From assembly GCA_902599445.1 (NCBI GenBank), contig CACKFK010000011.1:1-50767 (forward strand): a stretch of 50,767 nucleotides of DNA. The letters run 5' to 3'. This document shows positions 1-50,767 of the stretch, in pieces. Every line of letters starts with the position of its first letter. Position 1 is the first letter of the stretch. The DNA is from an uncultured Alphaproteobacteria bacterium (GTDB lineage Bacteria; Pseudomonadota; Alphaproteobacteria; Rhodobacterales; Rhodobacteraceae). Both the position numbers and the translations under genes were made by a program. A model generated the notes under the pieces. The model had not been told where the DNA came from. It made no database searches and saw nothing but the letters and a program-made list of their open reading frames with translations.

Positions 1-155
1 ATAAGGATGCTTCAAATTACTTAACTGATCTAGAAAAACAATCCACATCCTTTCCTGAGGAACAGATTGCTAACTTACAATTCTTCCGTGCGGAAGCTAA
101 TAAAATGAAATATGGCCTGGTTGATCCTGCTGTTGAGGCCGTAAAAGCTGCTTAA
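1..155 (+). CDS. ABC transporter substrate-binding protein, C-terminal end (polyamine type)
   Basis: Only the last 50 codons are in the window, read in the frame starting at base 3 and ending in TAA at 153-155. The visible tail has a charged helix followed by a Y-G-L-V-D-P-A stretch. The assignment to a PotD/PotF-like periplasmic polyamine-binding protein rests mainly on the two permeases and the PotA-like ATPase that follow on the same strand, because the fragment itself is too short for a motif-based call. It is separated from the permease genes by a strong hairpin with a T tract, which would give more binding protein than membrane components. Confidence 0.6.
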   Translation, partial: KDASNYLTDLEKQSTSFPEEQIANLQFFRAEANKMKYGLVDPAVEAVKAA

Positions 156-169
156 TAAAAATAACAATT

Positions 170-204
170 AGGCCCGTTCTCATTATGGGACGGGTCTAAT
201 TTTT
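170..204 (+). terminator. Intrinsic terminator or attenuator after binding-protein gene
   Basis: A stem of about ten pairs, 170-179 with 188-197 (one G-T pair), is followed by a run of T at 200-204. It lies between the binding-protein stop and the permease start, so it may act as a partial terminator inside the operon. Confidence 0.7.
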
Positions 205-230
205 CCTTAAATGTGAAAAGGTTGTGTAAG

Positions 231-927
231 ATGCCCAACGATGGTGCCGCTCAGAATGATCCTGATGATATTGTTCTACCTTTAAGCAAATCCACGTTAT
301 GGGGGCGCATGACCAACTGGCATCCGTATAGGATTCTAGTAGAGTTTATCACGGCATCTCCACGACGCCAATTTATAATACTGGCGGCTTTTCCACTTAT
401 ATGGTTACTAACACAACACCTTGGCCCTATGCTCCAGATGGCGAGAGTATCCTTACTTGAGTCCTATCCAGTTGCTCCAGGGATTGAAGAACAACCTATA
501 CCGTTTATGTACACAAGCTTCTCAATGGGACTTGGCATAGTTTATCTAACAGCTTTATATATGCTTTTACCCCTTTATTCTGCCCTGGAAAAGCTACCAA
601 AAAGTTATACCGAGGTAGCGGCTGATCTTGGTGCAGGGGCATGGAAACGATTTTACCGTGTGACATTACCGCTTACGATTGAGGGTATCTCGTCAGGCTG
701 CATTTTAGTCTTCCTTATCTCAACTGGGTTTTATGCCACCCCTGTACTTCTGGGGGGGGCCATCAACCACAGTATTTGCTGAAACCATCGCAGGCTTTTT
801 TCATTACGCTGGAGATGAGTGGCCTACTGGTGCTGCGTTTGCAGTAATCATGTTTGGCGCTGCCCTATTAATAACAGGACTATTTCAAAAACTAATGAAA
901 ATGCTAAGAAAAGGTGACACCAAATGA
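231..927 (+). pseudogene. PotB-like polyamine ABC permease, frameshifted and internally deleted
   Basis: Two frames together encode a PotB-type inner-membrane permease. The first frame (ATG 231, with AAAAGG upstream; a GTG at 213 is possible) runs through the EAA loop (T-E-V-A-A-D-L-G-A) and then leaves frame at a run of eight G (752-759). The second frame continues with P-S-T-T-V-F-A-E-T and a last membrane helix to TGA 925-927. Seven G would restore one frame. In addition, compared with E. coli PotB (about 275 residues, from memory), the stretch after the first membrane helix jumps straight to the segment before the EAA loop. About 100 residues covering helices 2 to 4 are absent. Its neighbours on both sides are intact. 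The G run could be a sequencing error, but the deletion would still leave a doubtful permease. Confidence 0.75.
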
Positions 928-1715
928 ACCGTGGTAATAGAATTGCTTTAGCTTGTGTTTATTGGGCATTTGTTCTTTACATCTTTGTACCCCTCGTTCT
1001 GATGATTCTAATGGGATTCAAGGACAGTAAGTTTATAGGCTTTCCGATCCGATCTTGGACACTTGACTGGTATATTAGTATTTTTTCAAATACGGAAATC
1101 CTCTTTACTTTCGGTTATTCTATACTAATAGCTATTTTATCAACGTTAATTTCAGTCATAATAGGAACTTGGATTGCTTTACTGTTGGAAGGACGTAAAT
1201 TCTGGGGTTGGGCTGTCACATTCGGCCTGATGGTTTTACCTGCACTGGTACCAGGTATTATTTCTGCAATCGCATTTAGAATTTATGCTCGCTGGTTGGG
1301 CATTGAACCCGGAATGGGAGCAATTGTTTGGGCTCATGCCGTTCACAACGTGCCTTTCGTAGCACTTGTAGTAATGGCTCGACTATCAACTCTACCAAAG
1401 AGCCAAGTTGAAGCTGCTCGTGATCTAGGAGCAGATCCTTTTATCGCCTTTTTACGTATTACCCTACCTTACTTGGTTCCTGCTATTTTAGGTGCTAGCA
1501 TATTTTGCTTGCTGCTAAGTTTTGACGACTTTGTTCGCTCATTCTTTCTTGGTGGTTATGAAGAAACACTCCCCGTCTTGATCTTTGCAATGCTTAGGTC
1601 CGGCATGTCCCCTGAAATCAATGCCATTGCTACAATAGCTCTTATCTTAACCGCCGCAATTGGGGTTTGGGCAGAACGTTTTACTCGCCGAACCAACAAG
1701 GAGAGCCAACCATGA
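924..1715 (+). CDS. PotC-like polyamine ABC transporter permease
   Basis: Inner-membrane permease of 263 residues, the usual size for PotC/PotI. Six hydrophobic segments are visible and the cytoplasmic EAA loop is well preserved (E-A-A-R-D-L-G-A-D near residues 157-165), the site that docks with the ATPase. Its ATG overlaps the stop of the preceding permease frame (ATGA), and its own stop overlaps the ATG of the ATPase gene, so translation is probably coupled through the operon. Substrate is inferred from the family as putrescine or spermidine-like polyamines; related systems carry other small cations, so specificity is not certain. Confidence 0.85.
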   Translation: MNRGNRIALACVYWAFVLYIFVPLVLMILMGFKDSKFIGFPIRSWTLDWYISIFSNTEILFTFGYSILIAILSTLISVIIGTWIALLLEGRKFWGWAVTFGLMVLPALVPGIISAIAFRIYARWLGIEPGMGAIVWAHAVHNVPFVALVVMARLSTLPKSQVEAARDLGADPFIAFLRITLPYLVPAILGASIFCLLLSFDDFVRSFFLGGYEETLPVLIFAMLRSGMSPEINAIATIALILTAAIGVWAERFTRRTNKESQP

Positions 1716-2794
1716 CTTCATTACCTATTGTTCATATAAAGGAAATTTCTAAACGATTTGGTAATGCTGTAGCAATTGAAAACTTGTCATTAGATATTGC
1801 CCAGGGCGAGTTCGTTACATTCCTTGGTCCATCTGGATGTGGTAAGTCTACTACACTACGAATACTTGGTGGTTTTGAAAAACCGGATAGTGGTTCTGTG
1901 ATCTTAAACGGAAAAAATGTTACACATCTCCCTCCTGAAAAACGCCAAGTAAATATGGTCTTTCAAGACTACGCTTTGTTTCCGCATATGACTGTTCGAC
2001 AGAATATTGCATTTGCTCTTGAACTTAAGGGATTAACAAAGAGTACCATAAAGGCTCGCCAAAAAGAGATAATGACTTTTCTCCAAATAGAATCCTATGG
2101 CGACCGTTATCCCAGTCAATTATCGGGAGGGCAGCGACAACGCGTAGCACTAGCTCGAGCTCTTGCCCCAGATCCAGCCTTACTATTGCTTGACGAGCCA
2201 TTAGGTGCATTGGATGCCAAGCTCAGAGGTCAAGTACAAAGGGAACTTAAATCCATTCAGCGCCAAACCAACAAGACTTTTCTATTCGTTACTCACGACC
2301 AAGAAGAGGCTTTGACCATGTCGGATCGTATAATAGTAATGAATAATGGGAAGGTTGAACAGGATGGCCTCCCAGAGGAGCTATACTTTAAACCTATAAA
2401 CCGATTTGTTGCTGAATTTATTGGTGAAACTAATCTTGTTTCTGGAACGATAACCGGAGTTAATGGCTCAACCATTGTAATGGACTGGTATGGCCAGAAG
2501 TTAAAAGGACATGCACCATCAGGAATGCCAAGTGATGGTGCAATAATAACAGCAGCGTTGAGGCTTGAAAAAATAAGTTTCTACAAATCTAAACCTGACT
2601 TGCCTAATGCTATCCAGGGACGTTTGATAAACCAAACTTTTCTTGGAAGCCGGATGGTCGTCGATATATTGACGGACAAAAATGATAAGGCAAAATTACG
2701 TGCTTTCATTGATGTAGATACCAGTAAATCTATAGGTGATAGTCTAGTTTGGGCAGGCTGGGAAAGCAGTAGCATGGCAATTCTGCGAGATTGA
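1712..2794 (+). CDS. PotA-like ABC transporter ATP-binding protein
   Basis: Cytoplasmic ATPase of 360 residues powering the polyamine-type importer. Walker A G-P-S-G-C-G-K-S-T, Q-loop, signature L-S-G-G-Q-R-Q-R, Walker B L-L-L-L-D-E-P and the switch histidine in T-H-D-Q-E-E-A are all present. The last third is a TOBE-type regulatory domain. The start was set at ATG 1712, preceded by AAGGAGAG and overlapping the permease stop by ATGA; an upstream in-frame start at 1667 would read through the permease gene and is unlikely. It is the last gene of the operon. No clear terminator follows. Confidence 0.9.
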   Translation: MTSLPIVHIKEISKRFGNAVAIENLSLDIAQGEFVTFLGPSGCGKSTTLRILGGFEKPDSGSVILNGKNVTHLPPEKRQVNMVFQDYALFPHMTVRQNIAFALELKGLTKSTIKARQKEIMTFLQIESYGDRYPSQLSGGQRQRVALARALAPDPALLLLDEPLGALDAKLRGQVQRELKSIQRQTNKTFLFVTHDQEEALTMSDRIIVMNNGKVEQDGLPEELYFKPINRFVAEFIGETNLVSGTITGVNGSTIVMDWYGQKLKGHAPSGMPSDGAIITAALRLEKISFYKSKPDLPNAIQGRLINQTFLGSRMVVDILTDKNDKAKLRAFIDVDTSKSIGDSLVWAGWESSSMAILRD

Positions 2795-3064
2795 AGCTGA
2801 CAAACACCTAAATCATTGGGATATAGCTGGAGCAACTTTTGAGCTTTTTCAAATGCAACTTGAAATTGATCCTGATTATACGGTTTTATTAATTCGTTAA
2901 TCGCCTCTTAAATTTAATAATTTTTTATGCCTATATTTTGCTAACCATTATATTTTATTATTTTTGTAAAAAGATTTACCTGTTTAATAGTATAGTATAA
3001 TTATATTATTCCACTTTGATAACCAACATGACAAATTTATTTTTGACGGATAGGAAAATCACTC
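2795..3064 (+). other. Intergenic stretch with a short open-frame relic
   Basis: A frame overlapping the end of the ATPase gene stays open to TAA 2898-2900 and reads like protein (about 35 codons with D-I-A-G-A-T-F-E-L-F), but it has no start codon. It may be the 3' tail of a lost gene. The rest (2901-3064) is very AT-rich and shows no gene. Confidence 0.3.
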
Positions 3065-3184
3065 ATGGATTTAGAAGAAGTTTATTTGCGCCAGATAAAT
3101 CAAAAGTTAAAAAAAACCAATGAATTACAAGAGGAATCTAATAAACTACTAAGAGAGATTCTAAGAGCCTTAAAAGAGACTTAG
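3065..3184 (+). CDS. Small coiled-coil-like protein (39 residues)
   Basis: ATG to TAG frame of 39 codons with a highly charged, leucine-rich sequence in a rough heptad pattern (L-K-K-T-N-E-L-Q-E-E followed by L-L-R-E-I-L-R-A-L), predicting one amphipathic helix or a short coiled coil. Upstream is only a weak ATAGGA-like ribosome site. Short helical proteins of this type are common in alphaproteobacteria, but no family is recognised. It stands alone between the ABC operon and a NYN-domain gene on the other strand. Confidence 0.4.
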   Translation: MDLEEVYLRQINQKLKKTNELQEESNKLLREILRALKET

Positions 3185-3426
3185 AAAGCTTTTCCTTTGA
3201 TACAAGCCTATTATTAAAAGTTGAGTGCCCATAATGTGTAAACATCAAGGGTAGTTACTGCCTAAAACATAACTGACTGTAATTATCTAATTTTTTTTGC
3301 GTTCCCAGTATCAGTACCCACTTTTTCCCCCCACATTAGAAACAGCCTCACACGGGCATTATTGCTTTACTCGCAGGGTTTCCCAATTCTAAAGCACGTG
3401 ACCCAGGGCAAAATTAACCAATGAAT

Positions 3427-3903
3427 CTATTTTAGAATTAATCCATCATTAATTGGGAAAAAATGCGTTGTTACATTCTTCAACGAATTAGCAGTTAAAT
3501 TTGAAACACCATATATTTCTGTATTAATATTATATAGTGTCCTTATTTTCTTGATTAAAATGTCAAAATCACCATCTCCAGATGCTAAAACAATGACATC
3601 AGACTTATTGGCGTATTCCATAATATCAATAGTTATCCCAACATCCCAATCACCCTTAGAAGAACCATCTGACCTAGTAATAAATTGTTTTAATTTTACG
3701 TCAAAACCGATTCCTCTTAGAATGTTTTGGAATTGAATTTGCTTTGAATCACCTTTATTTGTGGTGTAAGCAATTGCAGTCACAACTTCTCGTTCATGGG
3801 TTGCTAATTTCCAAAATTTATTATAGTCAAAATTAGAATTAAATTGTTGCTTTGTTGTGTAATAGATGTTTTGAACATCAACAAAAATAGAAACTTTTTT
3901 CAT
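3427..3903 (-). CDS. NYN-domain (LabA/DUF88-like) putative RNase
   Basis: A 158-residue protein matching the NYN/PIN-like nuclease fold. Acidic residues sit in the expected places: an F-V-D-V-Q-N strand at the N-terminus (Asp9), K-G-D-W-D-V-G-I-T in the middle, and L-A-S-G-D-G-D-F at about residues 106-113. These usually bind Mg and would cut RNA. Length fits single-domain LabA-like proteins. The start ATG has only a weak AAAGA upstream. No operon partner is seen: neighbours are an intergenic stretch and, upstream, a decayed secreted-protein gene on the same strand. Cellular role in this organism is unknown. Confidence 0.75.
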   Translation of the reverse strand: MKKVSIFVDVQNIYYTTKQQFNSNFDYNKFWKLATHEREVVTAIAYTTNKGDSKQIQFQNILRGIGFDVKLKQFITRSDGSSKGDWDVGITIDIMEYANKSDVIVLASGDGDFDILIKKIRTLYNINTEIYGVSNLTANSLKNVTTHFFPINDGLILK

Positions 3904-4073
3904 TCTTTAAATACTCTTTACCTGGTATTATGGTTTCCTTAAATCATACTGCCTTATTGGAATTCGTTCCAAACATACTGTAGTTCACCTATAAAAAGTT
4001 TTTTTAGTAAAAACAGACAAAGGTAAGAGTCCGTTACTTGAGAATACAATAGTTGTTTATGGGTCATCTTGGC

Positions 4074-4467
4074 TCAACAATCTGAAACTTTAATTTTGAA
4101 TATAGTAATCACATTCTTCTTTTTATCCATATAACGATAAGTCATTTTTACTTCATTATTTTTATACAAGCCATAGCTGGGTTTGTGCAAAGTCTCTTTA
4201 AAGCATTATTTTCAATATAATCAGGTACTTGGAATACATTCTTCAGATCATCTTGATCCAATTTTAGCTTATAATTTAGAGGATTCCTCTTGTGGTTGGG
4301 CGAGATCCAACAAGAATGGTTAATTCATCTCCCATATCTTGTGGAAATTCTTGAGTGCTAATCCACTCCTGGATAGCATTTCTCACTTCAATCTTGCTAA
4401 GAGCATTTGCTGCCCCACCTAAAAGAAGAAAAATTATTGTCGATAATATTTTGAAAGCCTGCACCAT
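4074..4467 (-). pseudogene. Frameshifted gene for a small secreted protein
   Basis: The gene begins well: AGGAG seven bases before ATG 4465-4467, then a signal peptide (I-I-F-L-L-L-G-G-A-A-N-A). After about 60 codons the frame stops (TAA at 4276). The protein appears to continue in a second frame (N-Y-K-L-K-L-D-Q-D-D-L-K-N-V-F) and then a third (V-K-M-T-Y-R-Y-M-D-K-K-K) ending K-V-S-D-C at TGA 4074-4076. The overlap around the second shift reads in both frames as L-C-T-N-P and S-Y-G-L-Y-K, as expected for a one-base indel. The intact product would be about 125-130 residues and periplasmic. Function unknown. The first 63 codons may still be translated. Confidence 0.65.
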
Positions 4468-4785
4468 TTTGAAACTCCTGTTAATCGTAGATAACCGTCT
4501 AACGGTATCACGATTGTCAGCAAATTCAATTTGGACAAATATTTCATAATCTGAGTGAGTAAGCTACTAAGAGAAATCTCAGGAGAGTTAAAAGATTTCT
4601 TTTTATACATTGATAGTGCCCAAAAGAACTCTTTGTCGTTATGCTCAAACTCTAGAACTTCATGAAAACTATTCATATAGTTGGATGTTTAACGGCTTGA
4701 CAAAAGTACAATCAAAGCCGATCACATTGCTTTGCTGTGTATCTTATTTTGATCTTTGGTTATTGATAAAAGAGGTTTAATAGGC
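4468..4785. other. Intergenic region between divergent genes
   Basis: About 320 bases holding the promoters of the broken secreted-protein gene (minus) and the EamA exporter (plus). No clear operator or RNA was seen. Confidence 0.4.
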
Positions 4786-5652
4786 TTGGAAAATTTTCGC
4801 GGCATACTTTTTATGACACTTGCAATGGCTGGGTTTGCCTTAGAGGACCTGATACTTAAGATACTATCAAACTTTATCCCGATATCGCAGTTAATGATTT
4901 ATTTTGGGCTTTTTGCAGGCATTTTTCTTAGCATAACTGCTAAAATAACAAAAGTTCCGGTGACTTCACCAGATATTTTAAAAAACAAGCTAGTAATCCT
5001 TCGTACAGTAGCCGAAATGTTAGGAGCCGTTTTCTTTCTAACTGCAATTTCTTTAATTCCTCTTTCAACTGTTTCAGCAATTTTACAAGCTGCCCCGCTC
5101 CTAGTTACTTTGGGTGCAGCATTGTTTTTCAAAGAACCCGTCGGGTGGAGACGGTGGACTGCAGTTTGCATGGGCTTCACAGGGGTCATTCTAATTCTGA
5201 AACCCGGACTGGAAAGCTTCCAACCGTCATCTCTTCTTGCCCTACTGGGTGTTATATTTCTTTCGCTACGCGATTTACTAACACGACATATAAAGGATGA
5301 TATAGCGTCTTTAACTGTATCAATTTATGCCTTTATCTCTGTCGCTCTAGGTGGGTTTATACTGATACCGTTCAATGGTAATTTTGTGATGCTAACAATA
5401 TCACAATGGTTGATGATTATAACAAGTACATCCGTAGGATGCTTTGCTTATTTGTTTCTTGTTTTAGCCACTCGAGCAGGCGACATTTCTGTGATTGCGC
5501 CTTTTCGTTATACGCGCCTAATTTTCACACTAATTTTAGCCGTCTTAGTCTTAAGCGAACGCCCAGATGGACTAACGCTTATTGGTGCAGCCATTATTAT
5601 TGCATCAGGATGCTATACATTCTGGCGCGAAAACCGCCGAAGATTTCAATAA
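4786..5652 (+). CDS. EamA/DMT-family metabolite exporter
   Basis: Inner-membrane protein of about 288 residues with ten hydrophobic segments arranged as two EamA repeats. The second repeat begins near L-L-A-L-L-G-V-I-F-L-S. It belongs to the drug/metabolite transporter superfamily; members export amino acids, S-adenosylmethionine-like compounds or drugs, and the substrate cannot be told here. The start is uncertain: no ATG precedes the first helix. TTG 4786 has AAAGAGG ten bases upstream and was chosen; a more distal TTG at 4756 lacks a ribosome site. It is a single-gene unit. Confidence 0.8.
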   Translation: MENFRGILFMTLAMAGFALEDLILKILSNFIPISQLMIYFGLFAGIFLSITAKITKVPVTSPDILKNKLVILRTVAEMLGAVFFLTAISLIPLSTVSAILQAAPLLVTLGAALFFKEPVGWRRWTAVCMGFTGVILILKPGLESFQPSSLLALLGVIFLSLRDLLTRHIKDDIASLTVSIYAFISVALGGFILIPFNGNFVMLTISQWLMIITSTSVGCFAYLFLVLATRAGDISVIAPFRYTRLIFTLILAVLVLSERPDGLTLIGAAIIIASGCYTFWRENRRRFQ

Positions 5653-6140
5653 ATTATAGTCACAATAATTCTTCTCATATTAGGCCCAAACCAACGTTAT
5701 GCACTAGTCTAGAAGGCCTATTAAGTATTCAGAGGGACAAAAATCTCGAGACAAATTTTATTTTGTATAGAAAAAATTTGGGTTTTGTTTTTGTATAGTT
5801 TATCTTAAATTAGGCGTATCTGGTTTTATTAAACAATGAAACTAGGACAGAACATTATTCATCGAATACTTAAGTTGAAGGGGAACAATATCCCTATTTA
5901 TCTGGGCACTGAATCTCTTGGTTGGCATTGGTATTAATTTCTTCTAGCGCCTTAAACGCCCTGTTAGAAAACTAAGACGCCTCAAGAGCGTCAGATTATA
6001 AGTCAGAATTATATAAATCTAGAGCCATGTAAACTCTAAAATGAAGCTTATATTTCGTGTGATTTTAGTTATATTAAGGGCAACTGTTTTTACAGACAGT
6101 TGAATCTTTTTAGAACAAATGCTTACAAGGTGCTTAGACA
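5653..6140. other. Gene-free stretch
   Basis: No coding frame, RNA or clear repeat was recognised in these 488 bases. They are AT-rich with stop codons in all frames. Confidence 0.5.
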
Positions 6141-6266
6141 ATGAAACAAAACATAGTTATTATATTGCTTGGAATATTAGTATTAATACAAATCACAAAC
6201 ACAAAACATACCCACGATAACAGCTACAGATTGAGTCAAATCGTAAAAAATACAGGTAATATTTAG
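6141..6266 (+). CDS. Possible small membrane-anchored protein (41 residues)
   Basis: ATG to TAG frame. Residues 4-18 form one hydrophobic segment (N-I-V-I-I-L-L-G-I-L-V-L-I), followed by a short polar tail. An AAGG lies about 11 bases upstream of the ATG. This is a typical layout for a single-pass micropeptide, but there is no homology support, and it lies in otherwise non-coding sequence. Confidence 0.3.
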   Translation: MKQNIVIILLGILVLIQITNTKHTHDNSYRLSQIVKNTGNI

Positions 6267-6331
6267 AAGGTTATGGGCTCAGTTACTCATGATAGAAGTG
6301 TAAGCACAATTAGATGCTGTATTTAATAATG

Positions 6332-6363
6332 AAAAAGGCTTCAGCATAAATAACCAAAGCCTA
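6332..6363 (-). terminator. Terminator of the liv operon
   Basis: On the minus strand, AGGCTT (6357-6362) pairs with AAGCCT (6336-6341) across a 15-base loop and is followed by TTTTT. It sits about 60 bases past the LivK-like stop codon, as expected for the end of that operon. Confidence 0.55.
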
Positions 6364-6419
6364 ATTCAATTTTCAATTTTAAATAAGTAGAAACGCACCG
6401 CGTTCACAGCTAATGTGAT

Positions 6420-7685
6420 TTAATTCATGGATGCTATAAATTCGTCTACCTCAGTTAATGATAAGTATTCAATCTCCTTTGTTCCAGTATCTGTAAATTT
6501 CCATACAACAGCTGGTGCAGAGACATCCCCATTTTTGTCAAAACGGACGTTACCCGTTGCTCCTTGATACATTACATTTCCGCCTTCAGCCAAAATGGTG
6601 CGTGCTGCCTTAAATCCAGCTGCATCAGCAGTAATTGGTGTGCCTTCTGGATCTGTTACACGACTCACCTGAGACGCAATTTGATCCCCCGTCGCACCCT
6701 TGCCTGCTGCTTCCATGGCTAAAAGTGCAATCATAGTAGCATCGTAGCTATTTGCCAAACCAGGTCCACTGGGCTCTTTTCCAAAATGGTTTTTATAGAG
6801 TTTCACAAATTCGTCAGCACTTGCAACGCGAGGTGAAGCAGTGTCGGTTCCAAACGCATTATCTAAATATTGCAAACCAACATTTTCACGAAAATCCTCC
6901 GACTTAAGTGAATTCGCCATAATCATATTTTGGGTGCCGCCGAGAGAAAGCCATTCACGCACGGCAGCAGTTCCCTCATTCGGATACAATCCTAAATAAA
7001 GAGCCTCAGGGTTACCTGAGAGCGCATTCGTTACCTCAGCCTTGTAGGAAGGTTGGCCGTCATTAATCGCCACTGCTGATGTTACCTTAATACCCAACGC
7101 ACCAAAATCACGGGTAATTAAGCGGTTCAAATCTTGTCCCCAATCATCATTTTTATATAATATTGCAACTGTTTTAAATCCACGATCCTTTGCCACTTTA
7201 GCACCAACGGCAGACTGTACCCCCGTAGTCGCAAATGTACGATACCACAAACCTTTGGTCTTACCGTCTTCAGCAAGTTTACTAAAAGCCGTTGAAGATG
7301 AACAACATGACATTTGCATTACCTTGCTCGGCACCGAAACCGAAGTCAGGATTGGCATTGAAACACCTGACGATACCGCACCCAATAATAGCTGCACCCC
7401 GTCCAAATCTACAAGTGCCTTAGCTGCGTCGACACCCACTTTAGGATCTACCTGAGTATCACGCAAAATCATTTCAATTTTACAACCTGACACACCCCCC
7501 GACTCGTTAACTTGCTCCACAACAAATTGCGCAGTTTCTGCAATAGGGCGTCCCCAATCCACTGATGTAGGGAGTACGGCACCAACCTTAGTAGTGCATG
7601 CTTGCGAAACCGAGTTGCTAGCAAAAAGAGCTAAGCAAATTGCTACACACAATTTTAAAGCAAAACTTCCATTTTCCTTTTTCAT
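6420..7685 (-). CDS. LivK-like ABC transporter substrate-binding protein
   Basis: Periplasmic binding protein of 421 residues, type I fold, of the branched-chain amino acid/amide group. A signal peptide (K-L-C-V-A-I-C-L-A-L-F-A) is followed by K-V-G-A-V-L-P-T and the I-L-R-D-T-Q-V-D-P core typical of Liv/amide-binding proteins. GAAAGGAA precedes the ATG. It is the last gene of a minus-strand operon behind LivG, LivF, LivH and LivM. The ligand is open: this family takes leucine-type amino acids, amides, urea or aromatic acids, and the two aldo/keto reductases nearby hint that a carbonyl compound or its precursor may be carried. Confidence 0.85.
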   Translation of the reverse strand: MKKENGSFALKLCVAICLALFASNSVSQACTTKVGAVLPTSVDWGRPIAETAQFVVEQVNESGGVSGCKIEMILRDTQVDPKVGVDAAKALVDLDGVQLLLGAVSSGVSMPILTSVSVPSKVMQMSCCSSSTAFSKLAEDGKTKGLWYRTFATTGVQSAVGAKVAKDRGFKTVAILYKNDDWGQDLNRLITRDFGALGIKVTSAVAINDGQPSYKAEVTNALSGNPEALYLGLYPNEGTAAVREWLSLGGTQNMIMANSLKSEDFRENVGLQYLDNAFGTDTASPRVASADEFVKLYKNHFGKEPSGPGLANSYDATMIALLAMEAAGKGATGDQIASQVSRVTDPEGTPITADAAGFKAARTILAEGGNVMYQGATGNVRFDKNGDVSAPAVVWKFTDTGTKEIEYLSLTEVDEFIASMN

Positions 7686-7723
7686 CTTCTTTTTCCTTTC
7701 TTTTCATTGGATTAGTAGGAACT

Positions 7724-8671
7724 CTAGCGTAAACTAGATTGGGACACAACCAGTCGCTCAGGAAACAATCCTTGCGGTCTCCAAAGCAACATAGTGACAA
7801 TGACCAAACCTATTAGAACATACTGAATCGATCCTGTATATAACTGGGCTTCTATAGGTGCAAAACGAGAAAGGGCCCAACCACTAAAGGTCCAGGCAGC
7901 CCAAATTAAAAAAGCTCCTAAAACTGCTCCCTTATTATTACCGGCACCACCAACTATTAGCATAGCCCAAATCTGAAAAGTTAATGTAGGTAAAACATCC
8001 TGGGGGCTGACAAAGGCATAGAATGTTCCATAAAGCCCACCTGCCAAACCCATAATGACAGAACCACAAACAAATGCAGTCAAACGAATTTGTGCTGGGT
8101 TTTTGCCCAATGAGCGAGCAGCATTTTCATCCTCTCGTATAGCCCGTAAAAGCCGGCCAAACGGTGAAGAAACAAGATATTCTAAAAACCAATAGGTTGC
8201 TAAGAGACAAAAAAGAACGAGAATTAGAAAAACTGAGTTATATAGAAAACCATCCCCAAGAGATTCTCTAAAAGGACGCTCAAAGCCTCGTAACCCCTTG
8301 GCTCCACCTCCCAACCATTCTGCATTACGCATTAGATTCTCGAAGGCCACCGCCACACCAAAAGTTGAAATAGCTAGGTAATCATGACGCATTTTAAGTG
8401 TTAAAATCCCAACGACCCAAGCCAAAATACCTGCTATGGCCATACCGCCAATAAGAGCTATAGGGTAAAATAGTTCGAATCCAGCAATATGATCTGGTTG
8501 CGGTGAGCCTCCTAGAAGGAGCGTTCCATAGGCACCAGCTCCAAAAAATGCAACTACTCCTCCATTAAATAGTCCAGTATTACCCCATTGAAGATTCAGT
8601 CCTAGAACTGCAATTGCCAATATTGAAGCTATAGTTGCAAAAAATACGATATATGAAAATATGCCAATCAT
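7724..8671 (-). CDS. LivM-like ABC transporter permease
   Basis: Inner-membrane permease of 315 residues with about eight to ten hydrophobic segments. It has the family hallmark near R-A-I-R-E-D-E-N-A-A-R-S-L-G (the cytoplasmic coupling loop) and the later A-M-L-I-V-G-G-A-G block. Its ATG overlaps the LivH stop by four bases, and the LivK-like gene starts 38 bases after its stop. It pairs with LivH to form the channel of the importer. Confidence 0.9.
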   Translation of the reverse strand: MIGIFSYIVFFATIASILAIAVLGLNLQWGNTGLFNGGVVAFFGAGAYGTLLLGGSPQPDHIAGFELFYPIALIGGMAIAGILAWVVGILTLKMRHDYLAISTFGVAVAFENLMRNAEWLGGGAKGLRGFERPFRESLGDGFLYNSVFLILVLFCLLATYWFLEYLVSSPFGRLLRAIREDENAARSLGKNPAQIRLTAFVCGSVIMGLAGGLYGTFYAFVSPQDVLPTLTFQIWAMLIVGGAGNNKGAVLGAFLIWAAWTFSGWALSRFAPIEAQLYTGSIQYVLIGLVIVTMLLWRPQGLFPERLVVSQSSLR

Positions 8672-9582
8672 GCCCTCGCCTCTCCAAATAAACCGTTTGG
8701 TCTAATTAAAAGGACAGCAAGAATAATAATAAAGGGTACTGAGGGGCTATAGCCAGACGGCAAGATAATCAAAGCCAAGTTAGATGCCAAACCAACAATA
8801 AAACCGCCAAGTAGAGCGCCATATATAGATCCAATGCCCCCCACAATCGTCGCGGCAAACACTGGCAGAACTAGATCCCGACCAATCATTGGATTAATTT
8901 GATTGGTCAGACCATAAAAGACACCTGCCATTGCAGCCAAGCCACCTCCAATAATCCATACGGCCATTATAGCCCTTTCCAAATTAATTCCATTCACTTG
9001 GGCTAATTCTGGATTTTCACCAACGGCCCTAAGGGAATAGCCAAAGGTAGTACGTGATAATACAATGTGTATAATAACCATTAACACTAGTGTTATAGAG
9101 AAAGTTGCTAACTGATCTAGCTTTACAACTAGTAGGGGATCACGACTTAAGACAGTGGCAAATACTATATCTTGGCTGTAAAGTTTGGTGTTTAAACCAA
9201 AAATAAGTCCTATCAGGTTTCGAACGATTAGTGCCAGGCCAAAAGAAGCAAACACCATTGAAAGCTCCTCTCCTTTTTGTCTAATTCTTCGAAATACCAA
9301 CCAGTCAAACAAAACTGCACTGACCCCGGTGAAAACGATAGAAAAAATTGTTGCCAACACAAGTGCCCACGTCATTGAAAGTGAACCGATTGCATTGGCC
9401 ATTAAAGGCATAGTAACTTTAAACATTTGATCAAAAACTAGGGCAACATAAGCTCCAATAGAAAGGAGCTCTGCATGACTAAAATTTGCAAACCGCAATA
9501 TATGCATAACCATAGTTAATCCAATAGCACCAAGAGAAAGGATGGATCCAACAAGTATACCGTCAAGCAAATGTTGGATCAT
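8668..9582 (-). CDS. LivH-like ABC transporter permease
   Basis: Inner-membrane permease of 304 residues. It starts with the usual L-L-D-G-I-L-V-G-S-I-L-S-L-G-A-I-G-L segment, carries the coupling loop R-A-V-G-E-N-P-E-L-A, and ends in I-L-I-R-P-N-G-L-F-G. Its start overlaps the LivF stop (ATGA), and its own stop overlaps the LivM start, so the membrane subunits are translationally coupled. Confidence 0.9.
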   Translation of the reverse strand: MIQHLLDGILVGSILSLGAIGLTMVMHILRFANFSHAELLSIGAYVALVFDQMFKVTMPLMANAIGSLSMTWALVLATIFSIVFTGVSAVLFDWLVFRRIRQKGEELSMVFASFGLALIVRNLIGLIFGLNTKLYSQDIVFATVLSRDPLLVVKLDQLATFSITLVLMVIIHIVLSRTTFGYSLRAVGENPELAQVNGINLERAIMAVWIIGGGLAAMAGVFYGLTNQINPMIGRDLVLPVFAATIVGGIGSIYGALLGGFIVGLASNLALIILPSGYSPSVPFIIILAVLLIRPNGLFGEARA

Positions 9583-10313
9583 CCTCCTGCCCTCAGTCTT
9601 TTACCTCCTAAATAAATTTCGCCAACGATGGGATCATTCAAAAGTTTAGATGCCTCGCCATCGACCTGATTGCGGCCTTCCGCAAGAATATAACAGTGAT
9701 CAGCTAATCTTAATGCTTGATTAACATTCTGTTCTATCAGAAGTATAGCTACACCGCTATTACTCAACTCTCTTAATAGCTCTAGAATTTCCTGAGCCGC
9801 TTTTGGTGCAAGACCCGCGGACGGCTCATCCATTAAGATAATGTCTGGATAGGTAGCTAACGCCATGGCAACAGCTAAAAACTGACGCTGCCCTCCTGAT
9901 AACGCTCCTGCTTTCTCTTTCATTTTTTCAGAAAGAATAGGAAATTTTATTAAGAGTTCAGTCAACCTTTCATTGGTATTTCTATCAGAACTACGGAGGG
10001 CGAGCTCTAAATTTTGTCGAACTGTGAGCGTCCTAAAGATATTATCAATCTGGGGCACGTAAGATATTCTGTGCCTGGCTATCAAGTGAGGTTTAATCCC
10101 ACCCATTTCTTTTCCTCCAAGTAGGATACGGCCTTTAGACACAGGAACCAAACCAACTATAGCTTTAATTAGTGTCGATTTTCCAGCACCATTTGGGCCA
10201 ATTACTACATTAAGGGAGCCACTCTTAACTTTAACAGAAACACCTCTTAAAATTGGTAGGTCAGGGACATATCCCGCAAAAATCTTTGAAACTTCGAGTG
10301 CGATTTCAGGCAT
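9579..10313 (-). CDS. LivF-like ABC transporter ATP-binding protein
   Basis: ATPase of 244 residues. Walker A G-P-N-G-A-G-K-S-T, signature L-S-G-G-Q-R-Q, Walker B I-I-L-M-D-E-P-S-A-G-L-A-P and the L-L-I-E-Q-N-V block that marks LivF are present. The start was set at ATG 10313 (product beginning M-P-E-I-A-L), eight bases before the end of the LivG gene and preceded by GGGAG/AAAGGA. An upstream in-frame start at 10388 would add 25 residues that do not fit the family. Confidence 0.9.
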   Translation of the reverse strand: MPEIALEVSKIFAGYVPDLPILRGVSVKVKSGSLNVVIGPNGAGKSTLIKAIVGLVPVSKGRILLGGKEMGGIKPHLIARHRISYVPQIDNIFRTLTVRQNLELALRSSDRNTNERLTELLIKFPILSEKMKEKAGALSGGQRQFLAVAMALATYPDIILMDEPSAGLAPKAAQEILELLRELSNSGVAILLIEQNVNQALRLADHCYILAEGRNQVDGEASKLLNDPIVGEIYLGGKRLRAGG

Positions 10314-11088
10314 TTTCCTTTGCTCCCAGATAAGCATCAAGGAGAACTTGGTTTGACTGTGCTTCCGCAGGAGTACCTTGGAATGCAACCTGCCCTTGAG
10401 TTAAAGCGATAATAGGGTTGCAGTGGCCCATAATAAAATCCATATCATGTTCAATAATTAAAAAGGTTTTACCAGCATGATTTAGTTCTTTAATCTTTTC
10501 AATAAGCGTTACAGCAAGTGTGGGATTGACACCAGCGGCTGGTTCATCAAGAAGAATAACTTGCGGATCACCCATGAGAATCCGTGCTAACTCAAGAAGT
10601 TTCATTTGACCCCCAGATATCTTACCTGCTGGATGATCTGCTAACTGTCCTAAGGTCATGAAATCAATGACTTCCATTGCACGTTTTCTAATTGTACTTT
10701 CTTGCTTTTTTACAAGTCCATGAGAGAAAAAAGGGCCCCAAAGCTTCTCTCCTCTCTGTCCTCTCGGCGCCAACATTACATTTTCTAAAACTGACATTCG
10801 TGCAAAAGGACGTGGAATTTGAAAAGTCCTGCCCAAACCTTTTAGGAAAAGAGATTCTGGAACCCCGCTAGTTACATCATTACCATCCAGAATAACACGC
10901 CCTGACTTTGGCCTGAGACCACCGGCAATTACATTAAATAGGGTTGTCTTCCCAGCACCATTAGGACCAATTAATCCTGTGATAGAACCCCGCTCAATCT
11001 GCACAGAAACCCTATCAATTGCACGAAACGAACCAAAATCATATGTTAGGTCCTCTATTTTTAAAATAGGATCACCCACGAGAACCAC
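10306..11088 (-). CDS. LivG-like ABC transporter ATP-binding protein
   Basis: ATPase of 260 residues. Walker A G-P-N-G-A-G-K-T-T, signature I-S-G-G-Q, Walker B V-I-L-L-D-E-P-A-A-G-V-N-P and the switch region F-L-I-I-E-H-D-M-D identify LivG. Its start lies 17 bases inside the end of the upstream aldo/keto reductase gene, so the reductase and the transporter are one transcription unit. Confidence 0.9.
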   Translation of the reverse strand: MVLVGDPILKIEDLTYDFGSFRAIDRVSVQIERGSITGLIGPNGAGKTTLFNVIAGGLRPKSGRVILDGNDVTSGVPESLFLKGLGRTFQIPRPFARMSVLENVMLAPRGQRGEKLWGPFFSHGLVKKQESTIRKRAMEVIDFMTLGQLADHPAGKISGGQMKLLELARILMGDPQVILLDEPAAGVNPTLAVTLIEKIKELNHAGKTFLIIEHDMDFIMGHCNPIIALTQGQVAFQGTPAEAQSNQVLLDAYLGAKENA

Positions 11089-12160
11089 TCTTAAGTATAG
11101 CTTCTCTGGGCATACTATTTAAATTATATTTCATAATTCTTCCATGTCGTGAAGATCTATCACCCTCAAGACCGTAAACCGGTCCCATAGGCCCAGATGA
11201 TTTATTAAGTAACATAGCAATAGAGGCCTTATCTGATGAAGTGAGTTTAAATTTAAAAACCTCAAGAGTTTTGGAAAGGTGGGAAGCATAACGAGCTCCG
11301 ACAATTGTTGCAGCAACTTGTGGCTGTTCCAGAACCCATCGGATAGCAACTGAGCTTAGAGAAACCTTATGAATCTCTCCTATCTTTTTTAAAAGACGAA
11401 GTAATTCCTGAAAAAGATCCCAAGATCCAAACTCATCAATTATTAAACGATATTTTATAAGGCTTCGGTTTGCAAAAGAATACCCAGGATCTGGTTTGCC
11501 CAACCATTTCTCTTCCAAAAAACCACCTGCCAACGTTCCATAGCATAAAAGATGTATGTTTTCATGGCGAGACCAATCAGTTAGCCCATTTAAAGGACGA
11601 CGATCAAGAATTGAAAACTGGACCTGGGTAGAAATTAGGTTGAAGCCTGCTTCTGTAAAATGTGATATCTGATCACTATCCCAGTTAGTTACTCCAAGGT
11701 TTCTGATTTTTCCTTTTAATTGACATTCTTTTAATATACCAAGCATTTCGGTAGCTATACCAATAGACATATCCCACCAGAAGAACTGAACTAGATCGAG
11801 CTGTTGAACTTTTAGGCGTATCAGCGATCGATCGACAATATCTTCAACCTCACTAGGCTTAATATCTTCTAACCGGGCAAGGTCAGGAACCAGCTTAGTA
11901 TGAACTTTCAAACGGCTGGCAGTGTGGTGGCCACATTCCTTTCGAAGTTTCTCGATAAAAGATCCAATAATTTCCTCAACACCAGTATATATGTCCGCGC
12001 AATCAATCGTATTAATTCCAGAATCTAGGAAAGTTTTCATATCCGAGACGGCGGCTTTCTTATCTACAGGACCATGCCCACCTGACAATTGCCAGCCTCC
12101 CCTGATCACACGAGAAATATTGTAGCCAGGGCGAAGTTCTATTGTTTCGACTGTGCTCAT
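11072..12160 (-). CDS. Aldo/keto reductase-like protein lacking the catalytic histidine
   Basis: A 362-residue AKR (TIM-barrel) protein. Asp and Tyr of the usual tetrad are visible (I-D-C-A-D-I-Y, about 53 and 58) and Lys in V-H-T-K-L. However, the strand that should carry the catalytic His reads L-V-Q-F-F-W-W-D, with Phe where the divergent AKR at 12661 has His (L-Q-F-H-W-W). Activity as a normal carbonyl reductase is therefore doubtful. The NADP-binding end (V-A-A-T-I-V-G-A-R) is present. The start, ATG 12160, overlaps the stop of the small gene upstream (ATGA). It is co-transcribed with the Liv genes, so it may process or sense the imported compound. Confidence 0.8.
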   Translation of the reverse strand: MSTVETIELRPGYNISRVIRGGWQLSGGHGPVDKKAAVSDMKTFLDSGINTIDCADIYTGVEEIIGSFIEKLRKECGHHTASRLKVHTKLVPDLARLEDIKPSEVEDIVDRSLIRLKVQQLDLVQFFWWDMSIGIATEMLGILKECQLKGKIRNLGVTNWDSDQISHFTEAGFNLISTQVQFSILDRRPLNGLTDWSRHENIHLLCYGTLAGGFLEEKWLGKPDPGYSFANRSLIKYRLIIDEFGSWDLFQELLRLLKKIGEIHKVSLSSVAIRWVLEQPQVAATIVGARYASHLSKTLEVFKFKLTSSDKASIAMLLNKSSGPMGPVYGLEGDRSSRHGRIMKYNLNSMPREAILKSGSRG

Positions 12161-12528
12161 GATTTTTGTTTTTTCATCCAATAGGGTTTGCCCCGAGAAT
12201 CAGGGAGACCGGTCGTCTCTGAATGTGAGAACCAACGTTTATCCTGTCGGATAATACGAAAACGCCCTCCACAATTAGGGTCTGGACAAGCTACCTCTGC
12301 ATCAGTCGACATCCAATCATAAGGACTAGTCATTCGCTGTTTAGTAGGTAAAAGAGGTAAAAGAGCAGCTAAAGCATACATAGAAACCTTCTGCTCTGAC
12401 TTGAAAATTAAGTTTTCGCCTTGAACTTGAAAATACTCACCTTCTACATGCCTGCAAACAGGCAGTCGATCATCTAATACGACCTCTATTTTTAGGTCAT
12501 AGAGCCAAAACCCCTCGTCATCGGTCAT
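12157..12528 (-). CDS. Small TIGR04076-like protein
   Basis: A 123-residue soluble protein resembling the TIGR04076 family: an N-terminal strand-rich part with a V-C-R-H-V-E-G-E-Y-F block, and a C-terminal V-A-C-P-D-P-N-C-G-G-R-F-R-I-I-R block. Cys and His residues could bind a metal. The function of the family is unknown. ATG 12528, with GGTGGGG just before it, is preferred over a TTG at 12552. It is the first gene of the AKR-Liv operon, so its promoter lies in the divergent gap before 12661. Confidence 0.65.
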   Translation of the reverse strand: MTDDEGFWLYDLKIEVVLDDRLPVCRHVEGEYFQVQGENLIFKSEQKVSMYALAALLPLLPTKQRMTSPYDWMSTDAEVACPDPNCGGRFRIIRQDKRWFSHSETTGLPDSRGKPYWMKKQKS

Positions 12529-12660
12529 CGCCCCACCGTCCCCTATTTGCAATTGAGTAAGTTATCTGTGATGTTTAAGACTAGATACCATGTTCACGCC
12601 TGTCAACGTGTGAATTTAGAAGGTTATGCTGAACAAGGGATTTGATAAAAAAGGTTATAA
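12529..12660. promoter_or_regulatory. Divergent promoter region of the two AKR gene units
   Basis: A 132-base gap that must hold the promoter of the TIGR04076-AKR-liv operon (minus) and of the AKR-RidA fusion gene (plus). The arrangement suggests joint control. No certain operator was recognised and no regulator gene is adjacent. Confidence 0.45.
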
Positions 12661-14151
12661 ATGAAAGCCCAATCCGATACGCTAGTACCCGAAACAGTTA
12701 ATCTTACACCTAAATTAAAAATTAGTAGGATACTAACCGGGTTATGGCAGATTGCTGATATTGAACGTAAATCTGGTCCCATCGACAAAGAAATAGGTGC
12801 CAATATGCTGCAACACTATGTGAATGCAGGCTACAATACTTTTGACATGGCAGATCACTATGGAACTTCTGAGATTATTGCTGGGAATCTTTTGAAACGA
12901 CAGAAAAAATTAACCTACCAACCAATTATTTTTACCAAATGGTGTCCAAAACCAGGGCCAATGACTAGCAAAATCGTGCGCGCTGGAATAGAAGAGCGCC
13001 TCGCAAGACTTGGGAGCTCTTCTATAGACCTATTGCAGTTCCATTGGTGGAATTTCCAACATCCCGCCTGGCTTGATGCTCTTCATGAAATTTCCAACTT
13101 GAGAGAAAAAGGACTTATTAAAGAAATTGGTGTTACAAATTTTGACGCAGCCCATCTGCACCTTGCCATAGCTGACGGCATCCCTTTGAAGACAAACCAA
13201 GTATCTTTATCCCTTGTTGATCAACGCGCAACTGGATCACTTGCAGATGTGTGCAAAAAGTCATCGGTCAAAATACTCGCTTATGGGACACTATGCGGCG
13301 GATTTCTGACCAATAAATGGCTCGGAGCTCATGAACCGACAGAAATAAAAGACTGGTCTAAAATGAAATACAAAAGATTCATCGATAGCGCTGGTGGTTG
13401 GGCACAGTTTCAGAACATGCTTAGGACTGTGGGGCAAATTGCAAATAAGCATAATGTATCTATCTCTAACGTAGCTACGCGCTGGGTTTTAGAACAGTCA
13501 GGCGTCGCGGGAGTAATTATTGGTGCTCGAATCGGAGAAAATGTGCATACCGAGAATAATTTGAAGCTCTTTTCTTTTAAACTCGATGAAAAAGATTATG
13601 AAGGATTGAAAGTCGCTTTTTCCACATCTCTGAAGATTCCAGGAGATTGCGGCGATGAATACCGAAAACCACCATTTTTGACCGCCTCAGGAGACCTCAG
13701 CCATCATTTAAAAAAAATGTCAAATCCATATAAAAAAACACCGATACCTAACCGGTCGGGAGGCATAAGGATTGAAACTGGGTCCGAATGGGAAAGTATC
13801 GCAGGTTACTGTCGAGCCCAACGCATTGGTAACCAGATTTTTGTGTCAGGAACAACGGCAACAACCGGATCCAGTACAATAGTCGCAAAGGGTGATGCTG
13901 GTGCCCAAACCACATTTATCTTAGACAAAATCCTTGGAGCTATTTCTGCACTTGGGGCTTCAGTTGCCGATATTATTCGCACCCGTATTTATATTATCAA
14001 CGAAGAGGATGCTTACACTGTGTCACAGGCCCATGGCCGTGTATTTGGTTCGATAAAACCAGTAAATACTTTGATTGTTGTTAAAGATTTAATCGGGGAT
14101 TATCGCGTTGAAATAGAAGCTGAAGCATTATTAGACAACTCTCAAAAGTAG
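12661..14151 (+). CDS. Aldo/keto reductase fused to a RidA-like domain
   Basis: A 496-residue two-domain protein. Residues 1 to about 345 form an AKR barrel with an intact tetrad: Asp62, Tyr67, Lys in I-F-T-K-W and His in L-Q-F-H-W-W-N. After a linker rich in Lys and Pro, residues from about 365 to the end form a YjgF/YER057c/UK114 (Rid) domain (G-N-Q-I-F-V-S-G-T-T, I-R-T-R-I-Y-I, V-E-I-E-A-E-A-L). The Arg that defines imine/enamine deaminase in RidA (Arg105, from memory) aligns with Asn in P-V-N-T-L-I, while the C-terminal Glu is kept. It probably reduces a carbonyl, with the Rid domain binding a related product. It is divergent from the AKR-liv operon. Confidence 0.85.
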   Translation: MKAQSDTLVPETVNLTPKLKISRILTGLWQIADIERKSGPIDKEIGANMLQHYVNAGYNTFDMADHYGTSEIIAGNLLKRQKKLTYQPIIFTKWCPKPGPMTSKIVRAGIEERLARLGSSSIDLLQFHWWNFQHPAWLDALHEISNLREKGLIKEIGVTNFDAAHLHLAIADGIPLKTNQVSLSLVDQRATGSLADVCKKSSVKILAYGTLCGGFLTNKWLGAHEPTEIKDWSKMKYKRFIDSAGGWAQFQNMLRTVGQIANKHNVSISNVATRWVLEQSGVAGVIIGARIGENVHTENNLKLFSFKLDEKDYEGLKVAFSTSLKIPGDCGDEYRKPPFLTASGDLSHHLKKMSNPYKKTPIPNRSGGIRIETGSEWESIAGYCRAQRIGNQIFVSGTTATTGSSTIVAKGDAGAQTTFILDKILGAISALGASVADIIRTRIYIINEEDAYTVSQAHGRVFGSIKPVNTLIVVKDLIGDYRVEIEAEALLDNSQK

Positions 14152-14230
14152 CACAAAAAATTCCAGCATAGCAGTTATTCAATTTTTTTATATTTTAATC
14201 AACGCTTATTACAGAAACTTTTACTCCTAG

Positions 14231-14273
14231 GTGCCTTTCCTACTTTAAAGTTATATTCTGTTTGGAAAGGCAC
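14231..14273. repeat. Perfect 10-bp inverted repeat
   Basis: GTGCCTTTCC at 14231-14240 pairs exactly with GGAAAGGCAC at 14264-14273 across 23 bases. It lies about 80 bases past the AKR-RidA stop. No T tract follows on the plus strand, so it is a hairpin of unsure role: an RNA 3' end stabiliser or weak terminator. Confidence 0.6.
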
Positions 14274-14538
14274 TTGCACCCGAGTTTCATTACACCTCGC
14301 ATAAATTGTGAGCAGTTCAGGGTGGCATCTATAATTCTTTCATCCAACTTTATATAATTAGATAATGTCGGGGGCCCCACATACAAAAGTAAAGGGCAAC
14401 ACGGAGTATGGGACCGGCTACCCTATATGTTTTTCTTGATCATAGCATGTAACACCCCTCAATGACTCTCAGGAGCCCCAGGAACAAGATATTGGATGTT
14501 GGATGTATGAAGTGGTTTATAAGGATCCAGATATGAAC

Positions 14539-14576
14539 TTGGGTCTGTATGGGCTTTTAAATCGGTGTGAAGTTTT
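14539..14576 (+). repeat. Dispersed direct repeat, copy 1
   Basis: Shares the core T-GGGTCTGTATGG, then an AT spacer, AAATCGG and AGTTTT with a second copy at 14903-14937. The two copies flank a small membrane-protein frame. The region around it (14274-14721) shows no other gene. Confidence 0.5.
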
Positions 14577-14721
14577 GTATAATTTAATTGTGATCTCCGT
14601 CATAATCCATGTATACTTACATCTGTTTTGCAAAGATGGTTGTCAGAGCAAGAGCTTACTAGGCAAATAAAAAAATGACTATCAACCAATGTATTCGATA
14701 TTCACTGTTAGACACTTAAAA

Positions 14722-14868
14722 ATGAAACGTATTTCATATTTAATGATAGTTTTTGGTCTATTAATTTTCGTTAGTGCTATTCTAAATACTGAAATAGATT
14801 GGGTTCAGCTAATGTTTGGTTCATTCTTATGCGTTGGGGGTTATTTTACTCTCAAAGAAAAAGGATAA
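14722..14868 (+). CDS. Small two-helix membrane protein (48 residues)
   Basis: ATG to TAA frame with two hydrophobic stretches (Y-L-M-I-V-F-G-L-L-I-F-V and L-M-F-G-S-F-L-C-V-G-G-Y-F) joined by a short acidic turn, ending K-E-K-G. The composition is convincing for a short inner-membrane protein, but no clear ribosome site precedes it and no family is recognised. It lies between two copies of a short direct repeat. Confidence 0.4.
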   Translation: MKRISYLMIVFGLLIFVSAILNTEIDWVQLMFGSFLCVGGYFTLKEKG

Positions 14869-14902
14869 CCCTTTATCAGGGATAGTACTCTAAAGGTAAA
14901 CC

Positions 14903-14937
14903 TGGGTCTGTATGGATTATAAAATCGGGTTAGTTTT
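14903..14937 (+). repeat. Dispersed direct repeat, copy 2
   Basis: Second copy of the element at 14539-14576, with the same TGGGTCTGTATGG core and AAATCGGG-TTAGTTTT end. The flanking 14938-15050 shows no gene. Confidence 0.5.
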
Positions 14938-15050
14938 CTTAATTGAACTCATTTAACTATTTCATGCTGACCATTTGTAAGCACCTACAATCTTAACAGT
15001 CCAACAGTTATCCAGTTTTTATGCCCTTCAAATTGGTTTTTTAAAATGAA

Positions 15051-15446
15051 TTAAAGATAGTAATCATCGTCCAGGACTTGTTCCAACCAATTAGCTACCT
15101 TCCCGTCCAAGGCTTCCTGAATCGCTATATGTTCCATTGGGGAATTTTTTGTAGCCCCATGCCAATGCTCCTCACCAGGAGGAATCCATACTGTATCTCC
15201 TACATTAATAACTTTGGGGGACTCATTTCGGAGACCTACAAGGCCAACACCACTTACTACAAAAAGAGTTTGTCCCAAGGGGTGGCTGTGCCAAGCTGTT
15301 CGTGCTTTTGGCTCAAATGAAACTTTTATTGCTCTAACCCGTGCAGGTTCAGGTGTTTCAATGATTGGATCTTGCAATACACTTCCGTAAAAGTAATCTG
15401 ATGATGCTCTTTTTTGTGGCCTACTCCCCACCTTAAATATCTTCAT
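15051..15446 (-). CDS. Cupin-domain protein, hydroxynitrile-lyase-like subgroup
   Basis: A 131-residue single cupin. Motif 1 is A-W-H-S-H-P-L-G-Q-T-L-F and motif 2 P-P-G-E-E-H-W-H-G-A, which give the His-His-Gln-His set expected to bind a metal such as Mn or Fe. The whole length, including the A-I-Q-E-A-L-D-G-K end, resembles the small bacterial cupins that contain the Acidobacterium (R)-hydroxynitrile lyase (from memory). Many close relatives have no known activity, so only 'metal cupin' is safe. It is a single gene with no close operon partner. Confidence 0.75.
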   Translation of the reverse strand: MKIFKVGSRPQKRASSDYFYGSVLQDPIIETPEPARVRAIKVSFEPKARTAWHSHPLGQTLFVVSGVGLVGLRNESPKVINVGDTVWIPPGEEHWHGATKNSPMEHIAIQEALDGKVANWLEQVLDDDYYL

Positions 15447-15603
15447 TACTTATCCTCCCTTACAAATGCCGCAATTATAAAATATTTTCGTTTATGAATT
15501 GCATTTGATCTATTGTGAAAGAAAATTCTAAATCAACCCCTAATTACCAATTTCACCTCCTTTTCCCCTCTCATTCACCTCTATAAAACTTTCAGTCACT
15601 CAA

Positions 15604-15636
15604 AAACTCTCAGGATAGTAGCCCTATTGAGTGTCT
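15604..15636 (+). repeat. Dispersed intergenic repeat A, copy 1
   Basis: A degenerate element close to ACTCT-AGGA-CCTCAG-ATAGTCCTATTGGGTGT; this copy keeps the CTCAGGATAGT and CCTATTGAGTGTC parts. Other copies are at 22021-22058 and 25701-25734. Confidence 0.45.
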
Positions 15637-15784
15637 TAGCCCAGATGATTAAGGGGAATCTTGAAGGTAATAGTCAGAGTAAAAGTCCACGCGAACAGAT
15701 TATAAAAACTTCATTCATTTCAAAACTTCCGTTATTACCGAATTTAACTTATAAGAATGGCAAACAAATAACTGTTAATGAAAT

Positions 15785-16267
15785 ATGAAACCAATACTAA
15801 TCACACTAACGATGATACTAATGCCATTCATTTCACCTGGTTTCGGTAAAGATATCGAAATGATTTGTAAACACTCATTTCAAGGAAACTATAGTGGAGG
15901 CGATGTATTGCTAAAATACGAAAAAAATTTTTTGTCCAATGATAAAGCATACATCAAGAAAAAAAATGACTGGATAGAAATTTGCACTGATGTTAACACC
16001 CATGGGAAGGTACGGATCGAGGATTTCGTTGTCCACTGCAGTATATACTTAGCTAACTGGATGGATAATAGAAGAAAAGACTTTATATGGAATTTCAAGA
16101 CAAAGGAGCTTTATGTACAGACCTTATCAAAAACATTAAATCCTAATACGAAAAAGAAAGAATGGAGTTGGGTATTTTCAATTGGTCAAATAGGTTCGAA
16201 AGATTGGAAAGTAATAAATGGATGGGAATCAGAGGGCGTAAAATATAAAAAAAAACAATGTAGATAA
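15785..16267 (+). CDS. Secreted protein of unknown function (160 residues)
   Basis: A signal peptide (I-L-I-T-L-T-M-I-L-M-P-F-I) with cleavage likely after the F-G-K region, then a Lys- and Trp-rich mature part with four Cys (I-C-K near the start, I-C-T, H-C-S and a C-terminal Q-C-R). The Cys suggest periplasmic disulfides. The family is not recognised. The start has only a weak ribosome site. The gene stands alone, between a cupin gene on the other strand and a gene-poor stretch. Confidence 0.6.
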   Translation: MKPILITLTMILMPFISPGFGKDIEMICKHSFQGNYSGGDVLLKYEKNFLSNDKAYIKKKNDWIEICTDVNTHGKVRIEDFVVHCSIYLANWMDNRRKDFIWNFKTKELYVQTLSKTLNPNTKKKEWSWVFSIGQIGSKDWKVINGWESEGVKYKKKQCR

Positions 16268-16504
16268 ATGAGATATTTAAAGTGATGGTCGAAAAACTTT
16301 ATCTTGGAAGATGCCGCACTTACTTATGACTTAGATTCAATAGCAAAACTTGTTTATCAAAAAGCCATTGTAATGAGACACTAATGAATTGTATGTTTTA
16401 TAACAAATCTTGATAGTTCCCATTAAATTATATTGATCAGCCATTTTCTGGCAGATAGGTTGCTGCAGAATAAGTGTTTTTAGGTTACTTAGGTGGTGGT
16501 GAGA

Positions 16505-16651
16505 ATGTTTCTGTATAGATTTGTTCGTGATGTTACGAAATTTGGATTGGTAGAAGGCTGGAAACGACAGGATAGTTATACAAAGTGGCTTCTTATAATC
16601 TTCGTTCTTCTTATAGCATACAAACCGGTAGTTAATGTATTAGGTATCTAG
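16505..16651 (+). CDS. Small single-pass membrane protein, paralogue of 18019-18171
   Basis: 48 codons. The N-terminus is basic and amphipathic and contains F-G-L-V-E-G-W-K, followed by one hydrophobic helix (W-L-L-I-I-F-V-L-L-I-A-Y). A purine-rich GGTGGTGAG lies before the ATG. The same layout (F-G-L-x-x-x-W, then Lys, then I-I-x-F) recurs in the frame at 18019, which supports both being real genes. Confidence 0.5.
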   Translation: MFLYRFVRDVTKFGLVEGWKRQDSYTKWLLIIFVLLIAYKPVVNVLGI

Positions 16652-16674
16652 ATTCATAAATTAATCCTATTTGG

Positions 16675-17082
16675 TCACACGTTTTTTCTCACTAAACCAG
16701 TGGAAATTTTAAGCCTTTGGTCAGTTGAATAGTAATCTAACTTCCCTTTTACAAAAATATTAGAACTAGTTTTTAATTTTGTCTTATAATCAAACATACC
16801 TGCTGAAACAATAAAGTAATCACTTTTATTAAATTTAAAGAATAGACTTTGGCCACAGTTTAAACAAAGTCCTCTCTTTGCAAAACGTGTGACTGAAACT
16901 ACCTAAGGGTGCTTTCTTAGCAAAAATTATGTCTTTTCAGAACATTCTGTATATGCAGCAACAATACATTTGTTTTCACACATTGGGAACAGTGGCAATT
17001 GAGGACAGGGCATACTTTACTAAAACTATTACCTTTACACCACCGCAAAGACAACTACTCGTGCGACTAATCTTTTTTCCAT
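16675..17082 (-). pseudogene. Decayed GFA-family (CENP-V/GFA zinc protein) gene
   Basis: Reading the minus strand in several frames gives the zinc-ligand pattern of the glutathione-dependent formaldehyde-activating (GFA) fold: S-C-L-C-G-G-V-K near the start, N-C-H-C-S-Q-C in a second frame, A-Y-T-E-C-S-E-K in a third, and C-L-N-C-G-Q-S-L-F-F followed by S-A-G-M-F-D in the last, ending at TGA 16675-16677. At least three frame changes and a stop are needed. It is clearly dead. The likely original start is ATG 17080-17082. Confidence 0.65.
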
Positions 17083-17233
17083 AGTTTTATTGCACTATTT
17101 ATTCTTTGAAACCTAATGAGGTTAATTCTTTTTTTTTATTATAATATCTTATACAGATGATCGGTGACACTATATGCTAATATGACTACTTATTAATTTA
17201 CCAAAATCACAATATAAAAAGAGGTGAGAAAAT

Positions 17234-17539
17234 ATGGCTGGTATGATTAACTGCATGAGGTTTAGGCCTAAGGAAGGTCAAACGGGGGCTTTGTTTAAGG
17301 CTTATGCAGAATACGTAAGAGATTATCCTTTTGATGATATAATGCATCAAATAATTGATTTAGGAACTGGAGAATACGCACTTATAGGGATTCATCACAG
17401 CATCGATAGTTTCGTAGATATCATGAATAGGGATAACCCCGTAAGTACTATGATGCGACAATACATAGAGCCATATGAAGATGGAGAAAGTTTTCACTCC
17501 TTCTCAGGCCCTGTAGTAAACTATAATGATTATCTCTAA
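17234..17539 (+). CDS. Small protein, possible dimeric alpha/beta-barrel (monooxygenase-like)
   Basis: A 101-residue soluble protein with a good ribosome site (AGAGGTGAG before ATG). It starts G-M-I-N-C-M-R-F-R-P-K-E-G and has alternating strand/helix segments and an H-H-S-I-D-S-F-V-D helix. Size and pattern resemble ABM/ferredoxin-like dimeric barrel proteins, but no catalytic motif can be named. It is a single gene in a gene-poor stretch. Confidence 0.55.
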   Translation: MAGMINCMRFRPKEGQTGALFKAYAEYVRDYPFDDIMHQIIDLGTGEYALIGIHHSIDSFVDIMNRDNPVSTMMRQYIEPYEDGESFHSFSGPVVNYNDYL

Positions 17540-18006
17540 TCATATACGTGCTGTACTAACGTACTGTGTTCGTGCCCATCATACGAGAAGATAATAAAAT
17601 TTAACACCTCTAACCTCGCTAATCTTCTTGAATCGGTCGCCCACCCCATAGGTATATATGATCAATTCCCTCACACAAATCAGTAAGACAGCCGGTTAAG
17701 TAGTTGAGGTGTATAAGGAATTTAATCACTTAGTATGCTTAGTTATTAAGCTTCTTCTCAATAGATTCCGGGGGAATTTGGGAGGCCTCAGCAGTAATCT
17801 ATTGGTTGGAAGCAATGGCATTGGATCCTAGAGATATGCTTTAGCCTGCGTGGCCTTTAAAATGGAAGTTAGTTTTCGTATACTATCTATCAAATTTTAT
17901 GCAGCTGCAATTGTACGGGAGTTAAACTATAACAAAACAATTGTTTCTAAAGTATTAAGATAGAGGACTTGAATGAATTGGAACTTTCACATATTGCAGT
18001 TTAATT
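17540..18006. other. Gene-free stretch
   Basis: No gene, RNA or clear repeat was recognised in about 470 bases. Stops occur in every frame, though some parts (around 17870-18000) look like eroded coding sequence. Confidence 0.4.
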
Positions 18007-18025
18007 CAAACATTTTAAATGTTTG
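18007..18025. promoter_or_regulatory. 19-bp perfect palindrome over a start codon
   Basis: CAAACATTT, a central T, then AAATGTTTG. The right arm contains the ATG (18019-18021) of the small membrane protein. It could be a repressor operator or an RNA hairpin hiding the start. Confidence 0.4.
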
Positions 18026-18171
18026 GATTAAAAGACGCTTGGCAAAACAAGGGTGAAACTAGTAAGATTTTCATTATAGTTTTCCTGGTTTTTATACTAT
18101 TCAAAATATTAGGTGTTTGGGAACTTCTAATATTTATTCTTGTAAAGATAATACTAGAACCTTGTATTTAA
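18019..18171 (+). CDS. Small membrane protein, paralogue of 16505-16651
   Basis: 50 codons: M-F-G-L-K-D-A-W-Q followed by two hydrophobic stretches (I-F-I-I-V-F-L-V-F-I-L-F and W-E-L-L-I-F-I-L). It matches the frame at 16505 in order and spacing of F-G-L, Trp, Lys and the hydrophobic helix. The next gene starts ten bases after its stop, so they may be co-transcribed. No family is known. The start codon lies in a palindrome and has no clear ribosome site. Confidence 0.45.
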   Translation: MFGLKDAWQNKGETSKIFIIVFLVFILFKILGVWELLIFILVKIILEPCI

Positions 18172-18181
18172 GGATGAGGTT

Positions 18182-18478
18182 ATGAATAGAAACGATTTAT
18201 TTATTCTTATTGAGGTGATTATTACCTTTACACTAATAGTAACACTGGCATTATTTGTGAGTTCATATTCGGCAACTGCAAAATTAATGTCTGAAAAAGA
18301 AACTGCTGATTTACTAAAGCAACAACCTAAGATTATTTTCTCTCAGAACAAATCCTTCCCTAACGGACATTTAGTCGAATATTGGGTGATAGACAAAAAT
18401 GGCATTACATATTTATGCAGATCATGGATGGAGGAGAAATTGGTCAAAGTTCAAGCGAGATGCTTTGATGGCAGGTGA
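18182..18478 (+). CDS. Membrane-anchored protein of unknown function (98 residues)
   Basis: An N-terminal hydrophobic helix (residues 7-29, I-L-I-E-V-I-I-T-F-T-L-I-V) anchors a small domain with Y-W-V-I-D-K-N-G-I-T-Y-L-C-R, probably periplasmic. AAGGATGAGG precedes the ATG. It follows a small membrane protein gene by ten bases. Family not recognised. Confidence 0.55.
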   Translation: MNRNDLFILIEVIITFTLIVTLALFVSSYSATAKLMSEKETADLLKQQPKIIFSQNKSFPNGHLVEYWVIDKNGITYLCRSWMEEKLVKVQARCFDGR

Positions 18479-18778
18479 AAATTAGCAAACTCATCCACCT
18501 ATACAGTGGAGGGTTATCAATTTAGCAAAAGTTAAAATATATAAATATATTATATAAATATAAACAATGGGTTATAGAAATTATTTAATTTGAAAAAAAC
18601 TGTATGAATAAATACAATAGAACTTAATAGCTTTATTCTACTATTGTTTTTGACCCAATTGAGGAAATTGCGCTTGTGTTCATATAAGATTACCCTTTCC
18701 CATTTTTGGGGCATTTTTAGGTTGCTGTGAATTAGCTACTAAGTATAAATGAGTTTATAGTTACCTTAAGGAAATCCA
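18479..18778. other. AT-rich intergenic stretch
   Basis: 300 bases, very AT-rich (for example around 18540-18600). No gene or structure seen apart from the ribosome site AAGGAAA of the next gene. Confidence 0.5.
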
Positions 18779-19198
18779 TTGGAATACAAATACGACCAAA
18801 TAAAACATTACTTCAAGGATTGGGCAATAGCATTTGGCAGTCACCACCTAGAGATTCTTAAATTTCTTAAAGAAAATAAAGATATCTCTCTTACAAATAC
18901 CAAAGATAGCGCATGGATTGATACTTATGATATCATCCACCAAGAAGTATTTCCAACTAACAAACGAATTATAGAGAGTCCTGAAGCTGCTAAAGCATTT
19001 CTTGGGAATGAAACAAAACAAATTAGAGAGTTCGTTAAAAAATTTGAAAAAGAACACTATGGTGATCTTGAGGATGATAACATATGGAAGATCAATGAGA
19101 CTAACATTCTTGATGATGTTGAATTAGTAAACAGGTACTTTTTCATCATTGGAAAAGATATAGTTGCTAAGTGGATGGAAGATCCAATCAACTACTAG
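18779..19198 (+). CDS. Soluble protein of unknown function (139 residues), TTG start
   Basis: A TTG start at 18779 is supported by AAGGAAA four bases upstream. The product is acidic, Lys- and Trp-containing and mostly helical by eye, without a signal peptide or membrane segment. No motif is recognised. It sits alone, upstream of a tRNA relic, in a region rich in remnants, so it could have arrived by transfer. Confidence 0.5.
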   Translation: MEYKYDQIKHYFKDWAIAFGSHHLEILKFLKENKDISLTNTKDSAWIDTYDIIHQEVFPTNKRIIESPEAAKAFLGNETKQIREFVKKFEKEHYGDLEDDNIWKINETNILDDVELVNRYFFIIGKDIVAKWMEDPINY

Positions 19199-19307
19199 AA
19201 GGTAATTGGTGAGTAGTTGCCCAAGAATACATTAGTGAGCATTTTTACTTTCTAATCCATAGTTAAGTCACTTGAATAGTTTCAACTAGCCAGTAAAGGT
19301 GATGCGT

Positions 19308-19340
19308 TGCGGATTAGTCAATTGGTAAGGCATCAGGTTT
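19308..19340 (+). pseudogene. 5' half of a tRNA-Gln-like gene (relic)
   Basis: The stretch reads like the acceptor, D-arm and 5' anticodon stem of a tRNA-Gln: TAGTCAATTGGTAAGGCA (D-arm) then TCAGGTTT, breaking off at the anticodon and continuing with unrelated bases. No matching 3' half follows. Confidence 0.45.
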
Positions 19341-19375
19341 ACAATTAAACAATCCAAACTTTTCAAAAATGTTTC

Positions 19376-19699
19376 TTAATGCCCTGATATATTAAGCAAT
19401 TTGGTATCTTTAAGATCAAAACTTGAAACTACCATAGGTACTTGACTAGCTAGCGTAACAATCAGTTCATGAGTTCCAGACAGTTCAATCGCAGAATGTA
19501 TAGCCTCCTCCGAATCCGCAAACCAATGACAGAAAAAGAAGTCATCCTGCCCTAACCAGGTTTGAAGTAATTCTGCTTGCTCCGTGGACACTGCTGCTAG
19601 ATATTCTCTATCAGTCATTTGGCCAATAATATTTAGAAACTGATCTCTTGCTTGCTCATTTGTCCAGGTATGAGTACATAAAAAATGCTTTTTTCCCAT
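19376..19699 (-). CDS. Conserved small protein of unknown function (107 residues)
   Basis: Start ATG 19699 is chosen because AGGAGG lies six bases upstream; a longer frame to 19795 has no such site. The sequence begins K-K-H-F-L-C-T-H-T-W and contains D-D-F-F-F-C-H-W-F-A-D-S-E-E. It looks like a small ferredoxin-like barrel protein of a family I have seen in marine alphaproteobacteria but cannot name. The Cys-His-Trp residues might bind a ligand. Confidence 0.6.
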   Translation of the reverse strand: MGKKHFLCTHTWTNEQARDQFLNIIGQMTDREYLAAVSTEQAELLQTWLGQDDFFFCHWFADSEEAIHSAIELSGTHELIVTLASQVPMVVSSFDLKDTKLLNISGH

Positions 19700-19935
19700 T
19701 TTAAGCCTCCTAAATTGAAAGGATAGTAAACAATAAAAATATCGGCGACAATTATCAAGAACAGTAAACCTGTTAAAGTAAAGTTGCACGCCCACCCCTA
19801 ATGACCACCCACCCCCATGCGTATGTATACATAACCTCTGCCACAGATTACGTTTTAAATTGGAGAGCCGATCGGTGCTTCAAGTCCTAAAGCAGTGTCC
19901 ATTATTGGATAGTTTTAAATTGTCCGACCTAAGAC

Positions 19936-21456
19936 TTATTGTTCTAGGTAATTATACTTTTCATGAAAGTAGCTTTTATGCTTGTTCCATCTTTCTACAT
20001 AACCTTTACATCTATCAGGTGATGCATGTAATTTGGGAATACTATCTAAATAATAATCTCCATCAATTCCTGTTTCACCAACATAACTCAATATATGGTC
20101 TTTCCAAGCTAAGGTTTTAAATTGATCATATTTGAAACTAGAATTTTCTAATATTCCTGTAACCCATTTAATTGCTGTATTCATATTATTGACTAAGAGA
20201 TCTAGTTGCTCTTTCCAAATTATAAATGAATCATGGATACATAAGATAGGTATGTTACGTTCTGTAAAATCGCTCACTATGTATTCTACTATATTACTAT
20301 CCCATTGCAGTAGATCTACTCCAACACCTGAACAGAACATATCATCTATTTGATAATGACGATCTCTTATGGAATCTAATAATTCTTTTAAAAAGATATC
20401 AGAAAATAACCCTATATATGGTTGGTCTATATAATCCCATTGATCTCTAAATGCTTTAAAGCATTCTTTTTCATTCTTAGCATTAAGTGCTGTTAGGAAT
20501 AAGAGTTTAACTACTGTCCTACTATCTTCTTTATCTTTTATTCCCAAAGTCGGCACATCATAAAAATCATTAAAATAACCATATTTTGTTACATTCATGC
20601 TTTGCCAAAAGTCTATTCCTTTTTTGGCATAAGCTAATACAGGATGTAATGATTTGTAATCTATTTCTATTGTTTCTTTATCATCTATCAAGATTTTATC
20701 TCTTTGTTTCTCGCCAATGCGTTGCCACCAGCCACCACAAAATATGCCACCTTTATCAAAAGATCCTTTACTAAATATCCTTCTTACTAATTTAGAGTGT
20801 TGATTGATGTTATGTTTTCTACCTTTGTACTCAAGATAAGTTTTCTCTAAGAATGGAATATCTATAAAAGTTTGTCTTAGTATTTCATTATATCTTTCTA
20901 ATAACTTGCGCATATCTTTAGTCTTAGAGTTATCTTTATAATCAATATCTTTCTTCTCTTTATCTCTAAGTACTAATAATTCTTTTCTCTGATTGATATC
21001 AAAGATACTCGTTCTTATATCTGCGAAATAATTTTCTAAAATAGGAGAAACCGATATATATGATACTCTATGATTAGCTTCTGAGCCTTTATGAAAACCA
21101 ATTACATTGTGGTTTCTTAATGTTATTACCACATCAATCATTGTTCTTGTAATATGTAGCTGATTATACCTTTTGACTGATGCATAAGAATTAGGTGACA
21201 TATGAACACCTATCTCCAACTTAGGGTCAGTTTTCCATGCTACATAAAGATCTAGTAGAAGCACCTTTAAATGTTTCTTAGTAATTTCTTTCTTCCTGGT
21301 ATTGAAGTATTTATCAAAGATAATATCTGATAGCTCTTTAATTTCTGAATGATTAGTAGTGAGATGGACATCTAAAGGTCTACTGTAATTGTGATTTCTA
21401 GGTTTATTACTAAAATAACTAATATGCATAGAACTATCATAATCACTATCTCTCAC
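19936..21456 (-). CDS. Orphan protein with family-A-polymerase-like palm motifs
   Basis: A 506-residue protein. Residues about 55-140 look like a winged-helix domain (K-K-H-L-K-V-L-L-L-D-L; I-T-R-T-M-I-D). A G-G-W-W-Q-R segment (241-246) then leads to I-E-I-D-Y-K-S-L-H-P (263-272), like motif A of family-A DNA polymerases. R-x-x-x-K (313-317) could be motif B, and C-I-H-D-S-F (406-411) resembles motif C. Uncharacterised relatives occur, as I recall, in proteobacterial chromosomes and mobile elements. Exonuclease and full thumb/fingers domains are not evident, so it is not a normal PolA. The start is GTG 21456; ATG 21429 is an alternative. It lies alone among relics, suggesting mobile origin. 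Confidence 0.55.
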   Translation of the reverse strand: MRDSDYDSSMHISYFSNKPRNHNYSRPLDVHLTTNHSEIKELSDIIFDKYFNTRKKEITKKHLKVLLLDLYVAWKTDPKLEIGVHMSPNSYASVKRYNQLHITRTMIDVVITLRNHNVIGFHKGSEANHRVSYISVSPILENYFADIRTSIFDINQRKELLVLRDKEKKDIDYKDNSKTKDMRKLLERYNEILRQTFIDIPFLEKTYLEYKGRKHNINQHSKLVRRIFSKGSFDKGGIFCGGWWQRIGEKQRDKILIDDKETIEIDYKSLHPVLAYAKKGIDFWQSMNVTKYGYFNDFYDVPTLGIKDKEDSRTVVKLLFLTALNAKNEKECFKAFRDQWDYIDQPYIGLFSDIFLKELLDSIRDRHYQIDDMFCSGVGVDLLQWDSNIVEYIVSDFTERNIPILCIHDSFIIWKEQLDLLVNNMNTAIKWVTGILENSSFKYDQFKTLAWKDHILSYVGETGIDGDYYLDSIPKLHASPDRCKGYVERWNKHKSYFHEKYNYLEQ

Positions 21457-21521
21457 ATTACCAATACTGATTCAGAAAAGAGCCCTAAAAAGAAGGAAAT
21501 AGAATGTGTTATAGATGAAAC

Positions 21522-21617
21522 ATGACAAACGCTGATATCTACATGATCATAGAAGCAAGTGTATTACTCACCTTTGTTGGCTATATGTGGTGGAGGTCAC
21601 AACCACCCAAGAAGTAG
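21522..21617 (+). CDS. Possible 31-residue membrane micropeptide
   Basis: ATG to TAG frame with one helix (M-I-I-E-A-S-V-L-L-T-F-V-G-Y-M-W-W) and a basic tail R-S-Q-P-P-K-K, a CcoQ-like layout. No ribosome site of note and no homologue known to me. Weak call. Confidence 0.25.
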   Translation: MTNADIYMIIEASVLLTFVGYMWWRSQPPKK

Positions 21618-21773
21618 CGTTAGGTCCGACATCGCACCATTAGAAGAGTTTCTTTATTGGAAATAGTTGAATTGCTCCAGCAGTTATGAACCCATTAAGC
21701 AGAGTAAATTAGTACAACATGCACTGAACTAGATTGTAATAAACCTCGCCGACAATGAAAAACTGGAGTATGC

Positions 21774-21955
21774 ATGACTGATACGAAAATCACAGGATTA
21801 TGTGGTTCATTACGAAAAATTCGTTTAATCGAAAATTGCTTTACAAAGCTGTTAGGTGATATGGAAATTGCATATTTAAGGAAGCAGCCTTAAACCTTCC
21901 TTTATATTACGGTATGGATAGCCAAGAGTAACAAACTTTTTTAAACAAAATGTGA
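21774..21955 (+). pseudogene. Remnant of an NADPH-dependent FMN reductase gene
   Basis: ATG 21774 opens T-K-I-T-G-L-C-G-S-L-R-K, the flavodoxin-fold phosphate loop of FMN/chromate reductases. A frame change then gives S-F-N-R-K-L-L-Y-K-A-V-R and L-N-L-P-L-Y-Y-G-M-D, again typical, interrupted by two stops before TGA 21953-21955. Only about the first 60 residues of a roughly 180-residue protein remain. Confidence 0.6.
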
Positions 21956-22020
21956 GTATCGTGACTATTACTAAAGAAACGTAAAAAATCTCTTCCCCTA
22001 CCCCTCTAATACCTCTTCAG

Positions 22021-22058
22021 AGACTCTAGGAATCCTCAGAATAGTCCTATTGGGTGTT
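22021..22058 (+). repeat. Dispersed intergenic repeat A, copy 2
   Basis: GACTCTAGGAATCCTCAG followed by AATAGTCCTATTGGGTGTTC. Best-preserved copy of the element also seen at 15604-15636 and 25701-25734. Confidence 0.45.
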
Positions 22059-22128
22059 CTGAATTGATTTTTATGGGAGTCCGAAAAGAAATGGTAAGTG
22101 GGTGGGTTGCCAACAGGTTTATAGCTAT

Positions 22129-22175
22129 TCTTCACTCACTCTCTTGCTAGTCTTTTTGCGTCTTCAATTTGGGAA
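22129..22175 (+). repeat. Dispersed intergenic repeat B, copy 1
   Basis: Shares TTC-T-CACTCTC-T-CTAGTCTTT-TGC-TC-ATTTGG, in the same order and spacing, with 38795-38840. Both copies lie in gene-free sequence. Confidence 0.45.
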
Positions 22176-22262
22176 TTAATCATGAGCTCTGGTTACAATC
22201 CCGTAACCTGTATCACCATCAGTCCTAATTTGATATTAAATATCCCTGAAAATGCTGTCAAC

Positions 22263-22481
22263 TTATTCTCTCCCTATCCATGCTACTACTTTTCTGGCAG
22301 CCCTATGAGCTTCTTGGGAAGAGTTGTATAAAAAATCGCTTTCAAGCCCATAAGGATACCATCCAGAATTATCCTCTGGATCACGTCGAAAACATTTGAA
22401 CGAAAACTTACCTTGACCATTTGATATAATATCAACACAAAGGGAACCCGTAATATCATTAATAGACTTCACTACTGTCAT
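22263..22481 (-). CDS. Small conserved protein of unknown function (72 residues)
   Basis: The product has V-D-I-I-S-N-G-Q-G-K-F-S-F, then F-R-R-D-P-E-D-N-S-G-W-Y-P, then a helix A-H-R-A-A-R-K-V-V-A-W-I. This strand-loop-helix pattern is that of a small alphaproteobacterial family I recall without a name. ATG 22481 is chosen over TTG 22496. The gene lies just beyond the end of the first TRAP operon on the same strand, but 142 bases away. Confidence 0.6.
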   Translation of the reverse strand: MTVVKSINDITGSLCVDIISNGQGKFSFKCFRRDPEDNSGWYPYGLESDFLYNSSQEAHRAARKVVAWIGRE

Positions 22482-22638
22482 CACTATATCCCACAATGGG
22501 TGCCCTAATATTTCCCGACGAATTTGAAACAGTTCTTGTTTAATTAGCCCTCAGTACTTTTTTTCTTGTCGCTCCTAAGGCTTAATTATCTAAATTAAGT
22601 AAGTCACCCTTAAAATTCACTGTAACCTTGAAGAATCG

Positions 22639-23913
22639 TTATAGTTTGAAAGGGATGAAAAGGGCAAGATCAGTCCAAACATACATTATTATGACTGTAA
22701 AAATCATCATTATCAAAAAAGGTAAAACACCCTGTGCAACGTCACCTAACTTACATTTTGCGACCGATTGAATTACATAAAGATTTAAACCGACAGGGGG
22801 AGTTATTAAAGCACATTCGACCATAATGACAATAAATATACCAAACCAAATTGGATCAATTCCCATACTGATTGCAGCAGGAAGCAGAACTGGAACCATT
22901 ATAAGTACCATTGACAAGGTTTCAAAAACAAGTCCCATTGCAACCAATACCATGCAAACAACTGTAATAAAAAATGCCTTGCTATCAATGTACATTTGAA
23001 TAGCCATAGAAATGTCTTGTGGTATTCTGTAGAGAGCAACCGCCTTTCCAAAAATTTTTGCCCCCGCTATAATAATTAGAATTGCTGCCGTAGTGACCAT
23101 GGATTCAAAAACAGCTTTCTTAAAGTCTTTAAATGAAAGGGATCTCATAACAATTACCGTTAATACCAGGGATAACGAAAAGCCAACCGCTGCAGCCTCG
23201 GTTGGCGTGAATACACCACTATATATTCCTCCTAGTATTAGCGCAGCCAAAGAAATAGTTGGAAAAACATTAATTGCACTCTTCCACCGAACAGTCCAAC
23301 TTGCCTTCTCAGTTCTTGTATATCCACCAAAAAACTGAGCATAAATTATCGAAAAACCAATGAACAATAGAATCAGAAATATTCCCGGTCCTATACCTGC
23401 CAAAAATAATGATATGACACTTTCTTCAGTAATAAAGCCATACACAATCATTGGAAGACTTGGCGGAATCAAAATCCCCAAAGTGCCTCCAGCAGCAAGT
23501 AATCCGTAGACAAATTTTCTATTATAGCCTCTTTCTATCATTTCAGGGATTGCTACAACACCGATTGTAGCTGCTGTTGCAACGGAGACACCAGAAATAG
23601 CAGCAAAGATGCCACAGGAAATGATTGTTGCGATCGCAAGACCACCAGGCCAATGACCAACCCAAGCTTGTACAGCTTCATAAAGATTTCTACCGCAACC
23701 ACCATATAAAAGTATGTTACTCATTAACAAGAAAAGTGGAACTGCCAATAAAATGAACCCGTCAAGCGTCGAAAGTATTGCTTGGGGAGCCATAAGGGGA
23801 GAGAACCCTCCCGTTACTAACATTCCTAAACCTAGAGTCCCCAGAGAAAACGCTACTGGTAGACTTGCTAGCAAAAGAGCGAACATAACCAATAATGTAA
23901 TGGTCAACTTCAT
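22639..23913 (-). CDS. TRAP transporter large permease (DctM-like), system 1
   Basis: Inner-membrane protein of 424 residues with 12 or so hydrophobic segments. It starts L-L-V-M-F-A-L-L-L-A-S-L-P-V-A and has the family blocks I-P-P-S-L-P-M-I-V-Y-G and T-P-T-E-A-A-A-V-G. It couples solute uptake to the sodium gradient. Its ATG overlaps the DctQ stop (TAATG). It is the last gene of a P-Q-M operon lying downstream of the sugar-kinase/aldolase operon on the same strand. Confidence 0.9.
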   Translation of the reverse strand: MKLTITLLVMFALLLASLPVAFSLGTLGLGMLVTGGFSPLMAPQAILSTLDGFILLAVPLFLLMSNILLYGGCGRNLYEAVQAWVGHWPGGLAIATIISCGIFAAISGVSVATAATIGVVAIPEMIERGYNRKFVYGLLAAGGTLGILIPPSLPMIVYGFITEESVISLFLAGIGPGIFLILLFIGFSIIYAQFFGGYTRTEKASWTVRWKSAINVFPTISLAALILGGIYSGVFTPTEAAAVGFSLSLVLTVIVMRSLSFKDFKKAVFESMVTTAAILIIIAGAKIFGKAVALYRIPQDISMAIQMYIDSKAFFITVVCMVLVAMGLVFETLSMVLIMVPVLLPAAISMGIDPIWFGIFIVIMVECALITPPVGLNLYVIQSVAKCKLGDVAQGVLPFLIMMIFTVIIMYVWTDLALFIPFKL

Positions 23914-24416
23914 TACGTTTCACTTTTGAAAACTGAATAGCTAACCAATATTTTCCAAGATTCGATAATAGCTTGAATTAGTAGAATAAAAAAGAACACA
24001 GGCACAGAAAGCTCTGCGATCCAAGAAGGAAGGTCAAGTAGGCTACCAGTCGTTCTACCTCTTTCATAAGAATCATAAAAAATTAACCAACCATAAATAG
24101 TTACATAACCGCTAAAAATCATAAGTATAAACAATGTTAATAATGAAAGAAGGTGTTGGATCTTCTTGCCTAACCGCTCAGTGACAGCATTGATTTGAAT
24201 GTGTCTACGATTTTGCAGCATCCATGGCATAGCCAAAAGCGTACCATATATCAAACAAAGCTGACTTAACTCGGCAGCCCATTTAGTGGGAGAAATGAAG
24301 AAATATCTCATCATCACTTCGTAACTAAGCATAATGCCTGATAACACAAATAACCAGGCTGCAAGCCAAGCAAATGCTAGAGACATTTGTTCAAAGTATT
24401 TAATTAACTTCACCAT
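23913..24416 (-). CDS. TRAP transporter small permease (DctQ-like), system 1
   Basis: A 167-residue protein with four hydrophobic segments and the DctQ layout: Y-E-V-M-M-R-Y-F-F after helix 1, W-A-A-E-L-S-Q before helix 2, and R-R-H-I-Q-I-N-A in the loop. It pairs with the adjacent DctM. A hairpin in the 57-base gap upstream separates it from the binding-protein gene. Confidence 0.88.
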   Translation of the reverse strand: MVKLIKYFEQMSLAFAWLAAWLFVLSGIMLSYEVMMRYFFISPTKWAAELSQLCLIYGTLLAMPWMLQNRRHIQINAVTERLGKKIQHLLSLLTLFILMIFSGYVTIYGWLIFYDSYERGRTTGSLLDLPSWIAELSVPVFFFILLIQAIIESWKILVSYSVFKSET

Positions 24417-24438
24417 TTAACCACCAAAGGGTATTGAA

Positions 24439-24467
24439 TAGCTGAGCCTGCTAAACAGACCCAGCTA
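24439..24467 (-). terminator. Hairpin between dctP-like and dctQ-like genes
   Basis: TAGCTG (24439-24444) pairs with CAGCTA (24462-24467), with an inner CTG/CAG pairing. No T tract follows, so it more likely protects or trims the binding-protein mRNA than ends transcription, giving more DctP than permease. Confidence 0.4.
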
Positions 24468-24473
24468 ATTTAA

Positions 24474-25466
24474 CTACAGATTGGAAGCTGCTTTAAGAAG
24501 TTTTTCGCCCAACGATCCAGCCCTTGATTTATAGTTATCATAAACTGATGAAGACGCTTTTTTAAAGGCTTCAATATCGGCTTTGGAAGGTATAACTACA
24601 TTCATGCCATTAGCTTTTGCTATTGCATAGGCTTCAGCTTCAATCTCAGACATCTTATCACGAACTGATTTCTCAGCGATAGCTGCAGATTCAGAAATGA
24701 TTTTTTTCTGATCACTAGATAAACCATTCCACCACTTTGTATTAACCACAACTATAAATTCAATATCAGCATGATTGGTAACTGTGATAGTATCCATGAC
24801 CTCGTATAACTTTCGGGACTTTACGCCCGATACACCCGTCATGCCCACATCAACTGTACCACGCTGATATGCAAGATATTGCTCTGATCCAGAAATAAGA
24901 GTTGGAGCTCCACCGGTTGCTTCAACAAACTGACCAAGAGTTTTACCAAATACACGTACTTTTTTACCCTTCATATCGTCAGGGTTACTAATTGGACTAC
25001 CCTTTGACAGCATGATTGCACCGCCATAAGCTTGCCACCACAAGACAGTAGAACCAGTACCTTCTATGGCTTCATCGATAGGACCTCGAATTGCAGAACC
25101 CTTTGCCACCGCTTTTCGAACTTTTTCCTCACTATCGAACAAAAAAGGTTGGTAAAAAATATCAACAGCTGGAATATCTCCTACATACCTAGTTAGTGAT
25201 GCTACGCCAGATTCAATTGAGCCCGATCCAACTGCGGCGGGGACTTCTTTATCTTTGTACAGTTGTGCGGAGTCATATATTTCAATTTTGATATCACCAT
25301 CAGATTTAGATTCCACCTGTTCCTTAAACAAAAGCAAATTTTGTCCTAAGTGGCTCTTAATTGGCAACTGCAAAGAAATTCGCATGGTTACATCAGCAGC
25401 GAAAGACACATTAGTCAAAAAAGCCGACATAAACCCTACGAGAAAAAGCTTTATTAGTTTGTTCAT
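24474..25466 (-). CDS. TRAP transporter solute-binding protein (DctP-like), system 1
   Basis: Periplasmic receptor of 330 residues. Signal peptide L-F-L-V-G-F-M-S-A-F-L-T-N-V-S-F-A-A, then V-T-M-R-I-S-L-Q. The conserved ligand region is K-K-V-R-V-F-G-K (the Arg that usually binds a carboxylate) followed by G-G-A-P-T and the Y-Q-R-G-T-V-D-V-G block. First gene of the P-Q-M operon. The conserved Arg suits an acidic solute such as a sugar acid or sulfonate, but the ligand is not determined by sequence. Confidence 0.88.
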   Translation of the reverse strand: MNKLIKLFLVGFMSAFLTNVSFAADVTMRISLQLPIKSHLGQNLLLFKEQVESKSDGDIKIEIYDSAQLYKDKEVPAAVGSGSIESGVASLTRYVGDIPAVDIFYQPFLFDSEEKVRKAVAKGSAIRGPIDEAIEGTGSTVLWWQAYGGAIMLSKGSPISNPDDMKGKKVRVFGKTLGQFVEATGGAPTLISGSEQYLAYQRGTVDVGMTGVSGVKSRKLYEVMDTITVTNHADIEFIVVVNTKWWNGLSSDQKKIISESAAIAEKSVRDKMSEIEAEAYAIAKANGMNVVIPSKADIEAFKKASSSVYDNYKSRAGSLGEKLLKAASNL

Positions 25467-25894
25467 TTAATTCTCCCTGTTGAAATTCTAATAAGATCAA
25501 AATTGCATTATAGTTGAGATTATTGCAAACAAATAAATTTAGCTTAACAGATTTAGGTAGATCTAGAGGTTTTAGTATTCCGGCTACCAATTTCCTTTAA
25601 ATTCAATCGTTTAAACTAAGATTACTAAGGAATAGCAGAAGTACCAAATGTTAAGGTCAGGAGAGTCTACAGGGGTATGGGTCGTGCTACTCCTATCAGC
25701 GCCTCTGGGAAACCTCAGGAAAGTCTTGTTCAGGTTTTGAATGCAAATGATAATGTTGCGGAACTTAGCGTAACTTGGATAAAGATTTAAGTTCCCAAAA
25801 ATTTTCCTTTTCTCAGTTGTATTTAGATAATAATGAAATAAAAACTACTCTTTTCTAATCAGTAAACAACTACTCTTTGAATGCTATTTCTCGA
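25467..25894. promoter_or_regulatory. Divergent region between TRAP operon 1 and a LysE-like gene
   Basis: Holds the promoter of the TRAP P-Q-M operon (minus) and of the LysE-like gene (plus). Includes copy 3 of dispersed repeat A at 25701-25734. No certain operator found. Confidence 0.4.
25701..25734 (+). repeat. Dispersed intergenic repeat A, copy 3
   Basis: GCCTCTGGGAAACCTCAG then GAAAGTCTTGTTCAGG, a more diverged copy of the element at 22021-22058. Confidence 0.35.
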
Positions 25895-26500
25895 ATGATC
25901 ATTAATATCAATTTCTTATTAACACTAGTTACTTTCTATTTTGTGATGTATGTAACCCCTGGACCAAATAACGCGATGGTCCTGGCCTCTGGTCTCAAAT
26001 TTGGCTTTCTGAGGACCATTCCAGTAATTTTAGGAATTACATTAGGGCATATTTTGCAACTTATTTTAGTTTGTCTAGGTTTGGGTAAAATCTTCCAAAT
26101 CTATCCTGAAATACAATTTTTGCTAAAGCTAATATGTGCCGGTTATATGTCATATCTTGGCTATAAGATTATTGGTTCTTTTGGTAAATTTGAGATAGGA
26201 ACTTCAAAGCCAATTAAATTTCATAATGCTGCATTATTTCAAATCGTAAACCCAAAAGCCTGGTCTATTTCAAGTATGGCAGCCTCTGGTTTTATCATAA
26301 ATGAAATACACTTAATCGCTTCCATACTAGTTATAGCGCTAGTTGCTCTAATTGTTTGCCCTTTATCGATATCGCCATGGGCTATTTTTGGATCAGCAAT
26401 AAGAAAGTTTGTCAGAGGCCCTAGATTGAAAATTGTAATCGAGTATTTTCTCGCGTCTTTACTTTTATTTACTGCAGTATTAATTCTCCTGCAGAACTAA
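25895..26500 (+). CDS. LysE/RhtB-family amino acid exporter
   Basis: Inner-membrane protein of about 201 residues with six hydrophobic segments. The family motif T-P-G-P-N-N-A-M-V-L-A-S-G lies at the first helix, and N-P-K-A-W-S-I-S appears in the middle, both typical of RhtB/LysE exporters of homoserine, threonine or related small molecules. ATG 25895 is preferred; TTG 25877 is in frame upstream. It sits on the opposite strand between the TRAP operon and the dehydrogenase gene, so a functional link to the sugar operon is possible but unproven. Confidence 0.8.
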   Translation: MIININFLLTLVTFYFVMYVTPGPNNAMVLASGLKFGFLRTIPVILGITLGHILQLILVCLGLGKIFQIYPEIQFLLKLICAGYMSYLGYKIIGSFGKFEIGTSKPIKFHNAALFQIVNPKAWSISSMAASGFIINEIHLIASILVIALVALIVCPLSISPWAIFGSAIRKFVRGPRLKIVIEYFLASLLLFTAVLILLQN

Positions 26501-26882
26501 ATCCCTGAAGAAACATATATTTTATCAATCTTTAGGGACTGAAAAAGAAGAGCCCTGGAAGCGGGCAAATCGGAACAGGAGCCCTATAGGAAAGAAAAAT
26601 ATAAAAGATGTTAGTAATAAATACTGCAGAAAATCCAAATTATCCCCAAACCCTAGCATTAAGTAGAGAGTTTTAGATTGAAGTCAGATAATACCCTACA
26701 AACCCTACCTAAATGACACTCAGTGACTTTAGAAAACCTAAGGGATACTCAGTTACAGCTGATCAAGATAAAGTAGATTGTGTTATAATTTATGGTAATT
26801 TAATTGTTGAGTTCTTATGTACTTTGGGTTCAAAGAAAATTTCCGTAGCATTATAAACCCAATAGTGTAGACGAGACATAAG
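26501..26882. other. Convergent gene-free stretch
   Basis: 380 bases between the ends of the LysE-like gene and the dehydrogenase gene. It contains pieces resembling dispersed repeat A (around 26700-26750) but no gene or clear terminator. Confidence 0.4.
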
Positions 26883-27806
26883 CTACATTTTGCTCAAATG
26901 TTGATTAACTTTATCCGCTATCATTAAACTCACTTGTTTGTTTGACTCAATTGTAATTCCGGCTATGTGAGGAGTTAAAATTATATTTTCCAAACCATCA
27001 AATTTTTTTGCCGCCTCCTTGTCCAATGGTTCATTAGTAAATACATCTAAGGCGGCTCCTCTTATTCTACCTTTTTCAAGAGCACTCGCTAATGCGTCTT
27101 CATCTATTATTCCTCCCCTAGCCGCATTAATTATAATTGCAGAAGGCTTTAAAAGTTCTATCTTAGTTTTATCGATTAAATTCTTGGTTTCTTTGGTTAA
27201 TGGTATATGAAGACTAATTATATCGGAATATTTCAAAAGCTCATCTAAAGTTAAGTTGTCTGTTCCTTCCCATATTTTGCTGTGAGGTTGTAAATAAGGA
27301 TCATGCGCAACTATTTTCATTCCTATAGAGAGCGCAATCCTTTTAACTTTTTGAGCAATTTCTCCGAATCCAATTAAACCCATAGTCTTACCATTAACTT
27401 CTGAACCAGAACTTTCTTCTCTGGGCCACAAACCAGAAACCATTTTATTTTTTTTAAAAAAGGCTCCCCTCAATAGTAACATCGAGGTGCAAATAACATA
27501 TTCTGCAACACTATTAGAGTTGGCTCCAGTAGCCGGATAAACGGTTATTCTTTTCTCTTCACATCCTTTGATATCAATATTATCTAATCCCACACCTAGT
27601 CGCCCAACACATGCTAATAAAGGTGCCTTGTCCAATAAATTACGTGTTATCAGTGTTTTATTTCTAACAATAATTGCTTTGGCATCCACAATTATCTTAG
27701 AAATTGCAGATGGATTTTCAAATAATGTACTATCATAGATAACATTATATCTCTTCTCTAACTTTTTAATTGCAGTTTCATCCATAAACTCTGTAATTAA
27801 AATCAT
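26883..27806 (-). CDS. D-isomer-specific 2-hydroxyacid dehydrogenase, possibly sulfolactate dehydrogenase-like
   Basis: A 307-residue NAD(P)-dependent dehydrogenase. Catalytic Arg230 (N-A-A-R-G-G), Glu259 (F-T-N-E-P) and His280 (T-P-H-I-A-G) are present, with the Rossmann loop G-L-I-G-F-G-E-I at 143-150. It would interconvert a 2-hydroxyacid and a 2-oxoacid. The N-terminal I-T-E-F-M-D and R-L-G-V-G-L-D-N-I-D blocks recall SlcC-type (S)-sulfolactate dehydrogenases and phosphoglycerate dehydrogenase relatives (from memory). It is the last gene of the kinase-aldolase-isomerase operon, ten bases after the isomerase, so its substrate probably derives from the same sugar. Confidence 0.8.
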   Translation of the reverse strand: MILITEFMDETAIKKLEKRYNVIYDSTLFENPSAISKIIVDAKAIIVRNKTLITRNLLDKAPLLACVGRLGVGLDNIDIKGCEEKRITVYPATGANSNSVAEYVICTSMLLLRGAFFKKNKMVSGLWPREESSGSEVNGKTMGLIGFGEIAQKVKRIALSIGMKIVAHDPYLQPHSKIWEGTDNLTLDELLKYSDIISLHIPLTKETKNLIDKTKIELLKPSAIIINAARGGIIDEDALASALEKGRIRGAALDVFTNEPLDKEAAKKFDGLENIILTPHIAGITIESNKQVSLMIADKVNQHLSKM

Positions 27807-27816
27807 TTTTCTCTTC

Positions 27817-29202
27817 TTAGATATACAAAGTTGGTAATTTCATTTCAGTCGCTACCTCTGATAGTAATTGAACATGATCTCCATAAGCAATGGCTACATG
27901 GTGTTCCAGGCCAGCCGAAATAATGTCATCAAGAACTTGCTTTGCTCCTCTATCAAACATTACAACTCCAGATGTTCCAGTATATGGGAGTCCTCTTTTC
28001 ACCATTTTTCCTTTGGAAATTACCATCTTTTGCTCTCCAAGAGATTGGGAGATTCGCATTATGGTTACAACACCTTCCTTAAGTGGAAACTCAAATAATA
28101 ATGGCATCTTCCTATTAGTGTGGATAGTAGCTTGGGGCTTAAAATTAACTTCACACATTGAAATAGGTGCTTGTCCGCAATGCCAAAAAACTCCAGTATT
28201 ATCATCAACATCTATATCGACTATGTCCGTAAGAAAAACTGGTTTTTGTGAAACTTCTTGAAGTATGAGTTGACTTACAGCGCCATATACGTCAGCTTCG
28301 CACGCACAAGGAACCTTATTCTCAGTCATAATAGAAGCTGGACCACAGATAGCTCCACCATATTCTGTAAACATCTCAGGCCAACATCTTAGGGCAAAAG
28401 CATGGTAGTTAGCCCGATCTCTCAACTGAAAAAGATATTCCTTTAATTTGATGGACATTTCAAGTTGCCCTTGATCAACTTTATCCAGTGATGACAATTG
28501 ATTGTGAAGTGTTTTAAAAGTCGGTTCTATCCCTTCTTTTTTTATTTTTCTTGCTTCTTTTAAAAAACTGTTAAGTTCTATTTCATCAACTTTAATTCCA
28601 CAAAGTTCACTAAGTTTTTTTTGATTAAATTTGCACGTATCAAAGCCTTTGGGATGATCACCAATTTTTGCTATCTTAAATTCAGAAATCTTTTGCTTTA
28701 TCAATTTCGCTTTTTTGGACGTTACCTTATTAAATTCTCCTGCTCGCAATCTTTTTTGGACACTTTGCTGGTCAATTACATTATTAAAGTTCGCAGGACT
28801 GATTGTTTCTGGGTCTTCGTAAATCCAAGAAAAATAAAAATCGTTTAAGCCCAGAGAATGTGACGCTAGATTTAAACCACAGAAAGCATTCAGCCTCAAT
28901 CTTCCCCCAAGGCGAGGTTCTGGAAAAGCCCAAATTCCTATCGGCTGATTAAAATCATTTGCTACTTTTAACACCGTAGACGAGTCTGTAAAAGTCACTT
29001 GTAAAATTAAAATAAAATCAAAATTTTCTTGCTTTAGACTATCAATTTCACTTGAAGCATCAAAATCATCTAATAGCAATTTGCCATTACCAATAATAAT
29101 GTGTTCGGTTAACTCCAAAAATTTTTTACACTGATTTAGTTTTTTGTTTGCGTAATTTATATCAAATGTAGAACGAGCCAGAGCTAGTAATCCGATTTTC
29201 AT
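27817..29202 (-). CDS. L-fucose/L-arabinose isomerase-like sugar isomerase
   Basis: A 461-residue cytoplasmic protein with the fold order of the FucI/AraA group. A glycine-rich sugar-binding loop (P-R-L-G-G-R-L) lies near residue 100. The metal-binding Glu302 and Asp304 are in C-E-A-D-V-Y-G-A, and W-H-C-G-Q-A-P follows at 340-346. It would convert an aldose to a ketose with Mn or Mg. Its ATG lies two bases after the aldolase stop. The set isomerase, kinase, aldolase predicts ketose formation before phosphorylation. I recall an isomerase of this superfamily serving sulfoquinovose in a variant sulfoglycolysis, which would suit the kinase next door; other 6-substituted sugars are alternatives. 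Confidence 0.75.
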   Translation of the reverse strand: MKIGLLALARSTFDINYANKKLNQCKKFLELTEHIIIGNGKLLLDDFDASSEIDSLKQENFDFILILQVTFTDSSTVLKVANDFNQPIGIWAFPEPRLGGRLRLNAFCGLNLASHSLGLNDFYFSWIYEDPETISPANFNNVIDQQSVQKRLRAGEFNKVTSKKAKLIKQKISEFKIAKIGDHPKGFDTCKFNQKKLSELCGIKVDEIELNSFLKEARKIKKEGIEPTFKTLHNQLSSLDKVDQGQLEMSIKLKEYLFQLRDRANYHAFALRCWPEMFTEYGGAICGPASIMTENKVPCACEADVYGAVSQLILQEVSQKPVFLTDIVDIDVDDNTGVFWHCGQAPISMCEVNFKPQATIHTNRKMPLLFEFPLKEGVVTIMRISQSLGEQKMVISKGKMVKRGLPYTGTSGVVMFDRGAKQVLDDIISAGLEHHVAIAYGDHVQLLSEVATEMKLPTLYI

Positions 29203-29204
29203 AA

Positions 29205-30233
29205 CTAACCATTCTCCATATAAAGATGTCTAAACTTAGCTGTCTTATATGGGAAAAGATTACCTCCTTTACTAAAGCATTCATGCTTATACCACGGCAT
29301 AGCCTGTTGTTCTGCCAACGAAACTATCTCACTAAGGTAACTTGCTGAAGAACCTCTTAAAACCGTATTTATTTTTTCCCAGTCAGGATAATTTGCCAAA
29401 GCCTCTAACCAAATTGCTCGACCCGCGAGAAATCCTGAACAACCTGCCTGAAACGCGAGAGATAAAACGTTCTTAAACTCAGCCTTGCTTACACCTGCCG
29501 ATAGCATCACCCAGGGTCTAGCAGCTATTCTACCCATTTCTTTGAACGTATCTAGAGAATCTCTATCGATTAACTCAGCATTGACTGGGCTTTCTAACTT
29601 AAAAATATCCACTCGATACTTTTCTTTTGCAAACTCCTCAATCGACCTGAAGACATGGTCAGTTTTTTTATTTTTCATTTCTTTGTATTCAGTTGTTTGA
29701 GATTCATTTGTTAATTTGGGCAATGGATAAACCAGTAACTCAAGTAGAAACAAAATATCATATTTCGCACAGTCTTCTCCTACCCTCTGTATATAATCTT
29801 TTTGTTGCTTCAAAACTTCCTTGTCTGCATCAGGTCGATACCAAGCTAGAACCTTGACGGCATCGGCTCCCATTCTTTTGATTTTAGATACACTCCAATC
29901 ATCAATATTTTTTGAAATTCTACCATTTTTTGTTTCAATAAAGGCGGAGTCCTCCAACGTAACCACCAAGCCTTTTCTGGGATCAAATATATCCATGGAA
30001 AAAGGAAGAGCGAAATGTGGGTCTAAGAGTAATGCGGAGCTATATTCTTGAAGACTATCAATTAAGGCTCTTTTAAATTTAGCGACTTCCTGCCATGGCG
30101 CTTCTGATACATTTAAATGATCCCTAATTGGATTTTTGATTGGGGGTCTCTGATCCACTGCTGTCATGAGAAAAATACCATTGCATCCAGAGAGTCTCTT
30201 CATCCCCATAAGTTTACCTGGGCTCAACTGCAT
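29205..30233 (-). CDS. Class I sugar-phosphate aldolase, LacD/YihT-like
   Basis: A 342-residue TIM-barrel aldolase. It has T-A-V-D-Q-R-P-P near the start, K-V-L-A-W-Y-R-P in the middle (Lys127), the Schiff-base Lys212 in I-F-K-L-E-S-P, P-W-V-M-L-S-A-G-V and A-G-R-A-I-W (Arg272). This is the tagatose-bisphosphate aldolase (LacD) and sulfofructose-phosphate aldolase (YihT) family. It would split a ketose 1-phosphate into dihydroxyacetone phosphate and a three-carbon aldehyde. Its start overlaps the kinase gene by ten bases. The length is nearer to LacD than to YihT (about 290). Confidence 0.82.
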   Translation of the reverse strand: MQLSPGKLMGMKRLSGCNGIFLMTAVDQRPPIKNPIRDHLNVSEAPWQEVAKFKRALIDSLQEYSSALLLDPHFALPFSMDIFDPRKGLVVTLEDSAFIETKNGRISKNIDDWSVSKIKRMGADAVKVLAWYRPDADKEVLKQQKDYIQRVGEDCAKYDILFLLELLVYPLPKLTNESQTTEYKEMKNKKTDHVFRSIEEFAKEKYRVDIFKLESPVNAELIDRDSLDTFKEMGRIAARPWVMLSAGVSKAEFKNVLSLAFQAGCSGFLAGRAIWLEALANYPDWEKINTVLRGSSASYLSEIVSLAEQQAMPWYKHECFSKGGNLFPYKTAKFRHLYMENG

Positions 30234-31117
30234 ATTCTTTGCTCCACAATAAAATCAGAAACTTGCTCTCGGGTTGGAAAACTATCCCTACCTCCAAAGA
30301 TAGTACATTTTAAGCTTGCAACAGAATTTGCAAATTCTACAGCTGCAAATTCATCACTCCCCTCTGAAAGGCTGAGAGCAAATGCCCCGTGCCAAACATC
30401 ACCTGCTCCTAAAGTATCTTTAACTATTACTTTTGGGGGCGGCACATTAATTACTTCATCTTCCTTAAAAAGGAACACACCCTTTTGTCCACTGGTTACA
30501 CAAAGCCAGGAATCAGTCAGGCTTCTAACTTTTTGTAGTCCTGTCTGCAAATTGTTTTCCTTGGTGAAGCTTTTCAACCCAAACTCGGAAAAAGCTACAT
30601 GTGAAGCTAAGTTTAAGGCTTCTTCAGTAACTTTATCTTCTGCGTCCAATACACCTGGTCGATTGAAATGTCTAGCAATCTTCAGCGTTTCAATGGCTCC
30701 GCCAATCCACCTGGTATCTGCAAGGTATACATCATGCTCTTCTATTTTGTTAATCCATGAAGCATTTTCAGGGAGTTTTGGATCTCTATAGTTTACTATT
30801 TGTCTTTCTCCAAACTTATCGACATAAACTGATGAAAAAGAGGAACGGTAGCCTTCACATTCCTTAATATGATTAATTTTTATACCCTCATTTAAGAACT
30901 GGTTCTTTATAATACCTCCTATCTCGTCTTTTCCCAATCTTGAAACAAGTGTCACTTCGCCTCCTAATCTATTAATTGCCACGGCCGCATTTGCTGCCAC
31001 TCCACCGCCAGAGATAGAAACGTCTTTAGCTCTAAATTTTTCTGCTTCCATAGGCATAGCTTCAAGCTGAAAAATAAAATCAACTACTGAGACTCCTGTT
31101 ACCATTATTTTAGTCAT
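30224..31117 (-). CDS. PfkB-family sugar kinase, YihV (sulfofructose kinase)-like
   Basis: A 297-residue ribokinase-type kinase. It has the N-terminal G-G-G-V-A-A-N-A-A-V-A block (37-47) and the ATP/catalytic motif D-T-L-G-A-G-D (Asp240). Compared with E. coli YihV from memory, similarity runs the full length (G-E-R-x-I-x-N-Y, A-D-x-R-W, A-F-S-E-x-G-L, A-A/S-L-K-C-T). The residues I recall as sulfonate contacts there, Lys27, Asn109 and Arg138, are matched by Lys27, Asn109 and Arg136. It would phosphorylate a ketose at C1 ahead of the aldolase. ATG immediately follows the TAA of the cytochrome gene; the C-terminus overlaps the aldolase start. A carboxylated or plain hexose substrate remains possible. 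Confidence 0.8.
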   Translation of the reverse strand: MTKIMVTGVSVVDFIFQLEAMPMEAEKFRAKDVSISGGGVAANAAVAINRLGGEVTLVSRLGKDEIGGIIKNQFLNEGIKINHIKECEGYRSSFSSVYVDKFGERQIVNYRDPKLPENASWINKIEEHDVYLADTRWIGGAIETLKIARHFNRPGVLDAEDKVTEEALNLASHVAFSEFGLKSFTKENNLQTGLQKVRSLTDSWLCVTSGQKGVFLFKEDEVINVPPPKVIVKDTLGAGDVWHGAFALSLSEGSDEFAAVEFANSVASLKCTIFGGRDSFPTREQVSDFIVEQRICS

Positions 31118-32518
31118 TTAATCTACCGGGAACCCACTCGGAACTGCACTTGGCCTACCTAAAGGTCTATTGTTCTTACTCTTTCCAGTTAATGCATAAA
31201 GAAAACCAATTATTTCATCAATTTCTTTTTCAGTAATTTCGGTTGGCTCAATGTCAATTCTAGATAATAGCCTTTCTGTTTCTCTTTTGTCAGACAATAC
31301 TACGAAATCTATATCCTCTAGCCATGGTGCCTCCGGAAGTTTAGCCATTGAAGGGTCCCACTTTTGATACATTTCCAACGGTTCAAAATGATGTTTAACT
31401 ATTCCTTCTAAACTTGGATAAGCACCATTGTGTCCATAAGGAGAGGTAAGAGTAACGTTTCTTAAAGAGGGTGTTTTAAAACGATATATATCTTCGATTC
31501 TATCACTTTCACCCATTCTCCCAACGTCTCGAGTGAAAGGATCCATTCTGCGTGTCCTTCCCGGACCAAATTGCGGGATTGCTAGAGCATAAAATTTTTG
31601 ATCTGTAAGTAAATTACCTGAATGGCATGTAGAACATTTTGCCTTACCATAAAATAAGTCCAATCCTCTCTTTTGATGTGGCGTGAGTGCATACTGATCC
31701 CCATTAAGGTAATCGTCAAACGGAGAGTCAAATGATGTCCATTCCTTTACTATAAAAGCAGCGATTGCATTGGCAATATGAACAATTTCTATGTCCATCG
31801 AATGCTCTATATCATCAAAGGTATCCACAAAAAGACTTTCATATTCTGGAATACCACGAATTCTATTTTCGATCACGGGCCAAACCGCATCTATCCTGCG
31901 ACTATCCTTACCAATTTTGGAAACTAACCCTATTATTTCATTTTCACCAAAATTACCTGCCATTTCAAATTGTCTTGTCATAGGAAAGAGTGCCTGAACA
32001 GACAAAATGTTATCTAACCCTGCAGGCAACCACTCCTCCGCTGGCGTATTAAAACCATTTCCAAAAATGTTTGATTCACTTATCCTTCCATCATGCATAA
32101 GTGTGTGGATCTCTTTTGCTCCTAAGTTCCAAAGGCCAGGAGCATTTCGTGGAATTCTCTTTTTTATCTTATCCGCCCCCTTTCCCGATGATCTGTTACT
32201 CCCTACTCCAAACCCACCTTCCCCAATTCCAAGTGATAATCCATCGCCGCCGGCAAAATCATGATGATGACAAGTACCGCAAGATATATTATGGTTTCCA
32301 GACAAAATTTTGTCATAAAAAAGTAGCCTGCCCAAAGTAGCTTTTTTTGGATCCGAGTAATGAAAACTGTTGTTCGTGAGTGGATTAGGTATCTTTTCAG
32401 CGTTACATTTATTAGATAAAAGTAACAATAAAACTAAGACAAATAAGGACACAAGATGCTTAAATACGTAATTATCCTTATAATACTGCCAATAATGGCC
32501 GCTGGTGAGATCGAGCAT
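31118..32518 (-). CDS. MauG-like di-haem cytochrome c peroxidase
   Basis: Exported protein of about 466 residues with two haem-binding motifs, C-G-T-C-H (followed by H-H-D-F-A-G-G-D) and C-S-T-C-H-S-G-N about 230 residues later, as in bacterial cytochrome c peroxidases and MauG. The C-terminal F-K-T-P-S-L-R-N-V block with G-H-N-G is also typical. The signal peptide (L-F-V-L-V-L-L-L-L-L) lies near the start. The exact start is unsure: ATG 32518 overlaps the head of the divergent Sel1 gene by 63 bases; GTG 32452 would avoid overlap. Its stop abuts the kinase ATG with no gap, so it is the first gene of the sugar operon. It may oxidise the sugar or a cofactor in the periplasm. Confidence 0.8.
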   Translation of the reverse strand: MLDLTSGHYWQYYKDNYVFKHLVSLFVLVLLLLLSNKCNAEKIPNPLTNNSFHYSDPKKATLGRLLFYDKILSGNHNISCGTCHHHDFAGGDGLSLGIGEGGFGVGSNRSSGKGADKIKKRIPRNAPGLWNLGAKEIHTLMHDGRISESNIFGNGFNTPAEEWLPAGLDNILSVQALFPMTRQFEMAGNFGENEIIGLVSKIGKDSRRIDAVWPVIENRIRGIPEYESLFVDTFDDIEHSMDIEIVHIANAIAAFIVKEWTSFDSPFDDYLNGDQYALTPHQKRGLDLFYGKAKCSTCHSGNLLTDQKFYALAIPQFGPGRTRRMDPFTRDVGRMGESDRIEDIYRFKTPSLRNVTLTSPYGHNGAYPSLEGIVKHHFEPLEMYQKWDPSMAKLPEAPWLEDIDFVVLSDKRETERLLSRIDIEPTEITEKEIDEIIGFLYALTGKSKNNRPLGRPSAVPSGFPVD

Positions 32519-32926
32519 GCTCGTGATCTTATGGAGGAAGGAAAATTTGAAAAAGCTATGCAAGAATTGCTTCCTGCCGCCAGATCTGGGAATGCAGATG
32601 CAGAGGAACTTATTGGGATAATGTATGCTATGGGCCTTGGAGTTAAACGAGACGATATCAGAGCCTTCGACTGGTATCTTAGAGCCTCCATGAAGGGACA
32701 CCCAGGAGCTCAATCTGGTGTGGGATGGTACTATGAAATTGGGCGGGGCTTGCCTGCTCCAGATCTTATCAGAGCTTACACCTGGTACGTTCTGTCTGCT
32801 ATCGGTGGTGATCCGGACGCAGCTATTTCTCAGGAAGAAGTTGTAAAAAAAATGACCCAAGAAGAGATTGAAAAAGCCCATGTTTTAATTAATGACTACA
32901 AAGTTTGGATTTATCCATTTAGATGA
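32456..32926 (+). CDS. Secreted Sel1-repeat protein
   Basis: A 156-residue protein: signal peptide (Y-V-I-I-L-I-I-L-P-I-M-A-A), then TPR-like Sel1 repeats. One repeat is A-E-E-L-I-G-I-M-Y-A-M-G-L-G-V, with D-D-I-R-A-F-D-W-Y-L-R-A-S next; a second has Y-Y-E-I-G-R-G and R-A-Y-T-W-Y-V-L-S-A. It is a scaffold-type protein in the periplasm. It is head-to-head with the MauG-like gene, whose start region it overlaps or nearly touches. The two may assemble together or share control. Confidence 0.75.
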   Translation: MLKYVIILIILPIMAAGEIEHARDLMEEGKFEKAMQELLPAARSGNADAEELIGIMYAMGLGVKRDDIRAFDWYLRASMKGHPGAQSGVGWYYEIGRGLPAPDLIRAYTWYVLSAIGGDPDAAISQEEVVKKMTQEEIEKAHVLINDYKVWIYPFR

Positions 32927-32928
32927 AA

Positions 32929-32952
32929 GGGTGAGTATCTTTCAACTCACCC
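32929..32952. terminator. Hairpin between convergent Sel1 and dctP-like genes
   Basis: GGGTGAGT (32929-32936) and ACTCACCC (32945-32952) form a perfect eight-pair stem with an eight-base loop, located between the two stop codons. T tracts are weak on both sides, so it may serve both directions only partly. Confidence 0.55.
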
Positions 32953-32974
32953 CCACAAAGTAGATCTATTCCAA

Positions 32975-34036
32975 TCAGTCTAAGTCTTTACCGTAAGCAT
33001 CGGCCATTCTTGCCTCTGCATCGGCTACAGCAGATGTTAGTGCATCAAAGACTTCAGGACCTCCCTTAACATTTGCCTTGAACCAATCATATACTGGCGA
33101 AGCAGCTGTCTTAAACCTTGCTTTTTGATCTGGTGAAGGCACATAAAGATTGCCACCACCAGCTACAAAATCTTCATAAGCTTGGATTGACTTTCTTTTT
33201 GGTGAAGCAAAAGTAGCTTGCTGAAGTGCATAAAAACCGTCGGTAATTACTTTTCTCAGATCCTTTGGCATTGATTGATATTTAGCATTATTCATCCACC
33301 AAAGGGCCCCCATATATGCGTGACCATCTAATGTAACATACTGAAGACCTGCGTCAGGAAACTTCATATTCATGATGTCAGTAATACCGTTCTTAGAGCC
33401 CTCAACTACACCCGTCTGAAACGAGGTAAACAACTCTGGCCACGGTATTGGGGTTGGAGAAGCACCTAAGGCTTTCACCAAAACCTGAGGTAGATCAGCA
33501 ACAACTGTTCTAATTTTCAGTCCACTCATGTCTGAAGGTTCTGCAATTTGTCTTTTGGTATTAGCAAAATTTCGCCACCCACCAGTATTACCAATGGTCA
33601 TGAGACGGATAGTATTTCCCGAATCAGCAAGTGCCATTTTTCTTACAGTTCGCACGAAATCACTTTGCATAACATCCTCAGCAATTCTGTCATCGGACAT
33701 TAAATACGGTAAATCCAGAACCTGTACATAAGGAAAAACTCCTGCTGCACCGCCAGAGGTGGAAATATAGATATCAATACTACCATCACTTATTCCTTGC
33801 AAGCATTCTGCGCCCTTAGAACACAACTGAGTTCCCACAAAAAGTTCTACAGAAATGGCACCATTTGAGGCTGATTCCACATAGTTTTTAAATACTATTG
33901 ATCCATCATAGTCTTCATCTTGGTCATTAGAATTCATAGTCATTCTCAGGTTATAATCAGCTGAAAAAGCTGGTATACATACCCCAAAAACCAAAGCAAA
34001 AGCACAAAAAGATCTTATCAATTTTCTAGTAAACAA
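32975..34036 (-). CDS. TRAP transporter solute-binding protein (DctP-like), system 2
   Basis: Periplasmic receptor of about 353 residues. Signal peptide S-F-C-A-F-A-L-V-F-G-V-C-I-P-A-F-S-A. Ligand region L-K-I-R-T-V-V-A-D (conserved Arg), then L-G-A-S-P-T-P-I and F-Q-T-G-V-V-E-G-S. Two Cys (L-C-S, E-C-L) near residue 70-80 may form a disulfide. TTG 34036 is chosen as start because AAGGGAG lies just upstream; TTG 34075 is a longer option. It is the last gene of a Q-M-P operon. Confidence 0.85.
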   Translation of the reverse strand: MFTRKLIRSFCAFALVFGVCIPAFSADYNLRMTMNSNDQDEDYDGSIVFKNYVESASNGAISVELFVGTQLCSKGAECLQGISDGSIDIYISTSGGAAGVFPYVQVLDLPYLMSDDRIAEDVMQSDFVRTVRKMALADSGNTIRLMTIGNTGGWRNFANTKRQIAEPSDMSGLKIRTVVADLPQVLVKALGASPTPIPWPELFTSFQTGVVEGSKNGITDIMNMKFPDAGLQYVTLDGHAYMGALWWMNNAKYQSMPKDLRKVITDGFYALQQATFASPKRKSIQAYEDFVAGGGNLYVPSPDQKARFKTAASPVYDWFKANVKGGPEVFDALTSAVADAEARMADAYGKDLD

Positions 34037-34133
34037 ATCTCTCTCCCTTAAAATAAGTTTATTTTTTTCAAACAAGTCTTAATCAAAACACATTTGAACA
34101 ATATCAAAGAGATAGAGTGTTGCACATTTTTTC

Positions 34134-35423
34134 TCATTTGGCAAAGCCAGTCAGCAGCGGAATGGTCATAGACAACGCAGGAAAATATGTAATTAAAAAT
34201 ATCACGACAATTTCAACTGCCAGAAAAGGTAAAATAGCCTTAGAAATCGTTTCAACTCTTTCTCCTGAAACTGATGAAGCAACAAACAAAACAAGACCCA
34301 TTGGTGGTGTGGCAAGACCCACTGTAAGATTTACCGACATAATGATCGCAAAATGTACTGGATGGATCCCCAAGTCTGTAAAAACAGGACCAAGTATAGG
34401 ACCCAAAATGATAATGGCGGGACCCGCATCCAGAAACATTCCTACAATAAATAGCAATATATTTATTAAGAATAGTAGAATGTATGGGTTATTACTCAGG
34501 CCTAAAACAAAATCCGCTAAATACTCAGGAGCATGAGACAAGCTTACGACAGTTTTAAATGCCATAGCGGCGCCTACCAAAAGTAGCACGACAGAAGAAA
34601 CCATTGCAGCTTTTGTGAAAACAATTGGAATATCGCGCCACTGAAGACTTTTCATCACAAACAAGCTTATAAAAAGGGCATATGCAGCTGCCACAGCAGA
34701 AGCCTCGGTAGGAGTGAAGACTCCTCCCAAGATTCCTCCCAAAATAATGACTGGAGTCATTAGAGGAAAAAATGCTTTCAAAGAAGCCTGACCTTTTTTC
34801 TTCCAACTAGATCTAGGAGTAGCAATTGGAAAATCATAGCGGTTAGCCATTAGTTTAACCATGACCATTAAGCCAACTCCCACAAGTATCCCAGGGACAA
34901 TCCCTGCTAAAAATAATGCAGCTACACTTTCTCCCATGACGTATGCATAGATGATCATTATGCCTGATGGCGGAATAATCGGACCAATGACTGAGCTTGC
35001 AGCCGTGATAGCTGCAGCAAATTTTTTAGTGTAACCCTGTTTTTCCATTGCTGGAATTAACATAGAGCCAATCGCAGATGTGTCTGCGACGGCTGAACCG
35101 GAGAGACCAGCAAATAATATTGATGACAAAATATTAACATGGGCCAACCCACCTCGAAAATGACCCATCATGGCTTGGCTAAATTCAACTAACCTAAAGG
35201 TTATACCACCCCGATTCATTAACTCCCCTGCAAGCATAAAGAAGGGAATTGCCATCAATGGAAAACTATCAATACCATTATATATATTACGGTACAGCAT
35301 GGCAGCGTCTTGACCTTGTCCATTTAGCCATAGTAAAATTCCAGGGGCAGCAAGAAGACTAAAAAAGACTGGCATCCCTATTAAAAGAAAAATCAAAAAT
35401 AAGGGTAGGAACCAAACTAGCAT
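34134..35423 (-). CDS. TRAP transporter large permease (DctM-like), system 2
   Basis: A 429-residue polytopic membrane protein. Family blocks: F-P-L-M-A-I-P-F-F-M-L-A-G near residue 55, G-P-I-I-P-P-S-G-I-M-I-I-Y-A, and F-T-P-T-E-A-S-A-V-A. It begins three bases after the DctQ stop and is followed, 58 bases on, by the binding protein. Gene order Q-M-P differs from system 1 (P-Q-M), so the two are not a recent duplication. Confidence 0.9.
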   Translation of the reverse strand: MLVWFLPLFLIFLLIGMPVFFSLLAAPGILLWLNGQGQDAAMLYRNIYNGIDSFPLMAIPFFMLAGELMNRGGITFRLVEFSQAMMGHFRGGLAHVNILSSILFAGLSGSAVADTSAIGSMLIPAMEKQGYTKKFAAAITAASSVIGPIIPPSGIMIIYAYVMGESVAALFLAGIVPGILVGVGLMVMVKLMANRYDFPIATPRSSWKKKGQASLKAFFPLMTPVIILGGILGGVFTPTEASAVAAAYALFISLFVMKSLQWRDIPIVFTKAAMVSSVVLLLVGAAMAFKTVVSLSHAPEYLADFVLGLSNNPYILLFLINILLFIVGMFLDAGPAIIILGPILGPVFTDLGIHPVHFAIIMSVNLTVGLATPPMGLVLFVASSVSGERVETISKAILPFLAVEIVVIFLITYFPALSMTIPLLTGFAK

Positions 35424-35426
35424 TTT

Positions 35427-36077
35427 CTATCCCTCTAAACGTGCTTGGTCAGGATCAGCAGGTAATTTAGTTTGATCATTACAAATCAACAAAATATTTC
35501 TCATAATTAATTCACAATTGACTAAAATTAATAAAAGGATGCCTACAGGTAATGACATATACATCCATGCCAATTTTATTGCTTCTGGTTTACCTCCAAT
35601 TAAATTAAAAGGGATCTTGATTGACGAGGACTGAAATATCCAGCCAACCTTGACGTGCTGAAGTCCGAGTTTAAACCCAATCAACAAAATGAATAGCGAA
35701 AGAGATAACAATACCAATGTTAAAAAGTTACCTGCCATTTTGGGTAATGCATTAGATAGCATACCGATAGAGACAAAACCGCCCCAACGATAAGCGGATG
35801 GAGCAATTAGCCCTGTCATCCATAGCATCAAGAATCTAGCAACTTCATCAGGCCAAGGTAAAGCTGCATTCAATATGTACCGAAAAAATACCTGGAGTAA
35901 GATTACCAACACCATTAAGCATATGGCGATCCACGCAATTTGCCTACCAATCCTCAAAAGAAATGAGTTAACGTGTGTTAATATCGTGAATGTCGTGAAA
36001 AGTAAGGTAACAATTATCTCCAATAGAAGTTTTAACCAAAATTTTAAGATCTTTGGGAAATTATGTAAAGTCTGCAT
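35427..36077 (-). CDS. TRAP transporter small permease (DctQ-like), system 2
   Basis: A 216-residue membrane protein. The DctQ core is clear: Q-V-F-F-R-Y-I-L-N-A-A-L-P-W-P-D-E-V-A-R, then R-W-G-G-F-V-S-I. An extra N-terminal hydrophobic segment (about residues 15-35) precedes the usual four. First gene of the Q-M-P operon. Its promoter must lie just upstream, where a decayed MarR-like gene on the other strand begins at 36100. Confidence 0.85.
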   Translation of the reverse strand: MQTLHNFPKILKFWLKLLLEIIVTLLFTTFTILTHVNSFLLRIGRQIAWIAICLMVLVILLQVFFRYILNAALPWPDEVARFLMLWMTGLIAPSAYRWGGFVSIGMLSNALPKMAGNFLTLVLLSLSLFILLIGFKLGLQHVKVGWIFQSSSIKIPFNLIGGKPEAIKLAWMYMSLPVGILLLILVNCELIMRNILLICNDQTKLPADPDQARLEG

Positions 36078-36099
36078 TAAAAAACAGTAATTAGAATTG

Positions 36100-36288
36100 A
36101 TGAATGCTAAGTTTTCTAATCATGCGAGGACATTGGACCTATTTTTTCGGGATATTAAGCAGTATTCGACAGACACAGGGTTCTTTCGCTTTGCCTATTA
36201 ATCTAGAGCTAATTGGATGTTAACATGTATTATCGGAGCGAATAGTGACCATGGTAATGCCCTTGAACCGATTTGCGAGCCTGAATAG
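36100..36288 (+). pseudogene. Decayed copy of the MarR-like gene at 37551-37925
   Basis: ATG 36100 opens a frame closely matching the first half of the gene at 37551: H-A-R-T-L-D-L-F-F-R-D-I-K then Q-Y-S-T-D-T-G-F-F-R-F-A-Y, then a TAA where the intact gene has CAA, then W-M-L-T-C-I-I-G-A and I-C-E, to TAG 36286-36288. The DNA-binding C-terminal half is missing. It is a tandem paralogue on the same strand, about 1.4 kb away, in mid-decay. Confidence 0.75.
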
Positions 36289-36335
36289 GAAAAGTTACTA
36301 CTTAGTATTGCAGCTAGTATTATTCTGATTATTTT

Positions 36336-36776
36336 CTAATTCGACATGTATTGGAAGTTGGGCACATAATTACCCCTAATCATATCTTTAAGATCACGAT
36401 TACACTCCTTGAAAACGTCGTTAGATAATTTAACTTCTTCAGAAAGAAACTGAACTTTAGCATCAGTCCTTACTTTTTTAACAAAATCTTTTTTTGCGAC
36501 ATTTGTATTATCCATCATTAACTCAACTATGCCTATTTTATAATATAAATGGTCTGCTAATGCTTCAGTCCTCATGAGAAGTTTCTCATTTATTTTTAAA
36601 TCAGCGACCGAAGCAGTGGGCAGATCACCCCTTGTTTGAGTAGCCTCATAACACCATGCCCATCTATAAACTGTCTTCAATCTATCTGATAGAGTATTTA
36701 GATCTATTGTCTGGGCCTCACCAATCAAAGGTGTTGAGACAAATAATATACTTATTGCTACTATTATTCTCATCAT
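36336..36776 (-). CDS. Secreted protein of unknown function (146 residues)
   Basis: Signal peptide (M-R-I-I-V-A-I-S-I-L-F-V-S) followed by a helical, charged mature part containing W-A-W-C-Y-E-A and a second Cys (K-E-C-N-R), possibly a disulfide. ATG 36776 is chosen because it opens the signal peptide; a start at 36803 adds nine residues. Family not recognised. Confidence 0.55.
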   Translation of the reverse strand: MMRIIVAISILFVSTPLIGEAQTIDLNTLSDRLKTVYRWAWCYEATQTRGDLPTASVADLKINEKLLMRTEALADHLYYKIGIVELMMDNTNVAKKDFVKKVRTDAKVQFLSEEVKLSNDVFKECNRDLKDMIRGNYVPNFQYMSN

Positions 36777-36855
36777 TATACCGATTATATTGTAATCTAG
36801 CACATACCAGTATTAGGATTTAAGGTCATTGAATTAAGGTGATTACTAAAGCAAA

Positions 36856-37050
36856 CTAGTTAAAGCTATTCTTGTTAACCCTAGCTTTTACTTTTTGAAA
36901 AGTAGTTTCAGGCAAGTTGTAAGCATTGTAGATAAAATTGCTGATATTCTCTCTGTTATTTCTAACAGTTTTGAATATCCATCTAGCACCTAGTAATGCC
37001 CCATAACCAAGAAAAAGTAGTGTTGTAAATGTTGATATAATGCAAGCCAT
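36856..37050 (-). CDS. Small single-pass membrane protein (64 residues)
   Basis: One helix (I-I-S-T-F-T-T-L-L-F-L-G-Y-G-A-L-L) followed by a basic, Asn-rich tail. ATG 37050 is taken as start; the frame extends to 37101 but adds polar residues that do not suit a membrane protein. No ribosome site stands out. Moderate to weak call. Confidence 0.4.
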   Translation of the reverse strand: MACIISTFTTLLFLGYGALLGARWIFKTVRNNRENISNFIYNAYNLPETTFQKVKARVNKNSFN

Positions 37051-37111
37051 TTCAGTAGTGTAGCAAAACTGATTAGCTCTTAGCAAGTGACAAGGTGACA
37101 CATAATCTTAT

Positions 37112-37366
37112 TTAATTTCCTGAAGAAAACAATTTGTAGCAAACTGCTTCCATCCCTCTCAACTGCTTAGTGTGGTGATATTCACTACCATTTTCAGATT
37201 TGAACACTAAAATTTCATTCTTTTCTGCTTTGGGTGGATAATCTCTAGGGCGACCTTGATAGAACTCACTTAAGCATTTTTCTAGCTTCTCATAATCTCC
37301 ACCATTCTCTGCAAGGCTAGGAGTTGACACACCTAATAAACTAACAACTAGTATAACTCCGATCAT
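37112..37366 (-). CDS. Small secreted protein of unknown function (84 residues)
   Basis: Signal peptide V-I-L-V-V-S-L-L-G-V-S-T-P-S-L-A, then a 65-residue mature part with two Cys (K-C-L and V-C-Y) likely bonded. AGGGTAGG precedes the ATG. It lies upstream of two other small minus-strand genes, possibly in one unit. No family known. Confidence 0.55.
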   Translation of the reverse strand: MIGVILVVSLLGVSTPSLAENGGDYEKLEKCLSEFYQGRPRDYPPKAEKNEILVFKSENGSEYHHTKQLRGMEAVCYKLFSSGN

Positions 37367-37550
37367 TACCTACCCTACTAGTTTTCTTGTCATAAATACT
37401 AGTGCTATCATATAGTCATGAAAAAACAAATTCGCCTTCAAGTTTTATTAGTAGATTTTACAGCTAAAATTTAATAGTAAAATTATATTATATTAAAGTC
37501 GTTTTAATGATACGATTCTAAATACTAAACTAGGATACAGGATTGCTTTA

Positions 37551-37925
37551 ATGGCTCATCCGTTTAATACATATGCGAAGACGCTTAACTACTTTTTTGA
37601 GGATATGAAGGAGTATTCAACTGATACAGGCTTTTTTCGCTTTGCTTATCAATCCCGTGCTCATTGGATGCTAACCTGTATCATTGGTGCAAGTACGGCA
37701 AAGGGAATAGCCTTCGAAAGCATTTGTGAGAAAATTCCACGCACTCTCATTAGCCGCTCGTCCATTAAGAACATTTTAGATAGCGCCGTCAAGCAAAACT
37801 ATTTTATTAAAAATACTTCAGCTTTAGATAAAAGAGTGCAGCTTTATCAATTATCTGAAACCGGAAAAAAAGCCGTTTCTTCATGGGTAAAAAGACAGAA
37901 AGATATCTTTAATAAAAAAAACTAA
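37551..37925 (+). CDS. MarR-like winged-helix regulator
   Basis: A 124-residue protein. Helices at residues 5-50 lead to a winged-helix part: I-C-E-K-I-P-R-T-L-I-S-R-S-S-I-K-N-I-L (recognition region) and L-D-K-R-V-Q-L-Y-Q-L-S-E-T-G-K-K (the wing, with the usual D-x-R and T-x-x-G-K pattern). It probably binds DNA as a dimer. Targets are not evident; small secreted-protein genes are divergent from it. A decayed copy lies at 36100-36288. Confidence 0.7.
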   Translation: MAHPFNTYAKTLNYFFEDMKEYSTDTGFFRFAYQSRAHWMLTCIIGASTAKGIAFESICEKIPRTLISRSSIKNILDSAVKQNYFIKNTSALDKRVQLYQLSETGKKAVSSWVKRQKDIFNKKN

Positions 37926-38013
37926 TGATATTTCATTTATCTTGAAATAGCTCCCTAATTTTGTGCCTTCTCGCTTTTTCCAAGTTTTTTAATCGCAATA
38001 CCACACCTCATTT

Positions 38014-38388
38014 TTAAGCAAAGACTAAAACATATAAAACGGTCAGAGGAATAATGAAAAACCAGATTAAGGCTACCATTCTAAGAAAATTGCTCAAAGT
38101 TTGTTTTCTTCGTAGCGCTCGCCCCAAAGCCAATAGTATGAAATAGACAATGCCCGCTGGTATTGAAGCCAATAAACCAAAAACTGCCACAAAACCAACC
38201 GCCGCAGATGCTGAACTTTCCCCATACATGGCTAACAAAAGCATAGTCGCCAAAATGATTATCAGCCCATAAAAGATACAAACACAAACTGATCTAACAA
38301 AATCCCCGAGATATGATTTTCCAATAATTAGTTTTGCAAAGCTTGTGTCTAGTATTGGGTGACTTGATGTTTCTGTATTTTCCTTCAT
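38014..38388 (-). CDS. Small integral membrane protein (124 residues)
   Basis: Three hydrophobic segments (V-C-I-F-Y-G-L-I-I-I-L-A; F-V-A-V-F-G-L-L-A-S-I-P-A-G-I-V-Y; L-I-W-F-F-I-I-P-L-T-V-L-Y) with a basic loop A-L-R-R-K. No motif known. It starts two bases after the stop of the upstream small gene, so the two are co-transcribed. Confidence 0.55.
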   Translation of the reverse strand: MKENTETSSHPILDTSFAKLIIGKSYLGDFVRSVCVCIFYGLIIILATMLLLAMYGESSASAAVGFVAVFGLLASIPAGIVYFILLALGRALRRKQTLSNFLRMVALIWFFIIPLTVLYVLVFA

Positions 38389-38390
38389 TA

Positions 38391-38597
38391 TTAAATTCCC
38401 AATTTAATGTTATTCCATTTTTGTAAGTCTGGTGGAAAACGGAGGCTTCGTGCCCTTACTGCTCTATCCTCAAATTCTTTATCTGACAGTAATAACGCAC
38501 AATCAGGAATATTAGAGAAATTACCCTCAAAATACAGTAGAGCCTCAAACCCTACTGAACCCACACCAATAATTAATTTCATTGATAGATTATGCAT
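38391..38597 (-). CDS. Small protein of unknown function (68 residues)
   Basis: Soluble by appearance, with L-I-I-G-V-G-S-V-G-F-E-A-L-L-Y and a C-terminal R-F-P-P-D-L-Q-K-W-N. It directly precedes the membrane protein gene with a two-base gap, which supports both as a unit. Start 38597 or 38582. No family known. Confidence 0.45.
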   Translation of the reverse strand: MHNLSMKLIIGVGSVGFEALLYFEGNFSNIPDCALLLSDKEFEDRAVRARSLRFPPDLQKWNNIKLGI

Positions 38598-38794
38598 TAT
38601 TAACTTCTGTATGAAAAGATCATACTAAGTGCCCCTCCCAACCAAAATGTGTAAACGGTAGCACTTGCTTGGATGAGGGCATGGTCTTTTGGGATAGGGG
38701 TATCCCACCCTCCAGATAGCAGGGGCTGTTCTATGTATATTTATATCTAAATGGTTAGCTAAGTTAATACAGTTAACACCCCTTGTAGTTTGCC

Positions 38795-38840
38795 TTCATA
38801 CACTCTCATACTAGTCTTTGTGCTCCCTTAATTTGGAAAG
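38795..38840 (+). repeat. Dispersed intergenic repeat B, copy 2
   Basis: Matches 22129-22175 in CACTCTC, CTAGTCTTT, TGC and ATTTGG blocks. The surrounding 38598-38931 shows no gene; an in-frame extension of the next gene into it is not credible as coding. Confidence 0.45.
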
Positions 38841-38931
38841 GTATAAGTTAAAACTTTTAAAATTCTATTTTTATATTATTGATTTTGGGTTATATTATGA
38901 ATGTTATTTGTCATTTACCCAGGCATGGATA

Positions 38932-39450
38932 ATGAAAACTTCTAAGTTTTACATAGTCTTACTTTTTTTACTCTTTTCTTTTTTTCCACATACTTCTTTT
39001 TCAGCTGAAGTATTTGATGAAAAATCACTTTTTAAAAAGGGGGATTGGGAAGTTGTTTTATTGCGATATGATGATAGAACGACAGCATGTATTGCTAGGA
39101 ATGGTTCAGGTAGCAAAGAATTTCAAATATATGTAAATGCTGAAGTTGACGAACTAGCCATTTTTTATGATGACTCAAATGTGAACGAAACCTTAAAAAT
39201 TTTTCAATTTGCTGTTGATGATTACGCAAGTTGGTACAGTGAAAGCCCTTTTCTTGATTCTGGATGGTTGGTAATGAATCTTAACTCAGGTTCAGAGAAA
39301 GCAGTCACTGAATTGATTCAAGAAATTCGCAAGGGCCAAGAGCTTTTTCATTTAAATGATAATAACGAGATAATTAGTAGTTTCTCACTAAAAGGCTCTG
39401 CAGCATCTATCTCTGAATTAGTAAAATGCATTGAAGATCAGGAATTTTAG
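38932..39450 (+). CDS. Secreted protein of unknown function (172 residues)
   Basis: ATG 38932 opens a strong signal peptide (F-Y-I-V-L-L-F-L-L-F-S-F-F-P) ending at F-S-A. The mature part begins F-K-K-G-D-W-E-V-V with A-C-I-A-R soon after, and ends F-S-L-K-G-S-A-A-S-I-S-E-L-V-K-C, which resembles the two-Cys layout of small periplasmic proteins of the IalB-like type; the match is loose. A longer frame from 38818 includes a dispersed repeat and is rejected. Confidence 0.6.
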   Translation: MKTSKFYIVLLFLLFSFFPHTSFSAEVFDEKSLFKKGDWEVVLLRYDDRTTACIARNGSGSKEFQIYVNAEVDELAIFYDDSNVNETLKIFQFAVDDYASWYSESPFLDSGWLVMNLNSGSEKAVTELIQEIRKGQELFHLNDNNEIISSFSLKGSAASISELVKCIEDQEF

Positions 39451-39578
39451 AAAATTATGCATTAAAAGTATTTATGGATTTATTAAATTAGATTGCTAGG
39501 AGTGCGCTACCCCACCTACAAAGATAATTCTTAGGGGTGGGTGATATGTTCAACACCTCTATAACCCCCCTGACTAGT

Positions 39579-39647
39579 GTGACTACAATGACTACTCTTT
39601 TGAATTAGTAGTCAGAGTTGTCAGGGTAGTCATGTGTTTGTAGTCAC
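39579..39647. repeat. Clustered TGACTAC/GTAGTCA motifs forming nested hairpins
   Basis: GTGACTACAA (39579-39588) pairs perfectly with TTGTAGTCAC (39638-39647). Directly inside, TGACTAC (39589-39595) pairs with GTAGTCA (39608-39614), and a further GTAGTCA lies at 39626-39632, with a TGACTA at 39571. The repeated heptamer in both directions suggests a protein-binding array or a structured RNA. The stretch 39451-39807 has no gene. Confidence 0.6.
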
Positions 39648-39807
39648 TTGAATAGGACAATTATTCACTATTAAATTGTAGCTGTAAATTATACTAATAA
39701 AACTTAAGAGAGAATAAGTGACGAAAACCACGTAAAAGAAAACAATTTGAAAGGCGCTTTAACGTTGAATTTACAATTTATTAGTTTCCCAAACGTGGTA
39801 ACCCAAA

Positions 39808-40434
39808 ATGGTGGATAAAGTCGTCATCTACAAAGGCGAAGGCAATGATACCGTAACCTTTGGAGCGGGCAATGATACTCTTAAGGTAAGTAATATCACA
39901 GGCTGGAGTGAATATAGGGATGGTGATGATCTTATTATCTATGCTGCCAATGGTACAAATTTCATAAAAGTCGTAGGGGCTTATTCAACAGCTAATCGCT
40001 TAGAAAATATCGAATATACAGAAAGTTCGGTTGTAAGGCTGGTCTCAGTTAATAGTTTAATTCCCTTATCAGGCATACACTTTTTTGCAGGAACTTCTGG
40101 AGATGACACGATTAATGGGGGTTCAGCCTCTTCGGTCTCAGCTACGGGATATGATGGAAATGATACGTTAATTGGCACATCAGGTAGGGATTACTATGGA
40201 GGCAATGCTGGGAACGATACTATCAAAACTTTAGCGGGTGATGATGTCCTGATTGGTGGAACGGGTAATGATACCTTAGAAGGTGGAGATGGCAGTGATA
40301 TTATCATAGGCGGTGATGGCGATGATACCATCAAAGGCGGAGATGGTAATGATGAACTCCAGACAGGAGCTGGAGGTGGTGCATTCTTTAGTGTTTGCCC
40401 CGGGAAGTGTTTTGCTAACTCTCCAGCCAAATAA
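39808..40434 (+). CDS. RTX calcium-binding repeat protein fragment
   Basis: 208 residues dominated by RTX nonapeptides. An early pair (G-E-G-N-D-T-V-T-F-G-A-G-N-D-T-L) and a block from about residue 130 (G-G-T-G-N-D-T-L-E-G-G-D-G-S-D) bind Ca in the family. Such repeats normally sit in large secreted adhesins, proteases or lipases, exported by a type I system. Here no enzymatic domain or C-terminal export signal is present. After Q-T-G-A-G-G the repeat stops abruptly and the frame ends in unrelated A-F-F-S-V-C-P-G-K-C, so the gene is probably a truncated 5' or middle piece. No ribosome site of note. Confidence 0.5.
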   Translation: MVDKVVIYKGEGNDTVTFGAGNDTLKVSNITGWSEYRDGDDLIIYAANGTNFIKVVGAYSTANRLENIEYTESSVVRLVSVNSLIPLSGIHFFAGTSGDDTINGGSASSVSATGYDGNDTLIGTSGRDYYGGNAGNDTIKTLAGDDVLIGGTGNDTLEGGDGSDIIIGGDGDDTIKGGDGNDELQTGAGGGAFFSVCPGKCFANSPAK

Positions 40435-40613
40435 GTTGATGGTTTAGTAGGAAGCCCTCGTAGTATCATTTTCTCGGCCACACTCACTAAAACTGGCATT
40501 GGAGGAGTGTTTTGACTGGGTGGTAGGTTTTGAACCACAAAACAACATTCTTGATCAAAAAAACCAGCAGAGAACTGTTTGAACCTATTGTTAGGACTTT
40601 CAGAAGAGGCCAT
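40372..40613 (-). pseudogene. 5' fragment of an unknown gene joined to the RTX piece
   Basis: From ATG 40613 (GGAG upstream) the minus strand reads about 80 codons that look coding (A-E-K-M-I-L-R-G-L-P-T-K-P-S-T-Y-L; A-G-E-L-A-K-H-F). It then runs into the antisense of the RTX repeats, where only Pro/Ser-rich shadow sequence follows. This implies that two gene fragments were joined near 40372. The family is not known to me. Confidence 0.3.
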
Positions 40614-40920
40614 TAACTAAACTCCAGACAAATCATTCTGAATATTAATACCAGTTAGCCAAATCTTTTAACTAATAGCAAGTCGACTTGAAAACCGTTC
40701 CTTCAGATTCCCTCGTCTATATTAATATAACTAGTTTATGGCAGGAGTCCCAAATACTAAAGTGGGGGGTACCCCTACTATCCTGTTGAAAATCAGAGTA
40801 ACAATCCATGAATATTAGAATTTCATAAGTTTAAGGTGAACTTAATGTGGGTCTCGATGTGGGCCTGCATAACCATAATAAAACTAAAGCACTGTTTTTA
40901 TTAGCTTAATTACAAAGCAA
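40614..40920. other. Gene-free stretch upstream of tRNA-Ser (plus-strand sense)
   Basis: 307 bases without a recognised gene. It contains a GGGGGGTACCCC run near 40760-40775 but no clear element. Confidence 0.4.
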
Positions 40921-41010
40921 TGGCGGAGGAGGTGGGATTCGAACCCACGGTGGACTTGCACCCACGCCGGTTTTCAAGACCGGTGCATTCAACCGCTCTG
41001 CCACTCCTCC
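40921..41010 (-). tRNA. tRNA-Ser (anticodon UGA)
   Basis: A 90-base gene on the minus strand with encoded CCA (40921-40923). Acceptor stem GGAGGAG pairs with CTCCTCC, the anticodon stem CCGGT/ACCGG holds loop CTTGAAA (anticodon TGA), a long variable arm follows, and the T-arm is GGGTTCGAATCCC. All features of a class II serine tRNA that reads UCA and related codons. Confidence 0.95.
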
Positions 41011-41232
41011 TAGTTGAATATTTGCCCTATTTTGTGGCTTTCTGACCTATTGTTCTTTAGCTTCTACAACCCCACGAAAGTGTTTTTCTATAAACATTCA
41101 GGTTTGTATTCAAAAAGTTGGTTACTTGCAACCTCAATATCAGCATGCCCTATTAGATTTTGAAAATGGTTTCATCTCACAACATAATAAAATAATAAAA
41201 TGTATCAATTATCGCACCTGTTCAGAGGGGAT

Positions 41233-42336
41233 TTATTTATTTGCGCTAATATAGCGGGTCCCTTCCTCTGTAAACAAATGCTCCTTACCTTTTTCCAGTT
41301 GAAAAAACACCTCTTGACCTTTCTCAATTAATGGGTTTCCAGGAATCTTCACTAAAATGTTTTGGCTCAGGTGACCTCCGACTATCTGTGCATAAACCAA
41401 CGCATATTCACCAAGTGACTCAACTAATGATATCTTTGCCCTTATAGAATTATCAGGTTTTTTTGCGAGCACTAAATTTTCAGGTCGAACTCCCAAATTG
41501 AATTTTTTGTTCATATCTTTATTTTGTATATTGTAATTCAAAGCCAGTCTGATTTCCTCTGTAACCTTAGCCTCGCTATCTTTCCCAGTTTTGGAAATGC
41601 TAACTGGAATTATGTTCATTGCAGGCGAGCCAATGAACTTTGCGACAAACAAATTATTTGGCCTCTCGTATAATTCCAAAGGAGACCCTATTTGTTCAAT
41701 TTGGCCTTCCGATAAAACTACAATCTTAGTAGCCAAAGTCATTGCTTCTACTTGATCATGTGTAACATAAACCATTGTGGCGTCAGGGATTGAATCGTGC
41801 AATTTTGCAATTTCAATTCGAGTCGCTACCCTTAAAGCAGCATCTAGATTAGACAAAGGTTCATCAAACAAAAAAACCTTTGGATTTCGAGTAATAGCTC
41901 TACCGATTGCAACCCGTTGTCTTTGACCTCCTGACAACTGTTTAGGTTTCCTATTTAGGAGATCCTCAATCTGTAATATCCTGGCAACATCGTTTACCCT
42001 TGTTTTGATTTCTGACTTCGTTTTTTTTTCTAGTTTTAACCCAAAAGCCATATTATTAAAAACAGTCATGTGAGGGTACAGGGCGTAAGACTGAAAAACC
42101 ATAGCAATTCCCCGATCTTTCGGAGGAAGATTATTGACCACGTTCCCAGCGATTTTAATTTGTCCTGAATCAATCTTTTCTAAACCAGCTACCATTCTAA
42201 GCAAGGTTGATTTTCCGCAGCCACTCGGGCCAACAATCACTGTAAAAGACCGACTCTCAATAGTTAATGACATGTCTCTAATTACCTGAGATCGGCCAAA
42301 AAACTTGTTCAAATGATTAATCTCTATCTCTGCCAC
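41233..42336 (-). CDS. aglK: Sugar ABC transporter ATP-binding protein (AglK/MalK-like)
   Basis: A 367-residue ATPase. Walker A G-P-S-G-C-G-K-S-T, signature L-S-G-G-Q-R-Q-R, Walker B V-F-L-F-D-E-P-L-S-N-L-D and H-loop V-T-H-D-Q-V-E-A are present; the last 130 residues are the MalK-type regulatory (TOBE) domain. It is the last gene of the aglE-F-G-GH4-K operon, 27 bases after the GH4 gene. Its first 42 codons are duplicated at 49017-49143. Symbol by context and family, not by ortholog test. Confidence 0.82.
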   Translation of the reverse strand: MAEIEINHLNKFFGRSQVIRDMSLTIESRSFTVIVGPSGCGKSTLLRMVAGLEKIDSGQIKIAGNVVNNLPPKDRGIAMVFQSYALYPHMTVFNNMAFGLKLEKKTKSEIKTRVNDVARILQIEDLLNRKPKQLSGGQRQRVAIGRAITRNPKVFLFDEPLSNLDAALRVATRIEIAKLHDSIPDATMVYVTHDQVEAMTLATKIVVLSEGQIEQIGSPLELYERPNNLFVAKFIGSPAMNIIPVSISKTGKDSEAKVTEEIRLALNYNIQNKDMNKKFNLGVRPENLVLAKKPDNSIRAKISLVESLGEYALVYAQIVGGHLSQNILVKIPGNPLIEKGQEVFFQLEKGKEHLFTEEGTRYISANK

Positions 42337-43547
42337 AATTTAAATTCCATTTAATATAAAAATTTAAGCCAAATACGATAGATACTCTTCCTGCATCATC
42401 AACATATTATCTAAAAGCTTCTTAGCCTCTTTGGCATCATCTACTACTGGGTCGGCAAGTAATGCCAGATAGGCTTTATGCTTAGACTGTTCCAGTACTG
42501 CCTCCGTCGTTAATTGAATCACTCCAGCCTGCAAATTCAATAAGCTTCCAAAAGACTTAGGATAGTTTTTTAAATGAACGCCCTCAATCCCCTTATTATT
42601 TATAATAGCAGGGACCTCTACCACGATATCACTAGGAAGACATTCTATGAAGCTCTTATTAGGGATATTTACAGAGTCTTCTCTTAAATTCTCATCGCCA
42701 ATAACTGCCTCAGCGATAGGAACAAATCTTTCATGAAAATCCTTGTTATCCATGTTGAAGAATGACCCATATATTTTATCATTATCAAAAAACGATAGAC
42801 ACTTCTTCTTGTAGCTCTCATAAAAATGCAAAATTCCTCTGTGATCTGCTACACTGTAAGCCCATTGAATATATTCCCCTAGATGGCTATCTGTTGTAAT
42901 TGGCAAATAATTGTAATCCTTAAATAGCCTAAAAAATACACCCCGTTCGGCTCCAGGTTCTGATCTAAAACCTTCATGATCATTAACTAGATCAAAAAAG
43001 TAATTCTCAAAATTTTTCCTGATCGCTGGATAACCATCAGCTCCTGAGTCCTTATATTTGGCTTCTAATAAAATACTGAAGTGATTCAGACCTCCTGCAG
43101 AGAATTCAATATTTGAGATGTCAGTTTGCATAAGTTCTGGCAACTGACGAGGCATCGATTTGATTTCATGGCATAAACCGATAAATTTTAGATCCGGGTA
43201 TTGAGTGGTAACTGAATGGCAAATTCGTTGCATCGGATTGGAATAATTGAATACAAATGCATCTGGACAGATAGCCTGAATATCCCTACAGATCTCCAAA
43301 ATAGGAGGAATTATTCTTAGAGAATGGAATAAACCTCCTGGCCCACCATTTTCGCCATATACCTGCCTTATCCCATACTGAAGAGGCAACTTCCAGTCCT
43401 GATCCCAAAGCTGAAATCTATCACCAACCTCAATTGAGATAAGGCAAAAATTGGCACCTTTCAAAGCTTCAGATCGGGAAGTTGTGGCCTGTAATACAAC
43501 TTTCTTTCCCAATTCTTCTTTATATTTTTTTGCAATTTTGTAGGTTT
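42210..43547. repeat. 1338-bp direct repeat, copy 1
   Basis: Bases 42210-43547 recur at 49017-50354, a constant offset of 6807, with no difference seen in the parts compared and with identical encoded protein. It covers the first 42 codons of the aglK-like gene and codons from about 45 to the end of the GH4 gene. Confidence 0.95.
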
Positions 43548-43680
43548 TTTCTAATGATTCTGGGTTAATGTCATGTAAAACGATGGTAGAGTTCTGGAAA
43601 TATTTAGATTTGAAAATATCACTAACCACACCTAGCCCAAAAACTGTACTACCTGCACCAATTAAAACTATTCGAGACAT
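42364..43680 (-). CDS. GH4-family glycosidase (alpha-glucosidase/galactosidase type)
   Basis: A 438-residue NAD- and metal-dependent glycosidase. The N-terminal I-G-A-G-S-T-V-F-G is the NAD loop. N-Y-S-N-P-M-Q, G-L-C-H-E (the metal Cys/His) and G-G-L-N-H-F are GH4 marks. GH4 acts by oxidation at C3 and elimination, on alpha-glucosides, alpha-galactosides or glucuronides. The CHE triplet, as I recall, favours alpha-glucosidases. ATG 43680 starts five bases after the AglG-like stop; the longer frame to 43800 would read through the permease gene. Most of the gene is duplicated at 49171-50354. Confidence 0.85.
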   Translation of the reverse strand: MSRIVLIGAGSTVFGLGVVSDIFKSKYFQNSTIVLHDINPESLEKTYKIAKKYKEELGKKVVLQATTSRSEALKGANFCLISIEVGDRFQLWDQDWKLPLQYGIRQVYGENGGPGGLFHSLRIIPPILEICRDIQAICPDAFVFNYSNPMQRICHSVTTQYPDLKFIGLCHEIKSMPRQLPELMQTDISNIEFSAGGLNHFSILLEAKYKDSGADGYPAIRKNFENYFFDLVNDHEGFRSEPGAERGVFFRLFKDYNYLPITTDSHLGEYIQWAYSVADHRGILHFYESYKKKCLSFFDNDKIYGSFFNMDNKDFHERFVPIAEAVIGDENLREDSVNIPNKSFIECLPSDIVVEVPAIINNKGIEGVHLKNYPKSFGSLLNLQAGVIQLTTEAVLEQSKHKAYLALLADPVVDDAKEAKKLLDNMLMMQEEYLSYLA

Positions 43681-43685
43681 ATCTG

Positions 43686-44828
43686 TCATCCTTTCACTGA
43701 TCCCGCTACCAAACCTCGTATAAAATATCGTTGTAAAGAAAAGAAAATAAACAAAGGAACCGTCATAGATATAAAAGCCCCTGTTGTTAGGATTTCCCAA
43801 TTTTCACCACGGGACCCTAATAGCTCTTTTAATTTAGCCGTCAAAATTATTTCACTTGGATGCTTATCCAAAAAAACTAGACCAACTAATAAATCATTCC
43901 AAACCCATAAAAATTGTAAGATAAAAATTGATGCAAACGCAGGAATTGACAGTGGTACTACTATTTTTACAAAAGTGTCATAATGTGTAGCCCCATCAAC
44001 TTTCGCTGCTTCTAACATTTCAGAAGGTAGGGATTTAATAAAGTTCCATAGAAGAAAAGTTGTTGAAGCAAGACCAAATCCTGTATGCGCCATCCAAATA
44101 CCTGGAAATGATTTTGCTGCTATCCCAAATAATGCCCCGAGGTCATTATAAATAGTAAGGATGGGAATGAGTGACATTTGCAATGGGACTACTAGGGACG
44201 CGATTATAGCCGCTAAAAGTACATCTCTTCCATAAAAGTTCATCCAAGTTAAGGAATAGGCAAAAAATGAACAAATAATCAATGGTATTACCGTTGACGG
44301 CAAAGCAACTGCAATTGTATTTAAAAATGCTTGTCCCAACCCTTCTTTAAATAAAACTTCCCTGTAGTTATTTAAAGTTAAGTTGGGGGGGCTCGTCGCA
44401 GTGATAAATATTCTTTTTCCTCTCTTTTTCTTGAATTCCTTTTCAGACATCCATTCGTAGTCTCCATTTTCATAAACGGTGATGCGAGATTTGTCTTTCA
44501 GTATAACTGTCTCACCAATAGCAAATTCATTAATTCTCTTTGATGTTATCCCAAAGCTTGATATCTTTTTTCCCTTTTCATTATCAAACAAATTGCTTCT
44601 TATAACAAAAAATCCATCTTCTTTTATTTGCCCATCTTTACCCTTTGTTCTATGTATTTCATTCGCTTCAGTAGTCATTAAAGATGTCCACCAACCGCTA
44701 ATAGCTAAATGGTCTTTATCTCTAAAAGAACTAATTAAAAGCCCAAATGTTGGAGTTATCCATATTATTACGAAAGTTAACAATAGTAATTGAGCCAATA
44801 TTGACGGCAAATTAAATTTTGATTTCAT
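43686..44828 (-). CDS. aglG: Alpha-glucoside-type ABC permease (AglG-like)
   Basis: A 380-residue MalG-type permease. Six hydrophobic segments, with a long hydrophilic loop of about 110 residues after the first (E-N-G-D-Y-E-W-M-S-E-K-E-F), a feature of AglG. The EAA loop A-A-K-V-D-G-A-T-H-Y-D-T-F-V-K-I-V-V-P-L is intact. The ATG overlaps the AglF-like stop (ATGA). Confidence 0.83.
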   Translation of the reverse strand: MKSKFNLPSILAQLLLLTFVIIWITPTFGLLISSFRDKDHLAISGWWTSLMTTEANEIHRTKGKDGQIKEDGFFVIRSNLFDNEKGKKISSFGITSKRINEFAIGETVILKDKSRITVYENGDYEWMSEKEFKKKRGKRIFITATSPPNLTLNNYREVLFKEGLGQAFLNTIAVALPSTVIPLIICSFFAYSLTWMNFYGRDVLLAAIIASLVVPLQMSLIPILTIYNDLGALFGIAAKSFPGIWMAHTGFGLASTTFLLWNFIKSLPSEMLEAAKVDGATHYDTFVKIVVPLSIPAFASIFILQFLWVWNDLLVGLVFLDKHPSEIILTAKLKELLGSRGENWEILTTGAFISMTVPLFIFFSLQRYFIRGLVAGSVKG

Positions 44829-45808
44829 ACTGTTTGCTCTTGTTTGTGTCTATACAAATTCCATACTAAAATTGGAATAACCCCTATCATGATACAAAAT
44901 GCTAAAACACTTCCTCTCCCTGAGTCTCCTCCCCCTCTAAACATCCAATCGTACATTAAGTTTGCTAATACCTCTGTTTGCCATTCGCCATTGGTCATTG
45001 CATAAATGATGTCAAATACCTTTAAAACTAGAATAGTAATGATTGTCCAAATCACTAAAATAGTTTGCTCAAGATATGGTATGATAATAGACAAAAATAT
45101 TCTAAATTCACTTGCACCATCTATCCTTGCTGCCTCAATCGTTTCATTTGGGATCCCTCTCAACGCTGCACTAAATATCACTAAGGCTAATCCAGTTTGT
45201 ATCCAAATCATTATGGCCATCAAAAAGAGATTATTCCATATTGAAATGGTGAGCCATGCTTGTGGCTCCATTCCAAGTGATACAATTATTGCATTTAAAA
45301 GACCTATTTGCTGATCACCAGGTCCTCTATAATCATAAATAAATTTCCAGATTACACCCGCCCCGACAAACGATATTGCCATTGGCATGAATATTATTGA
45401 TTTGGCTATAGATCCCCACCATATCTTGTCTGCTAAACTTGCAATTATTAATCCTAAGAAAGTACTCATCGTTGGCACAATCAGTAGCCAACCTAAGTTA
45501 TTCAAAATGCTACGTCTGAAATTAGGATCATTTATAGCCCAGACGTAATTATCCCAACCGACAAAGTCACGACCAAATTTATCATAAAAACTTAATCTTA
45601 CGGTCTCAAATACCGGGTAGATTATGAATAAAAATAAGACCAGTAAAGCAGGCAAAATGAAAATAAGAACCCTAACTACATTTTCATATTCAAAATTATC
45701 TTTTTTAAGTCGAATAAAATAGTCAAGAATGAAATTAGAAACGCTAAAATAGATAATAAAAAATAGAACCCCCAAGAACATTGTTGTTATTAATGAAAAA
45801 AAACTCAT
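44825..45808 (-). CDS. aglF: Alpha-glucoside-type ABC permease (AglF-like)
   Basis: A 327-residue MalF-type permease with about eight hydrophobic segments. The first two precede the conserved P-A-L-L-V-L-F-L-F-I-I-Y-P-V-F-E-T-V block. EAA loop: A-A-R-I-D-G-A-S-E-F-R-I-F-L-S-I-I-I-P. A strong hairpin with a T tract lies between aglE and this gene, so its expression is likely lower than that of the binding protein. Confidence 0.83.
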   Translation of the reverse strand: MSFFSLITTMFLGVLFFIIYFSVSNFILDYFIRLKKDNFEYENVVRVLIFILPALLVLFLFIIYPVFETVRLSFYDKFGRDFVGWDNYVWAINDPNFRRSILNNLGWLLIVPTMSTFLGLIIASLADKIWWGSIAKSIIFMPMAISFVGAGVIWKFIYDYRGPGDQQIGLLNAIIVSLGMEPQAWLTISIWNNLFLMAIMIWIQTGLALVIFSAALRGIPNETIEAARIDGASEFRIFLSIIIPYLEQTILVIWTIITILVLKVFDIIYAMTNGEWQTEVLANLMYDWMFRGGGDSGRGSVLAFCIMIGVIPILVWNLYRHKQEQTV

Positions 45809-45831
45809 TGAAATTATCTATAATAAATAAA

Positions 45832-45860
45832 AAAGGCGAACAAGGTAATTGTTCGCCTTT
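45832..45860 (-). terminator. Attenuator hairpin between aglE-like and aglF-like genes
   Basis: AAAGGCGAAC (45832-45841) and GTTCGCCTTT (45851-45860) form a perfect ten-pair stem with a nine-base loop. Read on the minus strand it is followed by a T-rich run, the classic intrinsic terminator form. Partial read-through would feed the permease genes. Confidence 0.8.
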
Positions 45861-45887
45861 AGAGTTAGCATTATTAAAAAGCTAGCA

Positions 45888-47207
45888 TTACTTTATAGCG
45901 TCCCAGCTAGCCTGAATTGCGTCAGCAACCTCTTTAGCCGACTTACCATTGGTGTAATCAACCATCCCAGTCCAAAAAGAGCCAGCTCCTACTGCACCTG
46001 GCATCAAATCTGATCCATCAAATCGAAAAGTGGTAGCTCCTACTAAAATGTCGTGAAGGCCTCTAAACGTATCACTTGCATATTTGCTTTTATCTACTCC
46101 TTTATGAGGAGTTAAAAAACCTCCCTTACCCATAAATCTTTCATGAGCTTCTGGGTGCATTAAGAACTTCATTAATTCAGTAGTTGCAGGATCATTGTTT
46201 GTAGCAGTGATAACTGTACCAGCACCAAGAACTGGCCGACCTAGATCTTTTGATGCAAATGCCGGGAAGTAAAAGAAATCATAATCCACTCCTGCTTCAA
46301 CTCCTTCAGGAAAGAAAGCTGGGATAAAACTTGCCTGCCTATGCATCATACATTGGGGTGGAGAAGTAAATAAGCCTTTAGGAGAGTCTCTGAAACCAGT
46401 TGTTGCAACTGCCTTTGAACCTCCTGCCACATACTTATCGTTTAATGCAAAGGAACCAAAAAAGTCCATAGCTTCCATAACTCTTGCATCATTAAATGCC
46501 ATTTCATTTGATACCCATTGGTCATAAACTGATGGTGGATGAGTTCTTAGCATAATTTCTTCCATCCAGTCAGTCGCTGGCCAACCAGTTGCACCACCTG
46601 ACTCAAGTCCAATACACCAAGGAGTATTTCCGTCGGCGGCCATTTTTTCAGTGAGTGAAAGTAAGTCCTCCATAGTTTCAGGAACCTGATATCCATTATC
46701 CTCAAAGTTATCTGGTGAATACCAAACGAGGCTTTTCACATTAACTCTAAAGAAAATTCCATAAAACTGATCTTTGCCGTTTGCATCGGCATATGTCGTT
46801 AAATCAACCCAAGATTGACCCGCTGCATAGTCATCTAGCACCATCTGTTTTAAGTCATTTCCTTGTGGAGCCAGACATCCCGTAGCAGCAATATTTGCGG
46901 CTAATCCTGGCTGTGGGAATACTGCTATATCAGCAGGATTTCCAGCTTTACAGTCAATATTAATAATTTGCTCAAATTCATCTGAACCACCATACTCAAC
47001 TGATGCGCCCGTTTCTTTTTCGAATATTGATAGCACATCTCTGAAACTTGCATCTTCTGGTGCTAACCAAGGTCCAAAAATCTTAACTTTTGCACCAGAA
47101 ATATCTGGCCCATCATAGTGATAGTGTCCACCACCCGCAAATATACCTGTAGGTAACAGCAATGCAATAGTTGCGATCACTAAATTTCGTGTAAAAAATC
47201 TGTTCAT
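45888..47207 (-). CDS. aglE: Alpha-glucoside ABC transporter substrate-binding protein (AglE-like)
   Basis: Periplasmic binding protein of 439 residues. Signal peptide L-V-I-A-T-I-A-L-L-L-P-T-G-I-F-A-G; mature start K-V-K-I-F-G-P-W-L-A-P-E, typical of AglE. Trp and aromatic residues at D-F-F-Y-F-P-A-F and W-M-E-E-I-M-L-R suit sugar stacking. GGGGGG lies six bases before the ATG. First gene of the minus-strand operon. The natural ligand is likely an alpha-linked disaccharide or a compatible glucoside. Confidence 0.85.
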   Translation of the reverse strand: MNRFFTRNLVIATIALLLPTGIFAGGGHYHYDGPDISGAKVKIFGPWLAPEDASFRDVLSIFEKETGASVEYGGSDEFEQIINIDCKAGNPADIAVFPQPGLAANIAATGCLAPQGNDLKQMVLDDYAAGQSWVDLTTYADANGKDQFYGIFFRVNVKSLVWYSPDNFEDNGYQVPETMEDLLSLTEKMAADGNTPWCIGLESGGATGWPATDWMEEIMLRTHPPSVYDQWVSNEMAFNDARVMEAMDFFGSFALNDKYVAGGSKAVATTGFRDSPKGLFTSPPQCMMHRQASFIPAFFPEGVEAGVDYDFFYFPAFASKDLGRPVLGAGTVITATNNDPATTELMKFLMHPEAHERFMGKGGFLTPHKGVDKSKYASDTFRGLHDILVGATTFRFDGSDLMPGAVGAGSFWTGMVDYTNGKSAKEVADAIQASWDAIK

Positions 47208-47488
47208 AATTCCCCCCTTCCCTGTGTGGCATGAACTGTTTAAATTATCATGTGTAAGTTACACTCACATTTTTTCAACCTTTTTATTTAAGGTGATAAA
47301 CAGTACTATGTTCTTGATAGGAGTTAAAGTATCTTTAACCCCACCACGGTCTTAGGAGCATTACTGTTAAGAAATAGGCATATTTTAAGAAAAATGATGG
47401 TATTTTAGGCAGAAAAAAAATGGAATTAGTTTGCTAAAGGATAGCTTTCAAGCAAATTTATCTAAAACCTTATAATAGACGAGACAAA
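47208..47488. promoter_or_regulatory. Divergent promoter region of aglE-like and GH1 genes
   Basis: 281 bases between the agl operon (minus) and the beta-glucosidase gene (plus). A T-rich run and a GTTAAAGTATCTTTAAC near-palindrome around 47323-47339 could be an operator. No LacI-type agl regulator gene is present within the window. Confidence 0.45.
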
Positions 47489-48823
47489 ATGAATGATTTA
47501 AAAATTATTGAGACATTTCCGTCAGATTTCGTATTTGGAGTTGCTACATCAAGCTATCAAATAGAAGGTAATTCCTACGGAGGATCAGGCACATGCCACT
47601 GGGATGACTTTGCAAAAACCCCTGGATCTGTCATTAATAAAGAAAATGGAAGCATAGCCTGTGCACACTATCTTAAATACAAAGAGGACATTGCCCTAAT
47701 CGCAGATGCTGTTTTTTCTGCTTACCGTTTTTCATTTTCTTGGCCTAGGATACTCCCTGATGGGAAAGGCTCTATAAACAGTAAGGCCATATCCTTTTAT
47801 GACAACTTATTAGATGAAATGCTCCAGAAAGGTTTAAAACCTTTTGGGACTCTCTATCACTGGGATTTACCAAGTATTTTCGGAAAGAATGGCGGATGGA
47901 AAAATAGAGACACAACCAAATGGTTCGCAGATTATACTGACATCGTTATGAGAAAATTCTCAGATAGATTATACTCATTAGCAACTATTAACGAACCTTG
48001 GTGTGTAGCATGGCTTAGCCATTATCTCGGGGAACATGCTCCAGGAGAAAAAAATGCTGCATCAGGAGTCCAGACCATGCACATGATCCTAGTCGCTCAC
48101 GCTGAGGCCTTGCAGGTTATCAGAGCAAATAACTTTAATAATGCCGGGATTGTCCTGAATAAACAGTTTGTAAGCCCACATGATGAAACGGAAAATTCTT
48201 TATTGTCTGCTGCATTGAGTGATGAAATACATAATCTATGGTTTGATGAAGCAATCTTCAAAGGGAGATATCCAAATCAAACACTTGAATTATTTGAACC
48301 CTTTATGCCACAAAATTATGAGAAAGATTTGCAGCTTATTTCTCAGCCAATTGATTGGGTTGGTGTTAATTATTATACGAGATCAATAATAAAACCTGAT
48401 AAGGCAAACCCTTTCCTAGGCTTTTCATCAACTAAAGGTAACCTTCCTACCACTGATATGGGCTGGGAGATTTACCCTCAAGGTCTCGAGTATATTGTTA
48501 AAAGATTACACGAGAGTTATTCTAAAGAAGTCCCAATATTCATCACAGAAAATGGAATGGCAAATCAGGATTTTATTGAAGATGGGATTATCAATGACTT
48601 TTCAAGAATCAAATACTACTATGAACATCTCAAAAAAGTGAAGAATTTAGTGGAGAACGATGTACCCGTCAAAGGATACTTTGCATGGTCTCTTTTAGAT
48701 AATTTTGAATGGGCATTTGGGTACAAAAAGAGATTTGGCTTGGTTCACGTTGATTTCAATACTCTCAAGAGAACCCCAAAAAATTCTTACTATGCCTTTC
48801 AAAAAGCCCTCAATGCCAGGTAA
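47489..48823 (+). CDS. GH1-family beta-glucosidase
   Basis: A 444-residue retaining glycosidase of the usual GH1 length. N-terminal F-V-F-G-V-A-T-S-S-Y-Q-I-E-G, Y-H-W-D-L-P at 123-128, acid/base Glu169 in T-I-N-E-P-W, nucleophile Glu354 in F-I-T-E-N-G-M-A, and the C-terminal W-S-L-L-D-N-F-E-W-A glucose-binding block. No signal peptide, so it acts in the cytoplasm on imported beta-glucosides. Being divergent from the agl operon it probably shares control with it, which would widen the range of glucosides used. Confidence 0.9.
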   Translation: MNDLKIIETFPSDFVFGVATSSYQIEGNSYGGSGTCHWDDFAKTPGSVINKENGSIACAHYLKYKEDIALIADAVFSAYRFSFSWPRILPDGKGSINSKAISFYDNLLDEMLQKGLKPFGTLYHWDLPSIFGKNGGWKNRDTTKWFADYTDIVMRKFSDRLYSLATINEPWCVAWLSHYLGEHAPGEKNAASGVQTMHMILVAHAEALQVIRANNFNNAGIVLNKQFVSPHDETENSLLSAALSDEIHNLWFDEAIFKGRYPNQTLELFEPFMPQNYEKDLQLISQPIDWVGVNYYTRSIIKPDKANPFLGFSSTKGNLPTTDMGWEIYPQGLEYIVKRLHESYSKEVPIFITENGMANQDFIEDGIINDFSRIKYYYEHLKKVKNLVENDVPVKGYFAWSLLDNFEWAFGYKKRFGLVHVDFNTLKRTPKNSYYAFQKALNAR

Positions 48824-49016
48824 AAATAATTGCACGAGGCTATACCGCCCAGATTGCTCAAATAATATTGCTTTCCTAAAAGATATTAAACTTAAATTAT
48901 AAAAAAGATTATTTAATCAAATAAATCAAATTGGTGCTCTCTTATCTAAAAGTTTTTTTTCCATCATATCTGAATTAGGCTTTAAATCATTTACATGCTA
49001 TTAATTTATTTATTTA

Positions 49017-49143
49017 ATTTTCCGCAGCCACTCGGGCCAACAATCACTGTAAAAGACCGACTCTCAATAGTTAATGACATGTCTCTAATTACCTGAGATC
49101 GGCCAAAAAACTTGTTCAAATGATTAATCTCTATCTCTGCCAC
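49017..49143 (-). pseudogene. Truncated duplicate: first 42 codons of the aglK-like gene
   Basis: Starts at ATG 49143 and is cut off at the duplication edge inside the Walker A region. It cannot make a working ATPase. Confidence 0.85.
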
Positions 49144-49170
49144 AATTTAAATTCCATTTAATATAAAAAT

Positions 49171-50354
49171 TTAAGCCAAATACGATAGATACTCTTCCTG
49201 CATCATCAACATATTATCTAAAAGCTTCTTAGCCTCTTTGGCATCATCTACTACTGGGTCGGCAAGTAATGCCAGATAGGCTTTATGCTTAGACTGTTCC
49301 AGTACTGCCTCCGTCGTTAATTGAATCACTCCAGCCTGCAAATTCAATAAGCTTCCAAAAGACTTAGGATAGTTTTTTAAATGAACGCCCTCAATCCCCT
49401 TATTATTTATAATAGCAGGGACCTCTACCACGATATCACTAGGAAGACATTCTATGAAGCTCTTATTAGGGATATTTACAGAGTCTTCTCTTAAATTCTC
49501 ATCGCCAATAACTGCCTCAGCGATAGGAACAAATCTTTCATGAAAATCCTTGTTATCCATGTTGAAGAATGACCCATATATTTTATCATTATCAAAAAAC
49601 GATAGACACTTCTTCTTGTAGCTCTCATAAAAATGCAAAATTCCTCTGTGATCTGCTACACTGTAAGCCCATTGAATATATTCCCCTAGATGGCTATCTG
49701 TTGTAATTGGCAAATAATTGTAATCCTTAAATAGCCTAAAAAATACACCCCGTTCGGCTCCAGGTTCTGATCTAAAACCTTCATGATCATTAACTAGATC
49801 AAAAAAGTAATTCTCAAAATTTTTCCTGATCGCTGGATAACCATCAGCTCCTGAGTCCTTATATTTGGCTTCTAATAAAATACTGAAGTGATTCAGACCT
49901 CCTGCAGAGAATTCAATATTTGAGATGTCAGTTTGCATAAGTTCTGGCAACTGACGAGGCATCGATTTGATTTCATGGCATAAACCGATAAATTTTAGAT
50001 CCGGGTATTGAGTGGTAACTGAATGGCAAATTCGTTGCATCGGATTGGAATAATTGAATACAAATGCATCTGGACAGATAGCCTGAATATCCCTACAGAT
50101 CTCCAAAATAGGAGGAATTATTCTTAGAGAATGGAATAAACCTCCTGGCCCACCATTTTCGCCATATACCTGCCTTATCCCATACTGAAGAGGCAACTTC
50201 CAGTCCTGATCCCAAAGCTGAAATCTATCACCAACCTCAATTGAGATAAGGCAAAAATTGGCACCTTTCAAAGCTTCAGATCGGGAAGTTGTGGCCTGTA
50301 ATACAACTTTCTTTCCCAATTCTTCTTTATATTTTTTTGCAATTTTGTAGGTTT
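49171..50354 (-). pseudogene. Truncated duplicate of the GH4 glycosidase gene
   Basis: Identical to codons from about 45 to the end of the GH4 gene at 42364-43680. The part with the NAD-binding G-A-G-S-T loop is missing, so it should be inactive. The frame stays open to an ATG at 50424, which would add about 24 meaningless residues read from the antisense strand of the PhyH gene. Confidence 0.88.
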
Positions 50355-50767
50355 GATCTTGCGCCTGGGCACAGCATAAAAACTCCTGGTTTACGGAGAG
50401 TGCAATCCCCAGAAGAAATTTCAACGGTTTATGCGGATGTTATGAGAAATTCTAAGATAGCTGATTTTGCAGCTGATTTAGTTGGGCCTGCTATAAGATT
50501 TCATCACGGAAAGATCAATTCAAAGTTACCTGGGACTATTACAGAAGTTAAGTTTCACCAAGATTTTTCATTTCAACCCATGACGAATGATGACATGATT
50601 ACTGCACTACTTTTTATGGATGACGTAACCTTAGATAATGGACCTTTGGAAGTTGTGCCAGGTAGCCATAAAGGGCCGCTTTATACACACTGGCATGACG
50701 GTGTATTTACTGGTGCGGTGGCTGATGAAGTTGCTGCAGAAAACAAAGAAAAGATTATAAAATGTAC
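50355..50767 (+). CDS. PhyH-type Fe(II)/2-oxoglutarate dioxygenase, internal fragment
   Basis: 137 codons in the frame starting at 50355 match phytanoyl-CoA/ectoine dioxygenase-like proteins: A-D-L-V-G-P-A-I-R-F-H-H-G-K, then E-V-K-F-H-Q-D-F with the Fe-binding His-x-Asp, then L-D-N-G-P-L-E-V-V-P-G-S-H-K-G-P. The distal Fe His lies beyond the window edge. The N-terminal 60 or so residues are absent because the duplicated segment is joined directly at 50355. No start codon is therefore available, and the gene is broken at this junction unless the junction is an assembly fault. Confidence 0.8.

Follow-up and report, generated by a model that had tools for sequence, protein, structure and literature searches.

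A candidate operon for sulfoquinovose uptake and sulfoglycolysis with a hybrid enzyme set in marine Alphaproteobacteria

A cluster of five genes with an adjoining TRAP transporter very probably represents an operon for sulfoquinovose (SQ) uptake and sulfoglycolysis in marine Alphaproteobacteria, with a hybrid set of enzymes predicted from sequence and structure comparisons. It was found in an uncultured Alphaproteobacteria bacterium of the Rhodobacteraceae (GCA_902599445.1, CACKFK010000011.1), in a stretch of 50,767 nt that is termed the window here. SQ is a sulfur-containing sugar from the membranes of algae. The mixed enzyme set is unlike the textbook versions, and in several marine relatives missing steps are joined to the cluster.

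Layout and conservation of the locus

The isomerase, kinase, aldolase, dehydrogenase and MauG-like open reading frames all lie on the minus strand and are packed between 26883 and approximately 32518 (Table 1). The MauG-like and kinase genes are 0 bases apart, the kinase and aldolase genes overlap by 10, and gaps of 2 and 10 bases follow between aldolase and isomerase and between isomerase and dehydrogenase. An earlier note on this DNA described five tightly packed genes with this spacing, and both points agree with the open reading frame coordinates; its family assignments for the five are confirmed by profile and structure-database matches. The conserved unit consists of these genes, an antisense Sel1 gene and the upstream TRAP transporter, and reaches 36077. 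A downstream TRAP set (22639–25466) and a LysE gene have no counterparts in eight operon regions, except for cross-matches to the upstream TRAP. Promoter and terminator scans gave matches no more numerous than in shuffled sequences.

Table 1. Features of the conserved unit and the basis of their assignment
Feature	Coordinates	Strand	Basis
D-isomer-specific 2-hydroxyacid dehydrogenase, proposed (S)-sulfolactate dehydrogenase (SlcC-like)	26883..27806	-	Pfam, context
Proposed SqvD/SftI-type (fucose/arabinose-isomerase) sulfoquinovose isomerase	27817..29202	-	NCBIfam, Pfam, AlphaFold model
Class I aldolase, proposed sulfofructose-1-phosphate (sulfohexulose-1-phosphate) aldolase, LacD-like not YihT-like	29205..30233	-	phmmer, structure, tree
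PfkB-family kinase, proposed sulfofructose kinase (YihV-like)	30224..31117	-	7ag6 match, tree
MauG-like di-haem cytochrome, N-terminal hydrophobic segment	31118..32518	-	CCP_MauG
Small protein of Sel1-repeat type, conserved partner of MauG with a head-to-head overlap	32456..32926	+	sequence reading
DctP, solute-binding protein of the TRAP set, start codon uncertain; proposed SQ receptor	32975..34075	-	PF03480
TRAP large permease DctM	34134..35423	-	kept beside DctP in relatives
TRAP small permease DctQ	35427..36077	-	kept beside DctM in relatives

A genome scan found 197 relatives, and the best 80 were counted; 55 of these 80 loci are 19 kb or longer, and every count out of 80 below refers to this best 80 of the 197. 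The kinase is present in 69/80 loci, the aldolase in 71/80 and the dehydrogenase in 51/80, each always on the isomerase strand. The kinase is absent from 11/80 loci (one truncated), with five close relatives among them, and the aldolase from 9/80. Among 198 genomes sampled from the family at roughly one per genus, the isomerase is found in 18, the aldolase in 17 and both in 16 (Fisher p ~2e-20). Because of the same-strand linkage wherever these genes are found and the co-occurrence in 16 genomes, the grouping is not due to chance. Cultured Aliiruegeria, Tropicimonas, Shimia and Hoeflea strains carry the operon.

A tblastn search of the window (1e-5) showed no YihS, GH188, GH31, epimerase, aldehyde dehydrogenase, ComDE, SuyAB or SqiA. 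The absence of YihS, a sulfoquinovosidase and a sulfolactaldehyde dehydrogenase, as first described, thus holds for the window but not for many relatives. A GH188-like sulfoquinovosidase is found in 69/80 loci and a YihQ-like GH31 gene in two more that have no GH188, i.e. 71/80 with one type or the other. Two GH188-like proteins tested match the SqgA structures 8qc2/8qc3 at 2.3e-90 or better, and 65 of the 69 sequences display the Arg/Lys sulfonate-loop motif (motif residues from PMC10755693). The relatives' proteins thus appear to be SqgA-like with a sulfonate loop, and the window is without one. The host genome (60% complete) has no ComE or Xsc over cut-off, and its best matches to GH188 (1.6e-14), to an aldehyde dehydrogenase (42%) and to SuyB (34%) are none of them clear; the host would presumably fill the absent steps.

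Enzymes of the proposed pathway

In the proposed flow, the DctQMP transporter would bring in SQ or an SQ glycoside, from which SQ would be released, in relatives, by a sulfoquinovosidase of GH188 or GH31 type. The isomerase would convert SQ to sulfofructose, the kinase would form sulfofructose-1-phosphate, and the aldolase would cleave the latter to dihydroxyacetone phosphate and (S)-sulfolactaldehyde. The aldehyde would be oxidized to (S)-sulfolactate by an aldehyde dehydrogenase, present in relatives, and the 2-hydroxyacid dehydrogenase would turn sulfolactate into sulfopyruvate. Two branches may follow in relatives, one through ComDE to sulfoacetaldehyde (for Xsc) and one through ComC and SuyAB to pyruvate and sulfite. 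The initial suggestion of an Embden-Meyerhof-type sulfoglycolytic operon is supported by the YihV-like kinase, the 8tnf-like aldolase and the sulfoquinovosidases in the relatives' loci. That the enzyme set would be a variant one is borne out as well, with an isomerase that is not YihS and an aldolase that is not YihT.

The sole NCBIfam match of the isomerase at 0.01 is NF048012, sulfoquinovose isomerase (SftI), with 8e-85 and 285 bits, far under the cut-off of 700. The protein carries a Pfam Fucose_iso_C domain, and its AlphaFold model (pLDDT 92.5) aligns with structures of L-arabinose and L-fucose isomerases at TM 0.52–0.59; the structure models were built from 29 and 26 alignment rows. An SqvD/SftI-type isomerase acting on SQ is proposed. 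YihS was rejected as an assignment, as a BLAST comparison yields just a 6-residue chance match.

The kinase belongs to the PfkB family (Pfam PF00294), and its best solved match is the sulfofructose kinase 7ag6 (9.6e-52). By BLAST it shares 37% identity with E. coli YihV vs 22% with LacC. In a tree of 20 of the 67 locus rows, the window and 22 references, made by a quick search and with long outgroup branches, it and YihV share a clade with a support of 99, and LacC, FruK, RbsK, KdgK, PsuK, YdjH and FrlD fall outside; this clade also takes in kinases of other likely function. Nine of the 67 rows read through a stop and were truncated at it. The tree placement and the 7ag6 match uphold the YihV-like label, and membership in a LacC/LacD tagatose pathway was rejected on the separation from LacC. 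Lys27 and Arg136, whose role in YihV we take to be sulfonate binding, are present in all 12 further kinases compared. Six of the 12 are paralogues from the genus, and one of these six adjoins DHDPS-family genes. These residues are thus no proof of sulfonate binding. A second kinase, 41–43% identical, is found in 8 of 14 genomes searched. It was considered as a stand-in in kinase-less genomes, but in the host genome it lies next to a TRAP set and genes of the DHDPS family and so may differ in substrate.

The aldolase (Pfam DeoC/LacD, PF01791) scores above the cut-off of NCBIfam NF009498, the tagatose 1,6-diphosphate aldolase subfamily. Its closest solved relative by sequence and fold is 8tnf, known by its title, 'sulfohexulose-1-phosphate aldolase', followed by LacD; phmmer values are 4.7e-83 for 8tnf, 2.6e-39 for LacD and 6.3e-19 for YihT. 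A tree of 21 of 71 locus rows and 10 others, the window's own among the 10, places it on the LacD side, apart from YihT, although the separation from LacD inside that side has a support of 55 only. A YihT type was rejected on this placement and on an identity of only 26% (BLAST, 2e-22), so that of the LacD/YihT-like label given at first, the LacD part stands. The Schiff-base Lys212 and Arg133 are kept in 72/72 rows; Arg133, at the barrel rim, is also found in YihT and 8tnf but is Asp in LacD. The earlier note took grouping of both kinase and aldolase with enzymes for non-sulfonated sugars as evidence against sulfoglycolysis: the kinase does not group in this way, and the aldolase does so in form, yet 8tnf is its nearest relative and it carries Arg133. 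Thus an 8tnf-like aldolase is proposed from sequence, fold and the Schiff-base Lys, and its activity is a prediction.

The dehydrogenase (Pfam 2-Hacid_dh) has phosphoglycerate dehydrogenases as its nearest solved structures. Genes similar to ComDE occur in 15/80 loci and to SuyB in 9/80, never both, and the dehydrogenase accompanies 23 of these 24 (15/15 with ComE and 8/9 with SuyB-like). This context supports the earlier idea that it handles sulfolactate, and action on (S)-sulfolactate is proposed from family and genomic context rather than from a match to SlcC. At one locus (L017) ComE is above and ComD just under the NCBIfam cut-off. The SuyA/SuyB labels are our own, the NCBIfam match being only galactarate dehydratase, below cut-off; ComC is below cut-off also. 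The SuyAB/ComC-like region of G012 contains no second copy of the dehydrogenase and thus offers no SlcC yardstick.

The transporter module and rival readings

The MauG-like open reading frame extends without a stop as far as an ATG at 32881; the earlier note places the start at 32518, and from there it overlaps the Sel1 gene head-to-head for a short stretch. The protein shows Pfam CCP_MauG, with TIGR03981 below cut-off, and is probably periplasmic. Across 55 rows, the Cys and His residues of its two CxxCH motifs are kept in 97% or more. The MauG-like gene is present in 54/80 loci. The Sel1 gene is found in 58/80, 56 of these on the strand opposite the isomerase. Its label is a sequence reading, with just below-cut-off MerG/AlgK matches in NCBIfam; 67 of its 156 positions are kept in at least 97% of 55 rows, and it is rich in conserved Trp and Tyr.

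DctP is found in 62/80 loci. Sel1 occurs in 52 of the 198 genomes of the family, and 36 of these lack the isomerase. From the 52, 12 further Sel1 loci were hand-picked, non-randomly: 11 come from genomes that have no isomerase, and in the genome of the remaining one (G169) the isomerase lies on a different contig. In 7/12 the TRAP-Sel1-MauG genes adjoin SmoC/SmoB-like genes, and a GH188-like gene is close by; the latter is truncated at the edge in three of the seven, with just a fragment left in L173. In an eighth locus the SmoB-like gene is cut by the edge. The structures 7oh2/7olf, which we take to be SmoC, are named alkanesulfonate monooxygenase and methanesulfonate sulfonatase in the PDB. 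SmoC/SmoB gave 0 matches in the window and the 80 loci. The window DctP is 74–78% identical to that of the seven SmoC/SmoB-like loci, and in a DctP tree with few well-supported branches the binding protein is not sorted by cassette. This common module and binding protein are the strongest pointer to SQ.

Across many genera and with two unlike types of catabolic cassette, MauG and Sel1 keep their place between the cassette and the TRAP genes. The pair goes with the transporter rather than with any one cassette. An unlikely but conceivable extension is that TRAP-Sel1-MauG is an SQ acquisition module of marine Alphaproteobacteria with exchangeable cassettes (SmoC/SmoB-type or hybrid EMP-type), in which MauG would oxidatively modify Sel1 to mature a periplasmic part, by analogy with MauG/MbnH and their partners. 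Considerably more credible, if somewhat short of an even chance, is that MauG and Sel1 are unrelated neighbours kept by synteny beside a sulfoglycolytic operon, which is compatible with the favoured reading. The 36 genomes with Sel1 but no isomerase, the absence of TRAP genes from the 18 kb taken in 3/12 Sel1 loci (L172, L177, L183) and the 26/80 isomerase loci that show no MauG, some of them truncated, agree with this; the gene order kept with both cassettes argues against it.

The substrate has also to be considered. Another 6-modified hexose, as the earlier note allowed, is compatible with the sequence, but the GH188/GH31 genes and the transporter common to SmoC/SmoB-like loci point to SQ. 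A different 6-sulfo-hexose, e.g. sulfofucose via sulfotagatose and sulfotagatose-1-phosphate, is improbable. LacD-type aldolases have loose stereospecificity, and 8tnf comes from Paracoccus strain Merri, although it is tied to the sulfofucose cluster by strain only. That cluster holds PF00294/PF01791 genes proposed for sulfotagatose, but in the portion of the source available (PMC12421959) their proteins show no significant rise on sulfofucose; the sulfoquinovosidases in 71/80 loci and the shared transporter also speak for SQ. Least probable, and only slightly so, is a pathway for a non-sulfonated sugar, e.g. tagatose or fucose/arabinose-type catabolism. The NF009498 score of the aldolase, the fucose-isomerase C-terminal domain and the kinase paralogue beside DHDPS-family genes would fit it, but the kinase is just 22% identical to LacC, Arg133 replaces the Asp of LacD, and GH188, ComDE and SuyAB-like genes share the loci. 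Tagatose or fucose catabolism was rejected on the kinase tree, Arg133 and the operon partners.

Comparison with known systems

The proposed SQ pathway shares with E. coli sulfo-EMP (YihS, YihV, YihT, YihU) a YihV-type kinase and the proposed sulfofructose, sulfofructose-1-phosphate and sulfolactaldehyde. However, the isomerase and aldolase are not YihS/YihT orthologues, the proposed end is sulfopyruvate vs DHPS, and uptake would be by TRAP vs YihO. With sulfo-EMP2 (SqvD, SqiK, SqiA) it would share the SqvD/fucose-isomerase kind of isomerase, but the kinase is PfkB PF00294 vs PF00365 for SqiK, and the aldolase class I LacD-like PF01791 vs class II PF01116 for SqiA; an SqiA-like gene is found in 1/80 loci. 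Hybrids of the two enzyme sets across Proteobacteria and Actinobacteria are described in the available parts of PMC9594981 and PMC12890257. The GH188-Tyr clusters that Backlund and Higgins (2024, PMC11465081) report from Actinobacteria are alike by description: they bring together a fucose isomerase, an SF kinase, a PGDH-like dehydrogenase and a sulfolactate sulfo-lyase, and one of the two also has an SFP aldolase. They differ in ABC transporters vs TRAP-Sel1-MauG, in the ComDE alternative in relatives here, and in the marine alphaproteobacterial hosts here. The Roseobacter sulfo-SMO clusters have GH188 and, in seven fetched loci, the same TRAP-Sel1-MauG module, but their SmoC/SmoB cassette, not found in the window, breaks the C-S bond first. 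The sulfofucose route of strain Merri differs in being of Entner-Doudoroff type, as given in the part of PMC12421959 available.

SQ is called one of the most abundant organosulfur compounds in the available part of PMC12890257, a 2026 review whose table places sulfo-EMP in gamma-Proteobacteria and Actinobacteria and whose text places hybrids across Proteobacteria. A 2026 survey, with BLASTp limits of 30% identity and 1e-50 vs reference enzymes, reports Roseobacter bacteria as sulfo-SMO users. The aldolase, at 26% and 2e-22 to YihT, would miss these limits if YihT was the reference. Because of this, and because Roseobacter are filed under sulfo-SMO, a carbon-carbon-cleaving SQ route may be more frequent in ocean genomes than counted, also in a small-genome lineage represented by single cells. 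In several relatives the SQ route would be joined at a single locus to the formation of sulfoacetaldehyde or sulfite. As cultured strains carry the operon, it is directly testable.

Enzymes of the five-gene operon

Five packed minus-strand genes are present with the spacing that the earlier note had claimed. The host genome is a 1.70 Mb draft, 60% complete, and the window has a G+C content of 37%.

Features of the window
Feature	Positions	Strand	Remarks
Five-gene operon	26883 to ~32518	minus	MauG, kinase, aldolase, isomerase, dehydrogenase
Second TRAP transporter	22639-25466		unrelated; directly downstream of operon; no counterpart in eight operon regions compared
Separate sugar-use locus	41233-50424		ABC sugar importer, two GH4-family glycosidases, GH1 glycosidase

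The best match of the kinase among solved structures is sulfofructose kinase 7ag6 (9.6e-52), followed by 2rbc (3.9e-41) and by ribokinases from 5.4e-22. A 43-row tree splits the kinase and YihV from LacC, FruK, RbsK, KdgK, PsuK, YdjH and FrlD with a support of 99, with long branches among those seven. On plasmids of Sinorhizobium (L138) and Rhizobium (L151), a YihV-like kinase is likewise accompanied by a LacD/8tnf-like aldolase, and nothing there matches the isomerase; these are possible sulfosugar loci of another kind.

The aldolase sequence matches 8tnf (4.7e-83), by its fold-search title the sulfohexulose-1-phosphate aldolase of Paracoccus strain Merri, ahead of LacD (2.6e-39) and YihT (6.3e-19). 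All 72 of the 72 aldolase rows keep Lys212, the Schiff-base lysine as judged from the alignment, as well as Glu165, Asp27-Gln28-Arg29, Ser245, Gly271-Arg272 and Arg133. In the predicted model Arg133 is situated directly past a barrel strand, and the position is also Arg in YihT and 8tnf and Asp in LacD. Arg133 is proposed as a putative sulfonate anchor.

The isomerase has a sole NCBIfam match at 0.01, NF048012 (sulfoquinovose isomerase SftI, 8e-85), scoring 285 bits where the cut-off is 700. It shows no match to YihS, and a sequence search of solved structures at 0.001 gave no relative. Its confident model (pLDDT 92.5) resembles in fold L-arabinose isomerase (2.5e-20, TM 0.57) as well as L-fucose isomerase (TM 0.53); SqvD is assigned to the arabinose/fucose-isomerase kind in PMC9594981. 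The dehydrogenase belongs to the D-2-hydroxyacid family, and its closest solved structures are phosphoglycerate dehydrogenases.

Gene content of related loci

A scan of the named genomes with the isomerase alignment gave 197 relatives, of which the best 80 were retained, chiefly from marine Alphaproteobacteria. These best 80 of 197 loci display the kinase in 69, aldolase in 71, dehydrogenase in 51, MauG in 54, Sel1 in 58, TRAP binding protein in 62, DeoR in 35, a GH188-like gene in 69, GH31 in 2, aldose epimerase in 37 and a GabD-like aldehyde dehydrogenase in 31. ComD and ComE are each found in 15, SuyA-like genes in 10, SuyB-like in 9 and ComC-like in 8; ComE and SuyB-like genes occur together in none. 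The dehydrogenase is present in 15/15 ComE loci and 8/9 SuyB-like loci. SuyA/SuyB-like are our own labels, NCBIfam giving galactarate dehydratase below cut-off; the ComC-like match, L-sulfolactate dehydrogenase NF040650, is likewise below cut-off. At L017, one of these loci, ComE is over its NCBIfam cut-off and ComD slightly under. The fullest order (L053, L064, L083 and others) is DeoR, TRAP, Sel1 (antisense), MauG, kinase, aldolase, isomerase, GH188, epimerase, aldehyde dehydrogenase, 2-hydroxyacid dehydrogenase, ComD, ComE.

For L017, the Gfo/Idh-type protein has its best matches in 8qc3, 8qc2 (SqgA) and 8zn9 at ≤3.7e-111, the next match being 8.9e-24, and that of L011 matches the same trio at ≤2.3e-90. 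GH188-like sequences carry the motifs EKCCH (69/69), R-x-P-F-L-x-K loop (65/69) and EYRYM (64/69), residues described in PMC10755693. Two of the loci that lack GH188 have a YihQ-like GH31 gene placed after the isomerase. Zymomonas plasmid pZZM402 (L135, L136) carries an isomerase (39%), a GH188-like gene (46%), epimerase, class II aldolase, a GabD-like gene and a kinase with 60% identity to YihV; it looks like a hybrid sulfoquinovose (SQ) cluster under generic gene names. Within the genus, a GH188-like gene (44-48%) is found in 7/11 relatives, including G005, which has no isomerase, and Xsc exceeds its cut-off in three members of the genus (G003, G004, G005) and two of the wider family (G012, G018).

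Several observations count against the reading as an SQ-degrading operon. As the earlier note had said of sulfoquinovosidase and sulfolactaldehyde dehydrogenase, the window gives no GH188, GH31 or aldehyde dehydrogenase match, nor any to epimerase, ComDE, SuyAB or DeoR. Searches of the host genome, at 60% completeness, for GH188, aldehyde dehydrogenase, ComE, Xsc and SuyB gave no clear member. In five genus relatives (L044-L048) the order is MauG-aldolase-isomerase-dehydrogenase, the kinase being absent, and the dehydrogenase is followed by threonine-synthase-like and GH2 genes. Six loci of Silicimonas/Boseongicola MAGs (L076, L080, L091, L096, L097, L112) are without the aldolase and retain the kinase and isomerase along with the aldehyde dehydrogenase and the 2-hydroxyacid dehydrogenase; in L080 the sequence ahead of the isomerase looks like a shifted remnant. 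In the host genome, a YihV-like kinase paralogue (L121) has as neighbours a pair of DHDPS-family genes together with a TRAP set and a GH4/ABC set, which might serve a keto-deoxy acid pathway.

The transporter module beside two cassettes

Sel1 is found in 52 of 198 family genomes, made up of 16 of the 18 isomerase carriers and 36 genomes without the isomerase. Twelve hand-chosen Sel1 loci without a nearby isomerase were fetched for comparison. TRAP genes adjoin the Sel1-MauG pair in nine, and seven of these also hold, upstream of TRAP, an LLM-type monooxygenase together with an aldo/keto reductase; one further locus shows the aldo/keto reductase, cut by the edge. The monooxygenase of one such locus (L178) matches 7olf and 7oh2 at ≤8.4e-205, other alkanesulfonate monooxygenases following from 4.4e-56, and it is taken here to be a putative SmoC. 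Monooxygenase or aldo/keto reductase of SmoC/SmoB type is absent from the window and from the best 80 of 197 isomerase loci.

The TRAP binding protein of the window shares 74-78% identity with those of the seven monooxygenase/reductase loci and 68-80% with those of 21 isomerase loci outside the genus. The two cassette kinds interleave in the binding-protein tree: it needs five changes, of which well supported branches force at least two, and 47-52 of 500 shuffles are equally low in cassette changes. In genome G169, the isomerase cassette and a GH188-TRAP-Sel1-MauG set are on different contigs. The same importer beside two unlike cassettes argues that both would act on one substrate, SQ.

Comparison with known systems

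Sulfo-EMP/sulfo-EMP2 hybrids are already published, as PMC9594981 and PMC12890257 state. For Actinobacteria, Backlund and Higgins (PMC11465081) report clusters in which a fucose isomerase occurs with SF kinase, SFP aldolase, PGDH and sulfo-lyase, and they suggest new pathways; PMC10755693 reports GH188 in marine Roseobacter sulfo-SMO clusters, and also with sulfo-EMP genes. In the open-licence literature, three papers contain both sulfoquinovose and MauG, each with a single mention of sulfoquinovose and unrelated by title, and none of the matches listed concerns the present operon; an earlier description is possible. The operon would be a variant of a known pathway type, with an interesting accessory pair, MauG/Sel1.
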